Positions 1-64,000 of a stretch of DNA of 64,000 nucleotides are shown in pieces. The stretch is from positions 62,001-126,000 of the forward strand of contig NZ_MASU01000006.1 of assembly GCF_003202235.1 (NCBI RefSeq), in the 5' to 3' direction. Positions within the stretch are counted from its first letter, which is position 1, and each line of letters starts with the position of its first letter. This DNA comes from Prauserella flavalba (GTDB lineage Bacteria; Actinomycetota; Actinomycetes; Mycobacteriales; Pseudonocardiaceae). The translations under genes were made by a program, and so were the position numbers. The notes under the pieces were generated by a model, which worked only from the letters and a program-made list of their open reading frames with translations, was not told the DNA's origin and ran no database searches.

Positions 1-435
1 GCGTGTCTGAGGGTTGTCGCCGAAGTCGCCGCGGTCCTTCGCCTCGGCGTAGCCGCGGTAGAGCTGAGCCTTCTCGCGGTAGAACTCCGCCTCCTCGGTG
101 AGGTGCTGCTCCAGCTCGGCCGGGCTCATCAGCCAGAAGAACAGCGAGCGCAGCACCGGGTCGAGGCGCATGGTGTGGTCGACGTCGACGTCGGTGAGCC
201 AGCGGCGCAGCTCGGTGAGTCCGGCGTCGGTGATGCGGTACTCCTTGCGCCGCCTCGGGCCCTCCGCCTCGGCCTCGATGAGGCCCTCCGAGGCGAGCCG
301 GGTGAGCTCGCCGTAGATCTGCGGATGCTTGGCGGGCCAGATCGAGCCGAGCGTGTCCTCGAACCGGCGCGTGAGGTCGTAGCCGCTTCCCGGTTCGCCC
401 GCGAGCAGTCCGAGCAACCCGTGGCGCAGCGACAT
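1..435 (-). CDS. PadR family transcriptional regulator (3' end outside window)
   Basis: The frame stays open for 145 codons from the ATG at 435 to the window edge, so the C-terminus is missing. The N-terminal winged helix is clear: the protein starts MSLRHGLLGLLAGEPGSGYD, followed by a helix containing WPAKHPQIYGELTRL and the wing RRRKEYRITDAG. The rest is a helical dimerisation domain, as in PadR proteins of 170-200 residues. PadR proteins usually repress a neighbouring gene and respond to a small ligand. The gene is divergent from the SDR gene at 575, and an ATGT-N8-ACAT dyad lies between them. The ligand is unknown. Confidence 0.88.
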   Translation of the reverse strand, partial: MSLRHGLLGLLAGEPGSGYDLTRRFEDTLGSIWPAKHPQIYGELTRLASEGLIEAEAEGPRRRKEYRITDAGLTELRRWLTDVDVDHTMRLDPVLRSLFFWLMSPAELEQHLTEEAEFYREKAQLYRGYAEAKDRGDFGDNPQTR

Positions 436-504
436 CTCCCCGCCTTTCCGTGATCCGTGACCGGCTGGAGCGTACCTCCGCCTGTTCCTTCCGACCTGTC
501 CTCC

Positions 505-550
505 TTGACATCCAAGGTAGGTCGGCATAGACATGTAAAGAGAGACATGT
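505..550 (+). promoter_or_regulatory. Predicted SDR promoter with PadR-type operator
   Basis: TTGACA at 505-510 is a perfect -35 element. It is followed after 17 bases by TAGACA at 528-533 as a plausible -10. Overlapping the -10 is ACATGT-N8-ACATGT (531-550), which contains ATGT-N8-ACAT (533-548), the published dyad for PadR-family repressors. The site lies 25 bases upstream of the SDR start and about 100 bases upstream of padR. Repression of the SDR gene by PadR is inferred. Confidence 0.6.
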
Positions 551-574
551 TGTTGAGATCATGTTGGAGTCGTC

Positions 575-1447
575 ATGTCAGACGAGGTAACCAAGGCCGT
601 GCTCATCACCGGTGCCGGAGGCGGCATCGGCGTGCCGATGGCGACGGCGTTCGCCGAGCGCGGCTACCGCGTCTACGCCGGGGTACGGGACCTGAACGGC
701 ACCCCGCGGCTCGACCGGACCGGCATCCGGCGCGTGGAGCTCGACGTCACCGACCCGGCCAGCGTCCTGCGCGCGCTGGAACGGATCGCGGCGGAGCGCG
801 GCGCGAACGGGCTGCAGGTGCTCGTCAACAACGCGGGCGTGATCGTGCGAGGACCGCTGGAGCTGGTGCCCGACGGGGAACTGCAGCGGCAGTTCGACGT
901 CAACGTCCACGGCCCGCACCGCGTGCTCAAGGCCGCACTGCCGATGCTGCGCACGGGCAGGGGTCGGGTGCTCAACATCAGTGCCGCGAGCGCGCAGACC
1001 GCGATGCCGTTCCTCGGCCCGATCTCGGCGAGCAAGGCCGCGCTGGAGTCGCTGACGCACGCGGCGCGCGTCGAGCTCGCGCCGTGGAACATCCCGGTGG
1101 TGATCGTCGAGCCGGGCGCGGTGCGGACGTCCATCTTCGCCAAGGCGGAGGAACAGGAACGGAAGGCGCTGGCCGTCGCCGACCCCGAACGCGTCGCCCT
1201 CTACCGAGACCAGCTCGGGGCCGTGGGGGAAGCGCTGGGCAAGCAGACACTGGGCTCGGCGGACACCGTGGTGAAGGCGGTGCTGCGCGCGGCGGAGGCC
1301 CGGCGCCCCAAGCCGCTGTACGTCACCAGCTCGGACGCCCGGCTGCTGCGCACGGTCTCGCGGCTGCCGTTCGGGATGCGGGACCGGATGCTCGCGAGCA
1401 CGTTGGGCGTCGCCAAGGTCAGGCCAGTCGCCGGGGCACCCCGGTGA
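575..1447 (+). CDS. SDR family oxidoreductase lacking the usual catalytic tyrosine
   Basis: A 290-residue Rossmann protein of the classical short-chain dehydrogenase family. The dinucleotide-binding motif TGAGGGIG is at residues 12-19 and NNAG at 85-88. A serine-rich stretch (NISAAS) sits at the catalytic Ser position near 136-139, and PGAVRT follows in the C-terminal part. The active site normally reads YxASK, but here residues 150-154 are ISASK, so the proton-donating Tyr is Ile while the Lys is kept. Substrate is unknown. The gene is divergent from padR and its stop overlaps the GTG of a broken second SDR gene (GTGA, 1444-1447), suggesting a former two-SDR operon. Confidence 0.85.
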   Translation: MSDEVTKAVLITGAGGGIGVPMATAFAERGYRVYAGVRDLNGTPRLDRTGIRRVELDVTDPASVLRALERIAAERGANGLQVLVNNAGVIVRGPLELVPDGELQRQFDVNVHGPHRVLKAALPMLRTGRGRVLNISAASAQTAMPFLGPISASKAALESLTHAARVELAPWNIPVVIVEPGAVRTSIFAKAEEQERKALAVADPERVALYRDQLGAVGEALGKQTLGSADTVVKAVLRAAEARRPKPLYVTSSDARLLRTVSRLPFGMRDRMLASTLGVAKVRPVAGAPR

Positions 1448-1724
1448 GCGTGATCGTTCTCGCCGGGCGACGTCGGGTCTGGGCAGACAGGCCGCGCTCC
1501 GGCTGGCGAAGGAGGGGCACGAGCTGATCCTGATCGGCCGCGACGCCGAGCGTGGCCTGCGGCTCGAACGCGAGACGGGAGCGCGGTTCGTACGGGCCGA
1601 CCTGTCCACGATGGACGGTGTCACGCACGTCGCCGGGCGCGTGGCCGCCGAGGTGGACCGCGTGGACGTGCTGATCAACAACGCGGGCGTGATGACGCCG
1701 AAGCGCATCGCCCATCCGCAGTGA
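1444..1724 (+). pseudogene. Truncated, frameshifted SDR gene remnant
   Basis: From the GTG at 1444 the frame gives VSVIVLAG, the first strand of a Rossmann fold. The rest of the nucleotide-binding motif (ATSGLGRQAALRLAKEG) lies in another frame from about 1467, consistent with loss of one G near 1465-1468. That second frame continues through RADLSTMDG and VDVLINNAGVM, typical of SDR proteins, and then stops at 1724 inside the palindromic repeat that begins at 1718. Only about 90 codons of a normal 250-300 remain, with no catalytic Ser/Tyr/Lys. The frameshift could be a sequencing error, but the 3' truncation cannot. Confidence 0.8.
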
Positions 1725-1770
1725 AGGCCACCTTGCCTGCGTTCAACGCAGTGAAGGTGGCCTTCACTGC
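1718..1770. repeat. 53-bp intergenic palindromic element, copy 1
   Basis: An imperfect palindrome with outer arms GCAGTGAAGGCCACCTT and AAGGTGGCCTTCACTGC (17 bp, perfect). There is a 2-nt mismatch on each side, then an inner stem CTGCGTT/AACGCAG around a single C. Flanking CC and GG extend the stem to 19 bp. It lies between the 3' end of the SDR remnant (+) and the 3' end of the ABC permease gene (-). It is identical to copy 3 (37350-37402) and to the reverse complement of copy 2 (11931-11983). It could act as a bidirectional terminator, although no U-tract follows. Confidence 0.95.
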
Positions 1771-1792
1771 GGTCAGGTCAGCGCGGCCCCGG

Positions 1793-2677
1793 TCAGCCGT
1801 CCTTGGTGCTGAGGCGGGCGTAGGCGAGGGACAGGGCGATCGCGATGTAGCACCCGGCCCGCAGGGCTCCCTCCGCCAGCGGCCCGCCCGGCATCGGGTC
1901 GCGCAGCACGTCGCCGAGGTCGGTCCAGGAGTGGTTGAGCAGGAACGGGTGCAGCCAGTCGAGCGCGTCGAGCAGGCCGAGCACGGAGAACACGATCACG
2001 CCGCCGAGTACGGAGGCGAGCACCACCATCGGATGCTCGGTCCACGCCGAGATCGCCAGCGCCACCGCGCCCACCGCCCACAGCTGCAGCGCGACCCAGC
2101 CCGCGGCGATGGCGACCTTCAGCATCGCCGCGGGGAAGGACAGCGTGGTGCCCGACAGCGTGAACAGCGAGCCGGTCCCGTTGATCACGAGCCCGGTGAG
2201 CACCCCCGTCAGCGCCATCACCACCGTGGCCGTCACCGTGAAGACGGCGACCCCGATGGACTTGACCAGTAGCAGCCTGCCCCTGCCCACGGGCGCCAGC
2301 AGCCAGCCGCGCAGCGTGCCGTGTGCGGTCTCGCCCGCCAGCGCGTCGGCACCCGACATCGCCGCGCTGAGCGGCAGCAGCAGGCCCAGCGCCATCGCGA
2401 GCGTGCCGACGGGCAGCACGAGCGCGTTGCCGCCCGCCGTGGCGAGCAGGGACTCCCCGCCACCGTCGCCGCCGGGGCCCCCGCCCGGCGGACCCGGCGA
2501 GTCGACCAGCGTCAGCGCGATCCCGACGATCACCGGGATCACCGCGAGCAGGCCGAGCACCACGAGCGTGCGCGGTCTGCGGAAGATCCACCGCAGCTCG
2601 GCGCGCACGAGGCGCGCCAGCGACGCGTGCGCGCGCCCGGTGACCGGCACGGCGGGAGCCGTCGCGACCTCGGTCAT
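1793..2677 (-). CDS. ABC-2 type transporter permease
   Basis: A 294-residue membrane protein. It has a short cytoplasmic N-terminus (RAELRWIFRRPRT), a first membrane helix, then a long extracellular Gly/Pro-rich loop (SPGPPGGGPGGDGGGES). About five further helices follow, as in ABC-2 permeases. The motif DALAGETAHGTLRGWLLAPV is typical of the coupling region that meets the ATPase. The start overlaps the stop of the upstream ATPase gene (ATGA, 2674-2677), so the two are translationally coupled. The substrate is unknown. The LolA-like gene in the same operon and the divergent two-component system point to an envelope role. The downstream end faces the 53-bp palindrome. Confidence 0.85.
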   Translation of the reverse strand: MTEVATAPAVPVTGRAHASLARLVRAELRWIFRRPRTLVVLGLLAVIPVIVGIALTLVDSPGPPGGGPGGDGGGESLLATAGGNALVLPVGTLAMALGLLLPLSAAMSGADALAGETAHGTLRGWLLAPVGRGRLLLVKSIGVAVFTVTATVVMALTGVLTGLVINGTGSLFTLSGTTLSFPAAMLKVAIAAGWVALQLWAVGAVALAISAWTEHPMVVLASVLGGVIVFSVLGLLDALDWLHPFLLNHSWTDLGDVLRDPMPGGPLAEGALRAGCYIAIALSLAYARLSTKDG

Positions 2678-3663
2678 GACCTGACCTCCCCCTGTGGCTC
2701 CTGCGTCAACCGGGCGAAGAGGTCCTCCAGCCCGGTGCGGTCCCGGCGGGCCTCGTGCACCTCGACCCCCGCGTGCACGAGGGCCGCGATCACCTCCGGT
2801 GGCGTGGTCGCGGTCAGGTCCACGCGCACGCCCTCAGGGGTCAGCCGCGACGGGATCCGCTTGCCCCGCAACGCCTCCATCGCGGCGGTACCGTCCGGTG
2901 TGGACACCAGCAGCGCGGGGGAGCCGGACTCCAGCAGCTCGGCCAGCTCCCCCTGCGCCACGACGCTGCCCGCCTGCAGCACGGCGACGTGGGTGCACGT
3001 CGCCTCCACCTCGGCCAGCAGGTGTGACGAGACGAGCACGGTGACCCCGGCCGCGTGCAGCTCGGCGATGATCGCGCGCACCTCGCGGGTGCCCGCCGGG
3101 TCGAGGCCGTTGGTCGGTTCGTCGAGCACCACCATGCGCCTCGGCACCAGCAGCGCGCCCGCGAGCCCGAGTCGCTGCTTCATGCCCAGCGAATAGCCGC
3201 GGTAGCGGCGGTTCGCCGCGTCCGAGAGCCCCACCCGCTCCAGCGCGCCGCCGACGGCGCTCGCGATGTCCGATGTGGCCAGTCGCGGTTCCGCCGCCGC
3301 CATGCGCAGCAGGTTCTCCCTGCCGGAGAGGAACGGGTGGAAGCCCGGCCCTTCGACGAGCGCGCCGACGTCCGGCAGCGCGTGTCCCGCGTGCTCGGGG
3401 ACGGGGTGGCCGAGCAGGCTCACCGCTCCCGCCGTCGGCCGGACGAGGCCGAGCAGCATGCGGATCGTGGTGGTCTTGCCGGAGCCGTTGGGGCCGAGCA
3501 TGCCCAGCACCGCGCCCTCGGGGACGTCGAGGTCGACGTGGTCCACAGCCACCGTGCGGCCGTAGAGCTTGCGCAGCCCCCTGGTCCGTGCGGCCAACGG
3601 CACGGGCGGTGCGGACGCCGCCTCGGCGACGTCCACACCGGTGACCGAGGTCGACGTGCTCAC
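2674..3663 (-). CDS. ABC transporter ATP-binding protein
   Basis: A 329-residue ATPase with Walker A GPNGSGKTT (about residues 57-65), ABC signature YSLGMKQRL, Walker B MVVLDEPTNGLDP and a switch His in VLVSSHLL. About 80 residues after the nucleotide-binding domain form the C-terminal extension seen in drug or lantibiotic-type exporters. The GTG start at 3663 overlaps the stop of the LolA-like gene (GTGA), and its own stop overlaps the permease start, giving a tightly coupled three-gene operon. It should energise the permease at 1793-2677. Whether the system exports or senses an envelope-active compound cannot be told from sequence. Confidence 0.9.
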   Translation of the reverse strand: MSTSTSVTGVDVAEAASAPPVPLAARTRGLRKLYGRTVAVDHVDLDVPEGAVLGMLGPNGSGKTTTIRMLLGLVRPTAGAVSLLGHPVPEHAGHALPDVGALVEGPGFHPFLSGRENLLRMAAAEPRLATSDIASAVGGALERVGLSDAANRRYRGYSLGMKQRLGLAGALLVPRRMVVLDEPTNGLDPAGTREVRAIIAELHAAGVTVLVSSHLLAEVEATCTHVAVLQAGSVVAQGELAELLESGSPALLVSTPDGTAAMEALRGKRIPSRLTPEGVRVDLTATTPPEVIAALVHAGVEVHEARRDRTGLEDLFARLTQEPQGEVRS

Positions 3664-4706
3664 CGCTGCGCCAGCGCGTCCGTGAGCACCTGCTGCGGCA
3701 CGGCGCCGACCGCGAAGCGGCCGTCGTCGGTGACGATCGCGGTGCCCACCTTGGTCTCGATCGCGTAGCCGGAGCCGAAGTCGCCGCTCACGCGCGTGCC
3801 GAACTGGTCGAGCATGCCCTGCACGTCCCGGCCCTCGGAGCCCGGTGCGGCCGTCAGCTCGGCGGGCACGGTGCCGACGTACACGGTGTCCCAGCCCTCA
3901 CCGGAGAACTCGCCGATCGCGCCTTCGGGCAGCCGCTCGTCGTGGGCCTGCGGCCGCTCCTCGGTCACCGTCGCACCCTGCGGCGGCGTGAACTGGAACA
4001 GGTTCGCCGGCTGCTGCGCGAAGTCGATGTCGGTGAAGCCGATCTCCAGCGCGGGTTCGGTGGTGCCGTTGGTCAGCACCGACATCCGCAGCGGCACGCG
4101 GGTCTCGGAGTCGACCGCGATCCGCACCTCCCGCAGCAGCGTGCGCTCGGTCGGCTTCGGCGTCAGCACCAGTTCGTAGGCGGGGCGGTCAGCGACCGAT
4201 GCGGTGCCGTCCACGCTCACCGTGCTGCTCTGCCGCACGTAGTCCAGCATCCGTCCCGCCGCGGACGCCGGGTCCGAGAACTCCTCCTCGGCGTGTGCCC
4301 GGTGCTCCCGTGCCTCGGCGGGCACCGTCAGCTTCGTCGCGGAGTTCTCCGCCGAGTCGTAGGACCACACGGTGTCGCCGCTCTGCACCACCGTCAGCTC
4401 GCTGCTGCCCTGCTCCAGCGCGATCCGGCTGCCCTCGTCGCCGTCGTGGTAGACCCGGGCCGAGTCCGCGTCGAGCACCGGCAGCCCCGGCATCGACGGC
4501 AGGCCGAGGTCGTTCTCGATCCGCACGGTGCCCGCCAGCGCGGGAACATCGGCCCGCAGCACCGAGCTGACCAGTTCCTGTGCGCTGACCGGCGGGAGCT
4601 CCGGTGCCTCCCCCGCACCGGCCGGCATCGCCATGACGGCCAGCCCCGCCGCCCCGATCGCGGTGCCGGCCACGGCGACGGTCACTGCTCGCTTCTTCGG
4701 GTTCAC
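3660..4706 (-). CDS. Exported LolA/RseB-like protein
   Basis: A 348-residue protein from the GTG at 4706, chosen because AGGAGGGG precedes it and it places a signal peptide (MNPKKRAVTVAVAGTAIGAA...MPAGAGEAPE) at the N-terminus. The mature part reads like the half-barrel LolA/RseB fold: repeated strands such as LAGTVRIENDLG, ELTVVQSGDTVWSYD, RPAYELVLTPKPTERTLLREVRIAVD and TRVPLRMSVL. A C-terminal domain follows. Monoderm actinobacteria lack the Lol outer-membrane route, so this protein is more likely a lipid- or stress-sensing partner of the coupled ABC transporter. It is divergent from a response regulator gene, with CTGAGA repeats in between. Confidence 0.75.
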   Translation of the reverse strand: MNPKKRAVTVAVAGTAIGAAGLAVMAMPAGAGEAPELPPVSAQELVSSVLRADVPALAGTVRIENDLGLPSMPGLPVLDADSARVYHDGDEGSRIALEQGSSELTVVQSGDTVWSYDSAENSATKLTVPAEAREHRAHAEEEFSDPASAAGRMLDYVRQSSTVSVDGTASVADRPAYELVLTPKPTERTLLREVRIAVDSETRVPLRMSVLTNGTTEPALEIGFTDIDFAQQPANLFQFTPPQGATVTEERPQAHDERLPEGAIGEFSGEGWDTVYVGTVPAELTAAPGSEGRDVQGMLDQFGTRVSGDFGSGYAIETKVGTAIVTDDGRFAVGAVPQQVLTDALAQR

Positions 4707-4768
4707 TGCCCCTCCTGTGGTCAACGTAAAGTGTGCCCCTTCTCGGCTTCGAGCGTGCGCCCCTCGTT

Positions 4769-4804
4769 CTGAGACCGGCCTGAGATGCTGAGAACCGGCT
4801 GAGA
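4769..4804. promoter_or_regulatory. CTGAGA direct-repeat array, candidate response-regulator operator
   Basis: CTGAGA occurs at 4769, 4780, 4788 and 4799, forming two CTGAGA-N5-CTGAGA units with 11-bp spacing separated by 2 bp. A fifth copy starts at 4836, just before the response regulator start at 4844. Tandem hexamers one helical turn apart are the usual binding pattern of OmpR/PhoB-type regulators. The array lies in the 137-bp gap between the divergent LolA-like and regulator genes, so autoregulation and control of the transporter operon are likely but inferred. Confidence 0.6.
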
Positions 4805-4843
4805 GCACGCGCGGGCAGGAGCGGAAACCGGCATCCTGAGAGC

Positions 4844-5548
4844 GTGAAGCCTCGAGTTCTGGTGGTCGACGACGAGCCCGGCGTGCGGAAGGCACTGCAG
4901 CGGGGCCTCGGCGCCGAGGGCATGGACGTGGTGACCGCGGCCGACGGGCCGAGCGCGCTGCGGCTGGCCCAGACCGGTGCCTTCGACGTGCTGCTGCTCG
5001 ACATCATGCTGCCGGGACTCTCGGGCTACCGCGTGCTGCAGGCGCTGCGGGCGCAGGGGGTGCACACGCCGGTGCTGCTGGTCTCCGCGAAGGACGGCGA
5101 GATCGACCAGGCCGACGGTCTCGACCTCGGCGCCGACGGCTACCTCGTGAAGCCGTTCTCGTTCGTGGTGCTCGTCGCGCAGGTGCGGGCGGTGCTGCGC
5201 AGGGCCGCCGCGCAGGGGATGCGCGGGCCGCTGCGGATCGGCGGGCTGACCGTGGACCGTGCCGCGCGGGAGGTGCGCTGGCACGACGATCCGGTGGCGC
5301 TGAGCCCGAGGGAGTTCGCGCTGCTGGAGGTGCTCGCCGGGCGGGCGGGCACGGTGGTGACCAAGGACGAGCTGTTGCGGGCCGTGTGGGGCGATGAGCA
5401 GGCGGCCACCCGCAACGTCGTCGAGGTCTACGTCGGGTACGTGCGGCGCAAGCTCGACGCCGCGGGCGCGGGCGCGTTCGTCCGCACCGTGCGCGGGCAC
5501 GGCTACGTCGCGTCCGACCCGGAGCTCGACCAAGTGACCACGGGGTGA
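4844..5548 (+). CDS. OmpR/PhoB family response regulator
   Basis: A 234-residue two-domain regulator. The receiver domain has the acidic pair D9/D10, the phospho-acceptor Asp53 (LLLDIMLPG), the switch Ser in VSAKDG and the Lys in YLVKPF. A winged-helix DNA-binding domain follows from about residue 125 ([17 protein letters not shown]...[13 protein letters not shown]...[10 protein letters not shown]). The start is GTG. The stop overlaps the histidine kinase start (GTGA, 5545-5548), so the two form a cognate pair. The divergent LolA-like/ABC operon and the CTGAGA repeats upstream suggest it controls that operon and itself. Confidence 0.93.
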
Positions 5549-6885
5549 TCTCTCCGCGCCGCTGGTGGCTGCGGCGGACGCTGCGGTTCCGGATCACGCT
5601 CGTCGCCACCACGATCACGCTGGCCCTGCTCTTCGGGCTCGCGCTGCTCGCGGGCAAGGCGCTCGGCCCGCTGCTGGTGAACTCCGTCGACGCGGAGCTG
5701 CGTGCCGCGCTCGAGACCGCGAGCGCGACGGTCGAGCGGGGCAGGGCGCCCAGCGCTCCCGAGGGCATCGACGTGCGCGTGCTCGACACCGCGGGCATGC
5801 CGGTCGACGGCGGCGAGCCCGCGCGGCTCGGCGCAGCGGATGTGAGCGAGCTGAAGGCCGGGCTGCCGGTGAGCACCGAGTTCACCGGTGAGGTCACCAC
5901 CAAGCTGCGCTGGCTCGGCGCCGTGGCGACCGCACCGGACGGCTCGCAGCGGCTCGTGGCGGTCGGCACGGCGATGGTGGGCTCGGGAGCGGCGAAGGCG
6001 AACGGCGCGCGCTGGCTGCTGCTCGTCGCACTGATCGGCGCGCTCGTCGCGACGCTCGCGACGTGGCTCGGGGTGCGCTCGGCCCTGGGGCCCGTCGGCA
6101 GGATGCGGCGTTCGGCGAAGGATCTCCCGCCCGGGGGCAGGCTCCCGCTGCCGGAGGCACACGACGAGCTGCGCGCGCTCGCGTCGGATTTCAACGCGCT
6201 GCTGGCGCGGCAGGAGGAGATCAGCGAGCGGCTGCGGCGCTTCACCGGCGACGCCGCGCACGAGCTGCGCTCGCCCGTCGCGTCGATCCGGGTGCAGGCC
6301 GAGGTGGCCGTCACCAACCCCGATCCCGGGCTGGCGCAGGAGACGCTCGGCGACATCCTGGAGGAGGCCGAGCGGCTTTCCGCGCTCCTCGACGGCCTGC
6401 TCGCGCTCGCGCGGTCCGACGCGGGCGAGGTGCCACCCGCCGAGCCCGTCGAGCTGGTCACCGAGGCACGTGACGCCGTGTCCAGGCTGCCCTCGGGTTC
6501 GCCACCGGTGCGGGTGAGCGCTGTGGTGCCGCAGGCGTGGGCGCTCGCGACGCACGCCGAGGTGGAGCTGGTGCTCAACAACCTGCTGCGCAACGCGTGC
6601 CGCTACGCGGACTCGCAGATCGTGGTGTCCGTGCTCGCCTCGCGCTCCCGCGTGCGCGTGGTGGTGGACGACGACGGGCCCGGCGTCGCGCCGGAGCACC
6701 GCGAGCACGTGTTCGACCGGTTCTACCGGGTCTCCGACGACCGCGCGCGCACCTCGGGTGGCACCGGGCTGGGGCTCGCGATGGTGGCCGAGGCCGCGCG
6801 CAGGCGCGGTGGGAGGGTGACCGTGGGGGAGTCGCCGGACGGCGGCGCCCGGTTCCAGGTGAGCTGGCGACGGCACGCACGCTAA
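5545..6885 (+). CDS. Sensor histidine kinase
   Basis: A 446-residue membrane kinase. TM1 is near residues 17-40, followed by an extracytoplasmic sensor of about 110 residues and TM2 near 150-172. A HAMP-like linker comes next, then the H-box [17 protein letters not shown] with the phospho-acceptor His, N-box [15 protein letters not shown]1 VDDDGPGV, F-box FDRFYR and G2 GGTGLGLAM. It phosphorylates the regulator encoded just upstream by translational coupling. The signal is unknown. A LolA/RseB-like exported protein encoded divergently could feed it information about the envelope. Confidence 0.92.
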
Positions 6886-6896
6886 CGTCCACTCGC

Positions 6897-7304
6897 GTGG
6901 AGCCCGTGGTGATCGTCGGAGCCGCCATCGTCCGCGACGGTGCGCTGCTCGCCCAGCAGCGTGCCTACCCCGAGGAGGCGGCGGGGCTGTGGGAGCTGCC
7001 GGGCGGGCGCGTCGAGGCGGGTGAGCCGGAGGAGGCAGCCGTGCGCCGCGAGTGCGCCGAGGAGCTCGGCGTCGCGGTCGAGGTGGGCGGGCGCGTCGGC
7101 GCGGACGTGCCGCTGCCGGGCGGCAAGGTGCTGCGGATCTTCGCGGCGAGGCTCACCGATCCGGCGGCCAGGCCGCACGCCGTCGAGCACCGGGCGCTGC
7201 GCTGGGTGGGTCCCCCAGACGTGGGCGATCTCGACTGGCTTCCCGCCGACCGGGTGCTCGTGCCCGACCTGGAGAAGTTGTTGCGCGACACCGGGTTCGC
7301 ATGA
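6897..7304 (+). CDS. Nudix hydrolase, MutT-like
   Basis: A 135-residue protein from the GTG at 6897, a start that gives MEPVVIVGAAIVRDGALLAQQ, the usual first strand of MutT proteins. The Nudix box is complete: GGRVEAGEPEEAAVRREC followed by AEELGV, matching GX5EX7REUXEEXGU with the metal-binding glutamates. Short proteins of this type hydrolyse nucleoside diphosphates linked to another moiety. Sanitising oxidised dGTP is the common guess, but the specificity is not determined here. The start is 11 bp after the kinase stop, so co-transcription with the two-component system is possible. Confidence 0.85.
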   Translation: MEPVVIVGAAIVRDGALLAQQRAYPEEAAGLWELPGGRVEAGEPEEAAVRRECAEELGVAVEVGGRVGADVPLPGGKVLRIFAARLTDPAARPHAVEHRALRWVGPPDVGDLDWLPADRVLVPDLEKLLRDTGFA

Positions 7305-7370
7305 TCGAAAACGCAGGTCAGAGGGCGGTTAACAGGCATCACCTGGCGGTCGCGGGCTTACCGTGAAGGT

Positions 7371-7670
7371 ATGTATGTCGTGCTGCTCACGTACACCGCG
7401 CCCCTGCCGGAGATCGACTATGTGCTGCCCGACCACGTGGAGTGGGTCGCGAGGCAGTACGACCACAACCACCTGCTGGCCTCGGGCCGCAGGGACCTGC
7501 ACCTCGGCGAGGTGATGATCGCCAGGCCGATGGCACGGCTGAAGCTCGACGCGATATTGGCCACCGACCCGTTGGCCGTCAAACACCTGGCCCACTACGA
7601 GGTGGTGGAGTTCTCGGCGACCCGCACGTGCCCGGAACTACGCCTGCTCAACGAGGCCATTCCCCACTAG
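7371..7670 (+). CDS. YciI family protein
   Basis: A 99-residue single-domain protein of the YCII ferredoxin-like fold. It starts MYVVLLTYTAPLPEIDYVLP, and the conserved His lies in LPDHVEWVARQYDHNHLLAS, followed by SGRRDLHLGEVMIARP, the typical glycine-turn and second strand. YciI proteins are small dimers of mostly unknown function, and some have peroxidase or dehydrochlorinase-like activity. The gene stands alone between the Nudix gene and a convergent 54-aa gene, so context gives no role. Confidence 0.8.
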   Translation: MYVVLLTYTAPLPEIDYVLPDHVEWVARQYDHNHLLASGRRDLHLGEVMIARPMARLKLDAILATDPLAVKHLAHYEVVEFSATRTCPELRLLNEAIPH

Positions 7671-7679
7671 CGCAACCGC

Positions 7680-7844
7680 TCACGCGGCCTTGGCGATGTC
7701 GGCCTTGGCCTTCTTCAGCGCGAGCACAGGACACTTCTTGCAGCGCGGCTTGGACTTGCAGCACTTCTTCTTGACTTTGCCCGATTTGATCAGCTTGCGG
7801 ACGACGGCCTTGGGGTCGTCTTCGCCCCCGTGCTTCTTGCCCAC
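7680..7844 (-). CDS. 54-aa Lys/Cys-rich small protein
   Basis: Reading leftward from the GTG at 7844, the frame encodes 54 residues beginning MGKKHGGEDDPKAVVRKLIK and ending KKAKADIAKAA. The middle reads KKKCCKSKPRCKKCPVLA, which has four cysteines as CC-X5-C-X2-C in a strongly basic context, compatible with a small zinc or iron-sulfur knot. About one third of the residues are lysine, very unusual for 72% GC DNA, where the antisense and shifted frames give Arg/Ala/Gly instead. That argues for real coding. A weak GGAG lies 9 bases before the start. The function is unknown. Its promoter region is shared with divergent typA. Confidence 0.7.
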   Translation of the reverse strand: MGKKHGGEDDPKAVVRKLIKSGKVKKKCCKSKPRCKKCPVLALKKAKADIAKAA

Positions 7845-8009
7845 GGATCACACTCCACGCCGGTCGGCTCCTCGCATCAGGTTAGGTGAGGCTATCCTTG
7901 ATCGAGGTGTGGCGCTGGGCACAATGGTAGCCCGGCTATCCTGGGTACGACCATCGTTGGCCTCGAGAGCCGATGGCCGCCCCCGTTCTCTTCCCACAGG
8001 AGTCGACGC

Positions 8010-9914
<1,905 letters not shown>

Positions 9915-10085
9915 CGCTCGGCCCGATCCCGGCCTGCCGGGAACCGCGTGGTTGGATCATGCGTCACCCAAGTGGCGGTACCTGGTCCAGTACCTCGGTT
10001 TGACGTCCGGTCTGGCAGTCTTCGGGTTCCGGCGTTACTGACGGTGCCGATCACGGCAGGTTCGACGAGCAGGAGGGGCTGCGGC

Positions 10086-11912
10086 GTGCGCGCGACTGGC
10101 GGGAGGGCGAGGGTGCGGTTGCTGGCGCTCGTGTTCGCGCTGGTGACCGTGGTGCTCGCGGCCTGCACCAACACCCCGCCGCCGCCCGTGGTCAGCTCAC
10201 CCATCGCGGAGACGTCCACGCCCGAGGCCGAGACGCCGTCGCAGATCGTGGTGAGCCTCGACGACATCGCGGGCGGGTACAACCCGCACAACCTGGCCGA
10301 CCTCTCCACGGTCACCTCCGCGCTGGCGCAGATGTTGCTGCCGTCGGTGTTCCGGCCCGCGGAGGACGGCACGCTCGAACTCGACGAGAGCCTGATGACC
10401 TCGGCCGAGGTCACCTCGCAGGAGCCGTTCACGGTCTCGTACCAGATCAGGCCGGAGGCGTCGTGGTCCGACGGCGCGCCCATCGCCGTCGAGGACTTCG
10501 CCTACCTCGCCGACGCGATGAAGAACCAGCCCGGTGTCGCCGACGCGGCCGGGTACCGGCTGATCACCGGCATCCAGCCGGGTGCGGGCGGCAAGCGGCT
10601 CGACGTGACGTTCAGCGAGCCGTACCCGGGCTGGCAGACCCTGTTCGACAATCTCCTGCCCTCACACCTGCTCAAGGACGCCCCCGGAGGCTGGCAGGGC
10701 GCGCTCGCGGACAGCTTCCCCGCCTATGGAGGACCGTTCTCGATCAAGACGCTCGACAAGGAGCGCGGCGAGATCGTGCTGGAGCGCAACGAGCGCTACT
10801 GGGAGAAGCCGGCCGCGGTCGACCGGATCGTGTTGCGCAGCTCCGACCACGCCGGCATGGTCGCGGCGCTGCGCAGCGGCAACGACCAGTTCGCGCTGGC
10901 CGGCACCGACGCGACGGGCCTGGAGCTGTTCTCCGAACTCGGCAAGGACGTCGACCTGCACACCGTCGCCAGGCCGTACCTCGCCTCGACGCTGCTGCGG
11001 CCGGTGGGCGTGCTGGCCGACGACCAGGTACGCGCCGGTGTCGCCGCGCTGCTCGACCGCGAGAAGCTGATCGCCGAGGGCACGCGCGGCGGTCCGTCCG
11101 AGCAGCTGCGGGCCGGCGCGCATGTGCTGCCGCCGTCGGCGAAGGACTACCGGCCCACGATCCCGCGCTCAGGCTCGCCGCTGACGCCCTCGCCGCGCAA
11201 GGCGGAGCAACTGCTCACCGCGGCCGGATACACGCGCGAGGCGGGCACCTGGACCCGCGAAGGGGTGCCCCTGTCGATCGTGGTCGCCTCGCCCGGGCAG
11301 CAGGAGCCGTACGCGAGCATCGCGCACGAGCTGAGCAGGCAGCTGATCGCCGCGGGGGTCGAGGTGACGACCGTGAACCCACCCGCCCGCGAGCTGTTCG
11401 ACTCGCTGCTGCCGACGCCGGTGAGCGGCACGTCCTCCGAGGAGGAGCCGCAGCCCGAGGCCGGTGGCGAGGGCACCGCGACGCCCACCACCGAGCCCAC
11501 CACCACGACGCCAGCGCCGTCGCCCAACGGCAACGTGGCGGTGGACATCGCGGTGGTGCCGCAGCCGGTGAGCTACGACCCGGCGTCGACGCTGGCGTCG
11601 ACCTTCGGTTGCCCACCGGGCTGGGACGCCGACCCGGACGGCGAGTCCTCACCGCAGGTGCCGGTCAACACCGCGGCGTTCTGCGACGAGGTGCTCCAGC
11701 CGACGATCGACGCCGCGCTGAGCGGAGCCGAGCCGCTGGGCGACAGCCTCGCCTCGGCGGAACCGGCGCTGTGGCAGGCGAACGTGTCGATCCCGCTGTT
11801 CCAGCTCGCCGACACGATGGCGATCGGCAAGACCGTGTCCGGCGTGACCGCGGGCCCCGCGATGGCGGGCCCCTTCTCCAACGCCGTCAACTGGACCCGC
11901 GCCCCCCGCTGA
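10086..11912 (+). CDS. lpqW: LpqW-like lipoprotein (family 5 solute-binding fold)
   Basis: An approximately 609-residue lipoprotein. The GTG at 10086 follows AGGAGG and gives a basic n-region (MRATGGRARVRLLA), a hydrophobic core and the lipobox LAAC. The GTG at 10113 is an alternative start. The mature protein has the oligopeptide-binding fold (SYQIRPEASWSDGAPIAVED, SFPAYGGPFSIK) and a long Pro/Thr/Glu-rich insertion near residues 455-485. In mycobacteria LpqW, encoded next to typA, is not an importer component; it regulates mannolipid and lipoarabinomannan synthesis. The same adjacency supports that assignment. The 3' end faces palindrome copy 2. Confidence 0.75.
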   Translation: MRATGGRARVRLLALVFALVTVVLAACTNTPPPPVVSSPIAETSTPEAETPSQIVVSLDDIAGGYNPHNLADLSTVTSALAQMLLPSVFRPAEDGTLELDESLMTSAEVTSQEPFTVSYQIRPEASWSDGAPIAVEDFAYLADAMKNQPGVADAAGYRLITGIQPGAGGKRLDVTFSEPYPGWQTLFDNLLPSHLLKDAPGGWQGALADSFPAYGGPFSIKTLDKERGEIVLERNERYWEKPAAVDRIVLRSSDHAGMVAALRSGNDQFALAGTDATGLELFSELGKDVDLHTVARPYLASTLLRPVGVLADDQVRAGVAALLDREKLIAEGTRGGPSEQLRAGAHVLPPSAKDYRPTIPRSGSPLTPSPRKAEQLLTAAGYTREAGTWTREGVPLSIVVASPGQQEPYASIAHELSRQLIAAGVEVTTVNPPARELFDSLLPTPVSGTSSEEEPQPEAGGEGTATPTTEPTTTTPAPSPNGNVAVDIAVVPQPVSYDPASTLASTFGCPPGWDADPDGESSPQVPVNTAAFCDEVLQPTIDAALSGAEPLGDSLASAEPALWQANVSIPLFQLADTMAIGKTVSGVTAGPAMAGPFSNAVNWTRAPR

Positions 11913-11930
11913 CTCGCTTGAGGCCCGAAC

Positions 11931-11983
11931 GCAGTGAAGGCCACCTTCACTGCGTTGAACGCAGGCAAGGTGGCCTTCACTGC
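11931..11983. repeat. 53-bp intergenic palindromic element, copy 2 (inverted)
   Basis: This is the exact reverse complement of copies 1 and 3. The 17-bp outer stem GCAGTGAAGGCCACCTT/AAGGTGGCCTTCACTGC and the inner CTGCGTT/AACGCAG stem are intact. It starts 18 bases after the lpqW stop and ends 16 bases before the stop of the convergent oligopeptide ATPase gene, so it can fold in both transcripts. Confidence 0.95.
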
Positions 11984-11999
11984 GGAAGGGCGGGCCGCC

Positions 12000-13049
12000 T
12001 CAGAGGAGCTGGGCGGTTTCCGCGTAGTGGCAGGCCGAGGGGTGGCCCTGGCCGCGGTCGACCAGCTCCGGCACCTCGTCGATGCACAGCTTGCGCTCGC
12101 CCTCGCTCAGCTCGTTCGCGAACTTCGGGCAGCGCGTGCGGAACCGGCAGCCGCTCGGCGGGTTGGCCGGGCTCGGCACGTCACCGGTGATCACGATCCG
12201 CTGCCGGGTGCGCTCCTTGCGCGGGTCCGGCACCGGGATCGCCGAGATCAGCGCCTGCGTGTACGGGTGCGCAGGCCGCTCGAACAGCTCCTCGGCCGGG
12301 GCGAGCTCCACGATCCGGCCGAGGTACATCACCGCGATGCGGTCGGCCACGTGCCGCACTACCGACAGGTCGTGGGACACGAACAGGTAGGACAGTCCCA
12401 GCTCGGATTGCAGGTCCTGCAACAGGTTCAGCACACCGGCCTGAATGGACACGTCCAAAGCGGACACCGGCTCGTCGAGCACCAGCACCTTCGGCTCCAG
12501 CGCGAGCGCCCTCGCGACGCCGATGCGCTGACGTTGCCCGCCCGAGAACTCGTGCGGGAAGCGGTTGCCGTGCTCCGGCCGCAGGCCCACGGTGGCCAGC
12601 AGCTCACGCACACGCTCCTTGCCGCCGTTCTCGTAGAGCCCGTGGATCCGCAGCGGCTCGGCGACGATCTCGTTGACCGGGATCCTCGGGTCGAGCGAGG
12701 CGTACGGGTCCTGGAACACGATCTGCATGCTCCGGCGCAGCCGCCGCATCTCCTTGCGGCCCAGCGTGTTCAGGTTCTGTCCCTCGAAGGAGACCTCACC
12801 GGCGGTGGCGGGCTGGAGGTTGAGCACCACACGCGCGGTGGTGGACTTCCCGCAGCCGGACTCACCGACGAGGCCCAGCGTCTCGTTCGGATAGAGGTCG
12901 AACGAGACACCGCACACCGCGTGCACATCGCCGATCCGGCGCCGCAGGATCCCGCCGCCGTGCACGGGGAAGTGCTTCACGATGTCGCGAGCCGAGAGCA
13001 CGGGCGTCCGGCTGGTCGTCGACTCGACGTCGAGTGCCGTCTCGGTCAT
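12000..13049 (-). CDS. Oligopeptide ABC importer ATP-binding protein (OppF/DppF type)
   Basis: A 349-residue ATPase with Walker [10 protein letters not shown], signature [14 protein letters not shown], Walker [13 protein letters not shown] and the switch His in VSHDLSV. The C-terminus has the OppF/DppF extension with four cysteines ([10 protein letters not shown]...C...ACHYAE), a known iron-sulfur-type motif of the family. The N-terminal phrase [19 protein letters not shown] is typical of the F subunit. It pairs with the D-type ATPase whose stop overlaps this gene's start (13046-13049). It is the last gene of the five-gene importer operon and ends at palindrome copy 2. Confidence 0.92.
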
Positions 13050-14128
13050 TCGCGGACCTCTCCTTCGGTCGCGCCGGCCGGCAGCGGGTCATCCGCCACC
13101 GGACGGAACAGGTCGGTGGGCTCGTGGCCCTCGACCCGGTAGCTGAAATGGCAGGCCGCGAGGTGCTCGGGGTTCGACCCGGGCTCCAACGGCGGCTCCT
13201 CCTGGTCGCAGATGTCCTCCGCGAGCGGGCACCGGGGGCTGAACGGGCAGCCCGGCGGCATGTTGATCACCGACGGCGGCGAGCCCGCGATGGGCGTGAG
13301 CCGGTCCGTTTTGATGTCGAGGCGAGGCAGGCTGCCGAGGAGCCCGAGCGTGTAGGGCATCCTCGGCGTGTAGAACACCTCGTCGGCGGTGCCCTTCTCC
13401 ACGGGCTTGCCCGCGTACATCACCATCACCCGGTCGGCCTGGCCCGCGATCACGCCGAGGTCGTGGGTGATCAGGATCATCGCCGCGCCGGTCTCCTTCT
13501 GCGCGGTCCGCAGCGCCTCCAGGATCTGCGCCTGCACGGTGACGTCGAGCGCGGTGGTCGGCTCGTCGGCGATGATCACGTCCGGCTGGTTGGCCATCGC
13601 GATCGCGATCACCACGCGCTGGCGCATACCGCCCGACAGCTCGTGCGGGTACGCCTTCGCCCGCTGCTCCGGGTTCGGGATGTGCACGGTCTCCAACAGC
13701 TCCACGGCCTGCTTGCGCGCCGCCTGCTTGGTGATGTCGTTGTGCACCAGGATGGTCTCGGCGATCTGGTCACCGATGGTGTAGACGGGGTTCAGCGACG
13801 TCATCGGGTCCTGGAACACCATCGAGATGCCCCGGCCACGGACCCGGGAGAGCTCCTTGTCGCCCGACTCGAGCAGCTCCGTGCCGTTGAACCGCACGGA
13901 GCCGGACACGCGGGCCGTCTTGGGCAGCAGGCCCATCACGGCCAGCGACGTCACCGACTTGCCCGAACCCGACTCGCCGACGATGCCGAGCACCTCGCCC
14001 CGGCGCAGCTCGTAGCTGACGCCGCGGACGGCCTCGACCAAGCCCTCGTCGGTCGGGAACTGCACGGTCAGGTCCTCCACCTCGAGGACGGTGTCGCCCG
14101 TCGTCGCGGCGGGGTCTGTGGGGGTCAT
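13046..14128 (-). CDS. Oligopeptide ABC importer ATP-binding protein (OppD/DppD type)
   Basis: A 360-residue ATPase from the ATG at 14128. Walker A is GESGSGKS, signature [14 protein letters not shown], Walker [14 protein letters not shown] and the switch His is in LITHDLGV. The C-terminal OppD extension ends with the cysteine set [20 protein letters not shown]...ACHFSY. Both ends overlap neighbours by 4 bp (ATGA at 14125-14128, ATGA at 13046-13049). With the F-type ATPase it should form the heterodimer that powers the two permeases encoded upstream. Confidence 0.92.
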
Positions 14129-15069
14129 GCGCGTACCTTCGTCTGCTGGGGGTCGAACGCGTCCCGCAGTCCGTCCCCGATGAAGTTGATCGTCAGCGCG
14201 ATCAGGATGATGAACAGGCCCGGGAAGTAGAACAGCCAGGGCCGCGTCGACACCGCGGTCTGGTTCTGGCTGACGAGCAGGCCGAGCGAGGTGTCCGGCG
14301 GCTGGACGCCGAAGCCGAGGAACGACAGCGACGTCTCGATCAGGATCGCGATCGCCACGAGGATGGTGGCGTTGACGATCACCGAGCCGAGCGCGTTGGG
14401 CACGAGGTGGCGGAAGATGATCCGCGAGTCGGTGGCGCCGAGCGCCCTCGCCGCCTCGATGAACTCCTTCTCCCGCAGGGAAAGCACCACGCCGCGGGCG
14501 ACGCGTGAGACGTAGGCCCAGTAGAGGCCCGCGATCACGATCGCGATGAGCCACCATGCACCCTGGGTGTTGTGCGCGAGCACGGCGGCGACCGCCAGCA
14601 GCGGCAGCGTCAGCACCAGGTCGGCGATGCGCATGAGGATCGTGTCGACCCAGCCGCGGTAGAAGCCCGCCACCGCGCCCCAGATCGTGCCGACGATCGT
14701 GGCGAACAAAGCCACGAGCACCGCGATGCCGATCGAGATCTGGGTGCCGCGCAGCACCTGCGCGAAGCTGTCGTGCCCGATGGCGTCGGTGCCGAACGGG
14801 TGGTCCCACGACGGCGGCTGCGAGTGGTCGCCGGTGAGCTCGGAGACGTCGTACTTCCACAGCCACCCGCCGACGAAGGCGAGCAGGACGATCAGGACCA
14901 GCACGACGAGGCTGCCGACGGCGAGCTTGTGCTGCAGGAACCGGCGGATGACCAGCTGGGCCTGGCTGCGCTCGGCAACGGTGAACTCGCGTTCGACGCG
15001 GGTCCGCTTCTCGGGGCCGCTCGGCTTGGTCGGGACGGGCGCGACGTCGCTGTTGATGTTGTCAGGCAT
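14125..15069 (-). CDS. Oligopeptide ABC importer permease (OppC/DppC type)
   Basis: A 314-residue inner-membrane protein with the OppC-type long cytoplasmic N-terminus (about 50 residues) and TM1 (LAVGSLVVLVLIVLLAFVGG). A periplasmic loop contains HPFGTDAIGHDSFAQVLRGT, the classic C-subunit signature. Four or five more helices follow, with the EAA-type coupling loop EFIEAARALGATDSRIIFRH. The start overlaps the end of the B-subunit gene by 8 bp. It partners with the B permease to form the channel for peptides captured by the lipoprotein encoded at 16207-17961. Confidence 0.92.
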   Translation of the reverse strand: MPDNINSDVAPVPTKPSGPEKRTRVEREFTVAERSQAQLVIRRFLQHKLAVGSLVVLVLIVLLAFVGGWLWKYDVSELTGDHSQPPSWDHPFGTDAIGHDSFAQVLRGTQISIGIAVLVALFATIVGTIWGAVAGFYRGWVDTILMRIADLVLTLPLLAVAAVLAHNTQGAWWLIAIVIAGLYWAYVSRVARGVVLSLREKEFIEAARALGATDSRIIFRHLVPNALGSVIVNATILVAIAILIETSLSFLGFGVQPPDTSLGLLVSQNQTAVSTRPWLFYFPGLFIILIALTINFIGDGLRDAFDPQQTKVRA

Positions 15070-16042
15070 AGCGGATCCTCGGGTCGAGCACGCCGTAGAG
15101 CAGGTCGGCGACGAGATTGAGCACGATGATGACGGTCGCCGAGATCACGAGCCACGCCATGATCGAGTAGACGTCGTCCTTTTCGATGGCCTCCAGCAGG
15201 AACGTGCCGGCCCCCTGCCACTGGAACACCGTCTCGGTCACGACGGCGCCGGAGATGATCGAGCCGAGGTCGAGTGCGGTCACGGTGGTGAGCGGGATGA
15301 GCGCGGTGCGCAGCGCGTGCTTGCGCATCACCTGCCCTCGCCGCAGGCCCTTGGCCCTGGCCAGCCGCACGTAGTCGCTGTTGAGCACCTCGAGCATCGC
15401 GGCGCGCTGGAACCGGCTCCAGGCCGCGAACGACAGCAGCGCCAGCGAGATGGTCGGCAGGATCATGTGTCCCGCCGTGTCGAGCACTTTGTCCCAGGCG
15501 CCGCCCGCCACGTACACGGAACTGTCCCCGATGGTGAACAGCACCTGCTCGCCGACGGCGTTGTTGAAGCTGATGCCGGCTTCCTTCAGCAGGATCGCGA
15601 ACCAGAAGGTGGGCATCGCGAGGAAGAGGAAGCCGATGAAGGTGAAGGTGTAGTCGACGCCGGAGTACTGCTTCACGGCGCTCACCACACCCGCGATGAT
15701 CGCGAGGATCAGGGCGAGGAGCATGGCCAGCAGCACGAGCCGCAGCGTGACCATGTAGCGGCTCATCACCTCGTTGCCGATGTCCATGGTCGACTCGGTC
15801 GAGGGGCCGAAGTCGCCACGGAAGAGGCCGGTGAGCCAGTTCCAGTACCGCTCGAAAATGGGCTGGTCGAGGTGCAGGCGAACCCGCTCGGCCTCGATGG
15901 TCTGTGGTGGGGGCGGCGGGCTGATCGCGAGGAGCCGGTTGAGCGGGTTGCCCGACAGTGCCGCCATCAGGAAGACGACGAACGTCGAGGCGATGAAGAT
16001 CGGCACCGAGATCAGCAGTCGGCGCAAGGAATAGGCGAGCAT
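15062..16042 (-). CDS. Oligopeptide ABC importer permease (OppB/DppB type)
   Basis: A 326-residue membrane protein starting MLAYSLRRLLISVPIFIAST, the usual OppB/DppB N-terminus. A periplasmic segment of about 60 residues follows (LDQPIFERYWNWLTGLFRGD), then five helices and the coupling loop DYVRLARAKGLRRGQVMRKH. It lies directly after the substrate-binding gene but is separated from it by a strong hairpin at 16132-16176, which probably lowers expression of the membrane and ATPase genes relative to the binding protein. Confidence 0.92.
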   Translation of the reverse strand: MLAYSLRRLLISVPIFIASTFVVFLMAALSGNPLNRLLAISPPPPPQTIEAERVRLHLDQPIFERYWNWLTGLFRGDFGPSTESTMDIGNEVMSRYMVTLRLVLLAMLLALILAIIAGVVSAVKQYSGVDYTFTFIGFLFLAMPTFWFAILLKEAGISFNNAVGEQVLFTIGDSSVYVAGGAWDKVLDTAGHMILPTISLALLSFAAWSRFQRAAMLEVLNSDYVRLARAKGLRRGQVMRKHALRTALIPLTTVTALDLGSIISGAVVTETVFQWQGAGTFLLEAIEKDDVYSIMAWLVISATVIIVLNLVADLLYGVLDPRIRYA

Positions 16043-16131
16043 GGAGGTCTTCCTGCTGGAACGGGTCAGCGAGCGGCGAAGCCGCTCGTGGCGGTACCGC
16101 CGATCAGGGTACGTTCTTGATCTTGTTCTCG

Positions 16132-16176
16132 CCCGATGGGGGAGGCCGCCGGTGAAAGGCGACCTCCCCCATCGGG
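16132..16176 (-). terminator. Intercistronic hairpin between binding protein and permease genes
   Basis: CCCGATGGGGGAGG (16132-16145) pairs perfectly with CCTCCCCCATCGGG (16163-16176), and a 3-bp GCC/GGC stem lies in the loop. It sits between the binding-protein stop (16207) and the permease start (16042). No U-run follows on the transcribed strand, so partial termination or 3' protection of the upstream mRNA is more likely than full termination. Confidence 0.75.
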
Positions 16177-16206
16177 ATGTCGGATCAGGAGGTCACGCGC
16201 CGGGCA

Positions 16207-17961
16207 TCAGCCCTGGCGGATTCCCCACTGGCCGATGTTGTACACCGGTCCGTCCAGTGTCGAGTTGTTGCGCACGTTCGCGAGGTTGTCGTACGCGGCG
16301 ATGAACGTCGGCTTCTGGTACAGCGGGAGCACGTAGGCGTCCTTGGCCATGATGCGGTTCGCCTCGTTCACCTTGGCGAGCGCGTCCTGGCGGTCGGTCG
16401 CCGCGGCCGCCTCGTTGAGCAGGCGGTCGACGTCCGGGTTGCTGTAGTTACCGAAGTTGTTGCCCTGACCCGTGGTCCAGTTCTGGACCGCGTTCGCGAA
16501 CGGGTACGGCGAGGCGACCCACGCGAACAGCATGATGTCGTACTCACCGCTCTCGAGCGTGCCACCGAGGTCGTCGGTCGGCGAGACGTTCACCGTGACG
16601 CCGAGCTGCTTGGCGGCCTGGGCGAACAGCTCGCTCGAGTCCTGGCGGATCTGGTTACCCGTGGTGTAGCGGATGGAGAGCTCCGGAACGGGCTGGCCGT
16701 TCGGGGCCATCAGGCGGTCGCCCTGCTGCTGGTAGCCGGCGTCCGTGAGGATCTGCTTGGCCTTCTCGATGTCACCAGTGCCCTGACCGGTCTCGCTGAT
16801 GACGTCCTCGTAGCCCTCCTGCTGCGGCATGAAGTTGTTGCTGTTCAGCGGCTCGACCTTGTCGGTGAACTGGCCGACTGTGCCGTCGATCAGCGCCTGC
16901 CGGTCGACAGCGGTGAACAGCGCCTGGCGCAGTGCCTTGTCCTTCAGCGCGGGAGTGTCGAGGTTGAAGTCGAAGTGCTCCCAGGTCAGGCCGAGGCCGA
17001 CGTAGGACGACACGTTCGGGATGTTGCGCACCTGGTTCACGAGGTCCACCTGCGGCTGCGGGTAGATGATCTGGACCTCGTTGTTCTGCAGGGCGGTGGG
17101 CTCCTGCGCGGCGTCGGTGATGATCCGGAAGATCACGCGGTCCAGCTTCGGCTTCTCGCCCCACCAGCGCTCGTTCGGCACCAGGGTCAGCGACCGGTTC
17201 TTCTGGAAGTTCTCGATCTTGTACGGACCACCGGAGAAGGTGGGCATGTTGGCGCCGAACCAGTCGAACGCCGACTTCAGGCCCGCCGGGGTGTTGAGGT
17301 CACCGTGCTGCTTGGCGATGTGCGCGGGGTAGATCGGCTGGCCCGACTCCCACAGCTGCTGCCAGTCGGTGAACGGCTTCTCGTAGGTCACGGTCACGGT
17401 CTTGCCGTTGTCCGAGCCCTCGACCGAGCGCACCTGGTCGTACCCGGCCGTCGTGGCGACCGCGCAGTCCGGGCAGTCCTTGCCGTTCTGGGTCTTCCAG
17501 ATGTAGATGAAGTCCTCGGCCGAGATCGGCGTGCCGTCCGACCACACCGCTTCCTGCTTGATCTTGTACTCGATCGTCTGCGGGTTGGTGCTGACCTGCT
17601 CGGCCGACTCCAGGACGTCCTCGTTCATCGCGAACTTGAGGTCCGGGTTGCTGCTGAAGGTCGAGGGCAGCACGCCCTTCAGCGCCATGCCGGTCTCGAA
17701 GACGTTGCCCTCGGAAGAGTTGAGGTTCCAGTTGGCGATGTCCTTCTCCAGCGCCATGGTGACCTCGCCGCCGTCCTGCAGCTGGTCGGCAGGCGCGGAG
17801 TTGCACTCGTTGGGGTTCGCATCGCACTCGGCGAAGATCTGCCCGGTCTGGGCGCCATCCCCGTCGCCTCCGCCGTCGCCACCGCTGCACGCGGACAGGA
17901 CGAGCGCCGCCCCTGCGACGAGCGCGGCCGCCCGCGCCGCGCCTGACTTACTTCTCAACAT
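16207..17961 (-). CDS. Oligopeptide-binding lipoprotein, family 5
   Basis: A 584-residue lipoprotein with signal peptide (MLRSKSGAARAAALVAGAAL) and lipobox LSAC, followed by a Gly/Asp linker (SGGDGGGDGDG). The body has the OppA/DppA fold: IEYKIKQEAVWSDGTPISAE, TFSGGPYKIENFQKNRSL, PNERWWGEKPKLDR, FDFNLDTPALKDKALRQALF and a C-terminal PLYQKPTFIAA. It delivers peptides or similar compounds to the permeases encoded downstream. It is the first gene of the operon, with a 419-bp upstream gap, and is probably the most highly expressed because a hairpin follows it. The substrate cannot be deduced. Confidence 0.9.
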   Translation of the reverse strand: MLRSKSGAARAAALVAGAALVLSACSGGDGGGDGDGAQTGQIFAECDANPNECNSAPADQLQDGGEVTMALEKDIANWNLNSSEGNVFETGMALKGVLPSTFSSNPDLKFAMNEDVLESAEQVSTNPQTIEYKIKQEAVWSDGTPISAEDFIYIWKTQNGKDCPDCAVATTAGYDQVRSVEGSDNGKTVTVTYEKPFTDWQQLWESGQPIYPAHIAKQHGDLNTPAGLKSAFDWFGANMPTFSGGPYKIENFQKNRSLTLVPNERWWGEKPKLDRVIFRIITDAAQEPTALQNNEVQIIYPQPQVDLVNQVRNIPNVSSYVGLGLTWEHFDFNLDTPALKDKALRQALFTAVDRQALIDGTVGQFTDKVEPLNSNNFMPQQEGYEDVISETGQGTGDIEKAKQILTDAGYQQQGDRLMAPNGQPVPELSIRYTTGNQIRQDSSELFAQAAKQLGVTVNVSPTDDLGGTLESGEYDIMLFAWVASPYPFANAVQNWTTGQGNNFGNYSNPDVDRLLNEAAAATDRQDALAKVNEANRIMAKDAYVLPLYQKPTFIAAYDNLANVRNNSTLDGPVYNIGQWGIRQG

Positions 17962-18380
17962 TGACTCTCCTTGCTGGACGCCATCGGGGTTCGAGGCGAT
18001 CTCTCCCCTTGTCGGTGAGCCGTCGATGTGATCGATGGTGCTCGCCGTAACCGTGAACGCTAAGCACAGTTTCGGCGACCGTGCCGCTTCGGACAGCGAT
18101 CGTGATGCAACGGTGATTACCCAACGATTACTCCGAACGAGTGACGTGGAGCATACCCTCGAACTGGAGCGTCACCGTGTGTCGGTATCCCACCCGCCGT
18201 CTTCCCACCACCTCGACATGGCGCTATGCATGACGCGGGGAGAATAGCCCAGTGATCCCGGCATGTGGACACGACGAAAGAACTAAATGCCAATCGGTGA
18301 CCTTTTGGCGGCCGATCAGTGAACTCGCTACGCCGTTAGGGCCAGTCCGGTCGTCGCACGCGCGCCCGTAGGCTGGCGGC
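17962..18380. other. 419-bp divergent intergenic region
   Basis: It lies between the binding-protein gene (-) and mshB (+). The part near 18060-18150 is less GC-rich than its surroundings and should hold the promoters. I see no convincing -35/-10 pair, RNA gene, repeat or riboswitch. A 70-codon open frame at 18035-18247 has no Shine-Dalgarno sequence or recognisable sequence and is not called. Confidence 0.6.
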
Positions 18381-19196
18381 GTGAGGTTGCTGCTCGTGCA
18401 CGCGCACCCGGACGACGAGAGCATCACCACCGGGGGCACCATCGCGCGCTACGCCGCGCAGGGAGCGGACGTCACCGTGGTGACGTGCACGCTCGGTGAG
18501 GAGGGTGAGATCATCCCGCCCGGTCTGGACCAGCTCGGTGCGTGGGCGGGCGATCAGCTCGGCGGCTACCGCGCGGGGGAGCTCGCCGCGGCGGGCGTCG
18601 CGCTCGGCTGGAGCCGGCACCGGTACCTGGGAGGGATCGGCCGCTGGCGTGACTCCGGCATGGCGGGCACCCCGTCGGCGGAGCACCCGCGCGCCTTCGT
18701 GCGCGGCTCCGTGGCCGAGCAGGCCGGGCAGCTGCTGGACGTGCTCGACGAGCTGCGGCCCGAGGTCGTGGTCACCTACGACTCCTTCGGCGGCTACGGC
18801 CATCCCGACCACATCCGCGCACACGAGGTCACCATGATGGCGGCGAAGCGGGCCGGATCGGTGGTGCGCGTCTTCCACACGGTGTCCTCCGCGAGCGCCA
18901 CCGCACGCGGGCTCGCGCGGTTGCGTGCCGAGGGCGCGCCCTTCCGCGTGCCCGCCGACGGCGAGCTGCCCACCGTCCCTGACGAGCGGATCACCACGGT
19001 CGTGGACATCGCGGCCCACCGCGAGCGGAAGCTCGCCGCGCTGCGGGCGCACGAGACCCAGGTCAGCGTCGGCGGCGACTGCTTCGCCCTGTCCAACGGA
19101 ATCGCTCAGCCGGTGCCGCCCGCGGAGTACTTCGTGCTCGCGCACGGGCCGGCCGACGGTGCGGAGACCGACCTGTTCGGAGGACTCGGGTCGTGA
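18381..19196 (+). CDS. mshB: MshB-type GlcNAc-inositol deacetylase (mycothiol pathway)
   Basis: A 271-residue LmbE-family zinc deacetylase. The first metal motif is HAHPDDE (His9, Asp12), and the second is YDSFGGYGHPDHIRAHE with the HPDH pair. The central segment HRYLGGIGRWRDSGMAGTPS is characteristic of MshB rather than of the thiol-conjugate amidase Mca, where the loop differs. MshB deacetylates GlcNAc-Ins to GlcN-Ins in mycothiol synthesis, in the cytoplasm. Start GTG at 18381. The stop overlaps the next gene (GTGA). It lies downstream of typA and lpqW, as remembered from mycobacteria, here separated from them by the peptide importer. Confidence 0.85.
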   Translation: MRLLLVHAHPDDESITTGGTIARYAAQGADVTVVTCTLGEEGEIIPPGLDQLGAWAGDQLGGYRAGELAAAGVALGWSRHRYLGGIGRWRDSGMAGTPSAEHPRAFVRGSVAEQAGQLLDVLDELRPEVVVTYDSFGGYGHPDHIRAHEVTMMAAKRAGSVVRVFHTVSSASATARGLARLRAEGAPFRVPADGELPTVPDERITTVVDIAAHRERKLAALRAHETQVSVGGDCFALSNGIAQPVPPAEYFVLAHGPADGAETDLFGGLGS

Positions 19197-19603
19197 CCGG
19201 GTCCGTGCGGCCCGCCGACCGGGTCCTGCTCGTCGTGCTGGCGATCGACGCCGCCCTGCTCGCGCTGCTGGAGATGTTCTTCCTCCCGCTGCGGCTCGAC
19301 GGCCTGATCCTGCCGAGGGCGGGTGACGTGCCGTTGCCGCTGAGCGTGCTCGCGGCACTGGTCACGACGCCGCTGCTGGTGTCGGCCGCCGCGCGGCTGG
19401 GAAACCGCAGGTTCGGGATCGTCCCGCTGGCGGTCTGGATCCTGACGCTGCTCCTGGTGGGCGTGCAGGGTCCCGGCGGAGACGTGATCCTGACGCTCGA
19501 CTGGCGGGCGCTGCTGCTGCTCGCCGCGGGCGCGTTGCCCGGTGCGCTGGCGGTCGGCGGCTCACTGGCGAGGCCGCGAACCGACGCGAGGAAAGGGAGC
19601 TGA
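19193..19603 (+). CDS. Small integral membrane protein, unknown function
   Basis: A 136-residue protein with four predicted membrane helices: VLLVVLAIDAALLALLEMFF, the segment around LSVLAALVTTPLLVSAAA, GIVPLAVWILTLLLVG and LLLLAAGALPGALAVGG. The C-terminus is short and basic. Its GTG start overlaps the mshB stop, so it is translationally coupled to mshB, and actinobacterial mshB genes are often followed by a small membrane protein of this kind. No catalytic or binding motif is visible, and no function is assigned. Confidence 0.75.
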   Translation: MTGSVRPADRVLLVVLAIDAALLALLEMFFLPLRLDGLILPRAGDVPLPLSVLAALVTTPLLVSAAARLGNRRFGIVPLAVWILTLLLVGVQGPGGDVILTLDWRALLLLAAGALPGALAVGGSLARPRTDARKGS

Positions 19604-19605
19604 CG

Positions 19606-20391
19606 ATGGCTGAGCCCATCTCCGACAAGCAGGTCGTCGGCGTGCTGCGCCCGTTCGTCCGCGCGACCGGGCCGGTGGTGGACGCGCTGCGGGACGCCGA
19701 CCCGTTCGGATTCATCGCGGGCGAGCGGGAGCAGGCGGCGAAGGTGGAGCCGAAGCTGCGCGACAAGCTCCTCGACGTCGCGAAGTCGATGAAGGTGCCC
19801 GGCACGCGCGTGTGGGCCGCGATGAACGTCGAGCAGCGCACCAACTGGTGGATCAACCGCGTCGGCCGCGTCACCTCTCTCGTCACCGCGGTGCCGGGGC
19901 TCGGCGGTGCGCTCGCCGACCGCCTGCCGATCCAGGACACGCTCGGCGCGGCGTCGCAGGGCCTGCTGCTGTGCGCGATCGCGGGCGAGCACGGGATCAC
20001 CGGCACCGGCGACCGCGTACGGCTGCTCGCGTGGGTGCTGTTCGAGCGGGAGGTGAGCCCGGACCTCGCTGAGGGCACCGCCGCCGACCGGGCGGCGGAG
20101 GACGCCGAGACCGAGAAACTCACCGAGGAGCTCGACGAGGCGTCCCGCAAACACGGCAAGGTGACGTTCAAGGCCGTCGCCCGCACGCTCTGGCGGCTCG
20201 GCCGCTCCTTGCTCGCCGTGACCGACGAGCTGGAGAAGCGGCCGAGCGGACGCTTCTACCACCAGGCGATCGGTGTGCTTCCCGTCGTCGGCATGGTCGG
20301 CGACTACCTCGGCGAGCGCTCCGGGCTGAAGCGTGTCGCCAAGCGGGCCGGCAAGTGGTTCGCCCGAGAGGTCAGTAACGCCAGAACATGA
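19606..20391 (+). CDS. Conserved hypothetical protein
   Basis: A 261-residue protein, ATG 2 bp after the previous stop with GGGAG upstream, so it belongs to the mshB operon. It is largely helical and charged. A hydrophobic stretch near 85-125 (VTSLVTAVPGLGGALADR...GAASQGLLLCAIAGEHG) and a second near residue 225 (AIGVLPVVGMVGDYLGE) suggest membrane association. I do not recognise the family; an EcsC-like relation is possible but weak. The last 20 bases overlap the 3' end of the convergent protease gene, so the two genes share no terminator space. Confidence 0.7.
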   Translation: MAEPISDKQVVGVLRPFVRATGPVVDALRDADPFGFIAGEREQAAKVEPKLRDKLLDVAKSMKVPGTRVWAAMNVEQRTNWWINRVGRVTSLVTAVPGLGGALADRLPIQDTLGAASQGLLLCAIAGEHGITGTGDRVRLLAWVLFEREVSPDLAEGTAADRAAEDAETEKLTEELDEASRKHGKVTFKAVARTLWRLGRSLLAVTDELEKRPSGRFYHQAIGVLPVVGMVGDYLGERSGLKRVAKRAGKWFAREVSNART

Positions 20392-21163
20392 AGCCCATCT
20401 GACCGAAGTCCGACAGGACCTCGTCGCCGCCGACCGCGCCGAAGATGAAGTCGGTGAAGTCCCAGAGCACATCCGCGAAGCCGGGCAGGCCGATGATCAA
20501 CGCGAAGAGCACCAGCGGCGCCCACGGCCGCGCCTTGGCGCCGAACTCACGTGCCTGCGGCGAGAGGTACGGCTCGATCGCGCCGAAGCCGTCGAGGCCG
20601 GGCACCGGCAGGATGTTGATCACGAACGCGAGGATCTGCAACGAGGCGAGGTACGAGAGCCCCATCGCGAGTCCGATCGGCATGTCGATGAACACGACCA
20701 CGACGGTCAGCACCACGCCGATCGCGAGGTTGCTCAGCGGGCCCGCGAGCGACACCCACGAGGCCACCGACCGGTTGCGCAGCGCCCAGCGATTGATCCA
20801 CACCGCGCCGCCGGGCAGCGGGATGCCCCCGATCGCGAGGATGATCAACGGCAGCACGAGCGACATGACCGGGTCCGTGTAGCGCCGGATGTCCATCGTG
20901 AGGTAGCCCTTGTGCGCCACCTCGTGGTCGCCGCCCTTGTAGGCCACGATCGCGTGCCCGAACTCGTGCAGCGTGAGCGAGAGCGCCCAGCCGCCGAGCA
21001 CCAGAACGACGATGCCGAGGGTGCCGAGTGCGTCGCGTTCGAGCATGCCGGTCGTCGCCGTCCACGGCGCGACGAAGGCGGTGAGGACACCTCCGGCGAT
21101 GGTGGCCAGCAGGATGGCGTAGAAGAGCAGGCTTGGGCGAACCACTGATCGTTGCACGGCCAC
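20372..21163 (-). CDS. Site-2 protease family (M50) membrane protein
   Basis: A 263-residue multi-spanning protein. The zinc motif HEFGH is in SLTLHEFGHAIVAYKGGD, and the second metal ligand region NILPVPGLDGFGAIEP provides the Asp of the NPxPxxDG-type motif. That fits intramembrane metalloproteases of the M50 group, the short form without PDZ domains. Many such short forms have unknown substrates. The GTG at 21163 was chosen (a second GTG is at 21157) because upstream residues are low-complexity Arg/Thr. It is divergent from whiB2 and overlaps the previous gene tail-to-tail by 20 bp. Confidence 0.82.
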   Translation of the reverse strand: MAVQRSVVRPSLLFYAILLATIAGGVLTAFVAPWTATTGMLERDALGTLGIVVLVLGGWALSLTLHEFGHAIVAYKGGDHEVAHKGYLTMDIRRYTDPVMSLVLPLIILAIGGIPLPGGAVWINRWALRNRSVASWVSLAGPLSNLAIGVVLTVVVVFIDMPIGLAMGLSYLASLQILAFVINILPVPGLDGFGAIEPYLSPQAREFGAKARPWAPLVLFALIIGLPGFADVLWDFTDFIFGAVGGDEVLSDFGQMGFMFWRY

Positions 21164-21279
21164 AGTCTGTCCTATCCGTTGTGGGGTGCGTGTCCGGCGT
21201 TGTCGGATCCTCGTGAGCTTCTCTCGGCGTGTCCGCTTGCGCGCGGCGCCCAAAGTATCCCCCAACCTTGCTACTCGGC

Positions 21280-21308
21280 TTGACCTGGCCGCACTACACA
21301 GGTGTAAT
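21280..21308 (+). promoter_or_regulatory. Predicted whiB2 promoter
   Basis: TTGACC (21280-21285) is followed after exactly 17 bases by TGTAAT (21303-21308), a good housekeeping-type promoter. Transcription from about 21315 would leave an untranslated leader of about 120 bases before the ATG at 21436. The leader is open in the whiB2 frame but does not resemble a WhiB N-terminus. Confidence 0.5.
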
Positions 21309-21435
21309 CACATTGATGTCATTCGCCGCCGTAAGGGGGGTGGTGGATGGCAGTTACACCGCCAGCCTGGGAGTGCGTGAGAGCGAGGAGGCGGACGTGC
21401 GGTTGGACACTAGTGGAAGGGAATGGGGGCACGTC

Positions 21436-21720
21436 ATGGATTGGGGTGGGCACCCGGAGGAGGATCTGGGCGCGCTCACCGATCTGCTCGACGTGACGGA
21501 GGAGCAGGACTGGCAGGAGCGCGCGCTGTGCGCGCAGACCGACCCGGAGGCGTTCTTCCCCGAGAAGGGCGGATCGACGCGGGAGGCCAAGCGAATCTGC
21601 CAGGGCTGCGAGGTGAAGGACGACTGCCTCGAGTACGCCCTCGCTCATGACGAGCGGTTCGGCATCTGGGGCGGGCTGTCCGAACGAGAGCGGCGCAAGC
21701 TCAAGAAACGCGCTGTGTGA
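21436..21720 (+). CDS. whiB2: WhiB2/WhmD-type iron-sulfur regulator
   Basis: A 94-residue WhiB protein. The four [4Fe-4S] ligands are Cys32, Cys55, Cys58 and Cys64 (C...CQGCEVKDDC). They are followed by the GIWGG turn and the basic tail LSERERRKLKKRAV. The stretch CAQTDPEAFFPEKGGSTREA is what I remember of mycobacterial WhiB2, the homologue of Streptomyces WhiB/WhmD needed for septation. The ATG at 21436 gives the usual family length; the frame is open further upstream without recognisable sequence. The following order, with genes like Rv3259 and Rv3258c and then manB, also matches the whiB2 locus. Confidence 0.92.
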   Translation: MDWGGHPEEDLGALTDLLDVTEEQDWQERALCAQTDPEAFFPEKGGSTREAKRICQGCEVKDDCLEYALAHDERFGIWGGLSERERRKLKKRAV

Positions 21721-21862
21721 CACCGGTTTCGAGTCCGGGCCGGGCCGCGATGGCGATCGCGGGCCGGGCCTGGGCGGCCCGGTCCGGGGCACGTCGGTGC
21801 TCCGCTGTGTCTCTCGTAGGGTGAGCGCACCCGCCCGCCCGCGATTCGCCTGACACACGGAG

Positions 21863-24800
21863 ATGTCCTTGCCCCGGACGCCCACGCCGCCCCCGGTTCG
21901 AACGGCACCGGTTCTCGCGATTCTGGTGTGCCACAACGGAGAAGACTGGCTGCCGCTGACGCTGTCCGCCCTGCGGCGCAGCACGATCAGGCCGAGGCAC
22001 GTCCTCGCGGTCGACACCGGTTCCACGGACGGCACCGCCGCGCTGCTCGAGGCCGCGGCGGCGGACAGTGCCGACGGCGGCGTGGCGGGGCCGCCGGTTC
22101 TCGACGGCGTCATCACGCTGCCGGACACCACCGGATACGCCTCCGCGGTCGCGGAGGCCGTCACCCGGGCGAGTGAACGTTGGGGCGATCCCGGGCAGTG
22201 GATCTGGCTTCTCCACGACGACAGCGCCCCGGAACCCGACTGTCTGGACCTCCTCCTGCGGGCCGCGGACACGGCGCCCTCGGCGGGCGTGCTCGGCCCG
22301 CTCGCGGTGGACTGGGCCGATCCGAGGCTGATCGTGGAGGCCGGGCTCTCCACCGACGCGTCGGGGCACCGGCAGCCCGCCGTTCCGCGAGGGCTCGGCG
22401 ACGAGGAGTCGCCGGAGCAGAGCACGGAGGTCCTCGCCGTCCCCAGCGCGGGCTCGCTCATCCGGCGCACGACGTGGGAGGAGCTCGACGGCTTCGACCG
22501 CGAGATCGCCTTGCTGCGCGAGGACATCGACTTCGGCTGGCGGGTCAACGCGGCGGGCGGGCTCGTGCTGTGCGTGCCGGTCGCGCGGCTGCGGCACGTG
22601 CGCGCGGCAGGCACCGGCAGGCGGCGGGCGAGCGCGCTGCCCGGTTCGTTCGCCGGGGTCGAGGAGGCCGACCGCGTCTACGGGGTGCGGACGTTCCTCG
22701 TCAACTCCTCCACCGTCTCCTGTGTACTCGGGCTGCCCCGGCTCCTGCTGCTGTGCGTGCTGCGGGGGCTCGGTTTCGCCTTGCTGCGCAACGGAATCCG
22801 TGCGAGGGCCGAGTTCGCCGCCGCGGGTTACGTGCTCGGCGGCTCGGGTGGACTGCGGGCGGCGAGGGCGTCCCGGCGGCATGGCACGGCGCGTGGTCTG
22901 CTCACGAGCCGGTTCGCGCGGCTGCGCGGCGCGCTGCGTGGTGGCGTCGTGCATCTCGTGCGCAGGCGCGTCGAGAGCGAGGCGGCGCTCGGCAGGCTGC
23001 CGGAGACGATCGCGGACGACACCACGGCGTGGATCCCACCCGAGGTGCGCTACTCGCGTCCGGTTCCGGTGGGCCCCGACGCGTTGCCTGCCGGGGCGGC
23101 CCGCCTGCCGCGGTCGAGGGCGACGGGGCTGCGCAGGCCGGGCGAGGTGGTCGCCGTGCCCCTGCCGGAACCCGAGCCGGCCGAGCCGGAGCGGGACACC
23201 TCCGCGCGGCCCTCGCCCGGCGGCGAGGCGGCCGAGCGCGAGCTGGTGTTCGTGGAGGTGGACCGGCGGCGGATCCTCGCCGCGACACTGTTCGCGCCAC
23301 CGGTGGTGCTGCTGGTGGTGCTCACCGCGCTGGCGCTGGTGTTGAACGGCGGCAGGCTCGGGCTCGACCTCGCGGGCGGCGGTCTGCTGCCGGTCGGCGA
23401 CCTCGCGCAGACGTGGTCGACCTACCTCGACTCCTGGCACGCCGTCGCGGGCGGCACGGCCAGTGCCGCTCCGGTGGCGCTGCCGGTGCTCGGCCTGCTG
23501 GGTGCTCCGTTCGCGCCGCTCGGCGGACCCGCCGCGCTGGTGTCGCTGCTGCTGATCGCCGACATCCCGCTCGCGGCGCTCGTCGCCTACGCGGCGACCC
23601 GGCGGCTGCGCGTGGACCGCTGGGTGCGGGCCGGTGCCGCTGCGGCGTACGCGCTGCTGCCCGCCGCCACCGCCTCTGTCGCGCAGGGCCGGATCGACGT
23701 CGTGGTGGTGCACATCCTGCTGCCCGCGCTGATCGCCGGCGTCGGCGCGGTGCTCACCCGCGCCGACGCGAGGTGGCTCAGCACGAGTGTGCTGAGCGCG
23801 CTGACGCTGGCCGTGGTGGGGGCGTTCTCGCCGCTCGCGCACGGCCTCGCGCTCGTGGCGCTCGTGCTCGGCTTCGTGGTGCTGCCCCCGCCGGGCGACC
23901 GGCCCGCCCGAGGCGTGCCCGCGGTGGCGATCGTCGTGCTGTTGCCGCTCGTGCTCCTGCTGCCGTGGCTGTCGACGCTGCTGACCCACCCGTCGCTGCT
24001 GCTGCACGGCCTCGGCGCCCCCGCCGCCTCCACGGTGGGCGCCGACCTCGCCGGGCTCGATCCCGGCGGGCCCGGCGGCTTCCCACTCGGGCTCGTCGTC
24101 GTGGTCGCCGCGCTCGCCGCCGCGGTCGCGCGGCCGACGGCGAGGGTCGTGCCGGGGCTCGCGGTGCTCGTGCTCGGTGTCGGAGGCACCGCGGTGACGC
24201 AGCTGGTGGAGCTCGCGCCGCCGAGGGGCGGCGAACCCGCCCCCGCGTTCGCGGGTGTGCCGCTGCTCGTCACGGGCGCGGGCCTGTTGCTCGTGGTGCT
24301 CGGCACGTGTGCCGCCGGGCTCGGCACGGCGCCGAGGGCGCTCGCGAGGGCGGGCGCGCTCGGCGGGGTCGCGGTGCTGCTCACGCTCGCGGCTGGTGGG
24401 GTCGCGACCGGGCGCGAGGGCTCCGTTCGCGCCTGGGGCGGCTGGACGCTCGCCTCGTCGTTGACACAGGAGCTCGCCGGCACCGGGCGCGGGGTGCTCG
24501 TGCTCGCCGGTCCCGGCGAGCCGGTGCGGCAGTCGGGCGGCCGGCTGCCCGCCTACGGCGACGACGCGCTCGTGCCCGTCGCCGGTGCGCCGGAGCGGCT
24601 CGACGCGTGGCAGCGCGAGCTGCTCGGCGGTTCGCGCGAGGCCGTCACCTCGGCCGCGGCCGCGGGCGTGCTGTTCCTCGTGCTGCCACCCGGCGAGGAG
24701 GGCGCCCGGCTGCGGCAGGCCGCCTCGGACCTCCTGCACGACGCGCCGAGTACCAGCGACGGCCGCGTGGTGCTCCGGCTGACGCCCGCGTCCGGCCAGG

Positions 24801-25213
24801 TCACGCTGGTCTCGCCGGAGCAGGCGCGGCGCGCCGTCAGCGGTGAGCCGCCGAGCGGAGAGCTGATGACCGGCTCGTCGGTGGCCGAGGTCGAGGCGCG
24901 GTTGCCGGACGTGCGCGTGCGGGTCTCCGACGGTCCCGACGGCCGCCTGCTGGTGCTCGCCGCCGAGCAGGAGGCCGGCTGGCGCGCGACCGTGAACGGC
25001 GAGCCGGTGCCGATCGTGCCCGCGTGGGGTCACCAGGTCGCGGTGTCGGTGCCGCCGAGGCAGTCCGAGGTCACCGTCGAGTACTCGCCCGCGCTGCACA
25101 ACGTGCTGCTGCTGGTGCAGGTGGCGGCCCTGCTGTTCACGGTGCTCACCGCGATCCCGGGCCGCCGCGAGCCTCACTCGCCGTCGATGATGTCCGGCTC
25201 CACGCCGAGGTAG
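21863..25213 (+). CDS. Giant membrane glycosyltransferase, family 2
   Basis: A 1116-residue protein. Residues 14-290 are a GT-A catalytic domain: LAILVCHNGEDWLPLTLSAL, VDTGSTDGTAALLEA, the metal-binding LHDDSAPEPDCL, and REDIDFGWRVNAAGG near the acceptor site. About 110 Arg-rich residues and a Pro/Glu-rich linker follow. A membrane region of roughly ten helices spans 460-870. The C-terminal extracytoplasmic domain is beta-rich (AEEQEAGWRATVNGEPVPI-like: AAEQEAGWRATVNGEPVPIV), and a last helix is near 1080. It probably makes or transfers a glycan at the membrane, perhaps with a polyprenyl carrier. The acceptor is unknown. The 3' end overlaps the convergent zincin gene by 40 bp. Confidence 0.8.
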   Translation: MSLPRTPTPPPVRTAPVLAILVCHNGEDWLPLTLSALRRSTIRPRHVLAVDTGSTDGTAALLEAAAADSADGGVAGPPVLDGVITLPDTTGYASAVAEAVTRASERWGDPGQWIWLLHDDSAPEPDCLDLLLRAADTAPSAGVLGPLAVDWADPRLIVEAGLSTDASGHRQPAVPRGLGDEESPEQSTEVLAVPSAGSLIRRTTWEELDGFDREIALLREDIDFGWRVNAAGGLVLCVPVARLRHVRAAGTGRRRASALPGSFAGVEEADRVYGVRTFLVNSSTVSCVLGLPRLLLLCVLRGLGFALLRNGIRARAEFAAAGYVLGGSGGLRAARASRRHGTARGLLTSRFARLRGALRGGVVHLVRRRVESEAALGRLPETIADDTTAWIPPEVRYSRPVPVGPDALPAGAARLPRSRATGLRRPGEVVAVPLPEPEPAEPERDTSARPSPGGEAAERELVFVEVDRRRILAATLFAPPVVLLVVLTALALVLNGGRLGLDLAGGGLLPVGDLAQTWSTYLDSWHAVAGGTASAAPVALPVLGLLGAPFAPLGGPAALVSLLLIADIPLAALVAYAATRRLRVDRWVRAGAAAAYALLPAATASVAQGRIDVVVVHILLPALIAGVGAVLTRADARWLSTSVLSALTLAVVGAFSPLAHGLALVALVLGFVVLPPPGDRPARGVPAVAIVVLLPLVLLLPWLSTLLTHPSLLLHGLGAPAASTVGADLAGLDPGGPGGFPLGLVVVVAALAAAVARPTARVVPGLAVLVLGVGGTAVTQLVELAPPRGGEPAPAFAGVPLLVTGAGLLLVVLGTCAAGLGTAPRALARAGALGGVAVLLTLAAGGVATGREGSVRAWGGWTLASSLTQELAGTGRGVLVLAGPGEPVRQSGGRLPAYGDDALVPVAGAPERLDAWQRELLGGSREAVTSAAAAGVLFLVLPPGEEGARLRQAASDLLHDAPSTSDGRVVLRLTPASGQVTLVSPEQARRAVSGEPPSGELMTGSSVAEVEARLPDVRVRVSDGPDGRLLVLAAEQEAGWRATVNGEPVPIVPAWGHQVAVSVPPRQSEVTVEYSPALHNVLLLVQVAALLFTVLTAIPGRREPHSPSMMSGSTPR

Positions 25214-25635
25214 CTCGCGATCTGCTCGACGAGGACGTCGTGCACGAGGTCCGCCAGCTCGGCCGGGTCCTTGGCGCGGGCCTCCAGTGGGCGCCGGTAG
25301 AGCACGATGCGCGCCCTCGTCGGCAGGCCCGCCCTGTCGACGCCCGCCGGGACGAGCCTGGACAGCGGCACCGCGCCGTCGTGGAGCACGCCCTCGGCCT
25401 GTGCCGGGGGCAGGTCCTCGCGCACCTCGGGCACGTCGTCGACGGCGACGTCGAGCCTGGTCAGCTCCGTGCGCCAGCGGGCCTCGATGGGCTCCAGCGC
25501 GTCGAGGACGAGCGCGTCGAACTTCTCGGCGCGGCTCGCCGCGGCAGGCAGCGACGCGGGGTACAGCGGACCGCGCAGCCCGCGACCGTGCCGGTCGCGG
25601 CGCAGGCGCTGCCGATGCCGGGAACTGCGTGCCAT
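25174..25635 (-). CDS. Zincin-like family protein with degenerate metal motif (Rv3259-like)
   Basis: A 153-residue protein from the ATG at 25635 (a GTG two codons upstream is an alternative). After a basic N-terminus (RSSRHRQRLRRDRHGRGLRG) it has a fold typical of the small family annotated as metallopeptidase-like: FDALVLDALEPIEARW, VAVDDVPEVRE, GLPTRARIVLYRRPLE. The C-terminal helix that should carry HExxH reads DLVHDVLVEQIASYLGV, so the Glu and second His are not in place and peptidase activity is doubtful. It lies between whiB2 and the DUF3499 gene, as in mycobacteria. The function is unknown. Confidence 0.72.
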   Translation of the reverse strand: MARSSRHRQRLRRDRHGRGLRGPLYPASLPAAASRAEKFDALVLDALEPIEARWRTELTRLDVAVDDVPEVREDLPPAQAEGVLHDGAVPLSRLVPAGVDRAGLPTRARIVLYRRPLEARAKDPAELADLVHDVLVEQIASYLGVEPDIIDGE

Positions 25636-25725
25636 TGCCACGTGGGGAAGCCTAACGCGGCCGGGTGCGGGCACACCGGTGTGTCATCGGCGAGCCAGTG
25701 CGCCGAGGGACTATCGTGATCAACC

Positions 25726-26079
25726 GTGCCGAGCGTACGGAAGTGTTCGCGGACGGGCTGCCTCGAGCCCGCAGTCGCCACGCTGACCTACGCCTACAGC
25801 GACTCCACCGCAGTGGTGGGACCTCTCGCGACGGCGTCGGAACCCCATTCGTACGACCTCTGCGAGGCCCACGCCCTGCGGCTCACCGCGCCGCGCGGGT
25901 GGGAGGTCGTCCGGCACGAGGGCGAGTTCGCCGCACCTGAGCCCTCGAGCGACGAGCTGACCGCGCTGGCCGAGGCCGTGCGCGAGGCGGGTCGCTCCGA
26001 CCCGCCGCCCGCCCCCGAGCAGCCGGAAGCGACCTCGGGCAGGCGGGGTCACCTCCGCGTGCTGCCCGGCCGCGCCTGA
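25726..26079 (+). CDS. DUF3499-type small protein (Rv3258c-like)
   Basis: A 117-residue protein starting MPSVRKCSRTGCLEPAVATL. The C-X4-C pair at residues 7 and 12 and the later CEAH near residue 46 form a possible zinc-binding site. The central sequence YAYSDSTAVVGPLAT and LTAPRGWEVVRHEG is typical of this actinobacterial family. The C-terminal third is low-complexity (Pro/Glu/Arg). It is divergent from the zincin-like gene and precedes manB, matching the remembered whiB2 to manB gene order. No biochemical role is known to me. Confidence 0.78.
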   Translation: MPSVRKCSRTGCLEPAVATLTYAYSDSTAVVGPLATASEPHSYDLCEAHALRLTAPRGWEVVRHEGEFAAPEPSSDELTALAEAVREAGRSDPPPAPEQPEATSGRRGHLRVLPGRA

Positions 26080-26087
26080 GACTCAGC

Positions 26088-26104
26088 GGCGCGTAGCGCC
26101 TTCT
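26088..26104 (+). terminator. Weak terminator-like hairpin after the DUF3499 gene
   Basis: GGCGC (26088-26092) and GCGCC (26096-26100) form a short stem with a 3-base loop, followed by TTCTT. It starts 9 bases after the stop at 26079. The stem is short, so termination would be partial at best. Confidence 0.35.
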
Positions 26105-26211
26105 TGGGGGGCGGTGGTCGGGCGAGGGCCTGGCCCCGTACTGGGTAGGCTTCCCCCGAGTACCGAGGCTTGCGGAAAGCCGACCAATCGGACGACCACC
26201 GGGGAGAGGGC

Positions 26212-27567
26212 GTGTCAGACCTGTCGGGCATCGTGAAGGCCTACGACATCAGGGGCGTGGTCGGTGACCAGCTGAACGCCGACCTGGTCAGGGACTTCGG
26301 CGCCGCGTTCGCCCTGCTGATCAAGCCGGACTCGCCGTCGGTGGTCATCGGCCACGACATGCGCGAGTCGTCGCCGGGCCTCGCCACCGCCTTCGCCGAG
26401 GGCGTCACGTCGCAGGGGCTCGACGTCGTCTCCATCGGTCTCGCCAGCACCGACCAGCTGTACTTCGCCTCCGGCAGGCTCAACATGCCCGGCGCGATGT
26501 TCACCGCGAGCCACAACCCCGCGCAGTACAACGGCATCAAGCTGTGCCGCGCCGGTGCGGCCCCGGTCGGCCAGGACAGCGGGCTCGCCGAGATCCGCGA
26601 CACCGTCGAGCAGGGCGTGCCGGAGTTCGCCGGGCAGGCGGGCACCGTGGTGGAGCGCGACGTCCTCGCCGACTACGCCACCCACCTGCGCACGCTGGTG
26701 GACCTCACCGGCAGCAGGCCGCTCAAGATCGTCGTCGACGCGGGCAACGGTATGGGCGGGCACACGGTGCCCACCGTCTTCGAGGGCCTTCCTTTCGAGC
26801 TGGTGCCGATGTACTTCGAGCTCGACGGCAGCTTCCCCAACCACGAGGCCAACCCGCTCGACCCGAAGAACCTCGTCGACCTGCAGGCGAAGGTGCGCGA
26901 GACCGGCGCCGACGTGGGCCTCGCCTTCGACGGCGACGCCGACCGCTGCTTCGTGGTCGACGAGAACGGCGACCCGGTGTCGCCGAGCGCCGTCACCGCG
27001 CTGGTCGCCGTGCGCGAGCTGGCGAAGGAGCCGGGCGGCACGGTGATCCACAACCTGATCACGTCGAAGGCCGTGCCCGAGATCGTGGCCGAGCACGGCG
27101 GCAACGCGGTGCGCACTCGCGTCGGGCACTCGTTCATCAAGGCCAAGATGGCCGAGACCGGGGCGATCTTCGGCGGCGAGCACTCCGCGCACTACTACTT
27201 CCGGGACTTCTGGCGCGCCGACACCGGCATGCTCGCCGCACTGCACGTGCTTGCCGCGCTCGGGGAACAGGACGGCCCGCTCTCGGAGCTGACCAGGGAG
27301 TACAGCCGCTACGCGGCGTCGGGGGAGATCAACTCGACGGTCGACGACCAGGTGGCGAGGCAGCTCGCGGTGAGGGACGCCTTCGCGGGCCGCAACGGTG
27401 TCACGATCGACGAGCTCGACGGTCTCACCGTGGACCTCGGCGAGAAGGGCTGGTTCAACCTGCGCCCGTCCAACACCGAGCCCCTGCTCCGGCTCAACGT
27501 CGAGGCGCCCGGCGAGGCCGCGGTCAAGGCGCTGACCGACGAAGTGCTGGCGATCGTCCGCGACTGA
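26212..27567 (+). CDS. manB: Phosphomannomutase/phosphoglucomutase ManB
   Basis: A 451-residue alpha-D-phosphohexomutase. The start is GTG at 26212, preceded by GGGGAGAGGG and giving MSDLSGIVKAYDIRG. The phosphoserine loop is FTASHNP with Ser100, the metal loop DGDADRC is near residue 240, the sugar loop is GGEHSAHYYF and the phosphate loop RPSNTEPLLR. It interconverts mannose-6-phosphate and mannose-1-phosphate for GDP-mannose synthesis, feeding mannosylated lipids and glycoproteins. manA follows three genes later. Together with Trm112 and the SIS protein it forms a probable operon. Confidence 0.95.
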   Translation: MSDLSGIVKAYDIRGVVGDQLNADLVRDFGAAFALLIKPDSPSVVIGHDMRESSPGLATAFAEGVTSQGLDVVSIGLASTDQLYFASGRLNMPGAMFTASHNPAQYNGIKLCRAGAAPVGQDSGLAEIRDTVEQGVPEFAGQAGTVVERDVLADYATHLRTLVDLTGSRPLKIVVDAGNGMGGHTVPTVFEGLPFELVPMYFELDGSFPNHEANPLDPKNLVDLQAKVRETGADVGLAFDGDADRCFVVDENGDPVSPSAVTALVAVRELAKEPGGTVIHNLITSKAVPEIVAEHGGNAVRTRVGHSFIKAKMAETGAIFGGEHSAHYYFRDFWRADTGMLAALHVLAALGEQDGPLSELTREYSRYAASGEINSTVDDQVARQLAVRDAFAGRNGVTIDELDGLTVDLGEKGWFNLRPSNTEPLLRLNVEAPGEAAVKALTDEVLAIVRD

Positions 27568-27603
27568 ACCGACCGGGCCGACCGATCGTGATAAAGAGGA
27601 AAG

Positions 27604-27840
27604 ATGGCTGTCACCCTTGATCCGCAGCTGCTGGAGATCCTCGCGTGCCCCTCGCCGGACCACGCGCCGCTGACGCCCGGCACGCAGGACGACCCGGCGG
27701 CCGACGCGCTGACCTGCACCTCCTGCGGGCGGACCTACCCCGTTCGCGACGGCATCCCCGTCCTGCTGCTCGACGAAGCGACCCCTCCGACGGACGGCGA
27801 GCGAGACTCCCGTGACGAACCCAGTTCCGATGGTGCTTGA
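27604..27840 (+). CDS. Trm112 family protein
   Basis: A 78-residue protein starting MAVTLDPQLLEILACPSPDH, with the family's zinc-ribbon pattern reduced to one Cys near residue 15 and the CTSC pair (LTCTSCGRTYPVRDGIPVLL). The ending IPVLLLDEA is diagnostic. In other organisms Trm112 activates methyltransferases; the role of bacterial stand-alone copies is unclear. An AAGAGG-type ribosome-binding site lies just before the ATG. Its end overlaps the start of the SIS gene by 29 bases, so the two are translationally linked. Confidence 0.85.
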   Translation: MAVTLDPQLLEILACPSPDHAPLTPGTQDDPAADALTCTSCGRTYPVRDGIPVLLLDEATPPTDGERDSRDEPSSDGA

Positions 27841-28921
27841 CGACACCCTCCTCGACGATCCCGCCCGGCTGACCGAGGCCGACCGCGCGGGCCTGCTGCG
27901 CTCGGCCGCCATGGCGGGCGCACAGGTGCGCGCCACGATCGAGGCCGCCGCCGAGCTCGAGCTGTCCGACCGCCTCGACATCGGCCGCCCCCGGTCGGTG
28001 GTGCTCGTCGTGCGTCCCGGCGTGAGCCGCAGCGCGACGTTCCTGCTGAACGCGCTGCTCGCGCCCGCGTGCCCGGTGCCGGTCGTGATCGCGGACAACG
28101 TGCCCGGTTGGATCGGCGCGCTCGACGTGGTGCTCGCCCACACCGACGACCCGTACGACAGCGACCTCGCGGCGTCGCTGGAGCGGGCCGCGCGCTACGG
28201 CGCCACCGTGGTGCTCTCCGCGCCCCCGGACGGGCCCGTGGCCTCGGCGATCGCGGGCCGCGGCCTGCTGATCGCGCCTCGGGTCATGGTGCCGCCGGAG
28301 CTGTCGTTCGCGAGGGCGTTCGCGGCCGGGCTGCTGACGGCCAACACGCTCGGCCTGCTCGTCGCCGACGTCGAAGGGCTCGCCGACCGGCTCGACAGCG
28401 AGGCTGAGCGCGGGCATCCCGGCCACGAGTCGTTCGTCAACCCGGCCAAGGCGCTCGCGCTGCGCATGGCCGAGCACACGCCCCTGCTGTGGGGGCTCGA
28501 CCACGTGGGCGTCGCCGTCGCCCACCACGCGGCGTACGCGCTGGGTGCCCACGCGGGTGTGGTGAGTGACGCCGCCGACTTCCGGCAGGCGCTCGCGAGG
28601 CCCGCGTTGCACCGTGCCGCCGCGAGAAGTCTCGGAGAGCGCAACATCTTCGCCGATCCAGACGACTCACATGCCGAAGCCCTGCCACCGCGGGTCTTCC
28701 TGCTCGCAGTCCGCACCGGCCCGGCGGCGGACGGCGCGCGGTACCGAGCGAACGAGATGCTGCCCTCAGCCGACCTGCTGGCGCCCGCCGACGAGATCAC
28801 CGCCGACGACGCGGGCTGCGCGGCTGTACTTGCACTGCGGTTCGAGCTCGCGGCCGTCTACCTCGGTCTCGCGGCTGGAACCATCGGGGGAGCTGGCCGG
28901 TACACGCCGGCGACGGCGTAG
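27812..28921 (+). CDS. SIS-domain protein (Rv3256c/TobH-like)
   Basis: A 369-residue protein with two sugar-isomerase-like halves. It shows helical N-terminal sequence (ADRAGLLRSAAMAGAQVRAT), the strand/loop VVLVVRPGVSRSATFLLNAL as an SIS phosphosugar-binding motif, then PVVIADNVPGWIGALDVVLA and GATVVLSAPPDGPVA. In mycobacteria the equivalent gene lies between manB and manA and has no firm function. A phosphosugar-binding or isomerase-like role is inferred from the fold and neighbours. The GTG start overlaps Trm112. Clear catalytic Glu/His residues of phosphoglucose isomerase could not be placed by eye. Confidence 0.72.
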   Translation: MTNPVPMVLDDTLLDDPARLTEADRAGLLRSAAMAGAQVRATIEAAAELELSDRLDIGRPRSVVLVVRPGVSRSATFLLNALLAPACPVPVVIADNVPGWIGALDVVLAHTDDPYDSDLAASLERAARYGATVVLSAPPDGPVASAIAGRGLLIAPRVMVPPELSFARAFAAGLLTANTLGLLVADVEGLADRLDSEAERGHPGHESFVNPAKALALRMAEHTPLLWGLDHVGVAVAHHAAYALGAHAGVVSDAADFRQALARPALHRAAARSLGERNIFADPDDSHAEALPPRVFLLAVRTGPAADGARYRANEMLPSADLLAPADEITADDAGCAAVLALRFELAAVYLGLAAGTIGGAGRYTPATA

Positions 28922-28979
28922 GCCAGCGATCGAGGAAAGGCCGGTTACCGACAACGGCCGGCGAGGAGTGGAGTTGACC

Positions 28980-30209
28980 GTGGAACTGCTGCGCAACGCC
29001 GTACGGCCATATGCGTGGGGGTCCCGAACCACGATTCCGGAGCTGCTGGGGCGTCCGGTCCCCTCGCCGCACCCGGAGGCCGAGCTGTGGATGGGCGCCC
29101 ATCCCGGCGACCCCTCGCACGTGATCGGCCCCGACGGCACCGAGCGGAGCCTCCTGGAGCTCGTGGAGACCGACCCGCTGGGCCAGCTCGGCGCGCGCTG
29201 CGCCGACCGCTGGGGTGGCAGGTTGCCGTTCCTGCTCAAGATCCTGGCGGCGGAGGAGCCGCTGTCGATGCAGGCGCACCCCTCGGCCGAGCAGGCCGCG
29301 GAGGGCTACGCGCGTGAGGAGGCCGCAGGCATCGCACGGGACGCGGCCAACCGCAACTACCCGGATCCCACCGCGAAGCCCGAGCTGGTGTGCGCGCTCA
29401 CCGAGTTCCACGCGCTCGCCGGGTTCCGCGATCCGCACCGGACCCTCGAACTGCTGCGCGCCATCGACACTCCCGGCCTGACGAAGTACACGGAGCTGCT
29501 CGCCGCCCAGCCGGACCCCGACGGGCTGCGGGCGCTGTTCACCACGTGGATCACGCTGCCGCAAGGCGCGCTGGACGAGCTGCTGCCCGAGGTGCTCGAC
29601 GCGTGCGTGCGGCACGTCAAGGAACGCGGCGAGTTCGGCACCGAATGCCGCACGGTGCTCGAGCTCGGCGAGGCGCACCCGCGCGACGCCGGGGTGCTCG
29701 CGGCGCTGCTGCTCAACCGCCTCACGCTGCGGGCGGGCGAGGCGATCTACCTGCCGGCCGGGAACCTGCACCTGTACCTGCACGGCACGGCGGTGGAGAT
29801 CCTCGCGAACTCGGACAACATCCTGCGGTGCGGGCTCACCCCCAAGCACGTGGACGTGCCCGAGCTGCTGCGTGTGGTGGACTTCGCGTGCGGCGACATG
29901 CCCGTGCTCTTGGGCGAGGCCGTGGGCCGGACCGCGGTCTACCGCACGGAGACGCCGGAGTTCGAGCTGTCCAGGGTCGAATGGGCGGCCGGCGACCGGG
30001 GCGAGCTCGACGTTCACGGCACCGGCCCGGAGATCCTGCTGTGCACGGCGGGCGAGCTGCTGCTGTGCTCCGATGACGGCACGAAGCTCGAGCTGCGGAG
30101 GGGCGAGTCGGTGTGGCTGCCCGCCTCCGATCCGGGTGTGAAGGTGCGGCCGGTCGGTCAGGAGCCCGCTCACCTGTTCAGGGCAACAGCGGGGACCTGT
30201 CCCGGCTGA
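28980..30209 (+). CDS. manA: Mannose-6-phosphate isomerase, class I
   Basis: A 409-residue type I PMI of the cupin superfamily. The start is GTG at 28980, with GGAG 7 bases upstream, giving MELLRNAVRPYAWGSRTTIP; a GTG at 28968 is poorer. Zinc and substrate motifs are LSMQAHPS (Gln/His), KPELVCALTEFHALAGFR (Glu) and LPAGNLHLYLHG (His). It converts fructose-6-phosphate to mannose-6-phosphate, which ManB (26212-27567) converts to mannose-1-phosphate. It is probably the last enzyme gene of the mannose operon. Confidence 0.95.
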   Translation: MELLRNAVRPYAWGSRTTIPELLGRPVPSPHPEAELWMGAHPGDPSHVIGPDGTERSLLELVETDPLGQLGARCADRWGGRLPFLLKILAAEEPLSMQAHPSAEQAAEGYAREEAAGIARDAANRNYPDPTAKPELVCALTEFHALAGFRDPHRTLELLRAIDTPGLTKYTELLAAQPDPDGLRALFTTWITLPQGALDELLPEVLDACVRHVKERGEFGTECRTVLELGEAHPRDAGVLAALLLNRLTLRAGEAIYLPAGNLHLYLHGTAVEILANSDNILRCGLTPKHVDVPELLRVVDFACGDMPVLLGEAVGRTAVYRTETPEFELSRVEWAAGDRGELDVHGTGPEILLCTAGELLLCSDDGTKLELRRGESVWLPASDPGVKVRPVGQEPAHLFRATAGTCPG

Positions 30210-30315
30210 TCTCCACACACTGTGTTCGCTCCGTGTGGTGCCGTTCTCCATAGTCCTCTGTACGGGTGACGAACTGCGTCATCCACCAGGGGATCGATTC
30301 AAGGAGAACAACGCA

Positions 30316-30831
30316 GTGACATCGCAAACCGCGGCCGGTGCGGTGCAGGCGGCCCCGGCGGCCAGCCGTCCCGGCACGCTGCTCGCCGCGATCGTCGTGG
30401 CGGTCGCAGGGGGACTCGCCACCGTGGTCAACGGCATCCTCATGACCACCGGTGGTGACGACCTGGCCATCGACATCCTCGCGTCGGCACTCGGCGAGCC
30501 CGCCGAGTCCATCCGCGCGGCCGGTGCCGACTTCGTCGTCACCGAGGTGGCCGACACGCTCTCCAGCCGGGGCGCCATGGCGCTCGCGTTCGGTGGTGGC
30601 CTGCTCGTCTTCGGCCTGCTGCTGGCGCGCGCGGCCATGTGGGCACGCGTCCTGGTGACGGTGTTCGCGCTCGCCACGGTGCTGATCGCGGGCCGTGTCG
30701 CCACCGACGACGGCACCGGCACCCTGATCGCGCTCGGCTTCGCCGGGGTGCTGTGCGCACTCGTGGCGATCGTGCTCACGTGGCTGCCCGCCAACGGCCG
30801 CTACGGCAAGGCGCTGAAGAACGCTCGCTGA
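30316..30831 (+). CDS. Four-helix membrane protein, unknown function
   Basis: A 171-residue protein from the GTG at 30316, preceded by AAGGAG. After a short Ala/Gln-rich N-terminus it has helices at LLAAIVVAVAGGLATVVNGI, at MALAFGGGLLVFGLLLARAA, at VLVTVFALATVLIAG, and at LIALGFAGVLCALVAIVLTW. No motif is recognised; similar small actinobacterial membrane proteins are often encoded singly. Its stop is 1 bp from the stop of the convergent AfsR-like gene, leaving no room for an intergenic terminator. Confidence 0.65.
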   Translation: MTSQTAAGAVQAAPAASRPGTLLAAIVVAVAGGLATVVNGILMTTGGDDLAIDILASALGEPAESIRAAGADFVVTEVADTLSSRGAMALAFGGGLLVFGLLLARAAMWARVLVTVFALATVLIAGRVATDDGTGTLIALGFAGVLCALVAIVLTWLPANGRYGKALKNAR

Positions 30832-30832
30832 C

Positions 30833-33800
30833 TCACGGGCACTGACTGGGGGTGACGCCGGGCGTGTGCGGGCTCCCCGTGAGCGCACGTCCGGCGTCCC
30901 GGGTCAGCTCCAGCAACAACCCGACGAGCGTGGCCGCGCTCGCGTCCCTCGGGTCGCCGAGCCGGTCGGCCTCGGCCCGCGCCTCCCGCGCGCGGGCGTC
31001 CTCGCCGACGGCCTCGTACGCCGTCGCCAGCACCCGCAGCGAGATCACCGTCGACGCCACGCTGCCCATCGAGCGGAACTCGGCGAGCCCGGCGCGCAGC
31101 AGCGGAACGGCTTCGTGAGCCAGGCCCTCGCCGATCAGGCTCGCCGCGATGGCCCTGGCACAGGACAGCTCCCTCGGCCGCTCGTTGAGCGCCCTCGCGA
31201 GATCGTGTGCCTCGGTGTAGGCGGCCACCGCCGCGTCACGCCGTCCCAGCCCCGCGTTGATCGCGCCGAGGGTGCGCAGGCAGCGGGCCAGCGCCGAGCG
31301 CGTCGGCAGCTGCCGCAGCAGTGCGACGGACTCCTCGGCGGGCTCCCTCGCCGCCGCGGGCTCCCCGGCCAGCGTGAGCGACCAGGCCAGGTCGCTCAGC
31401 GCCAGCGCGATCGCGGCCGGATCGCCGGAGCGCCGGGCCGCGGCCAGCGTCCGCCGGTTGACGCGCACCGAGTCGCCCGGCCTGCCGAGCCGGTTGAGCG
31501 CCTCGGTCCTGATCCGCTCGACGTGCCGCAGCGCGGTCTCGTCCGGTTCGCCGTCCAGCAGCGCCAGCGCCTCGTCGGCGACCTCGAGCGATTCGCCGGG
31601 CCTGCCGAGCCCGATCAGGCACCGGGCGAGGTTCGCCGTGACCCACGCGGCCGACCGCCGGTCGCCGAGTCCGGTCAGTGCCCCTGCGCACGCGCGGTAG
31701 CGGCGCTCGGCCTCCTCGTGCTCGCCCCTCGCGTGCACCACGACCGCGAGGTTCGCCTCGGCCCACGCCGCGACCCTCGGCTGCCCGGCCAGCTGCGCGA
31801 GCTGCCGCAGGTTCTCGTGGCAGGCCCGCAGGTCGGCGTACTGGCCGTGCAGCCACAGGTAGCCGGTCAGCCGTTCCAGCAGCAGCACGGCCTCGCGGTG
31901 CCAGCCGATGCGGAAGATGGAGCCGACCACCGTGACCAGGTTGGCCTGCTCGGTCGCGAACCACGTGTGCGGGTCGTCGACGAGCCGGGCGACGGTGTCG
32001 CGGGCGAGCGACTGGTCCGGCACGTCGTCGGGCCACCTCGGCAGTGGCACCGTCCACGGCAGCTGTTGCCCCGCGGCTTCGGCGAGCCCGACGGCGGCGT
32101 GCACCAGCGTGCGGATGCCCGGCGAGGGGCCGCCCTGCTCGCGGGCGAAGACGCGGACGAGGTCGTGCAGCCGGTAGCGGGGCTCGCCGGTGGGGTCAGT
32201 GCCGATGGGGGCCAGCAGGCTCGCCTCGATCAGCTCCTCGACGGCTCCGTCCGCGCCGGGATCGTCGATCAGCACCGCGATGGCCCACGCCGGTGCGCTG
32301 ATGTCCCCGCACAGCGCGAGCGCCCGCACGCCCGCGCGGGCGAGCGGGCTCAGTGCGTGGAAGCTCAGCGCGATGCTCGTGCGGACCTGCCGGTCGCTCA
32401 CGGCGAGCTCGTCGAGCCGGTTGCGCTCGTCGTCGAGCCGGTCGGCGAGCGTCGCGAGGCGCAGGTTCGGCCGGATCGCCAGGCGCGTGCCCGCGATGCG
32501 CAGCGCCAACGGCAGGTTGCCGCAGGCGGCCGCGATCCGGGCGGCGGCCCCGGGCTCGCCGTCCACGCGCGCGGACCCGACGATGCGGGCCAGCAGCGCC
32601 ACCGCCTGCGCGTCGCTCAGCGGACCCAGCGGTACACGGTGGGCGCCGTCGAGCGCGCTGAGCCTGCGGCGGCCGGTGACCAGCACCGCGCTGCCCGGCG
32701 TGCCGGGCAGCAGCGGCAGCACCTGTTCCACCGACGCGGCGTCGTCGAGCACCACGAGCACCCTGCGGTCGGTGAGCCTGCCCCGGTAGGCGGCGGCCCG
32801 CGCGTGCGGGTCGTCGGGGATCGCCGGGCCGGTCACGCCCAGTGCGCGCAGCAGGTCGGCGAGCACGTCGGCCGGGTCCCGTGGCTCCGAGGAACCGCTG
32901 AGCTGCACGAACAACTGCCCGTCGGGGAACTCCTTCCGCACGCGGTGGGCGACCCGCACGGCGAGCGTGCTCTTGCCCGCGCCGGGTTCGCCGCTGAGCA
33001 CGGTCACCGGCACGGCGCCGGGTGCGCCGGTGACCGCCGCCGCGACCGCGTCCACCTCGTCCTCGCGGCCCGCGAAGTCGGCGAGATCGGGCGGCAGCTG
33101 GCAGATCGGCCACACCGGCGTGGCCTGCACCGGGTGTGTCTCCTCGCCACGCAGCACGGCCTCGTGGGCACGGCGAAGCTCGGCACCAGGGTCGACGCCC
33201 AGCTCGTCGAGCAGCGCGGCACGCGTGCGGCCGTAGACGGCGAGCGCGTCGGCCTGCCGCCCCGCCCGCCGCAGCGCGAGCATCAGCAGCGCCGCCGCCC
33301 GTTCCCGCAACGGGTTCGCGAGCAGGAAGCTCTCCAGCTCGGCGACGAGCTCGCCGGGCACGCCCGCCGCCAGCTCCGCCTCGGCGCGGTCCTCGAACAC
33401 CGTGAGCCGCTCGGCGTCCAGCCTCGCCGCGACCGGCGCCAGCAGCGGCACGCGGACGTCGGCGAGTGCGGGTCCCCGCCACTGGTTCAGTGCCGTGCGC
33501 AGGTGGGCCGCGGCCGACGCGTGCTCACCGGCCCGTGCGGCACGGCGGCCCTCGGCGACCTCGGTCTCGAACCGCACCAGATCGCTCTCGGCCGCGAGCA
33601 GGTAGCCGCCCGCGCCGTGCTCGATGGGCACCGCGAGCCGCTCGCGCAGCCGCGAGACGTAGGTGTGCAGGTTCGAGGCGTACGACTTGGGCGGCGGCTG
33701 CTCCGGCCACAGGGCCTCGACCAGCTGGTCGACGGGAACGGTGGAGCCGGGATGGGCCAGCAACATCGCGAGCAGCGACCGCTGCCGCTCGCCCCGCAGC

Positions 33801-33862
33801 CGGACGGACCGCCCCTCGGAATCGGTGACGAGCAGTGGCCCGAGCACACCGAAACTCGCCAT
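30833..33862 (-). CDS. AfsR/SARP family regulator with NB-ARC and TPR domains
   Basis: A 1009-residue protein from the ATG at 33862. Residues 1-95 are the SARP winged helix (LRGERQRSLLAMLLAHPGST, YASNLHTYVSRLRERL). Residues 97-245 are the bacterial activation domain (LRTALNQWRGPALADV, ELGVDPGAELRRAHEAVL). The NB-ARC ATPase has the P-loop GEPGAGKS at 291-298 and RRVLVVLDDAASVEQV as Walker B. From about 560 to the end there are TPR-like helical repeats. Such proteins activate secondary-metabolite or transport genes. No biosynthetic cluster is present here, and the divergent neighbour is a CDF transporter, so the target is unclear. Confidence 0.9.
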   Translation of the reverse strand: MASFGVLGPLLVTDSEGRSVRLRGERQRSLLAMLLAHPGSTVPVDQLVEALWPEQPPPKSYASNLHTYVSRLRERLAVPIEHGAGGYLLAAESDLVRFETEVAEGRRAARAGEHASAAAHLRTALNQWRGPALADVRVPLLAPVAARLDAERLTVFEDRAEAELAAGVPGELVAELESFLLANPLRERAAALLMLALRRAGRQADALAVYGRTRAALLDELGVDPGAELRRAHEAVLRGEETHPVQATPVWPICQLPPDLADFAGREDEVDAVAAAVTGAPGAVPVTVLSGEPGAGKSTLAVRVAHRVRKEFPDGQLFVQLSGSSEPRDPADVLADLLRALGVTGPAIPDDPHARAAAYRGRLTDRRVLVVLDDAASVEQVLPLLPGTPGSAVLVTGRRRLSALDGAHRVPLGPLSDAQAVALLARIVGSARVDGEPGAAARIAAACGNLPLALRIAGTRLAIRPNLRLATLADRLDDERNRLDELAVSDRQVRTSIALSFHALSPLARAGVRALALCGDISAPAWAIAVLIDDPGADGAVEELIEASLLAPIGTDPTGEPRYRLHDLVRVFAREQGGPSPGIRTLVHAAVGLAEAAGQQLPWTVPLPRWPDDVPDQSLARDTVARLVDDPHTWFATEQANLVTVVGSIFRIGWHREAVLLLERLTGYLWLHGQYADLRACHENLRQLAQLAGQPRVAAWAEANLAVVVHARGEHEEAERRYRACAGALTGLGDRRSAAWVTANLARCLIGLGRPGESLEVADEALALLDGEPDETALRHVERIRTEALNRLGRPGDSVRVNRRTLAAARRSGDPAAIALALSDLAWSLTLAGEPAAAREPAEESVALLRQLPTRSALARCLRTLGAINAGLGRRDAAVAAYTEAHDLARALNERPRELSCARAIAASLIGEGLAHEAVPLLRAGLAEFRSMGSVASTVISLRVLATAYEAVGEDARAREARAEADRLGDPRDASAATLVGLLLELTRDAGRALTGSPHTPGVTPSQCP

Positions 33863-33961
33863 CACGTCCTTCCCCAGGCCGAAGGTCCGACATCTTACGC
33901 ACCCGCCGGGCAAGCCCTCTAAGCTGCACGCCGTCACGCAACGAGACCCAAGGGGGTAAGG

Positions 33962-34876
33962 GTGGCAGCAAGTGGTGGCACCAAGGCGATCCTCGCCGCG
34001 CTCGGCGCCAATGCGGGTATCGCGGTGGCCAAGTTCGTCGGCTTCCTCATCACGGGTTCGTCGTCGATGCTCGCCGAGTCGGTGCACTCCGTGGCCGACA
34101 CCTCGAACCAGGGCCTGCTCCTGCTCGGGCAGAAGACCTCGCGGCGCAAGGCCACGAGGGAGCACCCGTTCGGCTACGGCCGCGACCGCTACTTCTACTC
34201 GTTCATCGTCGCGCTGATGCTGTTCACGCTCGGCTCCGCGTTCGCGCTGTACGAGGGCATCCACAAGGTGCAGCACCCCGAGGATCTGACCTCGCCGATC
34301 GTGGCCGTGGTGATCCTCGTCGTGGCGATCGGCCTGGAGACCTACAGCTTCTACACCGCGATCGTCGAGTCGAAGAAGATCAAGGGCGACAAGACGTGGT
34401 GGGGCTTCATCCGCCAGTCGAAGACCCCCGAGCTGCCGGTCGTGCTGCTGGAGGACGCCGGGGCCCTGTTCGGCCTCGTGTTCGCCCTCATCGGTGTGGG
34501 GCTCTCCGTGCTCACCGGCAACCCGGTGTGGGACGGCGTCGGCACGATCATGATCGGGGTGCTGCTCGGCGTCATCGCGATCACGCTGATCATCGAGATG
34601 AAGAGCCTGCTGATCGGCGAGGGCTCCGGCGAGCGCGAGCTGGAGACCATCGTCGGCGAGCTGACCTCCGGCGACGTCGAGCGCGTGATCCACATCCGTA
34701 CGCAGTACATCGGCCCTGACGAGCTGCTCGTCGCGGCCAAGCTGGCGCTGCGCAGCGGCCTGCCGATGGCCGACGTCGCCCGCGCGATCGACGAAGCCGA
34801 GCGGCGGGTCCGCGAGAAGGTGCCCGTCGCGCGGCTCATCTACCTGGAACCGGACCTGGACCGGACCTTGGCCTGA
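33962..34876 (+). CDS. Cation diffusion facilitator transporter
   Basis: A 304-residue CDF protein. Six membrane helices span about residues 10-215. The metal-binding pair of TM2 is in AESVHSVADTSNQ (H and D four apart), and the TM5 equivalent is LLEDAGALFGLVF. The cytoplasmic C-terminal domain includes the stretch LTSGDVERVIHIRTQYIGPD. CDF proteins export Zn, Mn, Fe or related divalent cations in exchange for protons. The specificity here is unknown; the TM2 HxxxD together with ExxxD in TM5 suggests the Fe/Zn or Mn group. It starts with GTG, 99 bp from the divergent AfsR-like gene. Confidence 0.88.
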   Translation: MAASGGTKAILAALGANAGIAVAKFVGFLITGSSSMLAESVHSVADTSNQGLLLLGQKTSRRKATREHPFGYGRDRYFYSFIVALMLFTLGSAFALYEGIHKVQHPEDLTSPIVAVVILVVAIGLETYSFYTAIVESKKIKGDKTWWGFIRQSKTPELPVVLLEDAGALFGLVFALIGVGLSVLTGNPVWDGVGTIMIGVLLGVIAITLIIEMKSLLIGEGSGERELETIVGELTSGDVERVIHIRTQYIGPDELLVAAKLALRSGLPMADVARAIDEAERRVREKVPVARLIYLEPDLDRTLA

Positions 34877-34942
34877 CACCGTCAGGGTTACGGGTTAGGG
34901 TCTCGACCGGTCCTGTAACCCAGGCGTTTCAAGGAGGAGACC

Positions 34943-36454
34943 GTGCCGGGAACCGGTATATGGCGAACGAAGTCGGTGGAGCAGTCCATCGCGGACACCG
35001 ATGAACCGGATACCCGGCTACGGAGAAACCTGGGTGCCTGGGACCTGACGGTCTTCGGTGTCGCCGTGATGATCGGCGCGGGGATCTTCACGCTCACCGC
35101 GCGCACCGCGGGTGACCTGTCGGGCCCTTCGGTGTCGCTCGCGTTCGTGTTCGCCGGCATCGCGTGTGCGCTCGCGGCGCTCTGCTACGCCGAGTTCGCC
35201 TCCACCGTGCCCGTCGCGGGCAGCGCCTACACGTTCTCCTACGCGACCTTCGGCGAGTTCCTCGCGTGGATCATCGGCTGGGACCTCGTCCTGGAGTTCT
35301 CGGTGGCGGCCGCCGCCGTGGCCAAGGGCTGGTCGGTCTACCTCCAGGAGGTGCTGGTCGCGGCGTTCGGCGACGGCATCACGACGACCGTGGACCTCGG
35401 CGGCGTCAGCTTCGACTGGGGCTCCCTCATCCTGGTCGCCGTGCTGGCCGCCCTGCTGACGGCGGGCACCAAGCTGTCCTCGCGGTTCAGCATCGTGATC
35501 ACGGCGCTCAAGGTCGTGATCATCCTGTTCGTGATCATCCTGGGCATCGCCTACATCAGCCCGGACAACTACACGCCGTTCGTGCCCCCGGCCGCCGAGG
35601 GCGGCGAGTCGGGCGCCGGTGTCGAGCAGTCGCTGTTCTCCGTGCTGGTGGGTGGTTCGAGCAGCGTCTACGGCGCGTTCGGGCTGTTGGCCGGTGCCTC
35701 GCTGGTGTTCTTCGCGTTCATCGGCTTCGACATCGTCGCCACCACCGCCGAGGAGACCCGCAACCCGCAGCGCAACGTGCCGCGCGGCATCCTCGGCTCG
35801 CTGGCGATCGTCACCGTGCTCTACGTCGCGACGTCGCTCGTGGTCGCCGGGATGGTGCCCTACACCGAGCTGGCCACCGACGCCGAGCCCGAGGGCCGCA
35901 AGACGCTGGCGACGGCGTTCTCGCTCAACGGCGTCGACTGGGCCGCGCACATCATCTCCATCGGCGCGCTCGCCGGTCTCACCACGGTGGTCATGGTGCT
36001 GATGCTCGGCCAGCAGCGGGTGCTGTTCGCGATGTCGCGCGACGGCCTGTTGCCGCGCAACCTGGCGAAGACCGGCTCGCGCGGCACCCCGGTGCGCGTC
36101 AACATCCTCGTCGGCATCGTCGTCGCGGTCGCCGCGACCTTCTTCGACGCGAGCAAGCTCGAGGAGATGGTCAACGTCGGCACGCTGTTCGCGTTCGTGC
36201 TGGTGTCGGCCGGTGTGCTGGTGCTGCGCAAGAAGCGGCCGGACCTGCCGCGTGGTTTCCGTGTCCCGTGGGTGCCGGTGATCCCGGTCGTGGCGATCAT
36301 CGCCTGCCTCTGGCTGATGCTGAACCTGACCGTGCTCACGTGGCTGCGCTTCCTCGCGTGGATGGCGCTCGGCGTGCTCGTCTACTTCGCATACAGCAAG
36401 CGCCATTCCCTCCTCGGGAAGCGCGAGCAGGAGAAGGTTCCCGCCGAGGAATGA
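34943..36454 (+). CDS. APC family amino-acid permease
   Basis: A 503-residue transporter with about 12-14 helices. The N-terminal consensus LGAWDLTVFGVAVMIGAGIF contains the GAGIF motif of APC transporters. It is followed by ALAALCYAEFASTVPVAGSA (helix 2-3 signature) and FIGFDIVATTAEETRNPQRN (helix 6 to 7 loop), typical of the cationic amino-acid transporter (CAT) group. Proton-linked uptake of Lys/Arg-type amino acids is the likely role. A gene of this type also lies near manA in mycobacteria. The GTG start has AAGGAGGAG 10 bases upstream. Confidence 0.88.
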   Translation: MPGTGIWRTKSVEQSIADTDEPDTRLRRNLGAWDLTVFGVAVMIGAGIFTLTARTAGDLSGPSVSLAFVFAGIACALAALCYAEFASTVPVAGSAYTFSYATFGEFLAWIIGWDLVLEFSVAAAAVAKGWSVYLQEVLVAAFGDGITTTVDLGGVSFDWGSLILVAVLAALLTAGTKLSSRFSIVITALKVVIILFVIILGIAYISPDNYTPFVPPAAEGGESGAGVEQSLFSVLVGGSSSVYGAFGLLAGASLVFFAFIGFDIVATTAEETRNPQRNVPRGILGSLAIVTVLYVATSLVVAGMVPYTELATDAEPEGRKTLATAFSLNGVDWAAHIISIGALAGLTTVVMVLMLGQQRVLFAMSRDGLLPRNLAKTGSRGTPVRVNILVGIVVAVAATFFDASKLEEMVNVGTLFAFVLVSAGVLVLRKKRPDLPRGFRVPWVPVIPVVAIIACLWLMLNLTVLTWLRFLAWMALGVLVYFAYSKRHSLLGKREQEKVPAEE

Positions 36455-36600
36455 CGCGGCGTGATCACTGAACGGAAACGAATAGGTCACTAGCATGAGG
36501 TCGGCGTAAAGGCGTCACCCGGCCGAGGTACTGTCCGTGCGGTTCGTACGCCGGAATCGGCGTTTTCCCCGTTGGCTCCCACCCCCGCACGGAGTACCGC

Positions 36601-37335
36601 ATGTCTGTGACCAAGAGATTGCCCCTTCGCGCTCTCGCTGTCGCCACGCTGACGGCCGGCCTGTTCCTCGGGTCGGCCGTCAGTGCTGTCGCGACCGAGC
36701 ACGAGGACCCGCGTGCCGAGTCCTTCGAGGGCAACGCCGTCACCTGTGAGGACGCCGGTCTCGACGGCGACCTGATCGACAAGGGCGACCTCACCTTCAC
36801 CGGTGGCAAGGAAGAGCAGGACCAGTACGTGACGATCACCGATGTCGCCGACGGCATCACGGTGACCGGCATCGTCGTCAAGGGCGGCGACAACTACAAC
36901 GTCTACGTGCCGGGCGAGAAGGGTCTCTCCGAGACGCCGCCGTGGGAGGAGCTCCGTTCGCCGCTGAACAACGGCGGCCAGGTCCCGCAGATCAGCCACT
37001 GGTACGTGTGCGGCACCGAGACCACCACGACCACCACCTCCACCACGACCTCCACCACGGAGACCACCACCTCGGAGACCTCGACGACCACGTCGGAGTC
37101 CACCACGGCCGAGAGCACCACGAGCGAGCGCGACGACACGACCACGACCACCACGTCGTCCGTCGCGGGCGGAGCCGTCGCCCCCACGAGCGAGGCCCCG
37201 GTCTCGCCCGCGGGTGACAGCGGCGACCTGGCCTCGACCGGTTTCAGCGGGGCGTGGCTCGTCGGCCTCGGCGCCCTGCTGCTCCTCGGCGGTGGCGCCC
37301 TGGTCTTCCTGACCCGGATGCGCCGCAGCTCCTAG
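36601..37335 (+). CDS. Surface protein with LASTG sortase signal and Thr-rich stalk
   Basis: A 244-residue exported protein. The signal peptide is MSVTKRLPLRALAVATLTAG through AVSAVATE. Residues 35-140 form a small globular domain with two cysteines (TCEDAGLDGD and HWYVCGTE). A stalk of about 55 residues is almost only Thr, Ser and Glu (codons ACC/ACG/TCC), probably glycosylated. The C-terminus is a sorting signal, LASTG followed by a hydrophobic helix (AWLVGLGALLLLGGGALVFL) and the basic tail RMRRSS. LAxTG is the motif of actinobacterial class E sortases, but no sortase is encoded in this window. The globular domain is unknown to me. Confidence 0.82.
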   Translation: MSVTKRLPLRALAVATLTAGLFLGSAVSAVATEHEDPRAESFEGNAVTCEDAGLDGDLIDKGDLTFTGGKEEQDQYVTITDVADGITVTGIVVKGGDNYNVYVPGEKGLSETPPWEELRSPLNNGGQVPQISHWYVCGTETTTTTTSTTTSTTETTTSETSTTTSESTTAESTTSERDDTTTTTTSSVAGGAVAPTSEAPVSPAGDSGDLASTGFSGAWLVGLGALLLLGGGALVFLTRMRRSS

Positions 37336-37349
37336 CGGGATCGCCACCC

Positions 37350-37402
37350 GCAGTGAAGGCCACCTTGCCTGCGTTCAACGCAGTGAAGGTGGCCTTCACT
37401 GC
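37350..37402. repeat. 53-bp intergenic palindromic element, copy 3
   Basis: Identical over 53 bp to copy 1 and in the same orientation, including the flanking CC/GG that extends the outer stem to 19 bp. It begins 14 bases after the stop of the sortase-substrate gene (+) and ends 29 bases before the stop of the convergent membrane protein gene (-). Confidence 0.95.
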
Positions 37403-37431
37403 GGTGGTGGGCCACGGATGTGCCGTGGGTC

Positions 37432-39750
37432 CTAGCCTTCCCTGACGCGCGGCTGGCCGAGCAGACCCTCGAAGAGGGGGACCTGTTCGGCCAGCCGCGC
37501 CGTCATGTCGGCCCTTTCCAGCCCGGCGGCCAGCACCACGGCGCGGTCCCACTCGGGGTCGGCGACGTAGTCCGCGTGCCTGCGCACCCCGGCCACCCAG
37601 CGCCTGCCGTTGATCGGCTCGCGCATCGGGTCGGGCAGCCAGTGGTCGCCGCCGAGCACCAGCGCACCGGTCGGCCCCTGCACCGCGGGCTCCAGTGCGC
37701 CGACGCCGCCGTCCGGCAGGTAGCCGATGCCCAGCAGCTTGTCGTCGGTGACCTGGTGGCGCCACGTCGTCGCGCCGCCGCCGAACGTGTCGGTGCCGCG
37801 GCACAGCCCGCGCCAGCGCCCGTCGAGCTGCCCGAAGAGGCGGGCGAGCGAGTCGTGCGGGAACACAGCGGGGAACGCGCGCTGGTAACCCCATTGCAGG
37901 GGCGCCCCGGCGGTCACCACGCCGACGCGTTCCCGGTCGGCGGCGGGCAGTTCGGCCGCGAGCCTCGCCGCGCTCATCACCGCGAGCAGCCCGCCGACGT
38001 GGTAGCCGGCGAGCACCACGCGGGCGCCGGGCTCGGCCAGGTGCTCGCGGGCCCGCTGGGCGAGCTCCGGCACCACCTTGAGCGCATACGACGGCGGGAC
38101 GGCGGGGTGCGCCGCCCTCGGCCAGAAGCACACGAGGTCGGAGAACGCGCCGAGGTGACGGCTCCGTTCGGGCCCGGTCGCCGCCGTGTAGACCACCCGC
38201 AGCAGCCCTGCCGCGAGCCCGCCGAGCGTGAGCACGCCGACGCCGGAAAGCGGGTTCAGCGCGGTCGGCACCGAGCCGTAACCCAGCCGCACCGCGAGCA
38301 GCGCGGCCACGCCGACCGCGAGCACGACGACGATCGTGAGCACGATGCGGTGCAGGTACTTGCGTTCCCAGCTCGACCGCGCCCACGCCGCGGCCGCCTC
38401 CTCCTCGTCCTCCTCGTGCGTCTCCATGAGCCTGACGACGTCGGGGATGCCGCGACGAGCGCGCCGCAGCGGTACCGCGACCGCGAACCCGAGCACGGCG
38501 AGCAGCGCGCCGACCGCGAGGCCCGCGCCCCACAGCAGCGTGATGAGCGTGTAGCTCTCCGGCAGCCGCAGCCCGCGGGTGCCGACGAGCTCGCGCAGCG
38601 CGATGGCGAGCCCGGCCCCGAACCCGCCGCCGAGCAGCCCGGCGAGCGCGAGCGCGGGCGCCGCGGCCCAGCCGCCCGCCCACGGCCGCAGGCGCCGCGG
38701 CAGCGTGGCCCACGCCGGCCTCGCCAGGAGCGCGGCCGGGATCAGCAGCAGCCCGAACAGCACGCACACGACGAGCAGTGCGGCGCCGATGCCCTCGACG
38801 GTGTCGTCGGTGCCCGTGAGCGTCACCGGAAGCGGGGTCCGCACCACCGCGGCCGCGACCGCGAGCGCCGCCGCGAGGCCCAGCAGCACCATGCGCGGCA
38901 CGACGGGGAGCAGCCGGTGCGCGCGCACCGCCGTGGCGAGCACGGCGATGCCCAGCAGTGCGAGCGTGGCGAACCACAGCACGGCGTCGGCGGTCCGCTC
39001 CGGCACCCGCAGCGGGCCCCCGAGCAGCAGCAGTGCGACGCACGTGAGCGCGGCGACCGTGTGCACGCACCGCAGCATCGCGGTGTCGGCGCCGTCGACC
39101 AGCTGGTCACCGGGCAGCCCCTTGCCGGGCAGCGGACGTCGTTCCGGCGCCGTCACCTTCCACTTCGCCGACGACACCCGGAAGAGCACGAACACCACCA
39201 GCAACAGGGGCACCACGCCGAGCGCCATGCGCACGCCGTCGACGTCACGCACCCACGACGGCGCCAGCGTGAGGCACCCGCTGCCCGGGGCAAGGCACTG
39301 CGCGGCGAACAGGTCGAGGGTCACCACGGCGAGCTGGCTCACCAGCAGCATCGTGAGCAGCAGTGCGGCGAGCCGCAGCAGCCCCCGGCACAGCACGCCG
39401 AGCACCGCGGCGAGCCGTCTGCCCTCCGGCACCGGCGGCAGCATCCAGTGCGCCACGTTGGCGAGTGAGAAGGGGAACAGCAGCGCCCACGTGGCCTTGG
39501 CGGCGCCGCCCGAGGTCATCCGGTTCCAGAGGTAGCCCTCCAGGGTGCGCGGCACCGACCGGCCGAGCGCCTGCAGTACCGGGCCGGGCGCCGGCCTGCG
39601 CAGCCGGTCGGAGGGGCGGATCACGCGGCCGACTCCGTCACCGGCCACGTCGACCGTGCCGACGGAGTCGAGCAACGACTCGCCACTCGTACCTATCAGC
39701 CCCGGAACGCGCAGTTCGACGACGCGGGCATCGGGGCCGGGGAGGGGCAC
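37432..39750 (-). CDS. Large membrane protein with pseudo-alpha/beta-hydrolase domain
   Basis: A 772-residue protein from the GTG at 39750, with GGAG 8 bases before it. The N-terminal segment ([20 protein letters not shown]) resembles the first strand of a hydrolase. Roughly nine to ten membrane helices span residues 90-540. The C-terminal 230 residues look like an alpha/beta hydrolase: [20 protein letters not shown] at the nucleophile elbow, [19 protein letters not shown], and a late His in [11 protein letters not shown]. The elbow reads G-Y-H-V-G-G, so the nucleophilic Ser is His at residue 584. The function is unknown, with a lipid- or envelope-related role plausible. It is divergent from ahcY. 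Confidence 0.75.
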
Positions 39751-39860
39751 GTGGGGATCTCCTCGCTGGTTGGAAGGACGACGAACGAACAAACAACGGT
39801 AATGTGCTGGTGTCGGTCCGTCCGGTTGGCGGCACAGCGAGTCTGGAGGAATGTTCCGAG

Positions 39861-41333
39861 ATGGCCCCTGAAAGCGTTGCTTCTCTGCACCAGACGCGAA
39901 ACGGTGTGGAGTTCGCGGTCGCGGATCTGGCGCTCGCGGAGTTCGGTCGCAAGGAGATCCGGCTGGCCGAACACGAGATGCCCGGTCTGATGGCGCTGCG
40001 CAGGGAGTACGCCGAGGTGTACCCGCTGCGGGGCGCGCGCGTGTCCGGCTCGCTGCACATGACCGTGCAGACGGCGGTGCTGATCGAGACCCTCGTCGCC
40101 CTCGGTGCCGAAGTTCGGTGGGCCTCGTGCAACATCTTCTCCACGCAGGACCACGCCGCAGCCGCGGTGGTCGTCGGCCCGCACGGGACGCCGGAGGAGC
40201 CCAAGGGCGTGCCGGTGTTCGCGTGGAAGGGCGAGTCGCTCGCCGAGTACTGGTGGTGCACCGAGCGGATGCTGACCTGGGACGGTGAGGGTCCGAACAT
40301 GATCCTCGACGACGGCGGTGACGCCACGATGCTCGTGCACAAGGGCACCGAGTACGAGCGCGCGGGCGTGGTGCCCTCCGCCGACGACAACGACCCCGAC
40401 GAGTGGAAGGTCTTCCTGCAGTTGCTGCGGGACTCGCTGGCAGCCGACACCGGCAAGTGGACCAAGATCGGCGAGGGCATCCGGGGCGTCACCGAGGAGA
40501 CCACCACCGGCGTGCTGCGGCTGTACCAGCTGGCCGCGGCCGGTGAGCTGCTGTTCCCGGCCATCAACGTCAACGACTCGGTGACCAAGAGCAAGTTCGA
40601 CAACAAGTACGGCATCCGGCACTCGCTCATCGACGGCATCAACCGCGGCACCGACGTGCTCATCGGCGGCAAGGTCGCGGTGGTGTGCGGCTACGGCGAC
40701 GTCGGCAAGGGCGCGGCCGAGTCGCTGCGCGGGCAGGGCGCGCGCGTGGTGGTCACCGAGATCGACCCGATCTGCGGGCTCCAGGCGGCGATGGACGGCT
40801 ACCCGGTCAAGACACTGGAGTCGGTGCTGCCGGAGGCCGACATCGTGATCACCACGACGGGCAACAAGGACGTCGTGATGGCCGAGCACATGGCCCGGAT
40901 GAAGCACCAGACGATCGTGGGCAACATCGGACACTTCGACAACGAGCTCGACATGGCCGGCCTCGCGCGCTACCCGGGCATCCGCAGGGAGAACATCAAG
41001 CCGCAGGTCGACGAGTGGACCTTCCCCGACGGGCACTCGATCATCGTGCTCTCCGAAGGCAGGCTGCTGAACCTGGGCAACGCCACCGGGCACCCCAGCT
41101 TCGTGATGTCCAACAGCTTCTCCAACCAGGTCATCGCGCAGGTGGAGCTGTTCACCAAGCACGAGGAGTACGACAAGGAGGTGTACCGGCTGCCGAAGCA
41201 GCTCGACGAGAAGGTCGCCAAGATCCACCTCCAGGCCCTCGGTGGCGAGCTGACCAAGCTGACCAAGGAGCAGGCCGAGTACATCGACGTCGACGTGGAG
41301 GGCCCGTACAAGTCGGACCACTACCGTTACTGA
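39861..41333 (+). CDS. ahcY: S-adenosylhomocysteine hydrolase
   Basis: A 490-residue NAD-dependent enzyme from the ATG at 39861. The N-terminal substrate domain has [21 protein letters not shown] and [14 protein letters not shown]. The catalytic Lys/Asp region is [16 protein letters not shown]. The Rossmann domain has [25 protein letters not shown] and TTTGNKDV. The C-terminal segment ([20 protein letters not shown]) ends KSDHYRY, as in the family. It hydrolyses S-adenosylhomocysteine to adenosine and homocysteine, sustaining SAM-dependent methylation and recycling. The 110-bp upstream region shared with the divergent membrane gene shows no SAH or SAM riboswitch that I can recognise. Confidence 0.97.
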
Positions 41334-41339
41334 TGTGAT

Positions 41340-41380
41340 GTAGCAAGCTACGATATCATCGTCCCATGGATTGCTATCAT
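41340..41380 (+). promoter_or_regulatory. Toxin-antitoxin promoter/operator
   Basis: GTAGC-AA-GCTAC (41340-41351) is a perfect inverted repeat. TATCAT occurs at 41354-41359 and again at 41375-41380, each exactly 6 bases before a possible start codon (ATG 41366, GTG 41387). Either can serve as a -10 box for leaderless mRNA. Autoregulation by the antitoxin is expected for this class. Confidence 0.5.
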
Positions 41381-41674
41381 GGCGCGGTGAAGCAGCTCAT
41401 CACGCGCATCGACGACGAGTTGCACGCCAAGGTCAAGGCCAAGGCCGCGGCCGAGGGGCGCAGTGTCAACGACCTGGTGGCCGGGCTGCTGGAAGCTGCC
41501 GTCCGCGAGGATGAGAGCCCGCAGGAGTGGCACCGCCGCATGGTCGCGGAGGGCAAGGCGATCGCATTCGAGCCAGAGGTTCCTCCTCCTGGCAGGAAGC
41601 AGCTCGCCGAACTGATGCGAGGTACGGGTACGGCCGTCAGTGAGGCGCTCGACTGGACGAGAGGCGAGCGGTGA
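41366..41674 (+). CDS. Ribbon-helix-helix antitoxin (VapB/FitA type)
   Basis: 102 residues from the ATG at 41366, or 95 from the GTG at 41387, which gives the more usual MKQLITRIDDELHAKVKAKA. The first strand and two helices (EGRSVNDLVAGLLEAAVRE) make an Arc/CopG ribbon-helix-helix DNA-binding domain. The C-terminal tail (RMVAEGKAIAFEPEVPPPGR) would wrap and block the toxin. The stop overlaps the PIN toxin start (GTGA, 41671-41674). Family knowledge: the complex represses its own promoter, consistent with the inverted repeat just upstream. Neither start has a Shine-Dalgarno sequence, so translation may be leaderless. Confidence 0.85.
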   Translation: MDCYHGAVKQLITRIDDELHAKVKAKAAAEGRSVNDLVAGLLEAAVREDESPQEWHRRMVAEGKAIAFEPEVPPPGRKQLAELMRGTGTAVSEALDWTRGER

Positions 41675-42114
41675 CTGTCCTGTACGCGGACACCAGCGCC
41701 GTGGTGCGCGCCAACATGCCCGACGAGCCGGACTACGAGGAGCTGGCGACTCTGCTGTACGACAGCGGACATCGGGTGCTTACCAGCGAGCTGACCCGCG
41801 TCGAGTTCGCCAGCGCCGTCGCGACCGCACGCAATGTCGGTCGGATCCAGGATGCGCAACCTGCACTGGCCCAGTTCGATGGCGACTCGACGGCCGGTGT
41901 GCTGACGCTCGTGCCGTTCGTTCCACGGACAGTGTTGTCCGCCGCATACCGGCTGGCCTCCGAGCATCACACGCTACGCACCCTGGATGCGCTCCATCTC
42001 GCCGTGGCGCTGCACGACACGGCGGCACTCGTCGGCGGTGAACCGGTGACGTTCGTGACCCGCGAGGCGCGGCAGGCCGAGGTGGCGAAGGCGAACGGCC
42101 TCGAGGTGCGCTGA
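41671..42114 (+). CDS. PIN-domain toxin (VapC type)
   Basis: A 147-residue PIN nuclease. The first acidic residue is in LYADTSAVVRANM, the second in LTSELTRVEFASAV, the third in RTLDALHLAVAL, and the last acidic position is near FVTREARQAEVAKANGL. These are the usual four Mg-binding positions of VapC ribonucleases, which cut tRNA or rRNA when released from the antitoxin. It is translationally coupled to the antitoxin. The pair sits between ahcY and tmk, which are adjacent in mycobacteria, so it looks like an insertion. Confidence 0.88.
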   Translation: MTVLYADTSAVVRANMPDEPDYEELATLLYDSGHRVLTSELTRVEFASAVATARNVGRIQDAQPALAQFDGDSTAGVLTLVPFVPRTVLSAAYRLASEHHTLRTLDALHLAVALHDTAALVGGEPVTFVTREARQAEVAKANGLEVR

Positions 42115-42127
42115 CTACAGTGGCCAC

Positions 42128-42778
42128 GTGGGTCGACTGGTGGTCATCGAAGGTCTCGACGGCGCGGGCAAGCGCACGCTCAGCGACGCGCTGACGAAGG
42201 CGCTGCACGACCGGGGCTCGAGCGTGGCGACGCTCGCGTTCCCGCGCTACGGCGAGAGTGTCCACGCCGACCTCGTGCGTGAGGCGCTGCACGGCGAGCA
42301 CGGCGACCTCGGCGAGTCCGTCTACGGCATGGCGCTGCTGTACGCGTTCGACCGGCGCGACGCCGCGGAGGCCATCCGCGCCGACCTGCGCACCCACGAC
42401 GTCGTGTTGCTCGACCGCTACGTGGCCTCCAACGCCGCCTACCAGGCCGCCCGCCTCCACGAGGGCGCGGACAGCCCTGTGGTGGAGTGGGTACGAGCGC
42501 TGGAGATCGACCGCTTCGGACTGCCCGTGCCCGACGCGCACATCCTCCTGCGCGTCGCGCCGGAGGTCGCCGCCGCCCGCGCCGAGAACCGGGCGCGGGC
42601 CGACGCCGAGCGCCGCAAGGACGCGTTCGAGTCCGACGACGACCTGCAGGCCCGGTGCGCCGGCGTCTACGACGAGCTGGCCGCGCGGGGCTGGCTCTCG
42701 CCGTGGCACGTCGTCGACGGCGCCGAGCGGGTCGACGCCGTCGCGCTCGCCGAGGCGATCACCCGGCCAGCCGCTTGA
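42128..42778 (+). CDS. tmk: Thymidylate kinase
   Basis: A 216-residue kinase starting (GTG) MGRLVVIEGLDGAGKRTLSD. The P-loop GLDGAGKR at 9-16 has Arg after the Lys, as in mycobacterial TMK. The nucleotide-binding DR motif is in VVLLDRYVASNAAYQAARL, and a short LID region (ENRARADAERRKDAFESDDD) follows. It phosphorylates dTMP to dTDP in DNA precursor synthesis. It starts 13 bp after the toxin gene, so it may now be read partly from the toxin-antitoxin promoter. Its last 20 bases overlap the convergent Rieske oxygenase gene. Confidence 0.93.
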   Translation: MGRLVVIEGLDGAGKRTLSDALTKALHDRGSSVATLAFPRYGESVHADLVREALHGEHGDLGESVYGMALLYAFDRRDAAEAIRADLRTHDVVLLDRYVASNAAYQAARLHEGADSPVVEWVRALEIDRFGLPVPDAHILLRVAPEVAAARAENRARADAERRKDAFESDDDLQARCAGVYDELAARGWLSPWHVVDGAERVDAVALAEAITRPAA

Positions 42779-43865
42779 GCAGCCAGTCGTGGAACTCGCC
42801 GATGTGGTGCTCGGAGGGCACGAGCACTCCGCCGTCGGCGTAGGAGCGTGAGCTCATCGCGGGCTGGCAGCGCTCGCACGCAGCGAAGTCCTGCTCGTTC
42901 ACGCGGTGGAACAGCTCCACCGACCGCGAGATGTCCCTGCCGGACCCGATGACCTCGGGCGAGTACAGCCAGTCGCACTCCACCACCGTGCGGTCGGCGG
43001 CGAGCGGGAACATCCGGTGCACGATCACGTGGTCGGGCACGAGGTTGACGAACACCTGTGGCCGCACCGTGATCGCGTAGTACCGGCGGTCCTGCCCTGC
43101 GGCGAGCCCGCTGAGCGTGCCGAAGCCCTCGCCGCCGTCGACGGTGAACCCGCGCACGTCCTCACCGAACTCCGCGCCGTGGCCCACGTAGTACTGGGCG
43201 GCGTAGCCGTCGGCGAACTCCGGCAGCACCTCGGTCAGCTCGGGGTGGATCGTCGCGCAGTGGTAGCACTCCATGAAGTTCTCGATGATCAGCTTCCAGT
43301 TGGCGCGCACGTCGTAGGTGACGCGCCTGCCCAGCGCCAGCGACTCGGTGCCGTACGCCTCGATCGCGTCGGCGGCGCCGAGCCGTTCGGTCACCGCGCC
43401 GATCACGGTGTCGGCGAATGATGGCGGCTCGTCGGCGAGGCACACCCACACGTAGCCGAGCCATTCGCGCACGGGCACGGTGCGCAGGCCGAACTCGGCG
43501 CGGTCGACGTCCGGCATGCTCGTGAGGTTCGGGGCCGCGATGAGCCTGCCGTCCAGGTCGTAGGTCCACGCGTGGTACGGGCACTGGAACGACCGGCGGA
43601 CCGACCCGGACTCCTCGGTGCACAGCCGCGCGCCGCGATGCCGGCACACGTTGAGAAACGCCCGCACCGTACCGGACCTGGACCTGCTGACGAGCACGCT
43701 CTCGCGTCCGATCTGGACGGTCCGGTAGTCGCCGGGCGCAGGGATGTCGGCACCGCGCACGGCGCAGAACCAGAGCGCCTCGAACACGTTCTCCTGCTCG
43801 CGCGCGAAGATCGCGGGGTCGGTGTAGTACCTGCCGGGCAGGGTGGAGATCAGGCTGGCGGTCAT
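42759..43865 (-). CDS. Rieske oxygenase alpha subunit, probable glycine betaine demethylase
   Basis: A 368-residue Rieske-type mononuclear iron oxygenase. The [2Fe-2S] site is CRHRG...[13 protein letters not shown] (Cys-X-His and Cys-X2-His). The catalytic iron site is [16 protein letters not shown] with its two His residues. Size and motifs fit the GbcA group, which removes one methyl from glycine betaine with O2 and electrons to give dimethylglycine and formaldehyde. The GTG/ATG overlap with the sarcosine oxidase gene and the nearby dimethylglycine dehydrogenase, ferredoxin and reductase genes support this. Another trimethylammonium substrate such as stachydrine or carnitine is possible. 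Confidence 0.8.
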
Positions 43866-45007
43866 GCGGCTCCTCTGCTGCCGGCGAGTCTGGCCGGGTC
43901 GAACAGGGCGATGGGGTGTTCGGTCGCGCCGTCGGTGACCAGGTCGGCGACCACCTCACCGACCACGGGCACGAACTTGAAGCCGTGCCCGGAGAACCCG
44001 CACGCCACCACCACGTTGTCGTGTGCGGGATGCCGGGCGATCACGAAGTGTTCGTCGGGGGTGTTGGTGTACATACAGGTCGCCGCGCGCCGGAACTCGC
44101 CGGGCAGCGAAGGGAGCCGCGCTCCGGCGAACGCGGCCATCTCGTCCACCTCGTGCGGATGCACGGTGCGGTCGATCGTCTCCGGCGTGCACGTCAGCCC
44201 GCCCCGGAAGAACGCGACCTTGGCCTCGCCGTCCACGGCGGGGAAGCCGTAGCACTGCCTGCCGTGCTCGTTCTCCCAGATGTAGACCGGATGCCGCTCC
44301 GGTGCGAACGGCTCCGCACCGCCGGCCGGGGCGAACCAGTACTGCACCTGCCGTTCGACGGTGAACGTCACGCCGAGGTCGGCGAGCAGTCCGGGAGCCC
44401 ACGCGCCGGGGCACACCACGAGCCGCCCCGCCGTGTACTCGCCGAGCGGAGTGGTGACGCGCACGCCGTCACCGTCGTCCCGCCACGACAGCACGGGCTC
44501 GGTGAACCGCAGGTCGGCGCCCGCCCGTTCGGCCAGCCGCAGGTGCGCGGTGACGCTCGCCTCGGGGACCACGAAGCCCGCACCAGGCTCGTACAGTCCG
44601 ATGTCGCCCTCGGCGGGCCGCATCGTCGGAAACCGCTCGCGGATCTCGGCCGCGGTGAGGATCTCGTGCGCGAGCCCCCACTTCTCCGCGCTGCGCACAC
44701 TGCCCGCGACGGTCCGCGACTCGGGCCCGCCGACCATGAGGCCGCCGCACCGGGTGAAGATCGGCAGCCCGGCGTCGGCCTCCAGCCGGGGCCACAGCTC
44801 GTGCGCCCGCAGCAGCAGCGGCACGTAGGCGGGGTCCTCGAAGTAGGCCTGCCGCGTGATGCGGGAGCCGCCGTGGCTGGATCCCTTGGTGTGCACCGGT
44901 TCGTGCCGTTCGAGGCCGAGCACCCGCTGCCCGCGCTCGGCGAGCCGGAAGGCGGCGGCGCTGCCCATGCCGCCGAGCCCGATCACGATCACGTCGTACG
45001 CCGTCAT
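43862..45007 (-). CDS. Monomeric sarcosine oxidase-like FAD oxidase
   Basis: A 381-residue flavoprotein from the ATG at 45007. The ADP-binding motif is [22 protein letters not shown]. The segment [15 protein letters not shown]-like ([20 protein letters not shown]) is characteristic of the MSOX/MTOX family. The covalent-FAD Cys is in [16 protein letters not shown], followed by [16 protein letters not shown]. It oxidises sarcosine to glycine, formaldehyde and H2O2, the last step of betaine demethylation. N-methyltryptophan-type substrates are the alternative. It overlaps the oxygenase gene by 4 bp and lies 11 bp after the dimethylglycine dehydrogenase stop. Confidence 0.87.
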
Positions 45008-45018
45008 GTCGTTTCCCC

Positions 45019-47469
45019 TCAGGACCGCACTCGCGTCATCGCCGGGTCGAACAGCGGCTCCTCCGCCACGACGGCGGGCACCCGCTCGCCGAAGTACTCG
45101 ATCTCCACGGCGGTTCCCGGCACGGCGGCGCCCGCGGGCAGCCACGCGTAGGCGATGTTCAGCCCGGTGGTGTAGCCGTAGGCGGCGCTCGTGACGTAGC
45201 CGGCGGGCCTGCCGCCCGCGAACACGGGCTCGCTGCCGAGCACCACCGACTGCGGGTCGGCGATGGTGAGACACGTCAGCTTGCGCGTCACGGTCTCCGG
45301 CGAGCGGCCGGCGAGCGCGTCGCGGCCGATGAAGTAGCCCTTGTCCATCCGTACCGCGAAGCCGAGCCCCGCCTCGTACGGGTCGTGCTCGGTCGTCATG
45401 TCGGCACCCCACGCCCGGTAGCCCTTCTCCAGGCGCATGCTGTTGAAGGCGTCCCGCCCCGCCGCGAGTACGCCGTGTGCCTGCCCGGCCTCCCACAGCG
45501 TGTCCCACAGCAGGCGCCCGAGATCGGCGGTGGTGTAGAGCTCCCAGCCCAGTTCGCCCACATAGGACAGTCGAAGCGCGGTGACGGGAACGTTGCCCAC
45601 GAACGTCTCCACGCCCTTGAAGTATCCGAGAGCCTTGTGTGAGAAGTCCGTTGTGGACAACGGCTGGAGTACGTCGCGCGCCCTCGGCCCCCACAGCCCG
45701 ACGCAGCACGTGCCCGAGGTGATCTCGCGCAGGTTCACCGCCCCGTCTCCGGGTAGCCGCCTGCGCAGCCAGTCGATGTCGAGCGGGCTGTTCAGCCCCA
45801 CCTGGAAGCGCTCGGCGTCGAGCCGGGCCACGGTCAGGTCGCTGCGGATGCCGCCGTCCTCCCCGAGGAGCAACGTGTAGGTGACCGTGCCGGGCTTGCG
45901 GTCCAGCCGGTTCGTGGTCAGCGCCTGGAGGAACGCGAGCGCGTCGGGGCCGCTCACCTCCAGCCGCCGCAGCGGCGTCATGTCGAACATCGCCACGCGC
46001 GAGCGCGCCGCGATCGCCTCGGCACCCGCGATCGGCGACCAGAATCGCGACGCCCATTCGCCGCGCGACGGGACCCGCTCCACCTCGGGCAGGTTCGCGT
46101 TCGCCGCGTACCAGTGCGGCCGCTCCCAGCCGCCTGACTCGAGGAAGTACGCTCCGAGCTCGGTCTGCCGCTCGTGGAAGGGGCTGGTCCGCAGGGGCCT
46201 TGGCCGCTCGGGCGGCTGCAGCGGGTGCAGGACGTCGTAGACCTCGACGAAGCTGCGGCAGCTGCGCGTGTGCACGTAGCCGGGGGAGAGCTGGACCCGC
46301 TCGAACCGGTTGAGGTCGCAGGCGTGCAGGTCCTGCTCGGGCTGGCCGTCGACGAGCCACTGGGCCATCGCCCTCGCGACGCCGGCGGAGTGGGTGATCC
46401 ACACGGCCTCGGCCACCCAGAACCCGTCGAGGCCGGGGTGCTCGCCGAGCAGGGGCATGCCGTCTGGGGTGAACGAGAACAGCCCGTTGATGCCCTCTTC
46501 CGGCTTGGCGTCGCGCAGCACGGGCAGGAGCTCGCCCGCGGCGGCCCAGGACTCCTCGAAGTCCTCGGGGGTGAACTCCAGCTCCGACGGCATGCCCGTG
46601 GCCGTGCGCGGGTCGGCGATGTCGGCGGGGTCCACCGGCATCGGGCGGTGCCCGTACGCGCCGATGCCGAGCCGGTCGACGTGCTCGCGGAAGTACAGGT
46701 CGGCGTCCTGATGCCGCAGGATCGGCAGCCCGGCCTCGGTGGTCTCGTCGTTGCGGCCGCGCAGGACCGGTAGCGGGTTCGTCTTCGCGTACTGGTGCGC
46801 CATCGGCACCATCGGGATGGTGAGCCCGGCGAGCCTGCCGATCAGCGGCCCCCACATTCCCGCACACGAGACGACGACGTCGGCGCGGAACTCGCCGGTC
46901 TCCGTGGTGACCCCCGTGACGCGGCCCTTCGCTCGCGAGACGCCGGTGACCTTCTGGTGTTCGAGGAACCGCGCTCCGCGCTCGATCGCCCTGCGGGCCT
47001 GTGCTTCCGCGGCGCGCAGCGGCTTGGCGAGGCCGTCGCTCGGGATGTGGAAGCCGCCGAGCACGCGGGAGGCGTCGAGCAGCGGGTGCAGCTGAGCGCA
47101 CTGTTCGGGCGTGCGGAGGTAGCTGCGCACGCCCCACGACGTCGCCCAGCCGTGCCTGCGTTTCAGATCGGCCCAGCGCAGCGGCGTGGTGGCGATCTCG
47201 AGCCCGCCGAGCTGCTGGAAGCACCACGCGCCGTCGAGCGTGAGACCGCTGAGCTTCGCCACGGTGTAGCTGGCGAACTCGGTCATCGTCTTGTTCCCCG
47301 TCGTCTGGAAGACCAGCCCGGGGGCGTGGGAGGTGGAGCCGCCCGTGGCGAAGAGGCGGCCCTGTTCCAGCACGGTGATGTCGGTCCATCCCCGTTCCGT
47401 CAGCTCGTCGGCCAATGAGCAACCGACGATCCCCGCTCCGATGATGACTACTCGCGGTCCGGTACCCAT
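45019..47469 (-). CDS. Dimethylglycine dehydrogenase/oxidase-like flavoprotein with GcvT domain
   Basis: An 816-residue two-part protein starting after a strong GGAGG. Residues 6-390 are a DAO-type FAD domain ([20 protein letters not shown]) with [12 protein letters not shown], the His region that carries flavin in the family. The second half, from about 430, is a GcvT/folate-binding domain: [36 protein letters not shown]-like ([20 protein letters not shown]), and [15 protein letters not shown]. It demethylates dimethylglycine to sarcosine and passes the methylene group to tetrahydrofolate. It is the first gene of the leftward arm, and an IclR-like operator lies about 110 bp upstream. Confidence 0.87.
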
Positions 47470-47577
47470 CGCGGAACCTCCTGCTCAGGCGATGAGATTG
47501 ACTGTCCATAACGGACTGAAGCCACCCGGCGTGCGCGCGAGAACGTGCCCCTCGGCTACGGCGCTGGGGTGGTGAGT

Positions 47578-47615
47578 TGTTGCGTATGGGGAGACGAGTT
47601 CCGTGCTGAGCAACA
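47578..47615. promoter_or_regulatory. Candidate IclR operator, leftward arm
   Basis: TGTTGCGTAT (47578-47587) is paired with GCAACA (47610-47615). The distance between GTTGC and GCAAC is 26 bases, the same as at 48610-48647, and TTGTTGCGTATGG is identical at both places. The right arm is degenerate. It lies upstream of the dimethylglycine dehydrogenase start at 47469. Confidence 0.6.
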
Positions 47616-47668
47616 CGGTGAGGCACGCGAGACGGGCGTGTCAAGGGGCTTCTTCGGGGCACGATCCG

Positions 47669-47704
47669 GGGCTTGTTACCGGAAAATTTCCCGGTAACAA
47701 GCCC
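47669..47704 (-). terminator. Hairpin downstream of the IclR gene
   Basis: GGGCTTGTTACCGG (47669-47682) pairs perfectly with CCGGTAACAAGCCC (47691-47704) around the 8-base loop AAAATTTC. It begins 16 bases after the IclR stop (47720). There is no U-tract; it probably ends the IclR transcript before the leftward operon promoter. Confidence 0.7.
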
Positions 47705-47719
47705 GTTCTGGCATGTGGG

Positions 47720-48505
47720 TTACCCGGGGAAGTGGCCGAGCTGGCCGGACAGCTCCGCGGCCGCCGCGGTCATCGGCCGCACGAGCTGGCGGATCCGCTG
47801 GCGGGAGAGCCGGTACGAAGGGCCCGATGCGCTCATCGCGGCGATCACCTCGCCACCGTTGCCGTAGATCGGCACCGCGACGGCGTGCAGGCCGAGCTCG
47901 AACTCCTCGAAGCACGCGGCGTAGCCGTCGTCGACGATGCGTTCCAGCTCGGCGGTCAGCTCGTCCGGCGTCGTCAGGGTGCGCGGGGTGAACTCCTCCA
48001 GCCTCCGATGCAGCACCTTGCGCCGCTCGCCGCCATTCATGAACGCCAGCAGCACCTTGCCGCTCGACGTGGCGTGCAACGGGGTCCGCCTGCCGGTCCA
48101 GTTCTGCGCCGCGACCGAGGCGGTGCCCACGGCCTGGCTGATGTTGATCGCGATCCCGCCGTCCGCCACGGCGATGTTCACGGTCTCGCCGAGGGAGTCG
48201 GCGAGCGACTGGCAGGTCTGCGTGCCGAGTCTGGCGAGGTCCATGCGCCCGGTCGCGGCGCCGGCGAGCCGCACGATGCCGAACCCGATGGCGTACTTCC
48301 CGCGTTCTCCGAGCTGTTCGACGAGGTTTCTGGCCTCCAGCGCGGCCACGAGTCTCGACGCGGTCGACTTGTGCACGCCCAGTTCGTCCGCGATCTCCGT
48401 GATCCCCGCTTCCCCGCTGCGAGCGAGCAGTTCGAGCACGTTGATCGCCCGGTCCACGGACTGGACCGGGCTGGCGGCTCCCTTGGCCTCATCGGAGTTC
48501 CGCAT
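47720..48505 (-). CDS. IclR family transcriptional regulator
   Basis: A 261-residue regulator. The N-terminal winged helix is VQSVDRAINVLELLARSGEA, then GITEIADELGVHKSTASRLV and LEARNLVEQLGERGKYAIGF. The C-terminal ligand-binding domain includes INISQAVGTASVAAQNWTGR, TPLHATSSGKVLLAFMNG and YAACFEEFELGLHAVAVPIY, with the effector-domain GKVLLA signature. It lies between the two arms of the betaine island, and matching operators sit before each arm, so it likely controls both. It may repress or activate; operator placement near the ferredoxin promoter favours repression. Confidence 0.9.
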   Translation of the reverse strand: MRNSDEAKGAASPVQSVDRAINVLELLARSGEAGITEIADELGVHKSTASRLVAALEARNLVEQLGERGKYAIGFGIVRLAGAATGRMDLARLGTQTCQSLADSLGETVNIAVADGGIAINISQAVGTASVAAQNWTGRRTPLHATSSGKVLLAFMNGGERRKVLHRRLEEFTPRTLTTPDELTAELERIVDDGYAACFEEFELGLHAVAVPIYGNGGEVIAAMSASGPSYRLSRQRIRQLVRPMTAAAAELSGQLGHFPG

Positions 48506-48582
48506 GGCGCAACACTAACTCGTGAACGCAAGACCGCTGGGCCGTCCGGGGGACACCGGCGAGTAAGAAGCAGGTGAACTCC

Positions 48583-48647
48583 TTGACGGGCAAGGGAGCC
48601 GGCGCGGATTGTTGCGTATGGCGATATTGATCGCGCAATACGCAACA
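48583..48647 (+). promoter_or_regulatory. Ferredoxin promoter region and IclR operator, rightward arm
   Basis: TGTTGCGTAT (48610-48619) and ATACGCAACA (48638-48647) form a perfect 10-bp inverted repeat with an 18-base spacer. The spacer itself contains GCGAT/ATCGC. A TTGACG at 48583-48588 may be the -35 element, which would put the -10 just in front of or inside the left arm. It ends 22 bases before the ferredoxin ATG. Confidence 0.72.
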
Positions 48648-48669
48648 GATCGTTTCTCGGAGGTCAGGA

Positions 48670-48987
48670 ATGATCCGAGCCTGCGATGTCGCGGACCTTC
48701 CCGAGGGGGAGGCCGTGCGCATCCTCGCGCACGTACCGATCGCCGTCTTCAACGCCGAAGGCGCCTACTACGCCGTCGACGACACCTGTACCCACCAGGA
48801 CGCCTCGCTCGCCGACGGCTGGCTGGAGGGGTGCCTCGTCGAGTGCCCGCTGCACGCGGCCTCGTTCGACCTGCGCACCGGTGAGCCCACCTGCCTGCCC
48901 GCCAAACGTCCCGTGCGCACCTACCCGGTGCTCGTGACCGACGGGGTGATCTACGTGGACACGAACGTGCGAGAAGAGGTCGCATGA
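48670..48987 (+). CDS. Rieske-type ferredoxin
   Basis: A 105-residue [2Fe-2S] Rieske ferredoxin of the oxygenase-associated kind. Cluster ligands are Cys-Thr-His in VDDTCTHQDASLADGW and Cys-Pro-Leu-His in VECPLHAASFDLRTG. GGAGG lies about 8 bases before the ATG at 48670. Its stop overlaps the reductase start (ATGA), so the two are made together. It should carry electrons from the reductase to the Rieske oxygenase encoded at 42759-43865 on the other arm. Confidence 0.93.
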   Translation: MIRACDVADLPEGEAVRILAHVPIAVFNAEGAYYAVDDTCTHQDASLADGWLEGCLVECPLHAASFDLRTGEPTCLPAKRPVRTYPVLVTDGVIYVDTNVREEVA

Positions 48988-50135
48988 GGACGGTCGTGGT
49001 CGTCGGCACCTCGCTCGCAGGGCTGCGTGCCGCGCAGGAACTGCGGGCGCGGGGCTACTCCGGGCGGCTCGTGCTGGTGGGGCGGGAGCCGCACCGGCCC
49101 TACGACCGGCCGCCGCTGTCGAAGGACTTCCTGCTCGGCAAGGTGCGGGCGGCGGATCTCGAACTGGGCGACGCCGACGACCTGCTCGCCCTCGAAGCGC
49201 AGTGGCACCTCGGCGTCAGTGCGCGGCGGCTCGACACCGCGACGGGCGAGGTGGTGCTCTCCGGCGGTACCCGCGTCGCCGCCGACGGCGTCGTCGTCGC
49301 CACCGGGGCCACGGCGAAAACCCTTGCGGGCACGGAGGAACTGCTCGGTGTCCACACGCTGCGCACCCTCGACGACGCGCTCGCCCTGCGGGCGGAGCTC
49401 ACCGCAGGCGCGCGGGTGGTGGTGATCGGAGCCGGGTTCGTCGGCGCCGAGGTGGCGTCGGCCTGCCACACGCTGGGCTGTGCCGTCACCGTCGTGGAGG
49501 CGGCGTCCGTTCCACTGGCGGGGGTGCTGGGCGCGCGGATGGGCGCCGTCGCGGCGGGGCTGCACGGCGACAACGGCGTCCGGCTGCTCGCGGGCACCGG
49601 CGTGGCCGGGGTGACGGCCGCGGGCGGCCGCGTCACGGGGGTCTCGCTCGCCGACGGCTCGTGGCTGCCCGCCGACGTCGTGGTGGCCGGTATCGGGTGT
49701 ACGCCCGCGACGGATTGGCTCGCCGGTTCGGGTATCGCCGTGGACAACGGGGTCTGCTGCGACCGCGGCGGTGTCACGAGCAACCCCAGCGTCGTCGCGG
49801 TCGGCGACGTCGCTGGCGGTGAACATTGGACCACCGCGAGTGAGCAACCCCGCGTCGCCGTGCGGAACCTGCTCGCCGGCGCGACGGTCGAGCACCACAC
49901 CCGCCCCGGCTACTTCTGGTCCGATCAGTACGGCACGCGCATCCAGTTCGCGGGCACCGCGGGGGACGGCGCCGAGGTGCGGGTGGTCGACGGCGACACC
50001 GAGGAGCGCTCCTTCGTCGCGACGTACCACCGCGACGGCGTGCTCACCGGCGTGCTCGCGATGAACCGGCCGAGGCCGTTCCTGCGGCTGCGCAAGCGCC
50101 TCGAACACGACGCCGCGATCGTCCAACTGGGCTAG
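48984..50135 (+). CDS. Ferredoxin reductase, FAD/NAD(P)H (BphA4 type)
   Basis: A 383-residue flavoprotein with two dinucleotide-binding folds: VVVVGTSLAGLRAAQELRAR for FAD and VVVIGAGFVGAEVASACHTL for NAD(P)H. PYDRPPLSKDFLLG and the C-terminal FAD motif VVAVGDVAGGEHW are typical of oxygenase-coupled reductases. The C-terminal reductase domain (FWSDQYGTRIQFAGTA) completes the fold. There is no iron-sulfur domain, so it relies on the separate ferredoxin at 48670. It completes a three-component electron chain for the probable betaine demethylase. Confidence 0.92.
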   Translation: MRTVVVVGTSLAGLRAAQELRARGYSGRLVLVGREPHRPYDRPPLSKDFLLGKVRAADLELGDADDLLALEAQWHLGVSARRLDTATGEVVLSGGTRVAADGVVVATGATAKTLAGTEELLGVHTLRTLDDALALRAELTAGARVVVIGAGFVGAEVASACHTLGCAVTVVEAASVPLAGVLGARMGAVAAGLHGDNGVRLLAGTGVAGVTAAGGRVTGVSLADGSWLPADVVVAGIGCTPATDWLAGSGIAVDNGVCCDRGGVTSNPSVVAVGDVAGGEHWTTASEQPRVAVRNLLAGATVEHHTRPGYFWSDQYGTRIQFAGTAGDGAEVRVVDGDTEERSFVATYHRDGVLTGVLAMNRPRPFLRLRKRLEHDAAIVQLG

Positions 50136-50158
50136 TCTGGGCACCAGATCGCCGGGTC

Positions 50159-50187
50159 GTGCGAAGTGACGTGCGAAGTGGTGCGAA
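50159..50187 (+). promoter_or_regulatory. Triple GTGCGAA repeat upstream of mtrA
   Basis: GTGCGAA occurs at 50159, 50171 and 50181 (spacings 12 and 10 bases), ending 9 bases before the mtrA ATG at 50197. About one helical turn between copies suggests a tandem-bound regulator, possibly MtrA itself, or a feature of the translation start. The 55-bp gap has no clear Shine-Dalgarno sequence. Confidence 0.4.
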
Positions 50188-50196
50188 TATGTGGTC

Positions 50197-50874
50197 ATGA
50201 AGGCACGTGTGCTGGTCGTCGACGACGACCCCGCCCTGGCTGAGATGCTGACCATCGTGCTCCGCGGCGAGGGGTTCGACACCGCCGTGGTCGCCGACGG
50301 TTCGCGTGCGCTGCCCGCGCTGCGTGAGCTGAAGCCCGACCTCGTGCTGCTCGACCTGATGCTGCCGGGCATGAACGGGATCGACGTCTGCAAGGCGATC
50401 AGGGCCGAGTCCGGCGTCCCGATCGTGATGCTCACGGCCAAGAGCGACACCGTGGACATCGTGCTCGGCCTCGAGTCCGGCGCCGACGACTACGTCGTCA
50501 AGCCGTTCAAGCCCAAGGAGCTCGTCGCGCGCGTGCGTGCCCGCATGCGCCGCACCGAGTCGGAACCCGCCGAGAGCCTCACCATCGGCGACCTGACCAT
50601 CGACGTGCCGGGCCACGAGGTCACCAGGGAGGGCAAGGCCATCCCGCTCACGCCGCTGGAGTTCGACCTCCTCGTCGCGCTGGCCCGCAAGCCGCGCCAG
50701 GTGTTCACGCGCGAGGTGCTGCTGGAGCAGGTGTGGGGTTACCGGCACGCCGCCGACACCCGCCTGGTGAACGTCCACGTCCAGCGCCTGCGGTCCAAGG
50801 TGGAGAAGGACCCCGAGCACCCCGAGGTCGTGCTGACCGTGCGCGGTGTGGGCTACAAGGCCGGCCCACCATAA
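50197..50874 (+). CDS. mtrA: Response regulator MtrA
   Basis: 225 residues from the ATG at 50197; the GTG at 50191 would add two. The receiver has D9/D10, Asp53 in LLDLMLPGMNGIDVC, the switch Thr in VIVMLTAKSD-like (PIVMLTAKSDTVDIVLGLES) and Lys in VVKPFKPKELVARV. The winged-helix domain has LTPLEFDLLVALARKPRQVF and VWGYRHAADTRLVNVHVQRL, nearly the mycobacterial MtrA sequence as I remember it. MtrA controls cell division, cell-wall hydrolase genes and osmotic responses. It is followed directly by mtrB and lpqB. Confidence 0.96.
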   Translation: MKARVLVVDDDPALAEMLTIVLRGEGFDTAVVADGSRALPALRELKPDLVLLDLMLPGMNGIDVCKAIRAESGVPIVMLTAKSDTVDIVLGLESGADDYVVKPFKPKELVARVRARMRRTESEPAESLTIGDLTIDVPGHEVTREGKAIPLTPLEFDLLVALARKPRQVFTREVLLEQVWGYRHAADTRLVNVHVQRLRSKVEKDPEHPEVVLTVRGVGYKAGPP

Positions 50875-50881
50875 TCGAGCC

Positions 50882-52579
50882 ATGAGACAACGACTGGCCT
50901 CCTTCGGCTGGTCGGCGATAGCGCTGGCCCGTCGCGCGGCGACGTACGGCCGGCGCAAGGTCGTCGCGTTCGGCGAGCTCTGGCGGCACTCGGTGCAGTT
51001 CCGCGTGACCGTATCGACGCTCGCCCTGTCGTCGGCCGTGGTGTTCGTGCTCGGCATGGTGCTGCAGAACCAGATCACCGAGCGGCTGATGGACACCAAG
51101 GAGCGGGCCGCGATCGCCCAGCTCCAGGTGGTCGTGCAGACGGCGGAGAGCGAGCTCGTCGGTGACGCGGGCCAGGACGAGGCGCTGCGCAACCGGCTGA
51201 ACAACGCGATCAAGAAGATCACCAGCAGCTCGACGGCGACCCAGGACACCGCCAGCTCCGCGGCGGGCGCGTTCGAGCCGGTGCTCGCCGCGGGCGATCC
51301 CGACGAGGCCTCCGAGCACGCGGTCTACGCGGGTCCCTACGACAAGGTGCCGGGCGGGCTGCGCAACTTCGTCGAGAACAACTCGCAGGCCAAGCAGATC
51401 CACACCGCGGAGGGCATCACCTACCTCGTCGTCGGCACCCCGGTGACCACGACGACCCGCCCGTTGCAGCTGTACCTGCTGTTCCCGCTCACCACCGAGC
51501 AGAACACCGTCGCGACGGTGCAGAACACGCTGCTCGTCGGTTGTCTGGTCCTGCTGCTCCTGCTCGCCGGCATCACGAACATGGTCACCCGCCAGGTCGT
51601 CCGGCCCGTCCGCCGCGCCGCCGAGGCCGCGGAGCGCTTCGCCGAGGGCGAGCTGGACCGCAGGCTCGACGTGGTCGGCGAGGACGATCTCGCCAAGCTC
51701 GCGCTGTCCTACAACGAGATGGCGGCGAGCATCCAGCGGCAGATCCGCCAGCTGGAGGAGTTCGGTCAGCTGCAGCGCCGGTTCACCTCGGACGTCTCCC
51801 ACGAGCTGCGCACCCCGCTCACCACGGTCCGCATGGCCGCCGACGTCCTGCACGCCTCGCGCGAGCAGTTCCCGGCCGGTCTCGCGAGGTCGACGGAGCT
51901 GCTGGTCGACGAGCTGGACCGGTTCGAGACCCTGCTGGGCGACCTGCTGGAGATCAGCAAGCTCGACGCCGGGGTCGAGGAGCTCTCGGCCGAGCTGATC
52001 GACGTCCGCCCGATCGCGCGCAGGGCCGTCGAGCAGGTCAAGGTCATCGCGGGCACCGCGGGCAGCGACATCGAGCTGGACCTGCCCGACGAGGAGGTCA
52101 CCGCCGAGGTCGACGCCCGCAGGGTCGAACGGATCCTGCGCAACCTGCTCGCCAACGCCGTCGACCACGGCGAGGGCGAGCCGGTGCGCCTTCGCCTGGT
52201 GGCGACCGACGACGCCGTGGCGCTGACCGTGCGCGACTACGGCGTCGGCCTGCGGGCAGGGGAGGCCGAGCTGGTGTTCAACCGGTTCTGGCGTGCCGAC
52301 CCCTCGCGCAACCGGCGCACCGGCGGCACGGGCCTCGGCCTCGCCATCAGCCAGGAGGACGCCCGCCTGCACGGCGGCACCCTCGACGCGTGGGGCGAGC
52401 TCGACCGCGGCTCGTGCTTCCGGCTGACGCTGCCGAGGCGCGTCGGCGAGCCGCTGGGGGAGAGTCCGCTGCCGCTGCCACCCGAGGACGCCGCTCCCGC
52501 CCGCGCCCCGCAGCCCGTGCAGCGCAACGGGCACGCCGAGTTCACGGTCACGGTGGTGGAACACGAGGAGGTCCGGTGA
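50882..52579 (+). CDS. mtrB: Sensor histidine kinase MtrB
   Basis: A 565-residue kinase from the ATG at 50882, 7 bases after the mtrA stop. TM1 is near residues 40-62 (TLALSSAVVFVLGMV), an extracytoplasmic domain of about 140 residues follows, and TM2 is near 210-235 (LLVGCLVLLLLLAGITNMVT). Then come HAMP, the H-box FTSDVSHELRTPLTTVRMAA, N-box ILRNLLANAVDHGEG, F-box FNRFWRADPSRNRRTGG and G2 GTGLGLAISQ. It phosphorylates MtrA in response to envelope or division-site signals. The stop overlaps the lpqB start (GTGA), so it is translationally coupled to its lipoprotein partner. Confidence 0.95.
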   Translation: MRQRLASFGWSAIALARRAATYGRRKVVAFGELWRHSVQFRVTVSTLALSSAVVFVLGMVLQNQITERLMDTKERAAIAQLQVVVQTAESELVGDAGQDEALRNRLNNAIKKITSSSTATQDTASSAAGAFEPVLAAGDPDEASEHAVYAGPYDKVPGGLRNFVENNSQAKQIHTAEGITYLVVGTPVTTTTRPLQLYLLFPLTTEQNTVATVQNTLLVGCLVLLLLLAGITNMVTRQVVRPVRRAAEAAERFAEGELDRRLDVVGEDDLAKLALSYNEMAASIQRQIRQLEEFGQLQRRFTSDVSHELRTPLTTVRMAADVLHASREQFPAGLARSTELLVDELDRFETLLGDLLEISKLDAGVEELSAELIDVRPIARRAVEQVKVIAGTAGSDIELDLPDEEVTAEVDARRVERILRNLLANAVDHGEGEPVRLRLVATDDAVALTVRDYGVGLRAGEAELVFNRFWRADPSRNRRTGGTGLGLAISQEDARLHGGTLDAWGELDRGSCFRLTLPRRVGEPLGESPLPLPPEDAAPARAPQPVQRNGHAEFTVTVVEHEEVR

Positions 52580-54327
52580 TCCGGGGCAGGTTCCGCGTGC
52601 TGCTCGCGGTGTTCGCGTGTGTCGTGACCCTCGGCGGGTGCGCGGCCATTCCCGCGGAGTCGCAGCCGGAGGCCATCCCGCGCGAGCGGCTGGGCCAGCC
52701 GACCCAGGAGGTGCCGGAGCCGACGCCAGATCTCGACCCGCTGTCGGTGGTGCGTGAGTTCGTCCGCGCGAGCGCCCAGCCCACCAACGACCACGCGGCC
52801 GCGCGCGCCTATCTCTCGGGCAACACGCGCAGGGAGTGGAAGCCCGACCAGTCGCTGGCGATCATCGAGGACGAGTTCGGCACCGTCTACGGGCCGGGCA
52901 CCCAGCAGTCTCCCGACGCGGACGAACGGCTCGTGATGCTGCGCGGAAACTTCGTCGGCAGGCTCGGCTCGGACAGCGCGTTCATTCCCTCCGACGAGCC
53001 GGTGCAGGTGCCGGTGCGGTTGCGGCTGCAGGCCGACGGGCAGTGGCGCATCGTCGACCCGCCCGACAGCCTCCTGGTGACCTACAGCGACTTCAACGAC
53101 AGCTACTTCCGCGTGCCGGTGTACTTCTTCGCCCCCGACTCCAGCGCGCTCGTGCCCGACCTGCGCTACGTCGTCGCGCGGCCGCAGTCCGGCCTGCCCG
53201 CGCGGGTGATGGACCTGCTGCTCGCGGGGCCGTCGAACGGGCTGAGCGGCGCCGTGCGCAACCCGCTCGGCGAGTCGGCGACGCTCGAGAGCAACGTGAC
53301 GGGTGCGAACGACGGGGCTCTCGTGGTGCCGCTGACCGGCGTCGAGGAACAGAGCCTGCAGGACAAGGAGCTGATCGCCGCGCAGGTGGTCCGCTCGCTG
53401 CAGTACGTGACCACGAGCCGGATCAGGCTGCTCTCCGACGGCACGGCGCTCGTGCCGGGCCACATCGACTGGCGGCCGAGCGAGGTGCCCGCGTACGAGG
53501 CGCAGGCGTCACCCAGCTCGGAGCTGCCGGGGCTGATGGCGGTGGAGGGCGTGCTCCGCTCGCTGGGCACGGGCGCGCCGATCGACGGCCCCGCGGGCGA
53601 CGGCGCGTACAAGGTGGAGAGCGCGGCGCAGTCGATCACCGGCGACCAGCTCGCGGTGGTGGAGCGGGTCGGGCCCGCCGTGCGCCTGCGGGTCGGCGAC
53701 TACGGGGCCGAGGACCGGATCGTCGACCTGCCCGGCCTGACGATGACGCGGCCGAGCTGGCGGCCCGCGACGTCCAGCGGCGGCAAGTCCGGCGAGCTGT
53801 GGACCGTTGTCGACGGGTCCAACGTCGTGCGGGTGCTGCGGGGGCCCGACGGCAGATGGCTGCCTCAGTCGGTGAACGCCTCCGAGGTTCTCGCGGTCGG
53901 CCCCATCACGGGCCTGCGCCTGTCGAGGGACGGCTCGCGCGTGGCGATGATCGCGGGTGGGCACGTGGTGGTCGCGTCGGTGGTGCGGGCGCCCGACGGC
54001 TCGTCGGTGACCCTGCGCGCGCCGAGGATCCTGCAGGCAGGGGAGCTGCACAGCGTGGTGGACGTCGACTGGATCAGCCAGGACACGCTCATCGTGGCGA
54101 CGGCCTCCGACTCGATCCCGGTCGCCCGCGTGCCGGTCGACGGCTTGCGGCTCGACCAGTTCAACAGCTCCAACCTCACACCGCCGATGCGGGCCATCAC
54201 GGCGGCACCGGGCAGGCCGATCGTCGTGGCCGACGCGAGCGGGCTCTGGACGGCGAGCGACGTCGGTGACGTGTGGCGCCCGCACCCGCACACCCGGCCG
54301 GAGGCGAAGCCCTTCTATCCCGGCTGA
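52576..54327 (+). CDS. lpqB: MtrAB-associated lipoprotein LpqB
   Basis: A 583-residue lipoprotein, GTG start in an overlap with mtrB. The signal peptide is MIRGRFRVLLAVFACVVT with lipobox LGGC. Residues 40-170 are an N-terminal domain (LSVVREFVRASAQPTNDHAA). A GerMN-like domain follows (FRVPVYFFAPDSSALVPDLR, VMDLLLAGPSNGLSGAVRNP). The C-terminal half has repeated strands consistent with a propeller (VARVPVDGLRLDQF). In mycobacteria LpqB binds the MtrB extracellular domain and modulates signalling. Operon position and domain order support the same role here. Confidence 0.93.
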   Translation: MIRGRFRVLLAVFACVVTLGGCAAIPAESQPEAIPRERLGQPTQEVPEPTPDLDPLSVVREFVRASAQPTNDHAAARAYLSGNTRREWKPDQSLAIIEDEFGTVYGPGTQQSPDADERLVMLRGNFVGRLGSDSAFIPSDEPVQVPVRLRLQADGQWRIVDPPDSLLVTYSDFNDSYFRVPVYFFAPDSSALVPDLRYVVARPQSGLPARVMDLLLAGPSNGLSGAVRNPLGESATLESNVTGANDGALVVPLTGVEEQSLQDKELIAAQVVRSLQYVTTSRIRLLSDGTALVPGHIDWRPSEVPAYEAQASPSSELPGLMAVEGVLRSLGTGAPIDGPAGDGAYKVESAAQSITGDQLAVVERVGPAVRLRVGDYGAEDRIVDLPGLTMTRPSWRPATSSGGKSGELWTVVDGSNVVRVLRGPDGRWLPQSVNASEVLAVGPITGLRLSRDGSRVAMIAGGHVVVASVVRAPDGSSVTLRAPRILQAGELHSVVDVDWISQDTLIVATASDSIPVARVPVDGLRLDQFNSSNLTPPMRAITAAPGRPIVVADASGLWTASDVGDVWRPHPHTRPEAKPFYPG

Positions 54328-54363
54328 CCCGGAACTGTCGGTGGGAGACCGCATGCTGTCGGC

Positions 54364-55026
54364 GTGCTCACCCGGCGACTCTCCTCGATGGGCCTGGCCA
54401 CGCTCGACCTGCTGCTGCCCTCCACGTGCGCGGGCTGCGGGCGGCGCGGCTCCCCGTGCTGCCCCGGGTGCGCGGCCGTGTTCGGCACGCCCCGGCCCAG
54501 CGGTCAGGGCGGCTACGCGCTGGCCGCCTACGACGGCGTGGCCAGGCGGCTCGTGCTCGCTTACAAGGAGCGCGGGCGCCGCGACCTCGCCGCACCACTG
54601 GGGCGCCTGCTCGCCTGCGCCGTGCCGTACCTGCCCGGTGCGAGGCCGGACGAACACGGCACGTGGTGGCTCGTGCCGGTGCCCTCCCGCAGGTCGGCGG
54701 CCCGGGCGCGAGGCGGGCCGCACGTGCTGGGCCTGGCCCGGCGGTGCGCGGCCGTGCTCGCCGAGGGCGGGCACCCGTCGGCCGTGGCCCCCGCACTGGA
54801 GCTGGCGCCGGGGGCGCGGGACGCCGTCGGCCTCGCCCGCGCGCAGCGCGCCGCCAACCTGGAGGGCAGGCTGCGGCTGCGGCCCGCCGGAGCCCCGCCG
54901 GCGGGCGCTCCCGTCGTGCTGCTCGACGACGTCGTGACCACGGGGGCCACGCTCGCCGCCTCCCGCCGCGCACTGGCCCTCGCCGGGTACGACGTGACCG
55001 CGGCGCTCACCCTCACGGCGGCCTGA
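54364..55026 (+). CDS. ComF family phosphoribosyltransferase-like protein
   Basis: A 220-residue protein. The N-terminal double zinc knot is STCAGCGRRGSPCCPGCAAV. The PRTase core includes LVLAYKERGRRDLAAPLGRL, WWLVPVPSRRSAARARGGPH, and the PRPP-binding loop VVLLDDVVTTGATLAAS. ComF proteins take part in DNA uptake in competent bacteria; in actinobacteria the role is unproven. The order lpqB-comF-hpf-secA is the same as I remember in mycobacteria. It starts (GTG) 36 bp after lpqB. Confidence 0.9.
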   Translation: MLTRRLSSMGLATLDLLLPSTCAGCGRRGSPCCPGCAAVFGTPRPSGQGGYALAAYDGVARRLVLAYKERGRRDLAAPLGRLLACAVPYLPGARPDEHGTWWLVPVPSRRSAARARGGPHVLGLARRCAAVLAEGGHPSAVAPALELAPGARDAVGLARAQRAANLEGRLRLRPAGAPPAGAPVVLLDDVVTTGATLAASRRALALAGYDVTAALTLTAA

Positions 55027-55480
55027 TCGAAGAGCCTGTCGGAAAGTTTCACTCGATCGGGTGGGTGGGAACCCGGCGGCGCTGCCCGCGCGTTGGAGGG
55101 GTATGAGGCGGCCCGCTGTCACCCCGACGCAGGCAGGTGTGAGCCGCGTGCGCCTGGGGGATGCCCGCAGGGGCGGCGCGCTGCTCCGAACGGGGTCCGC
55201 GCGAGCCCGGAACTCCGTGCGTCCATTGCGGATCGTGACCGCCACTCACCGTTCGACGTCCCCCGCCTCGGGGGCTGTTGTAAGTGCGACAAGCGGGCTA
55301 ACGTGCTCCGCTAACAGCTATCCCGGCACGCAGGGAGGTGACGAGCCGATGCCCCTAGCGCCGGAGGAGCCCTGAAGTTCTCGGGAGCGCGCACGAGGAG
55401 TCGTGCCGGCGTGATCCCTTGTCCCCCCGGCGCTTTTCGTCCAGAAGGTAACTCGCCGCAATCAGCGAGGGAGGTCGTGT
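55027..55480 (+). promoter_or_regulatory. 454-bp hpf leader region with short ORF and hairpins
   Basis: The first 240 bases show nothing recognisable. GGAGGTGA (55334-55341), fully complementary to the 16S rRNA tail, precedes an ATG at 55349 by 7 bases. The resulting ORF encodes MPLAPEEP and stops at 55375. It is followed by a hairpin GCACGA-GGAG-TCGTGC (55391-55406) and a weaker stem GCCGG/CCGGC (55405-55409 with 55427-55431) ending in TTTT at 55434-55437. The hpf start has its own GGGAGGT 5 bases upstream. Translation-coupled attenuation of hpf is a hypothesis. Confidence 0.45.
55349..55375 (+). CDS. Possible 8-aa leader peptide upstream of hpf
   Basis: ATG CCC CTA GCG CCG GAG GAG CCC TGA, encoding MPLAPEEP, placed 7 bases after a perfect GGAGGTGA. 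A ribosome-binding site this strong on such a short frame is unlikely by chance, but no homologue can be checked here. Three of eight residues are proline and two are consecutive glutamates, codons that slow ribosomes, as expected of a regulatory peptide. Confidence 0.4.
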   Translation: MPLAPEEP

Positions 55481-56176
55481 ATGGACATCGTCGTCAAGGG
55501 TCGCAACGTGGAGGTGCCTGAGCACTACCGGCTCCATGTCAGCGAGAAACTGGCGCGGCTGGAGCGTTACGACAGGAAAGTGATCCGGTACGACGTGGAG
55601 CTCTTCCACGAGCCGAACCGGCGGCAGTCCAAGAACTGCCAGCGCGTGGAGATCACCGGCAAGGGCAAGGGCCCTGCCGTCCGGTCCGCGGCCTCTGCGG
55701 GCGACTTCTACGCCGCGCTCGACTCCGCCATCAGCAAGCTCGAGAACCGGCTGCGCCGCATGCACGACCGGCGACGGATCCACTACGGTCGCCGCTCCCC
55801 GGAGTCCGTCGCGGAGGCCACGTCCGCGGCCGCGATGGCCGGAGGCCCCGGCGGTCCCACCACGAGCGGGCGGCGTTCGGCCGCGACCGCCGTGATGGAG
55901 GCGCCCGCCGAGTCCGCGGCGCCCACGACGGCCATGTCCGCCGAGGAGATCGAGCTCCCCGAACAGCGCTGGGACGACGGTGTGGCCGACTACGAACCCG
56001 GCCGTATCGTGCGCGAGAAGCAACATTCCGCGGAACCCATGAGCGTCGACCAGGCCCTTTACCAAATGGAGCTGGTCGGGCACGACTTCTACCTCTTCAA
56101 CTGCTCCGACACCGGCAAGCCGAGTGTCGTCTACCGCAGGAAGGGCTTCGACTACGGCGTGATCCGCCTGGGCTGA
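55481..56176 (+). CDS. hpf: Ribosome hibernation promoting factor, long form
   Basis: A 231-residue protein. Residues 1-105 are the HPF/YfiA beta-alpha-beta domain (MDIVVKGRNVEVPEHYRLHV, NCQRVEITGKGKGPAVRSAA, YAALDSAISKLENRLRRMHD). An Ala/Thr/Glu-rich linker follows, and the C-terminal dimerisation domain ends with SVDQALYQMELVGHDFYLF and SVVYRRKGFDYGVIRLG. The long form joins two 70S ribosomes into 100S particles in stationary phase. It lies between comF and secA, and is preceded by an unusual leader region and followed by a perfect terminator-like hairpin. Confidence 0.96.
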   Translation: MDIVVKGRNVEVPEHYRLHVSEKLARLERYDRKVIRYDVELFHEPNRRQSKNCQRVEITGKGKGPAVRSAASAGDFYAALDSAISKLENRLRRMHDRRRIHYGRRSPESVAEATSAAAMAGGPGGPTTSGRRSAATAVMEAPAESAAPTTAMSAEEIELPEQRWDDGVADYEPGRIVREKQHSAEPMSVDQALYQMELVGHDFYLFNCSDTGKPSVVYRRKGFDYGVIRLG

Positions 56177-56203
56177 CCGTCCGTCAGTTCCTCGACCATT
56201 CCA

Positions 56204-56242
56204 GCCGACGGCCCGTGCGCACCCCGCGCACGGGCCGTCGGC
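56204..56242 (+). terminator. Perfect 17-bp hairpin after hpf
   Basis: GCCGACGGCCCGTGCGC (56204-56220) and GCGCACGGGCCGTCGGC (56226-56242) pair without mismatch around the loop ACCCC. It starts 27 bases after the hpf stop. There is no U-tract, in line with actinobacterial terminators. The remaining 177 bases before secA should hold the secA promoter. Confidence 0.85.
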
Positions 56243-56419
56243 CTGCGCGGACGCCGGCGGCGTGTGGTGCCCGTTCGCGACGCCGTGTGCACGCGGGTCC
56301 CGAGATTCCCTACGATGGGGAGTACTGCGTGGTCCCAGGGCCGCGCGTGCCAAGCTGCCCGGCACCCGCTGGGGTGCTGCGACGACGACCACCGGATACA
56401 GCTAGCGAGGTCGACCCGG

Positions 56420-59289
<2,870 letters not shown>

Positions 59290-59293
<4 letters not shown>

Positions 59294-59482
59294 GGCGTGT
59301 CTGACAATCCCGTTGCCGGCTGCGCGGGGCCGGCGCGGCGCTCGGTTCGTGCGGGGCACCCGCGCCCGGGGCATGCGTTGTCGGAAAGCCCGAGTACGAC
59401 CGGTACGAGGGCTTCCCTCCGCCTTGCGAGCCACCACGCTGATCCCCGCTCGCACGGCAAAGGATTGTCAGACACGACCTAG
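59290..59482. mobile_element. MITE-like element (185 bp) with CTAG target duplication
   Basis: Terminal inverted repeats GGCGTGTCTGACAATCC (59294-59310) and GGATTGTCAGACACGAC (59462-59478) match at 16 of 17 positions. CTAG flanks both sides (59290-59293 and 59479-59482), as expected for a 4-bp duplication. The 185-bp interior has no gene; an inner inverted repeat AAGCCC/GGGCTT with GTAC on both sides lies near 59386-59424. Termini and CTAG target suggest an IS5-group transposase. Removing it with one CTAG would restore secA-TAG-GCCGG without change to the protein. Confidence 0.8.
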
Positions 59483-59497
59483 GCCGGTGAGGCACCG

Positions 59498-59538
59498 GGG
59501 TCCGGCCCGCGTCGCGGGGTGCTATGCGGGCCGGACCC
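59498..59538. terminator. Bidirectional hairpin between secA and the Rv3235-like gene
   Basis: GGGTCCGGCCCGC (59498-59510) pairs with GCGGGCCGGACCC (59526-59538) around a 15-base loop, followed by TTTCC on the plus strand. Before the MITE-like insertion it would have begun 16 bases after the secA stop. On the minus strand it starts 9 bases after the stop of the convergent gene. Confidence 0.75.
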
Positions 59539-59546
59539 TTTCCGCG

Positions 59547-60035
59547 CTACCGCGGTCCGAGGCTGCCGGGCTCCAGCACGGTGAACGACGTGCAGCGCCA
59601 GTTGCCGCGGCGATGCTCGAACCTGGCCGTCACGGCCAGTACGCGTTCCCCGGTGTCGGCGGTGCCGCACACCTCCACCACGCTCTCCGCGGGCCTGCAC
59701 GTGTACACCTTGTGCAACGTGTAGCGCGGCCCGGTAAGGCGGGCGCGCTCACGCATTCTCCGTTGCAGCGCAGGCGTAAGCCACTGTCCGAGTTGGACCG
59801 CGGGTCTGCGGCCGGCGTGGACCTCCAGCATCGCGGCCAGCACGCGATGCAGCTGCCGCCGTTCGAGCAACGGCCGTGGCCGCCCGCCCGCGCGCTGCGC
59901 GGGGATGTCCGAGAGCAGGTCGTCGAGCGTGAGCTGCCCCTCCGGCAACCCGGCGCTCGGCGGTGCGTCCCGGCCTTTCCCCGGCTCGTACGGATTGAGC
60001 GGTAACAGTCCCCGCAAAGGCGACTGCGTAATCAT
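59547..60035 (-). CDS. Rv3235 family protein
   Basis: A 162-residue protein from the ATG at 60035, preceded by GGGGG 5 bases upstream. The N-terminal half is Pro/Arg-rich (MITQSPLRGLLPLNPYEPGK). The C-terminal 100 residues form the conserved part: LERRQLHRVLAAMLEVHAGR, PAVQLGQWLTPALQRRMRER, VEVCGTADTGERVLAVTARF and RRGNWRCTSFTVLEPG. This matches the actinobacterial family found near secA; function is unknown. The compact alpha/beta C-terminus resembles a small NTF2-like domain, a guess only. It is divergent from the HAD gene and convergent with secA. Confidence 0.75.
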   Translation of the reverse strand: MITQSPLRGLLPLNPYEPGKGRDAPPSAGLPEGQLTLDDLLSDIPAQRAGGRPRPLLERRQLHRVLAAMLEVHAGRRPAVQLGQWLTPALQRRMRERARLTGPRYTLHKVYTCRPAESVVEVCGTADTGERVLAVTARFEHRRGNWRCTSFTVLEPGSLGPR

Positions 60036-60156
60036 ACTTACCCCCTGGATTTCGGTGAAACGGTAATGCGGGACGGCCCCTCGGCCACCCTGTGGAAATA
60101 GAGGTGGAAAAACCGCGATTCGACTCAAAAATCGCCCGAGGTGGTGAAAGAGGCGA

Positions 60157-60170
60157 TTCCGGTACCGGAA
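60157..60170. promoter_or_regulatory. 14-bp perfect palindrome in a divergent promoter region
   Basis: TTCCGGTACCGGAA is a perfect palindrome midway in the 242-bp region between the Rv3235-like gene (-) and the HAD gene (+), within a locally AT-richer stretch. A nearby AATCGCC/GGCGATT pair (about 60129-60158) could add a second dyad. It may be a regulator-binding site; no cognate regulator is encoded next to it. Confidence 0.35.
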
Positions 60171-60277
60171 CGCGGCGCGATGCGCTACGGAGGAATGCGG
60201 GCGAAAATTCAACGATCGCCGCTCGGTAGTGTGGCTCGTGGCGCCAACGGAATTGTCACGGCAGCCGAGGAAGGCCG

Positions 60278-60688
60278 GTGGAGCGGATGCTGCGGGGAAT
60301 CGTCCTGGACTACGCGGGCGTGCTGACCGACGTGGACGGCACGCGGCTGCTGGACGTGCTCGACACCGCCCGTGACCAGGGTGTCCGCACGGCGCTGCTG
60401 TCGAACGCCGCCGGTGGCGGAGCCGTGCGACGGCGGCTCGCGGGCTGGTTCGACGCGCTGGTCTTCTCCGGGGAGGTGGGCGTCGCCAAACCGGCCGAGG
60501 AGGTCTTCCGCCTGACGGCCGACCGCCTCGCCGTGCCCGTCTCGGCGTGCGTGATGGTGGACGACTCGGCGGTGAACGTGGCGGGCGCGGTGGCCGCGGG
60601 CATGGTCGGTGTGCACCACACCTCGGTGGCCGACACCCTGTCTGAGCTGGGCGCTCTCTTTCCCGGCATCGTGAGCGAGAACGCCTGA
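60278..60688 (+). CDS. HAD-superfamily hydrolase-like protein
   Basis: A 136-residue minimal HAD-IA protein. Motif I is GIVLDYAGVLTDVDG, so the first Asp is present but the second (normally DxD) is Ala. Motif II is TALLSNAAGGG (Ser/Asn), motif III Lys is in VGVAKPAEEVFRLTADRL, and motif IV is ACVMVDDSAVNVAGAVAAG. There is no cap domain. Loss of the second Asp often changes or removes phosphatase activity. The GTG start has AGGAAGG 3 bases upstream. It is possibly the first gene of the ESX-associated operon, whose next gene begins 63 bp later. Confidence 0.78.
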   Translation: MERMLRGIVLDYAGVLTDVDGTRLLDVLDTARDQGVRTALLSNAAGGGAVRRRLAGWFDALVFSGEVGVAKPAEEVFRLTADRLAVPVSACVMVDDSAVNVAGAVAAGMVGVHHTSVADTLSELGALFPGIVSENA

Positions 60689-60751
60689 CGGGGGCCAGTG
60701 CGTTCGGCTACGCTCGTGTACCGGATGGTCACGCGCAGCTTGGAGATGGGG

Positions 60752-61198
60752 ATGGCCGAAGAGTTCTCGGCGGAGAAGGGCCTCGACGACGTGTTCGCGC
60801 GCGCCGGAAGCGCGCTCGCGGACGTCCAGAAGGTGTACGGCACCCAGAACTGGGTTCAGACGGCGGTCGACGTGACGGCCGGCAAGTGGACCTTCGACGC
60901 GGAGCAGATCGACGCCGTGATCGGCCAATGGGAGGACCTGCTCGAGGACCTCACGAATGACCAGACGGCGATCAGGCTCATGATCGACAGGGCGACGCCG
61001 CCTTCGAGGGACGATCCAAGCAGCAACTTCGTCGACGGAATCCGCGACGGTGTCAGGTCGCTGGAAGACTCGAACCTGTCCATGATCGCCTACGTCGAGG
61101 ACTTCCTCGGCCGGCTTCGTGAGGCGAAGACGAAGATCGGGACCACCGAGGAGACCAACGCGGCTCCGATGCAGGCGGCGACGGGACAGTCGAACTGA
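60752..61198 (+). CDS. Helical protein of an ESX-associated operon
   Basis: A 148-residue protein from the ATG at 60752; the GGAG at 60742-60745 favours it over the ATG at 60746. It is almost all helical and acidic. TAGKWTFDAEQIDAVIGQWE is typical of the WXG100-like or DUF-type proteins encoded beside DUF3558 lipoproteins in Pseudonocardiaceae. A second helix segment (DGIRDGVRSLEDSNLSMIAY) and a disordered C-terminus follow. No signal peptide is present. It may be a type VII substrate or chaperone partner, an inference from neighbours. The stop overlaps the lipoprotein start by one base. Confidence 0.6.
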   Translation: MAEEFSAEKGLDDVFARAGSALADVQKVYGTQNWVQTAVDVTAGKWTFDAEQIDAVIGQWEDLLEDLTNDQTAIRLMIDRATPPSRDDPSSNFVDGIRDGVRSLEDSNLSMIAYVEDFLGRLREAKTKIGTTEETNAAPMQAATGQSN

Positions 61199-61845
61199 TG
61201 ACCTCTGCACGACACGTGCCGCGCGTGACAGCTGCGGTGTTGCTGGCCGGCCTGCTCGCGTCGGGTTGTGCGACCGAGGAGCCCGGGACGCCCACTCCCT
61301 CGTCACCGACCTCGAACGGCGAGAGTGGCACTTCGGCCGCCGGTGCGGATGTGCCGCCGGTCGCGAACCCGTTGGACGCCTCGGCGTATCTCGACCGCCC
61401 GTGCGATCTCGTTCCGCAGAACGTCATGGACGGGCTTTCCTACACCGAGCCCGGGAACGCGCTCACCGCTGAGGAGAACAGCACCGCCGCACTGTCCGGA
61501 CCCGGTTGCGGCTGGAACGTTCGCGGGCGTGGGCAATCGGTCGTCGTCGGTATCCAGACCGGGAACCAACAGGACGGCATCGGCGGACTCCAAGGGATCT
61601 ACGACGCCTACCAGGACGGGCAGTTCGAGTACTACGAGCCGACCACGGTCGGCGATTACCCCGCGGCCTTCAGCGACATCTCGGACAAGCGTGACCGCGG
61701 AAGCTGCGCGATGTACGTCGGCATAGCCGATGACCTGACCTACTCCGTCTACGCCGGGCCCTACACGGATGACCCGGACGAAGCCTGTCCGGTCGCTGAG
61801 CAGGTGGCCGGCGCGGTGATCGACACGTTGAAGGGGGGCGCGTGA
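61198..61845 (+). CDS. DUF3558-type lipoprotein
   Basis: A 215-residue lipoprotein. The signal peptide MTSARHVPRVTAAVLLAGLL and lipobox LASGC are followed by a Thr/Ser/Pro-rich linker. The conserved domain has the disulfide pattern of the family: a first Cys in YLDRPCDLVPQNVM, a second in LSGPGCGWNVRG, and later SCAMYVGIADDLTYSVY and DEACPVAEQVAGAVID. DUF3558 lipoproteins are widespread in actinobacteria, without known function. It is followed after 1 base by the PPE-like gene, so co-expression with the ESX-type proteins is likely. Confidence 0.82.
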   Translation: MTSARHVPRVTAAVLLAGLLASGCATEEPGTPTPSSPTSNGESGTSAAGADVPPVANPLDASAYLDRPCDLVPQNVMDGLSYTEPGNALTAEENSTAALSGPGCGWNVRGRGQSVVVGIQTGNQQDGIGGLQGIYDAYQDGQFEYYEPTTVGDYPAAFSDISDKRDRGSCAMYVGIADDLTYSVYAGPYTDDPDEACPVAEQVAGAVIDTLKGGA

Positions 61846-61846
61846 C

Positions 61847-63154
61847 ATGGGTGGCCTGAGTGGTGAGCAGGTCTTCGACAACTTCAAGCAGGGCGAGGGC
61901 ACGTCGTCGTTGCAGTTGATCGCGACCGAGTTGCTCAAGCTGCAGAAGACCTACGGCAAGCGCGCGGAGGCGATCGAGGGCATCCAGCGGTCCATGGAGT
62001 CGGCATGGAGCGGGGACGCCGGCACCCGGGCGAGGCAGGGGGCCGGGCCGCTGATGCCCGCACTCGAGGAGTCCGCGCGGAACATGGACAGCACGGTCGG
62101 CTCGATGAAGACACAGGCCGGCGACTGGCACACCGCGGCCAACTCCGTCGAACCCGTGCCGCCGTTGCCCGAGAAGCCGAACCCCTGGACCACCGGGTTG
62201 AAGGCCGCCATTCCCGTCGCGGGACCCTTCATGGCCTCCAGTGACCTGCGGTCGTACCAGGACGGCGTCGAGGCCCACAACCGCGCGGCTCAGCACAACG
62301 TCGACGTGATGTCGGCGTACTCGAACCAGACGAGCAGCAACTCGAACTTCCCCCGCACCTATGGCGTGCTCGAGCCGGGTTCGTCGCCGATCTCGGTCGC
62401 CTCCAGCTCCACGCCCAGCGCGATCTCCGGTGACCTGCACTCCGACGTCACGCGCAGCTCCACGGTCTCCGCGCCCGCCGGGACCGGTACCCCTGTCACG
62501 AGCGGGCCGATGACCAGTGCCGTGCCGCAGGTCGGTTCGCCCGTGTCGACCGGGGCGGGCACACCCACCACCACGCCGGGGCCGATCACCTCCGGCCCGG
62601 CCGGGTCGACCGGTCCCACCGGGCCGACCACGGGGCTCGCCGCCGCCGGGCCGGTGACTCCGCCGCCGGGGTCGTCCTCCGGCGACCGGGCGCGGCCCGG
62701 GTCCACGCCTCCTGGGCGCAGCACGTTCGGTACCACCAACCCCACGAAGCCGGGCGCTCCCCGCGGGCTCAGCGAGCGGGCGGGCAGCAGGCTCTACAGC
62801 CCCGGTGGCGGTTCCAGCGGAGGAACCGTCGGTCGCGGCGGAGCCGGTGGCGTCGGCGGCGTGGGTAGTGGCGGGTCCGCCGGTGACGCGGCCTCCCGCG
62901 CACTCGGTGCCGGCAAGGGCACCGGTGCCGGGTTGCCCGGTGGTGCCGCGTCCGCCGCCGAGTCAGCCGCCGCGCGCAGCGCCGCGGGCACCAGGGGCGC
63001 CGGCATGGGTGCGATGGGCGCGGCCGGCGCCGGCGGGGCGAGGCGCGAGGAGGACGAGGAGCACCAGCGCGCCGCCTACCTGCAGGAGAACGACCCCGAC
63101 GAGGTGTTCATCGGTGACCTCGGCAAGACCACGCCGCCGGTGATCGGGGAGTGA
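61847..63154 (+). CDS. PPE/WXG-like protein with Gly/Pro-rich C-terminus
   Basis: A 435-residue protein. Residues 1-165 are helical: LIATELLKLQKTYGKRAEAI and SMESAWSGDAGTRARQGAGP contain the W-x-G turn that joins the two long helices of WXG100/PPE proteins. The rest is disordered and low-complexity: Thr/Pro/Gly blocks around 200-330, Gly-rich GGGSSGGTVGRGGAGGVGGV near 325-345, and an acidic end (REEDEEHQRAAYLQENDPDE). No signal peptide is seen, as expected for type VII (ESX) substrates. The stop overlaps the EspG gene start (GTGA), strongly suggesting a substrate-chaperone pair. Confidence 0.75.
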   Translation: MGGLSGEQVFDNFKQGEGTSSLQLIATELLKLQKTYGKRAEAIEGIQRSMESAWSGDAGTRARQGAGPLMPALEESARNMDSTVGSMKTQAGDWHTAANSVEPVPPLPEKPNPWTTGLKAAIPVAGPFMASSDLRSYQDGVEAHNRAAQHNVDVMSAYSNQTSSNSNFPRTYGVLEPGSSPISVASSSTPSAISGDLHSDVTRSSTVSAPAGTGTPVTSGPMTSAVPQVGSPVSTGAGTPTTTPGPITSGPAGSTGPTGPTTGLAAAGPVTPPPGSSSGDRARPGSTPPGRSTFGTTNPTKPGAPRGLSERAGSRLYSPGGGSSGGTVGRGGAGGVGGVGSGGSAGDAASRALGAGKGTGAGLPGGAASAAESAAARSAAGTRGAGMGAMGAAGAGGARREEDEEHQRAAYLQENDPDEVFIGDLGKTTPPVIGE

Positions 63155-63897
63155 GAGCCAACAGGGTCGAGCTGCCGCTCGGCGTGCTCGCCGGCCTGGT
63201 CGAACGCGAACGGGTCGGCACGCTTCACGTCGTTCTCCAGCCGGAGCCGATGTGGTTTCCCGAGGAGGAGAAGGACGCGCTCGACTCGGCGCTCACCAGG
63301 AGCCTCACCGAGGCCGGGCTCGTCGACCGGCGCGGCCGCGTCGAGGTCGACCTGCTCGACTGGCTGCCCCTGCTCACCTCAGCGTCCCTGGAGTACTACG
63401 GCTGGTTCTCCCACGGCGAGAGCACCTGGGGCGTGCTCGCCGCGGCCCGCGGTGTCCAGGGCGTGCTGGCCGTGCGCGCCGGCGACCTCGTGGCGCTCAC
63501 GCCGGTGGCCGTCGCCGACCTGGCCGACGCCTTCGTCGGGCAGCTGCCCCAGCTCTATCCGGGCGGCGGCACACAGTGGTCGGTGCGGATCATCGACCTT
63601 GAGGAGGCCGGCAGGCGCGGTGGGCCGCAGAACCGGCTGCCCGCCGACGTGCAGGAGATCGTCAAGGTCGTGCAGCGCCCGGTGACGGGCGGCGGCGAGC
63701 TGTACGTCGCCGAACGCGACGAGGCCGGCCGCTACGGCAGGCTCGACTCCCCACTGCACTATGTGGACACCGACTGGGGCCGCTATCTCAACTACACCAC
63801 GGGATCCGGCGACGAGGCCGAGATCCACATCGCCCCGGGGAGCGCGACGGCGATCGCCGCGACACTGGAGAAGCTGCGCGCGACGCTGCCGGTGTGA
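63151..63897 (+). CDS. EspG-type ESX secretion chaperone
   Basis: A 248-residue protein of the EspG family, cytoplasmic chaperones that bind the helical tip of PE/PPE-type substrates. Typical segments are VELPLGVLAGLVERERVGTL, SASLEYYGWFSHGESTWGVL, VLAVRAGDLVALTPVAVADL and a final RYLNYTTGSGDEAEIHIAPG. The GTG start overlaps the PPE-like gene stop by 4 bp. No ESX membrane or ATPase component is in this window, so the pair must use a secretion system encoded elsewhere. It is convergent with the methyltransferase gene, with no spacer between the stops. Confidence 0.82.
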   Translation: MRANRVELPLGVLAGLVERERVGTLHVVLQPEPMWFPEEEKDALDSALTRSLTEAGLVDRRGRVEVDLLDWLPLLTSASLEYYGWFSHGESTWGVLAAARGVQGVLAVRAGDLVALTPVAVADLADAFVGQLPQLYPGGGTQWSVRIIDLEEAGRRGGPQNRLPADVQEIVKVVQRPVTGGGELYVAERDEAGRYGRLDSPLHYVDTDWGRYLNYTTGSGDEAEIHIAPGSATAIAATLEKLRATLPV

Positions 63898-64000
63898 TCA
63901 CCCCCGCCGCACGACCTCGAAGCACAGCACGGCGGCGGCCGCGGACACGTTCAGCGACTCCACGTCGCCCGGCATCGGGATCGACACCCACTCGGCGACG
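63898..64000 (-). CDS. C-terminal end of a TrmH/SpoU-type RNA 2'-O-methyltransferase (partial)
   Basis: Reading leftward from the window edge, the frame ends WVSIPMPGDVESLNVSAAAA and then VLCFEVVRRG before the stop at 63898. This is SpoU motif 3 (IPMxGxVESLNVSVAAAI), which forms part of the SAM-binding knot. Only 33 codons are inside the window, so the rRNA or tRNA target cannot be named. Its stop abuts the espG stop directly. Confidence 0.85.
   Translation of the reverse strand, partial: VAEWVSIPMPGDVESLNVSAAAAVLCFEVVRRG

Follow-up and report, generated by a model that had tools for sequence, protein, structure and literature searches.

A repeated hairpin family at convergent gene ends in Prauserella flavalba, with species-specific versions at shared sites

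Results

A 53-bp hairpin occurs three times in the 64,000-nucleotide stretch of Prauserella flavalba DNA analyzed here (hereafter the window). It belongs to a family of extragenic hairpins that lies just after stop codons, mostly those of convergent genes; the family probably ends or protects transcripts and is probably homogenized by gene conversion or copying. Species-specific, homogenized versions of the element occupy shared convergent sites, and the element is present in this genome where a relative has abutting or overlapping genes.

Three identical elements in the window

The initial annotation had described three identical 53-bp hairpins, the middle one inverted, at the 3′ ends of convergent genes or gene remnants. 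Exact matching and folding place the copies, with their neighboring genes, as follows:

1494..1724, + strand: truncated SDR gene fragment (adh_short positions 17–93 of 195; frame read), with its stop codon at 1722–1724 inside the 1718 element
1718..1770, + strand: family-A element, 53 bp, short asymmetric form (inner arms TTGCC/GTGAA); exact match and folding
1793..2677, − strand: ABC-2 transporter membrane gene facing the 1718 element; gene call and Pfam
10113..11912, + strand: SBP_bac_5 gene that stops 18 nt short of the 11931 element; gene call and Pfam
11931..11983, − strand: the same 53-bp element, inverted, between the SBP_bac_5 and ABC_tran/oligo_HPY genes; exact match and folding
12000..13049, − strand: ABC_tran/oligo_HPY gene with its stop at 12000, 16 nt from the 11931 element; gene call and Pfam
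36607..37335, + strand: gene that stops 14 nt short of the 37350 element; no Pfam match at E 0.001; gene call
37350..37402, + strand: the same 53-bp element, flanked by gene ends at 37335 (+) and 37432 (−); exact match and folding
37432..39750, − strand: gene that stops 29 nt away from the 37350 element; no Pfam match at E 0.001; gene call

The copies thus adjoin convergent 3′ ends as had been claimed, with facing stops 18 and 16 nt away from the 11931 copy and 14 and 29 nt away from the 37350 copy. At the 1718 copy, a called stop lies 22 nt to the right and the nearest complete called gene to the left ends 270 nt off; between that gene and the element lies the truncated SDR fragment, whose frame is closed by the element's own TGA (1722–1724). 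A stop at this same place inside the element is found at 3 of 42 facing ends of convergent loci in this genome and at 9 of 68 facing ends of convergent loci from named Prauserella species, among the matches listed. A complete SDR gene (575–1447) directly precedes the truncated one, and the DNA of window positions 1–1715 has no match at E 1e-20 in the compared stretches of relatives.

The earlier remark that no other convergent pair in the window carries the element, most of them overlapping or nearly touching, holds for the nine convergent junctions present: three have the element, five overlap or lie 1 to 9 bp apart, and one (59293–59547) is the site of an unrelated hairpin. Searching the window with the 17-nt arm at ≤3 mismatches gives nine matches, three of which are 3-mismatch matches of the half-palindrome within the same copies, against 0.13 expected, and none of 100 shuffles reached nine. 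No Rfam family matches the window at its gathering score, and a plasmid or phage origin was rejected when 111-nt and 91-nt window queries matched nothing in either collection.

Structure and covariation of the hairpin

The structure first proposed was a 17-bp outer stem, a 2-nt mismatch, and a 7-bp inner stem. RNA folding of five strands returns the outer stem (17 core pairs, 18 to 22 with the flank) and the mismatch (2 × 2, internal), and corrects the inner stem to 6 bp closed by a 3-nt loop; folding energies range from −47.9 to −52.4 kcal/mol (z from −9.75 to −10.86). The plan of the element is two AAGGnnnCCTT half-palindromes, 30 bp apart, flanking a 13-nt stem-loop, and it extends beyond 53 bp into a weaker palindromic flank with the consensus CCCGACC...GGTCGGG (234 flanks). 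Long forms of 104 to 108 bp (one of 137 has an extra unit) share the same arms and contain a similar interior in either orientation. That interior is G-rich on one strand (GGGTGGTGGTGGGAGACGGG) in contigs C5 and C6 of this genome and C12 of the relative G002, and is possibly quadruplex-capable.

Base pairing is conserved with compensatory change. Five genomes and the loci from named species (the same two species as G002 and G329) supplied 82 distinct 53-mers, of which we chose 21 for diversity; in these 21, 94.7% of cells are paired and 17 of 25 stem pairs have changed on both sides, a result equaled by none of 500 shuffles and compared with 34 to 46% pairing in slid controls. Nine of the 13 invariant columns fall within AAGGnnnCCTT, which is found in each half. 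Two of three S-type copies from G329 carry changes at positions 9 and 15 and at their partners that preserve both the long stem and the half-palindrome.

These last two observations would also suit an unlikely alternative, in which the AAGGnnnCCTT pair provides sites for a chromosome-wide DNA-binding protein and is kept at gene ends because it is disruptive elsewhere. Against this stand the full-length pairing, with its 17 compensated pairs, which favors a long hairpin as such, and the rarity of unpaired half-sites (four at ≤1 mismatch, compared with 48 paired elements). The half-palindromes are also 30 bp apart in the short form and ≈81 to 85 bp apart in the long form (by arithmetic from 104 to 108), and this difference implies no strict helical phasing.

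Family size and placement in the genome

The three hairpins are part of a larger repeat family at gene ends, bigger than first noted. In the 8.09-Mb genome (39 contigs), the 53-mer is exact at 15 places and is matched at ≤3 mismatches 105 and 106 times on the two strands, counts that are not additive because near-palindromes are counted on both. For a census we used 842,372 bp, made up of C6:62001–504372, which includes the window, and an arbitrary stretch, C5:800001–1200000; the sample is not wholly unbiased because the window had been flagged for its three copies. It contains 44 members, namely 32 of type A (23 of 53 bp and nine longer) and 12 of type B (11 and one, respectively), the latter type, with outer arms GCCCCC/GGGGGC, having been detected by a sequence-blind hairpin scan. 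Extrapolation gives ≈420 members genome-wide if the sample is typical.

This sample strongly supports the association with convergent 3′ ends: 34 of the 44 members are convergent and 10 tandem. None is divergent or inside a gene, so that the scatter of copies through genes and divergent promoters at equal frequency, named beforehand as grounds for refutation, is not seen. Of 70,913 intergenic bp, 12,412 (17.5%) belong to convergent gaps (binomial p = 7e-18 for the placement of the elements). A facing 3′ end is found no more than 50 nt from nine of the 10 tandem copies, the exception being at 117407 of the joined C6 stretch, and the median distance from element to facing stop is 16.5 nt (42 ends at 21 convergent loci of this genome). 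When all hairpins with stems ≥12 in the same sample are clustered, 37 of the 53 convergent ones, and none of the six divergent ones, fall into a single cluster, which is this family.

Loci chosen by sequence similarity show a like distribution. Thirty such loci from this genome, with one single half set aside, comprise 21 convergent, seven tandem, one in a gene, and one at an edge. Once 12 edge cases and one single half are left out, the matches listed from at least 58 stretches of P. endophytica and P. shujinwangii include 59 classifiable loci, of which 34 are convergent, 21 tandem, and four divergent. The four divergent copies and the one in-gene copy are simple-caller assignments without a manual check, and single placements of this kind may be wrong because the genes come from a purpose-written simple caller. 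In the relative G001, 470,000 bp contain 13 elements, nine convergent and four tandem.

Concerted change at sites shared with a relative

We compared this genome with G001, which is 86% identical in DNA over window positions 1797–19990, at 41 conserved convergent gene pairs. The element is present in both genomes at eight pairs; where it is present here alone, G001 has another hairpin at four pairs and none at four. Pairs with another hairpin here have the element in G001 in one case and another hairpin in two, and pairs with none here have a hairpin in G001 in one case and none in either genome in 21. The eight shared sites exceed the 16 × 9/41 = 3.5 expected (hypergeometric p = 0.00095), an excess that has the alternative that sites requiring a hairpin would likewise overlap.

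At all eight shared convergent sites, the element is of type A or B here and of type K in G001. Type K accounts for all 13 G001 elements and none of the 44 here, and the type-A core is absent at ≤1 mismatch from the entire G001 genome. Five of these sites can be compared over 53 nt: identity is 0.64 to 0.85 between positional counterparts, 0.87 to 0.98 between an element and the most similar copy at another locus of its own genome, and 0.88 to 0.95 between the two genomes over the final 300 nt of the left gene. A likeness within genomes that exceeds positional likeness despite conserved gene ends is, as judged from these alignments, concerted evolution. At pair 79, this genome and G001 both have the element beginning 2 nt past the left stop; the seven remaining shared sites differ in this distance by 1 to 17 nt. 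With agreement at one site of eight, the elements at shared sites may have been acquired independently instead of being ancestral copies that were later converted. Three different versions, one each in this genome, G001, and G329, are found at pair 116, where G003 has another hairpin.

The initial annotation had proposed recent spread or gene conversion of a repeated unit; the 15 exact copies, the concerted evolution, and the gains and losses between species support spread, conversion, or both. That first reading could not reveal that the family is lineage-wide and that different species have their own versions at the same sites.

Gain and loss of copies and the means of spread

Blocks of G002 are mostly 87 to 93% identical to this genome. 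When six elements on contig C5 were compared with G002, four were common to both by direct alignment and one was absent. From the G002 side, 11 elements or half-elements were surveyed: four have the same counterpart here, three fall at gaps of 1.05, 1.15, and 13.4 kb in this genome, and for the remaining four the compared stretch contains no match. The largest of these differences places 13.4 kb of this genome (C5 ≈220389–233825 of the joined stretch) where G002 has one element between the same flanks, a large insertion or deletion located at an element. At two of three short sites shared with G002, the inner arms differ as blocks (e.g., GTGAA and GGCAT); such block-wise swaps between forms existing elsewhere in the family are the pattern that gene conversion would give.

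The window sites also differ among relatives. At 11931, G002 carries the same element, G001 a different hairpin, and G329 a diverged relative of the element; the left flank of the 1718 site is common to no relative in the compared stretches, and G002 has a long form there; at 37350, the facing genes of G329 are separated by 30 nt with no hairpin between them. At three convergent sites occupied here, with gaps of 66, 86, and 171 nt, the G001 gaps are −4, 3, and 4 nt, and at a fourth the G001 gap is 22 nt without a hairpin.

Of 390 genomes of the same bacterial family, 113 contain an exact match to the core of the element, GTGAAGGnnnCCTTCAC, many of them once, and such single cases may be chance. 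The core occurs at 257 places here, 237 in G002, 1,231 in G161, and 329 in G178 (0 to 2 for a reversed control), and 0 to 1 times in each of 18 other searched genomes of the G178 genus. In G161, a genome of 6.9 Mb, the inner stem is different (GGACTCAGAGTCC). The dimer plan at ≤2 mismatches is found in 11 of 298 genomes of the order, all within the same family (11 of 54, and 0 of 244 outside it), and both patterns miss diverged versions such as the G001 type. P. endophytica is likewise a member of the Pseudonocardiaceae. The element is dispensable, given that G003, a member of the same genus, lacks any match to the core and carries no copy across 236 kb.

Such patchy spread, as between G161 or G178 and the congeners of the latter, would be expected of a MITE-like nonautonomous element with 17-bp inverted repeats, mobilized by a transposase favoring hairpin DNA at 3′ ends, with termination incidental. 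We consider this origin possible but rather doubtful. In its favor, the long and short forms have their arms in common, as terminal inverted repeats would be; sites occupied here correspond to overlapping or abutting genes in G001; and the truncated SDR gene terminates within the 1718 copy. However, direct repeats at the ends are no more frequent than in permuted controls within 14 nt of the 53-mer ends (0.085 versus 0.112 for k = 5; 0.017 versus 0.029 for k = 6), the empty sites are not clean, and no parent element was seen among arms paired within 200 bp. Typical MITE placement is also looser than that of this family, which counts against a MITE-like origin.

REP/BIME elements proper, that is, palindromes dispersed by a REP-associated tyrosine transposase (RAYT), share with this family hundreds of short extragenic palindromes of species-specific sequence in which complementary mutations are retained, going by the sections of PMC2817692 that describe them. 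We nevertheless find dispersal of this kind very unlikely. The Y1_Tnp model (PF01797) matches none of four genomes of the genus and none of eight carriers, and the same search matched five of 14 known genomes as a control; the flank consensus, read by eye over 234 flanks, has no GT(A/G)G head. The search largely refutes a resident Y1 transposase, although an ancestral RAYT since lost is possible. The copying machinery is not a Y1 (RAYT-type) transposase detectable by the Pfam model. Of the REP/MITE idea raised at the outset, REP-like behavior therefore stands, and the Y1 transposase (0 of 8 carriers) and a target-site duplication (no signal) do not.

Transcript ending or 3′-end protection

Bidirectional termination or 3′-end protection is the best functional reading of the family and a plausible inference. 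Transcription from either side would produce an RNA hairpin of ≈−50 kcal/mol that would end the transcript or stop 3′-exonucleases; one element would thereby serve two facing genes and limit antisense read-through. Gene conversion, or templated copying from one locus to another, would keep the copies alike, and additional copies would survive chiefly at gene 3′ ends because they would be harmful elsewhere.

A stable GC-rich hairpin soon after the stop codon, a canonical feature of intrinsic terminators, is present; a U-tract is not, with a mean of 1.45 T in the 9 nt outward compared with 1.44 further out (234 flanks). Five or more T of 9 are found on 2 of 68 sides of convergent family hairpins and on none of 38 sides of other convergent hairpins of the same genome, and a simple terminator scan of window positions 1–20000 flagged no element. 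This flank composition rules out a canonical U-tailed terminator. Termination is compatible with the missing U-tract because Streptomyces terminators have few U residues: Term-seq in that genus, in the part of the report that bears on this point, describes long stable hairpins poor in U and points to Rho-dependent ending as possibly the more frequent mode (PMC12207403).

Some hairpin is found in G001 at 12 of 16 pairs that have the element here and at 1 of 22 that have none (Fisher p = 7.5e-6), an association confounded by space because pairs without hairpins mostly abut; taken alone, G003 (p = 0.28) and G329 (p = 0.10) give nonsignificant associations. G003, which is without the family, has other hairpins at four of eight comparable sites. 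That hairpins recur at the same sites in G001 supports a role that different hairpins can fill, such as the termination or protection of a pair of facing transcripts.

DNA uptake sequences that double as terminators, as in Neisseria and the Pasteurellaceae, offer the closest published placement among the systems compared, in that the pertinent sections of PMC1852404 describe paired inverted signals that form hairpins, a repeated sequence enriched between tail-to-tail genes. An uptake function is extremely unlikely here. The signals treated in those sections are 9 to 11 nt long, generally in at least 1,000 copies (PMC1852404), as opposed to a unit of 53 to 108 bp that is nearly always paired (again 48 paired elements to four unpaired half-sites) and lacks A/T tails. 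None of the 44 elements is inside a gene, the phylum is a different one, and the sequence differs between sister species.

Discussion

We class the family as of the REP-like or terminator-repeat kind rather than as REP, because the transposase and head tests failed. It differs from REP/BIME elements in having no Y1 transposase in eight carriers and no GT(A/G)G head, in its fixed dimer-of-palindromes plan, and in its concentration between convergent stop codons. Gene conversion was reportedly proposed for REPs by Higgins in 1988. Streptomyces Term-seq terminators are likewise long, very stable hairpins with few U and no A-tracts in high-GC DNA, but no sequence-repeated, homogenized family is described in the relevant part of that report (PMC12207403). 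Repeated stem-loop families of bacteria, one kind of which has been regarded as consisting of terminators, are also similar; the high-GC Gram-positives named in the sections at hand are Corynebacterium and Mycobacterium, and the words Streptomyces and convergent do not occur in the main text (PMC2267715). A literature search returned no recognized description of the family, which is weak evidence of absence since subscription papers were partly covered.

We tentatively put forward, as a stronger version of the preferred explanation that could well prove wrong, a self-homogenizing terminator of the Pseudonocardiaceae, in which each species would have one or two hairpin sequences and non-Y1 copying to the ends of convergent genes would continually rewrite hundreds of loci as the sites stay. 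If true, genome-wide bidirectional transcript ends would change in sequence together at fixed sites. The family itself is a clear example from nature of a putative signal for transcript ending that undergoes concerted evolution at dispersed loci: sister species retain the element at the same boundary while each genome's copies shift to a new shared sequence. It prompts two questions, namely which process copies short hairpins when no REP transposase is detected, and whether a single strong hairpin lacking a U-tract can serve both of the genes that face it in high-GC actinomycetes. Antibiotic producers such as Amycolatopsis belong to that group.

Two further sets of repeats were observed. Intergenic tandem repeats with the motif CGCGAGTCGTGCGTT form a small set in the 842-kb sample, with three hairpins in one cluster. 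A second, unrelated family of repeated hairpins (GCTCGTGAGTGTGAAACG...CGTTTCACACTCACGAGC) is found in G329 (C3:43001–295000), where its eight copies in 252 kb, five convergent and three tandem, include one at the counterpart of the window 1718 site.
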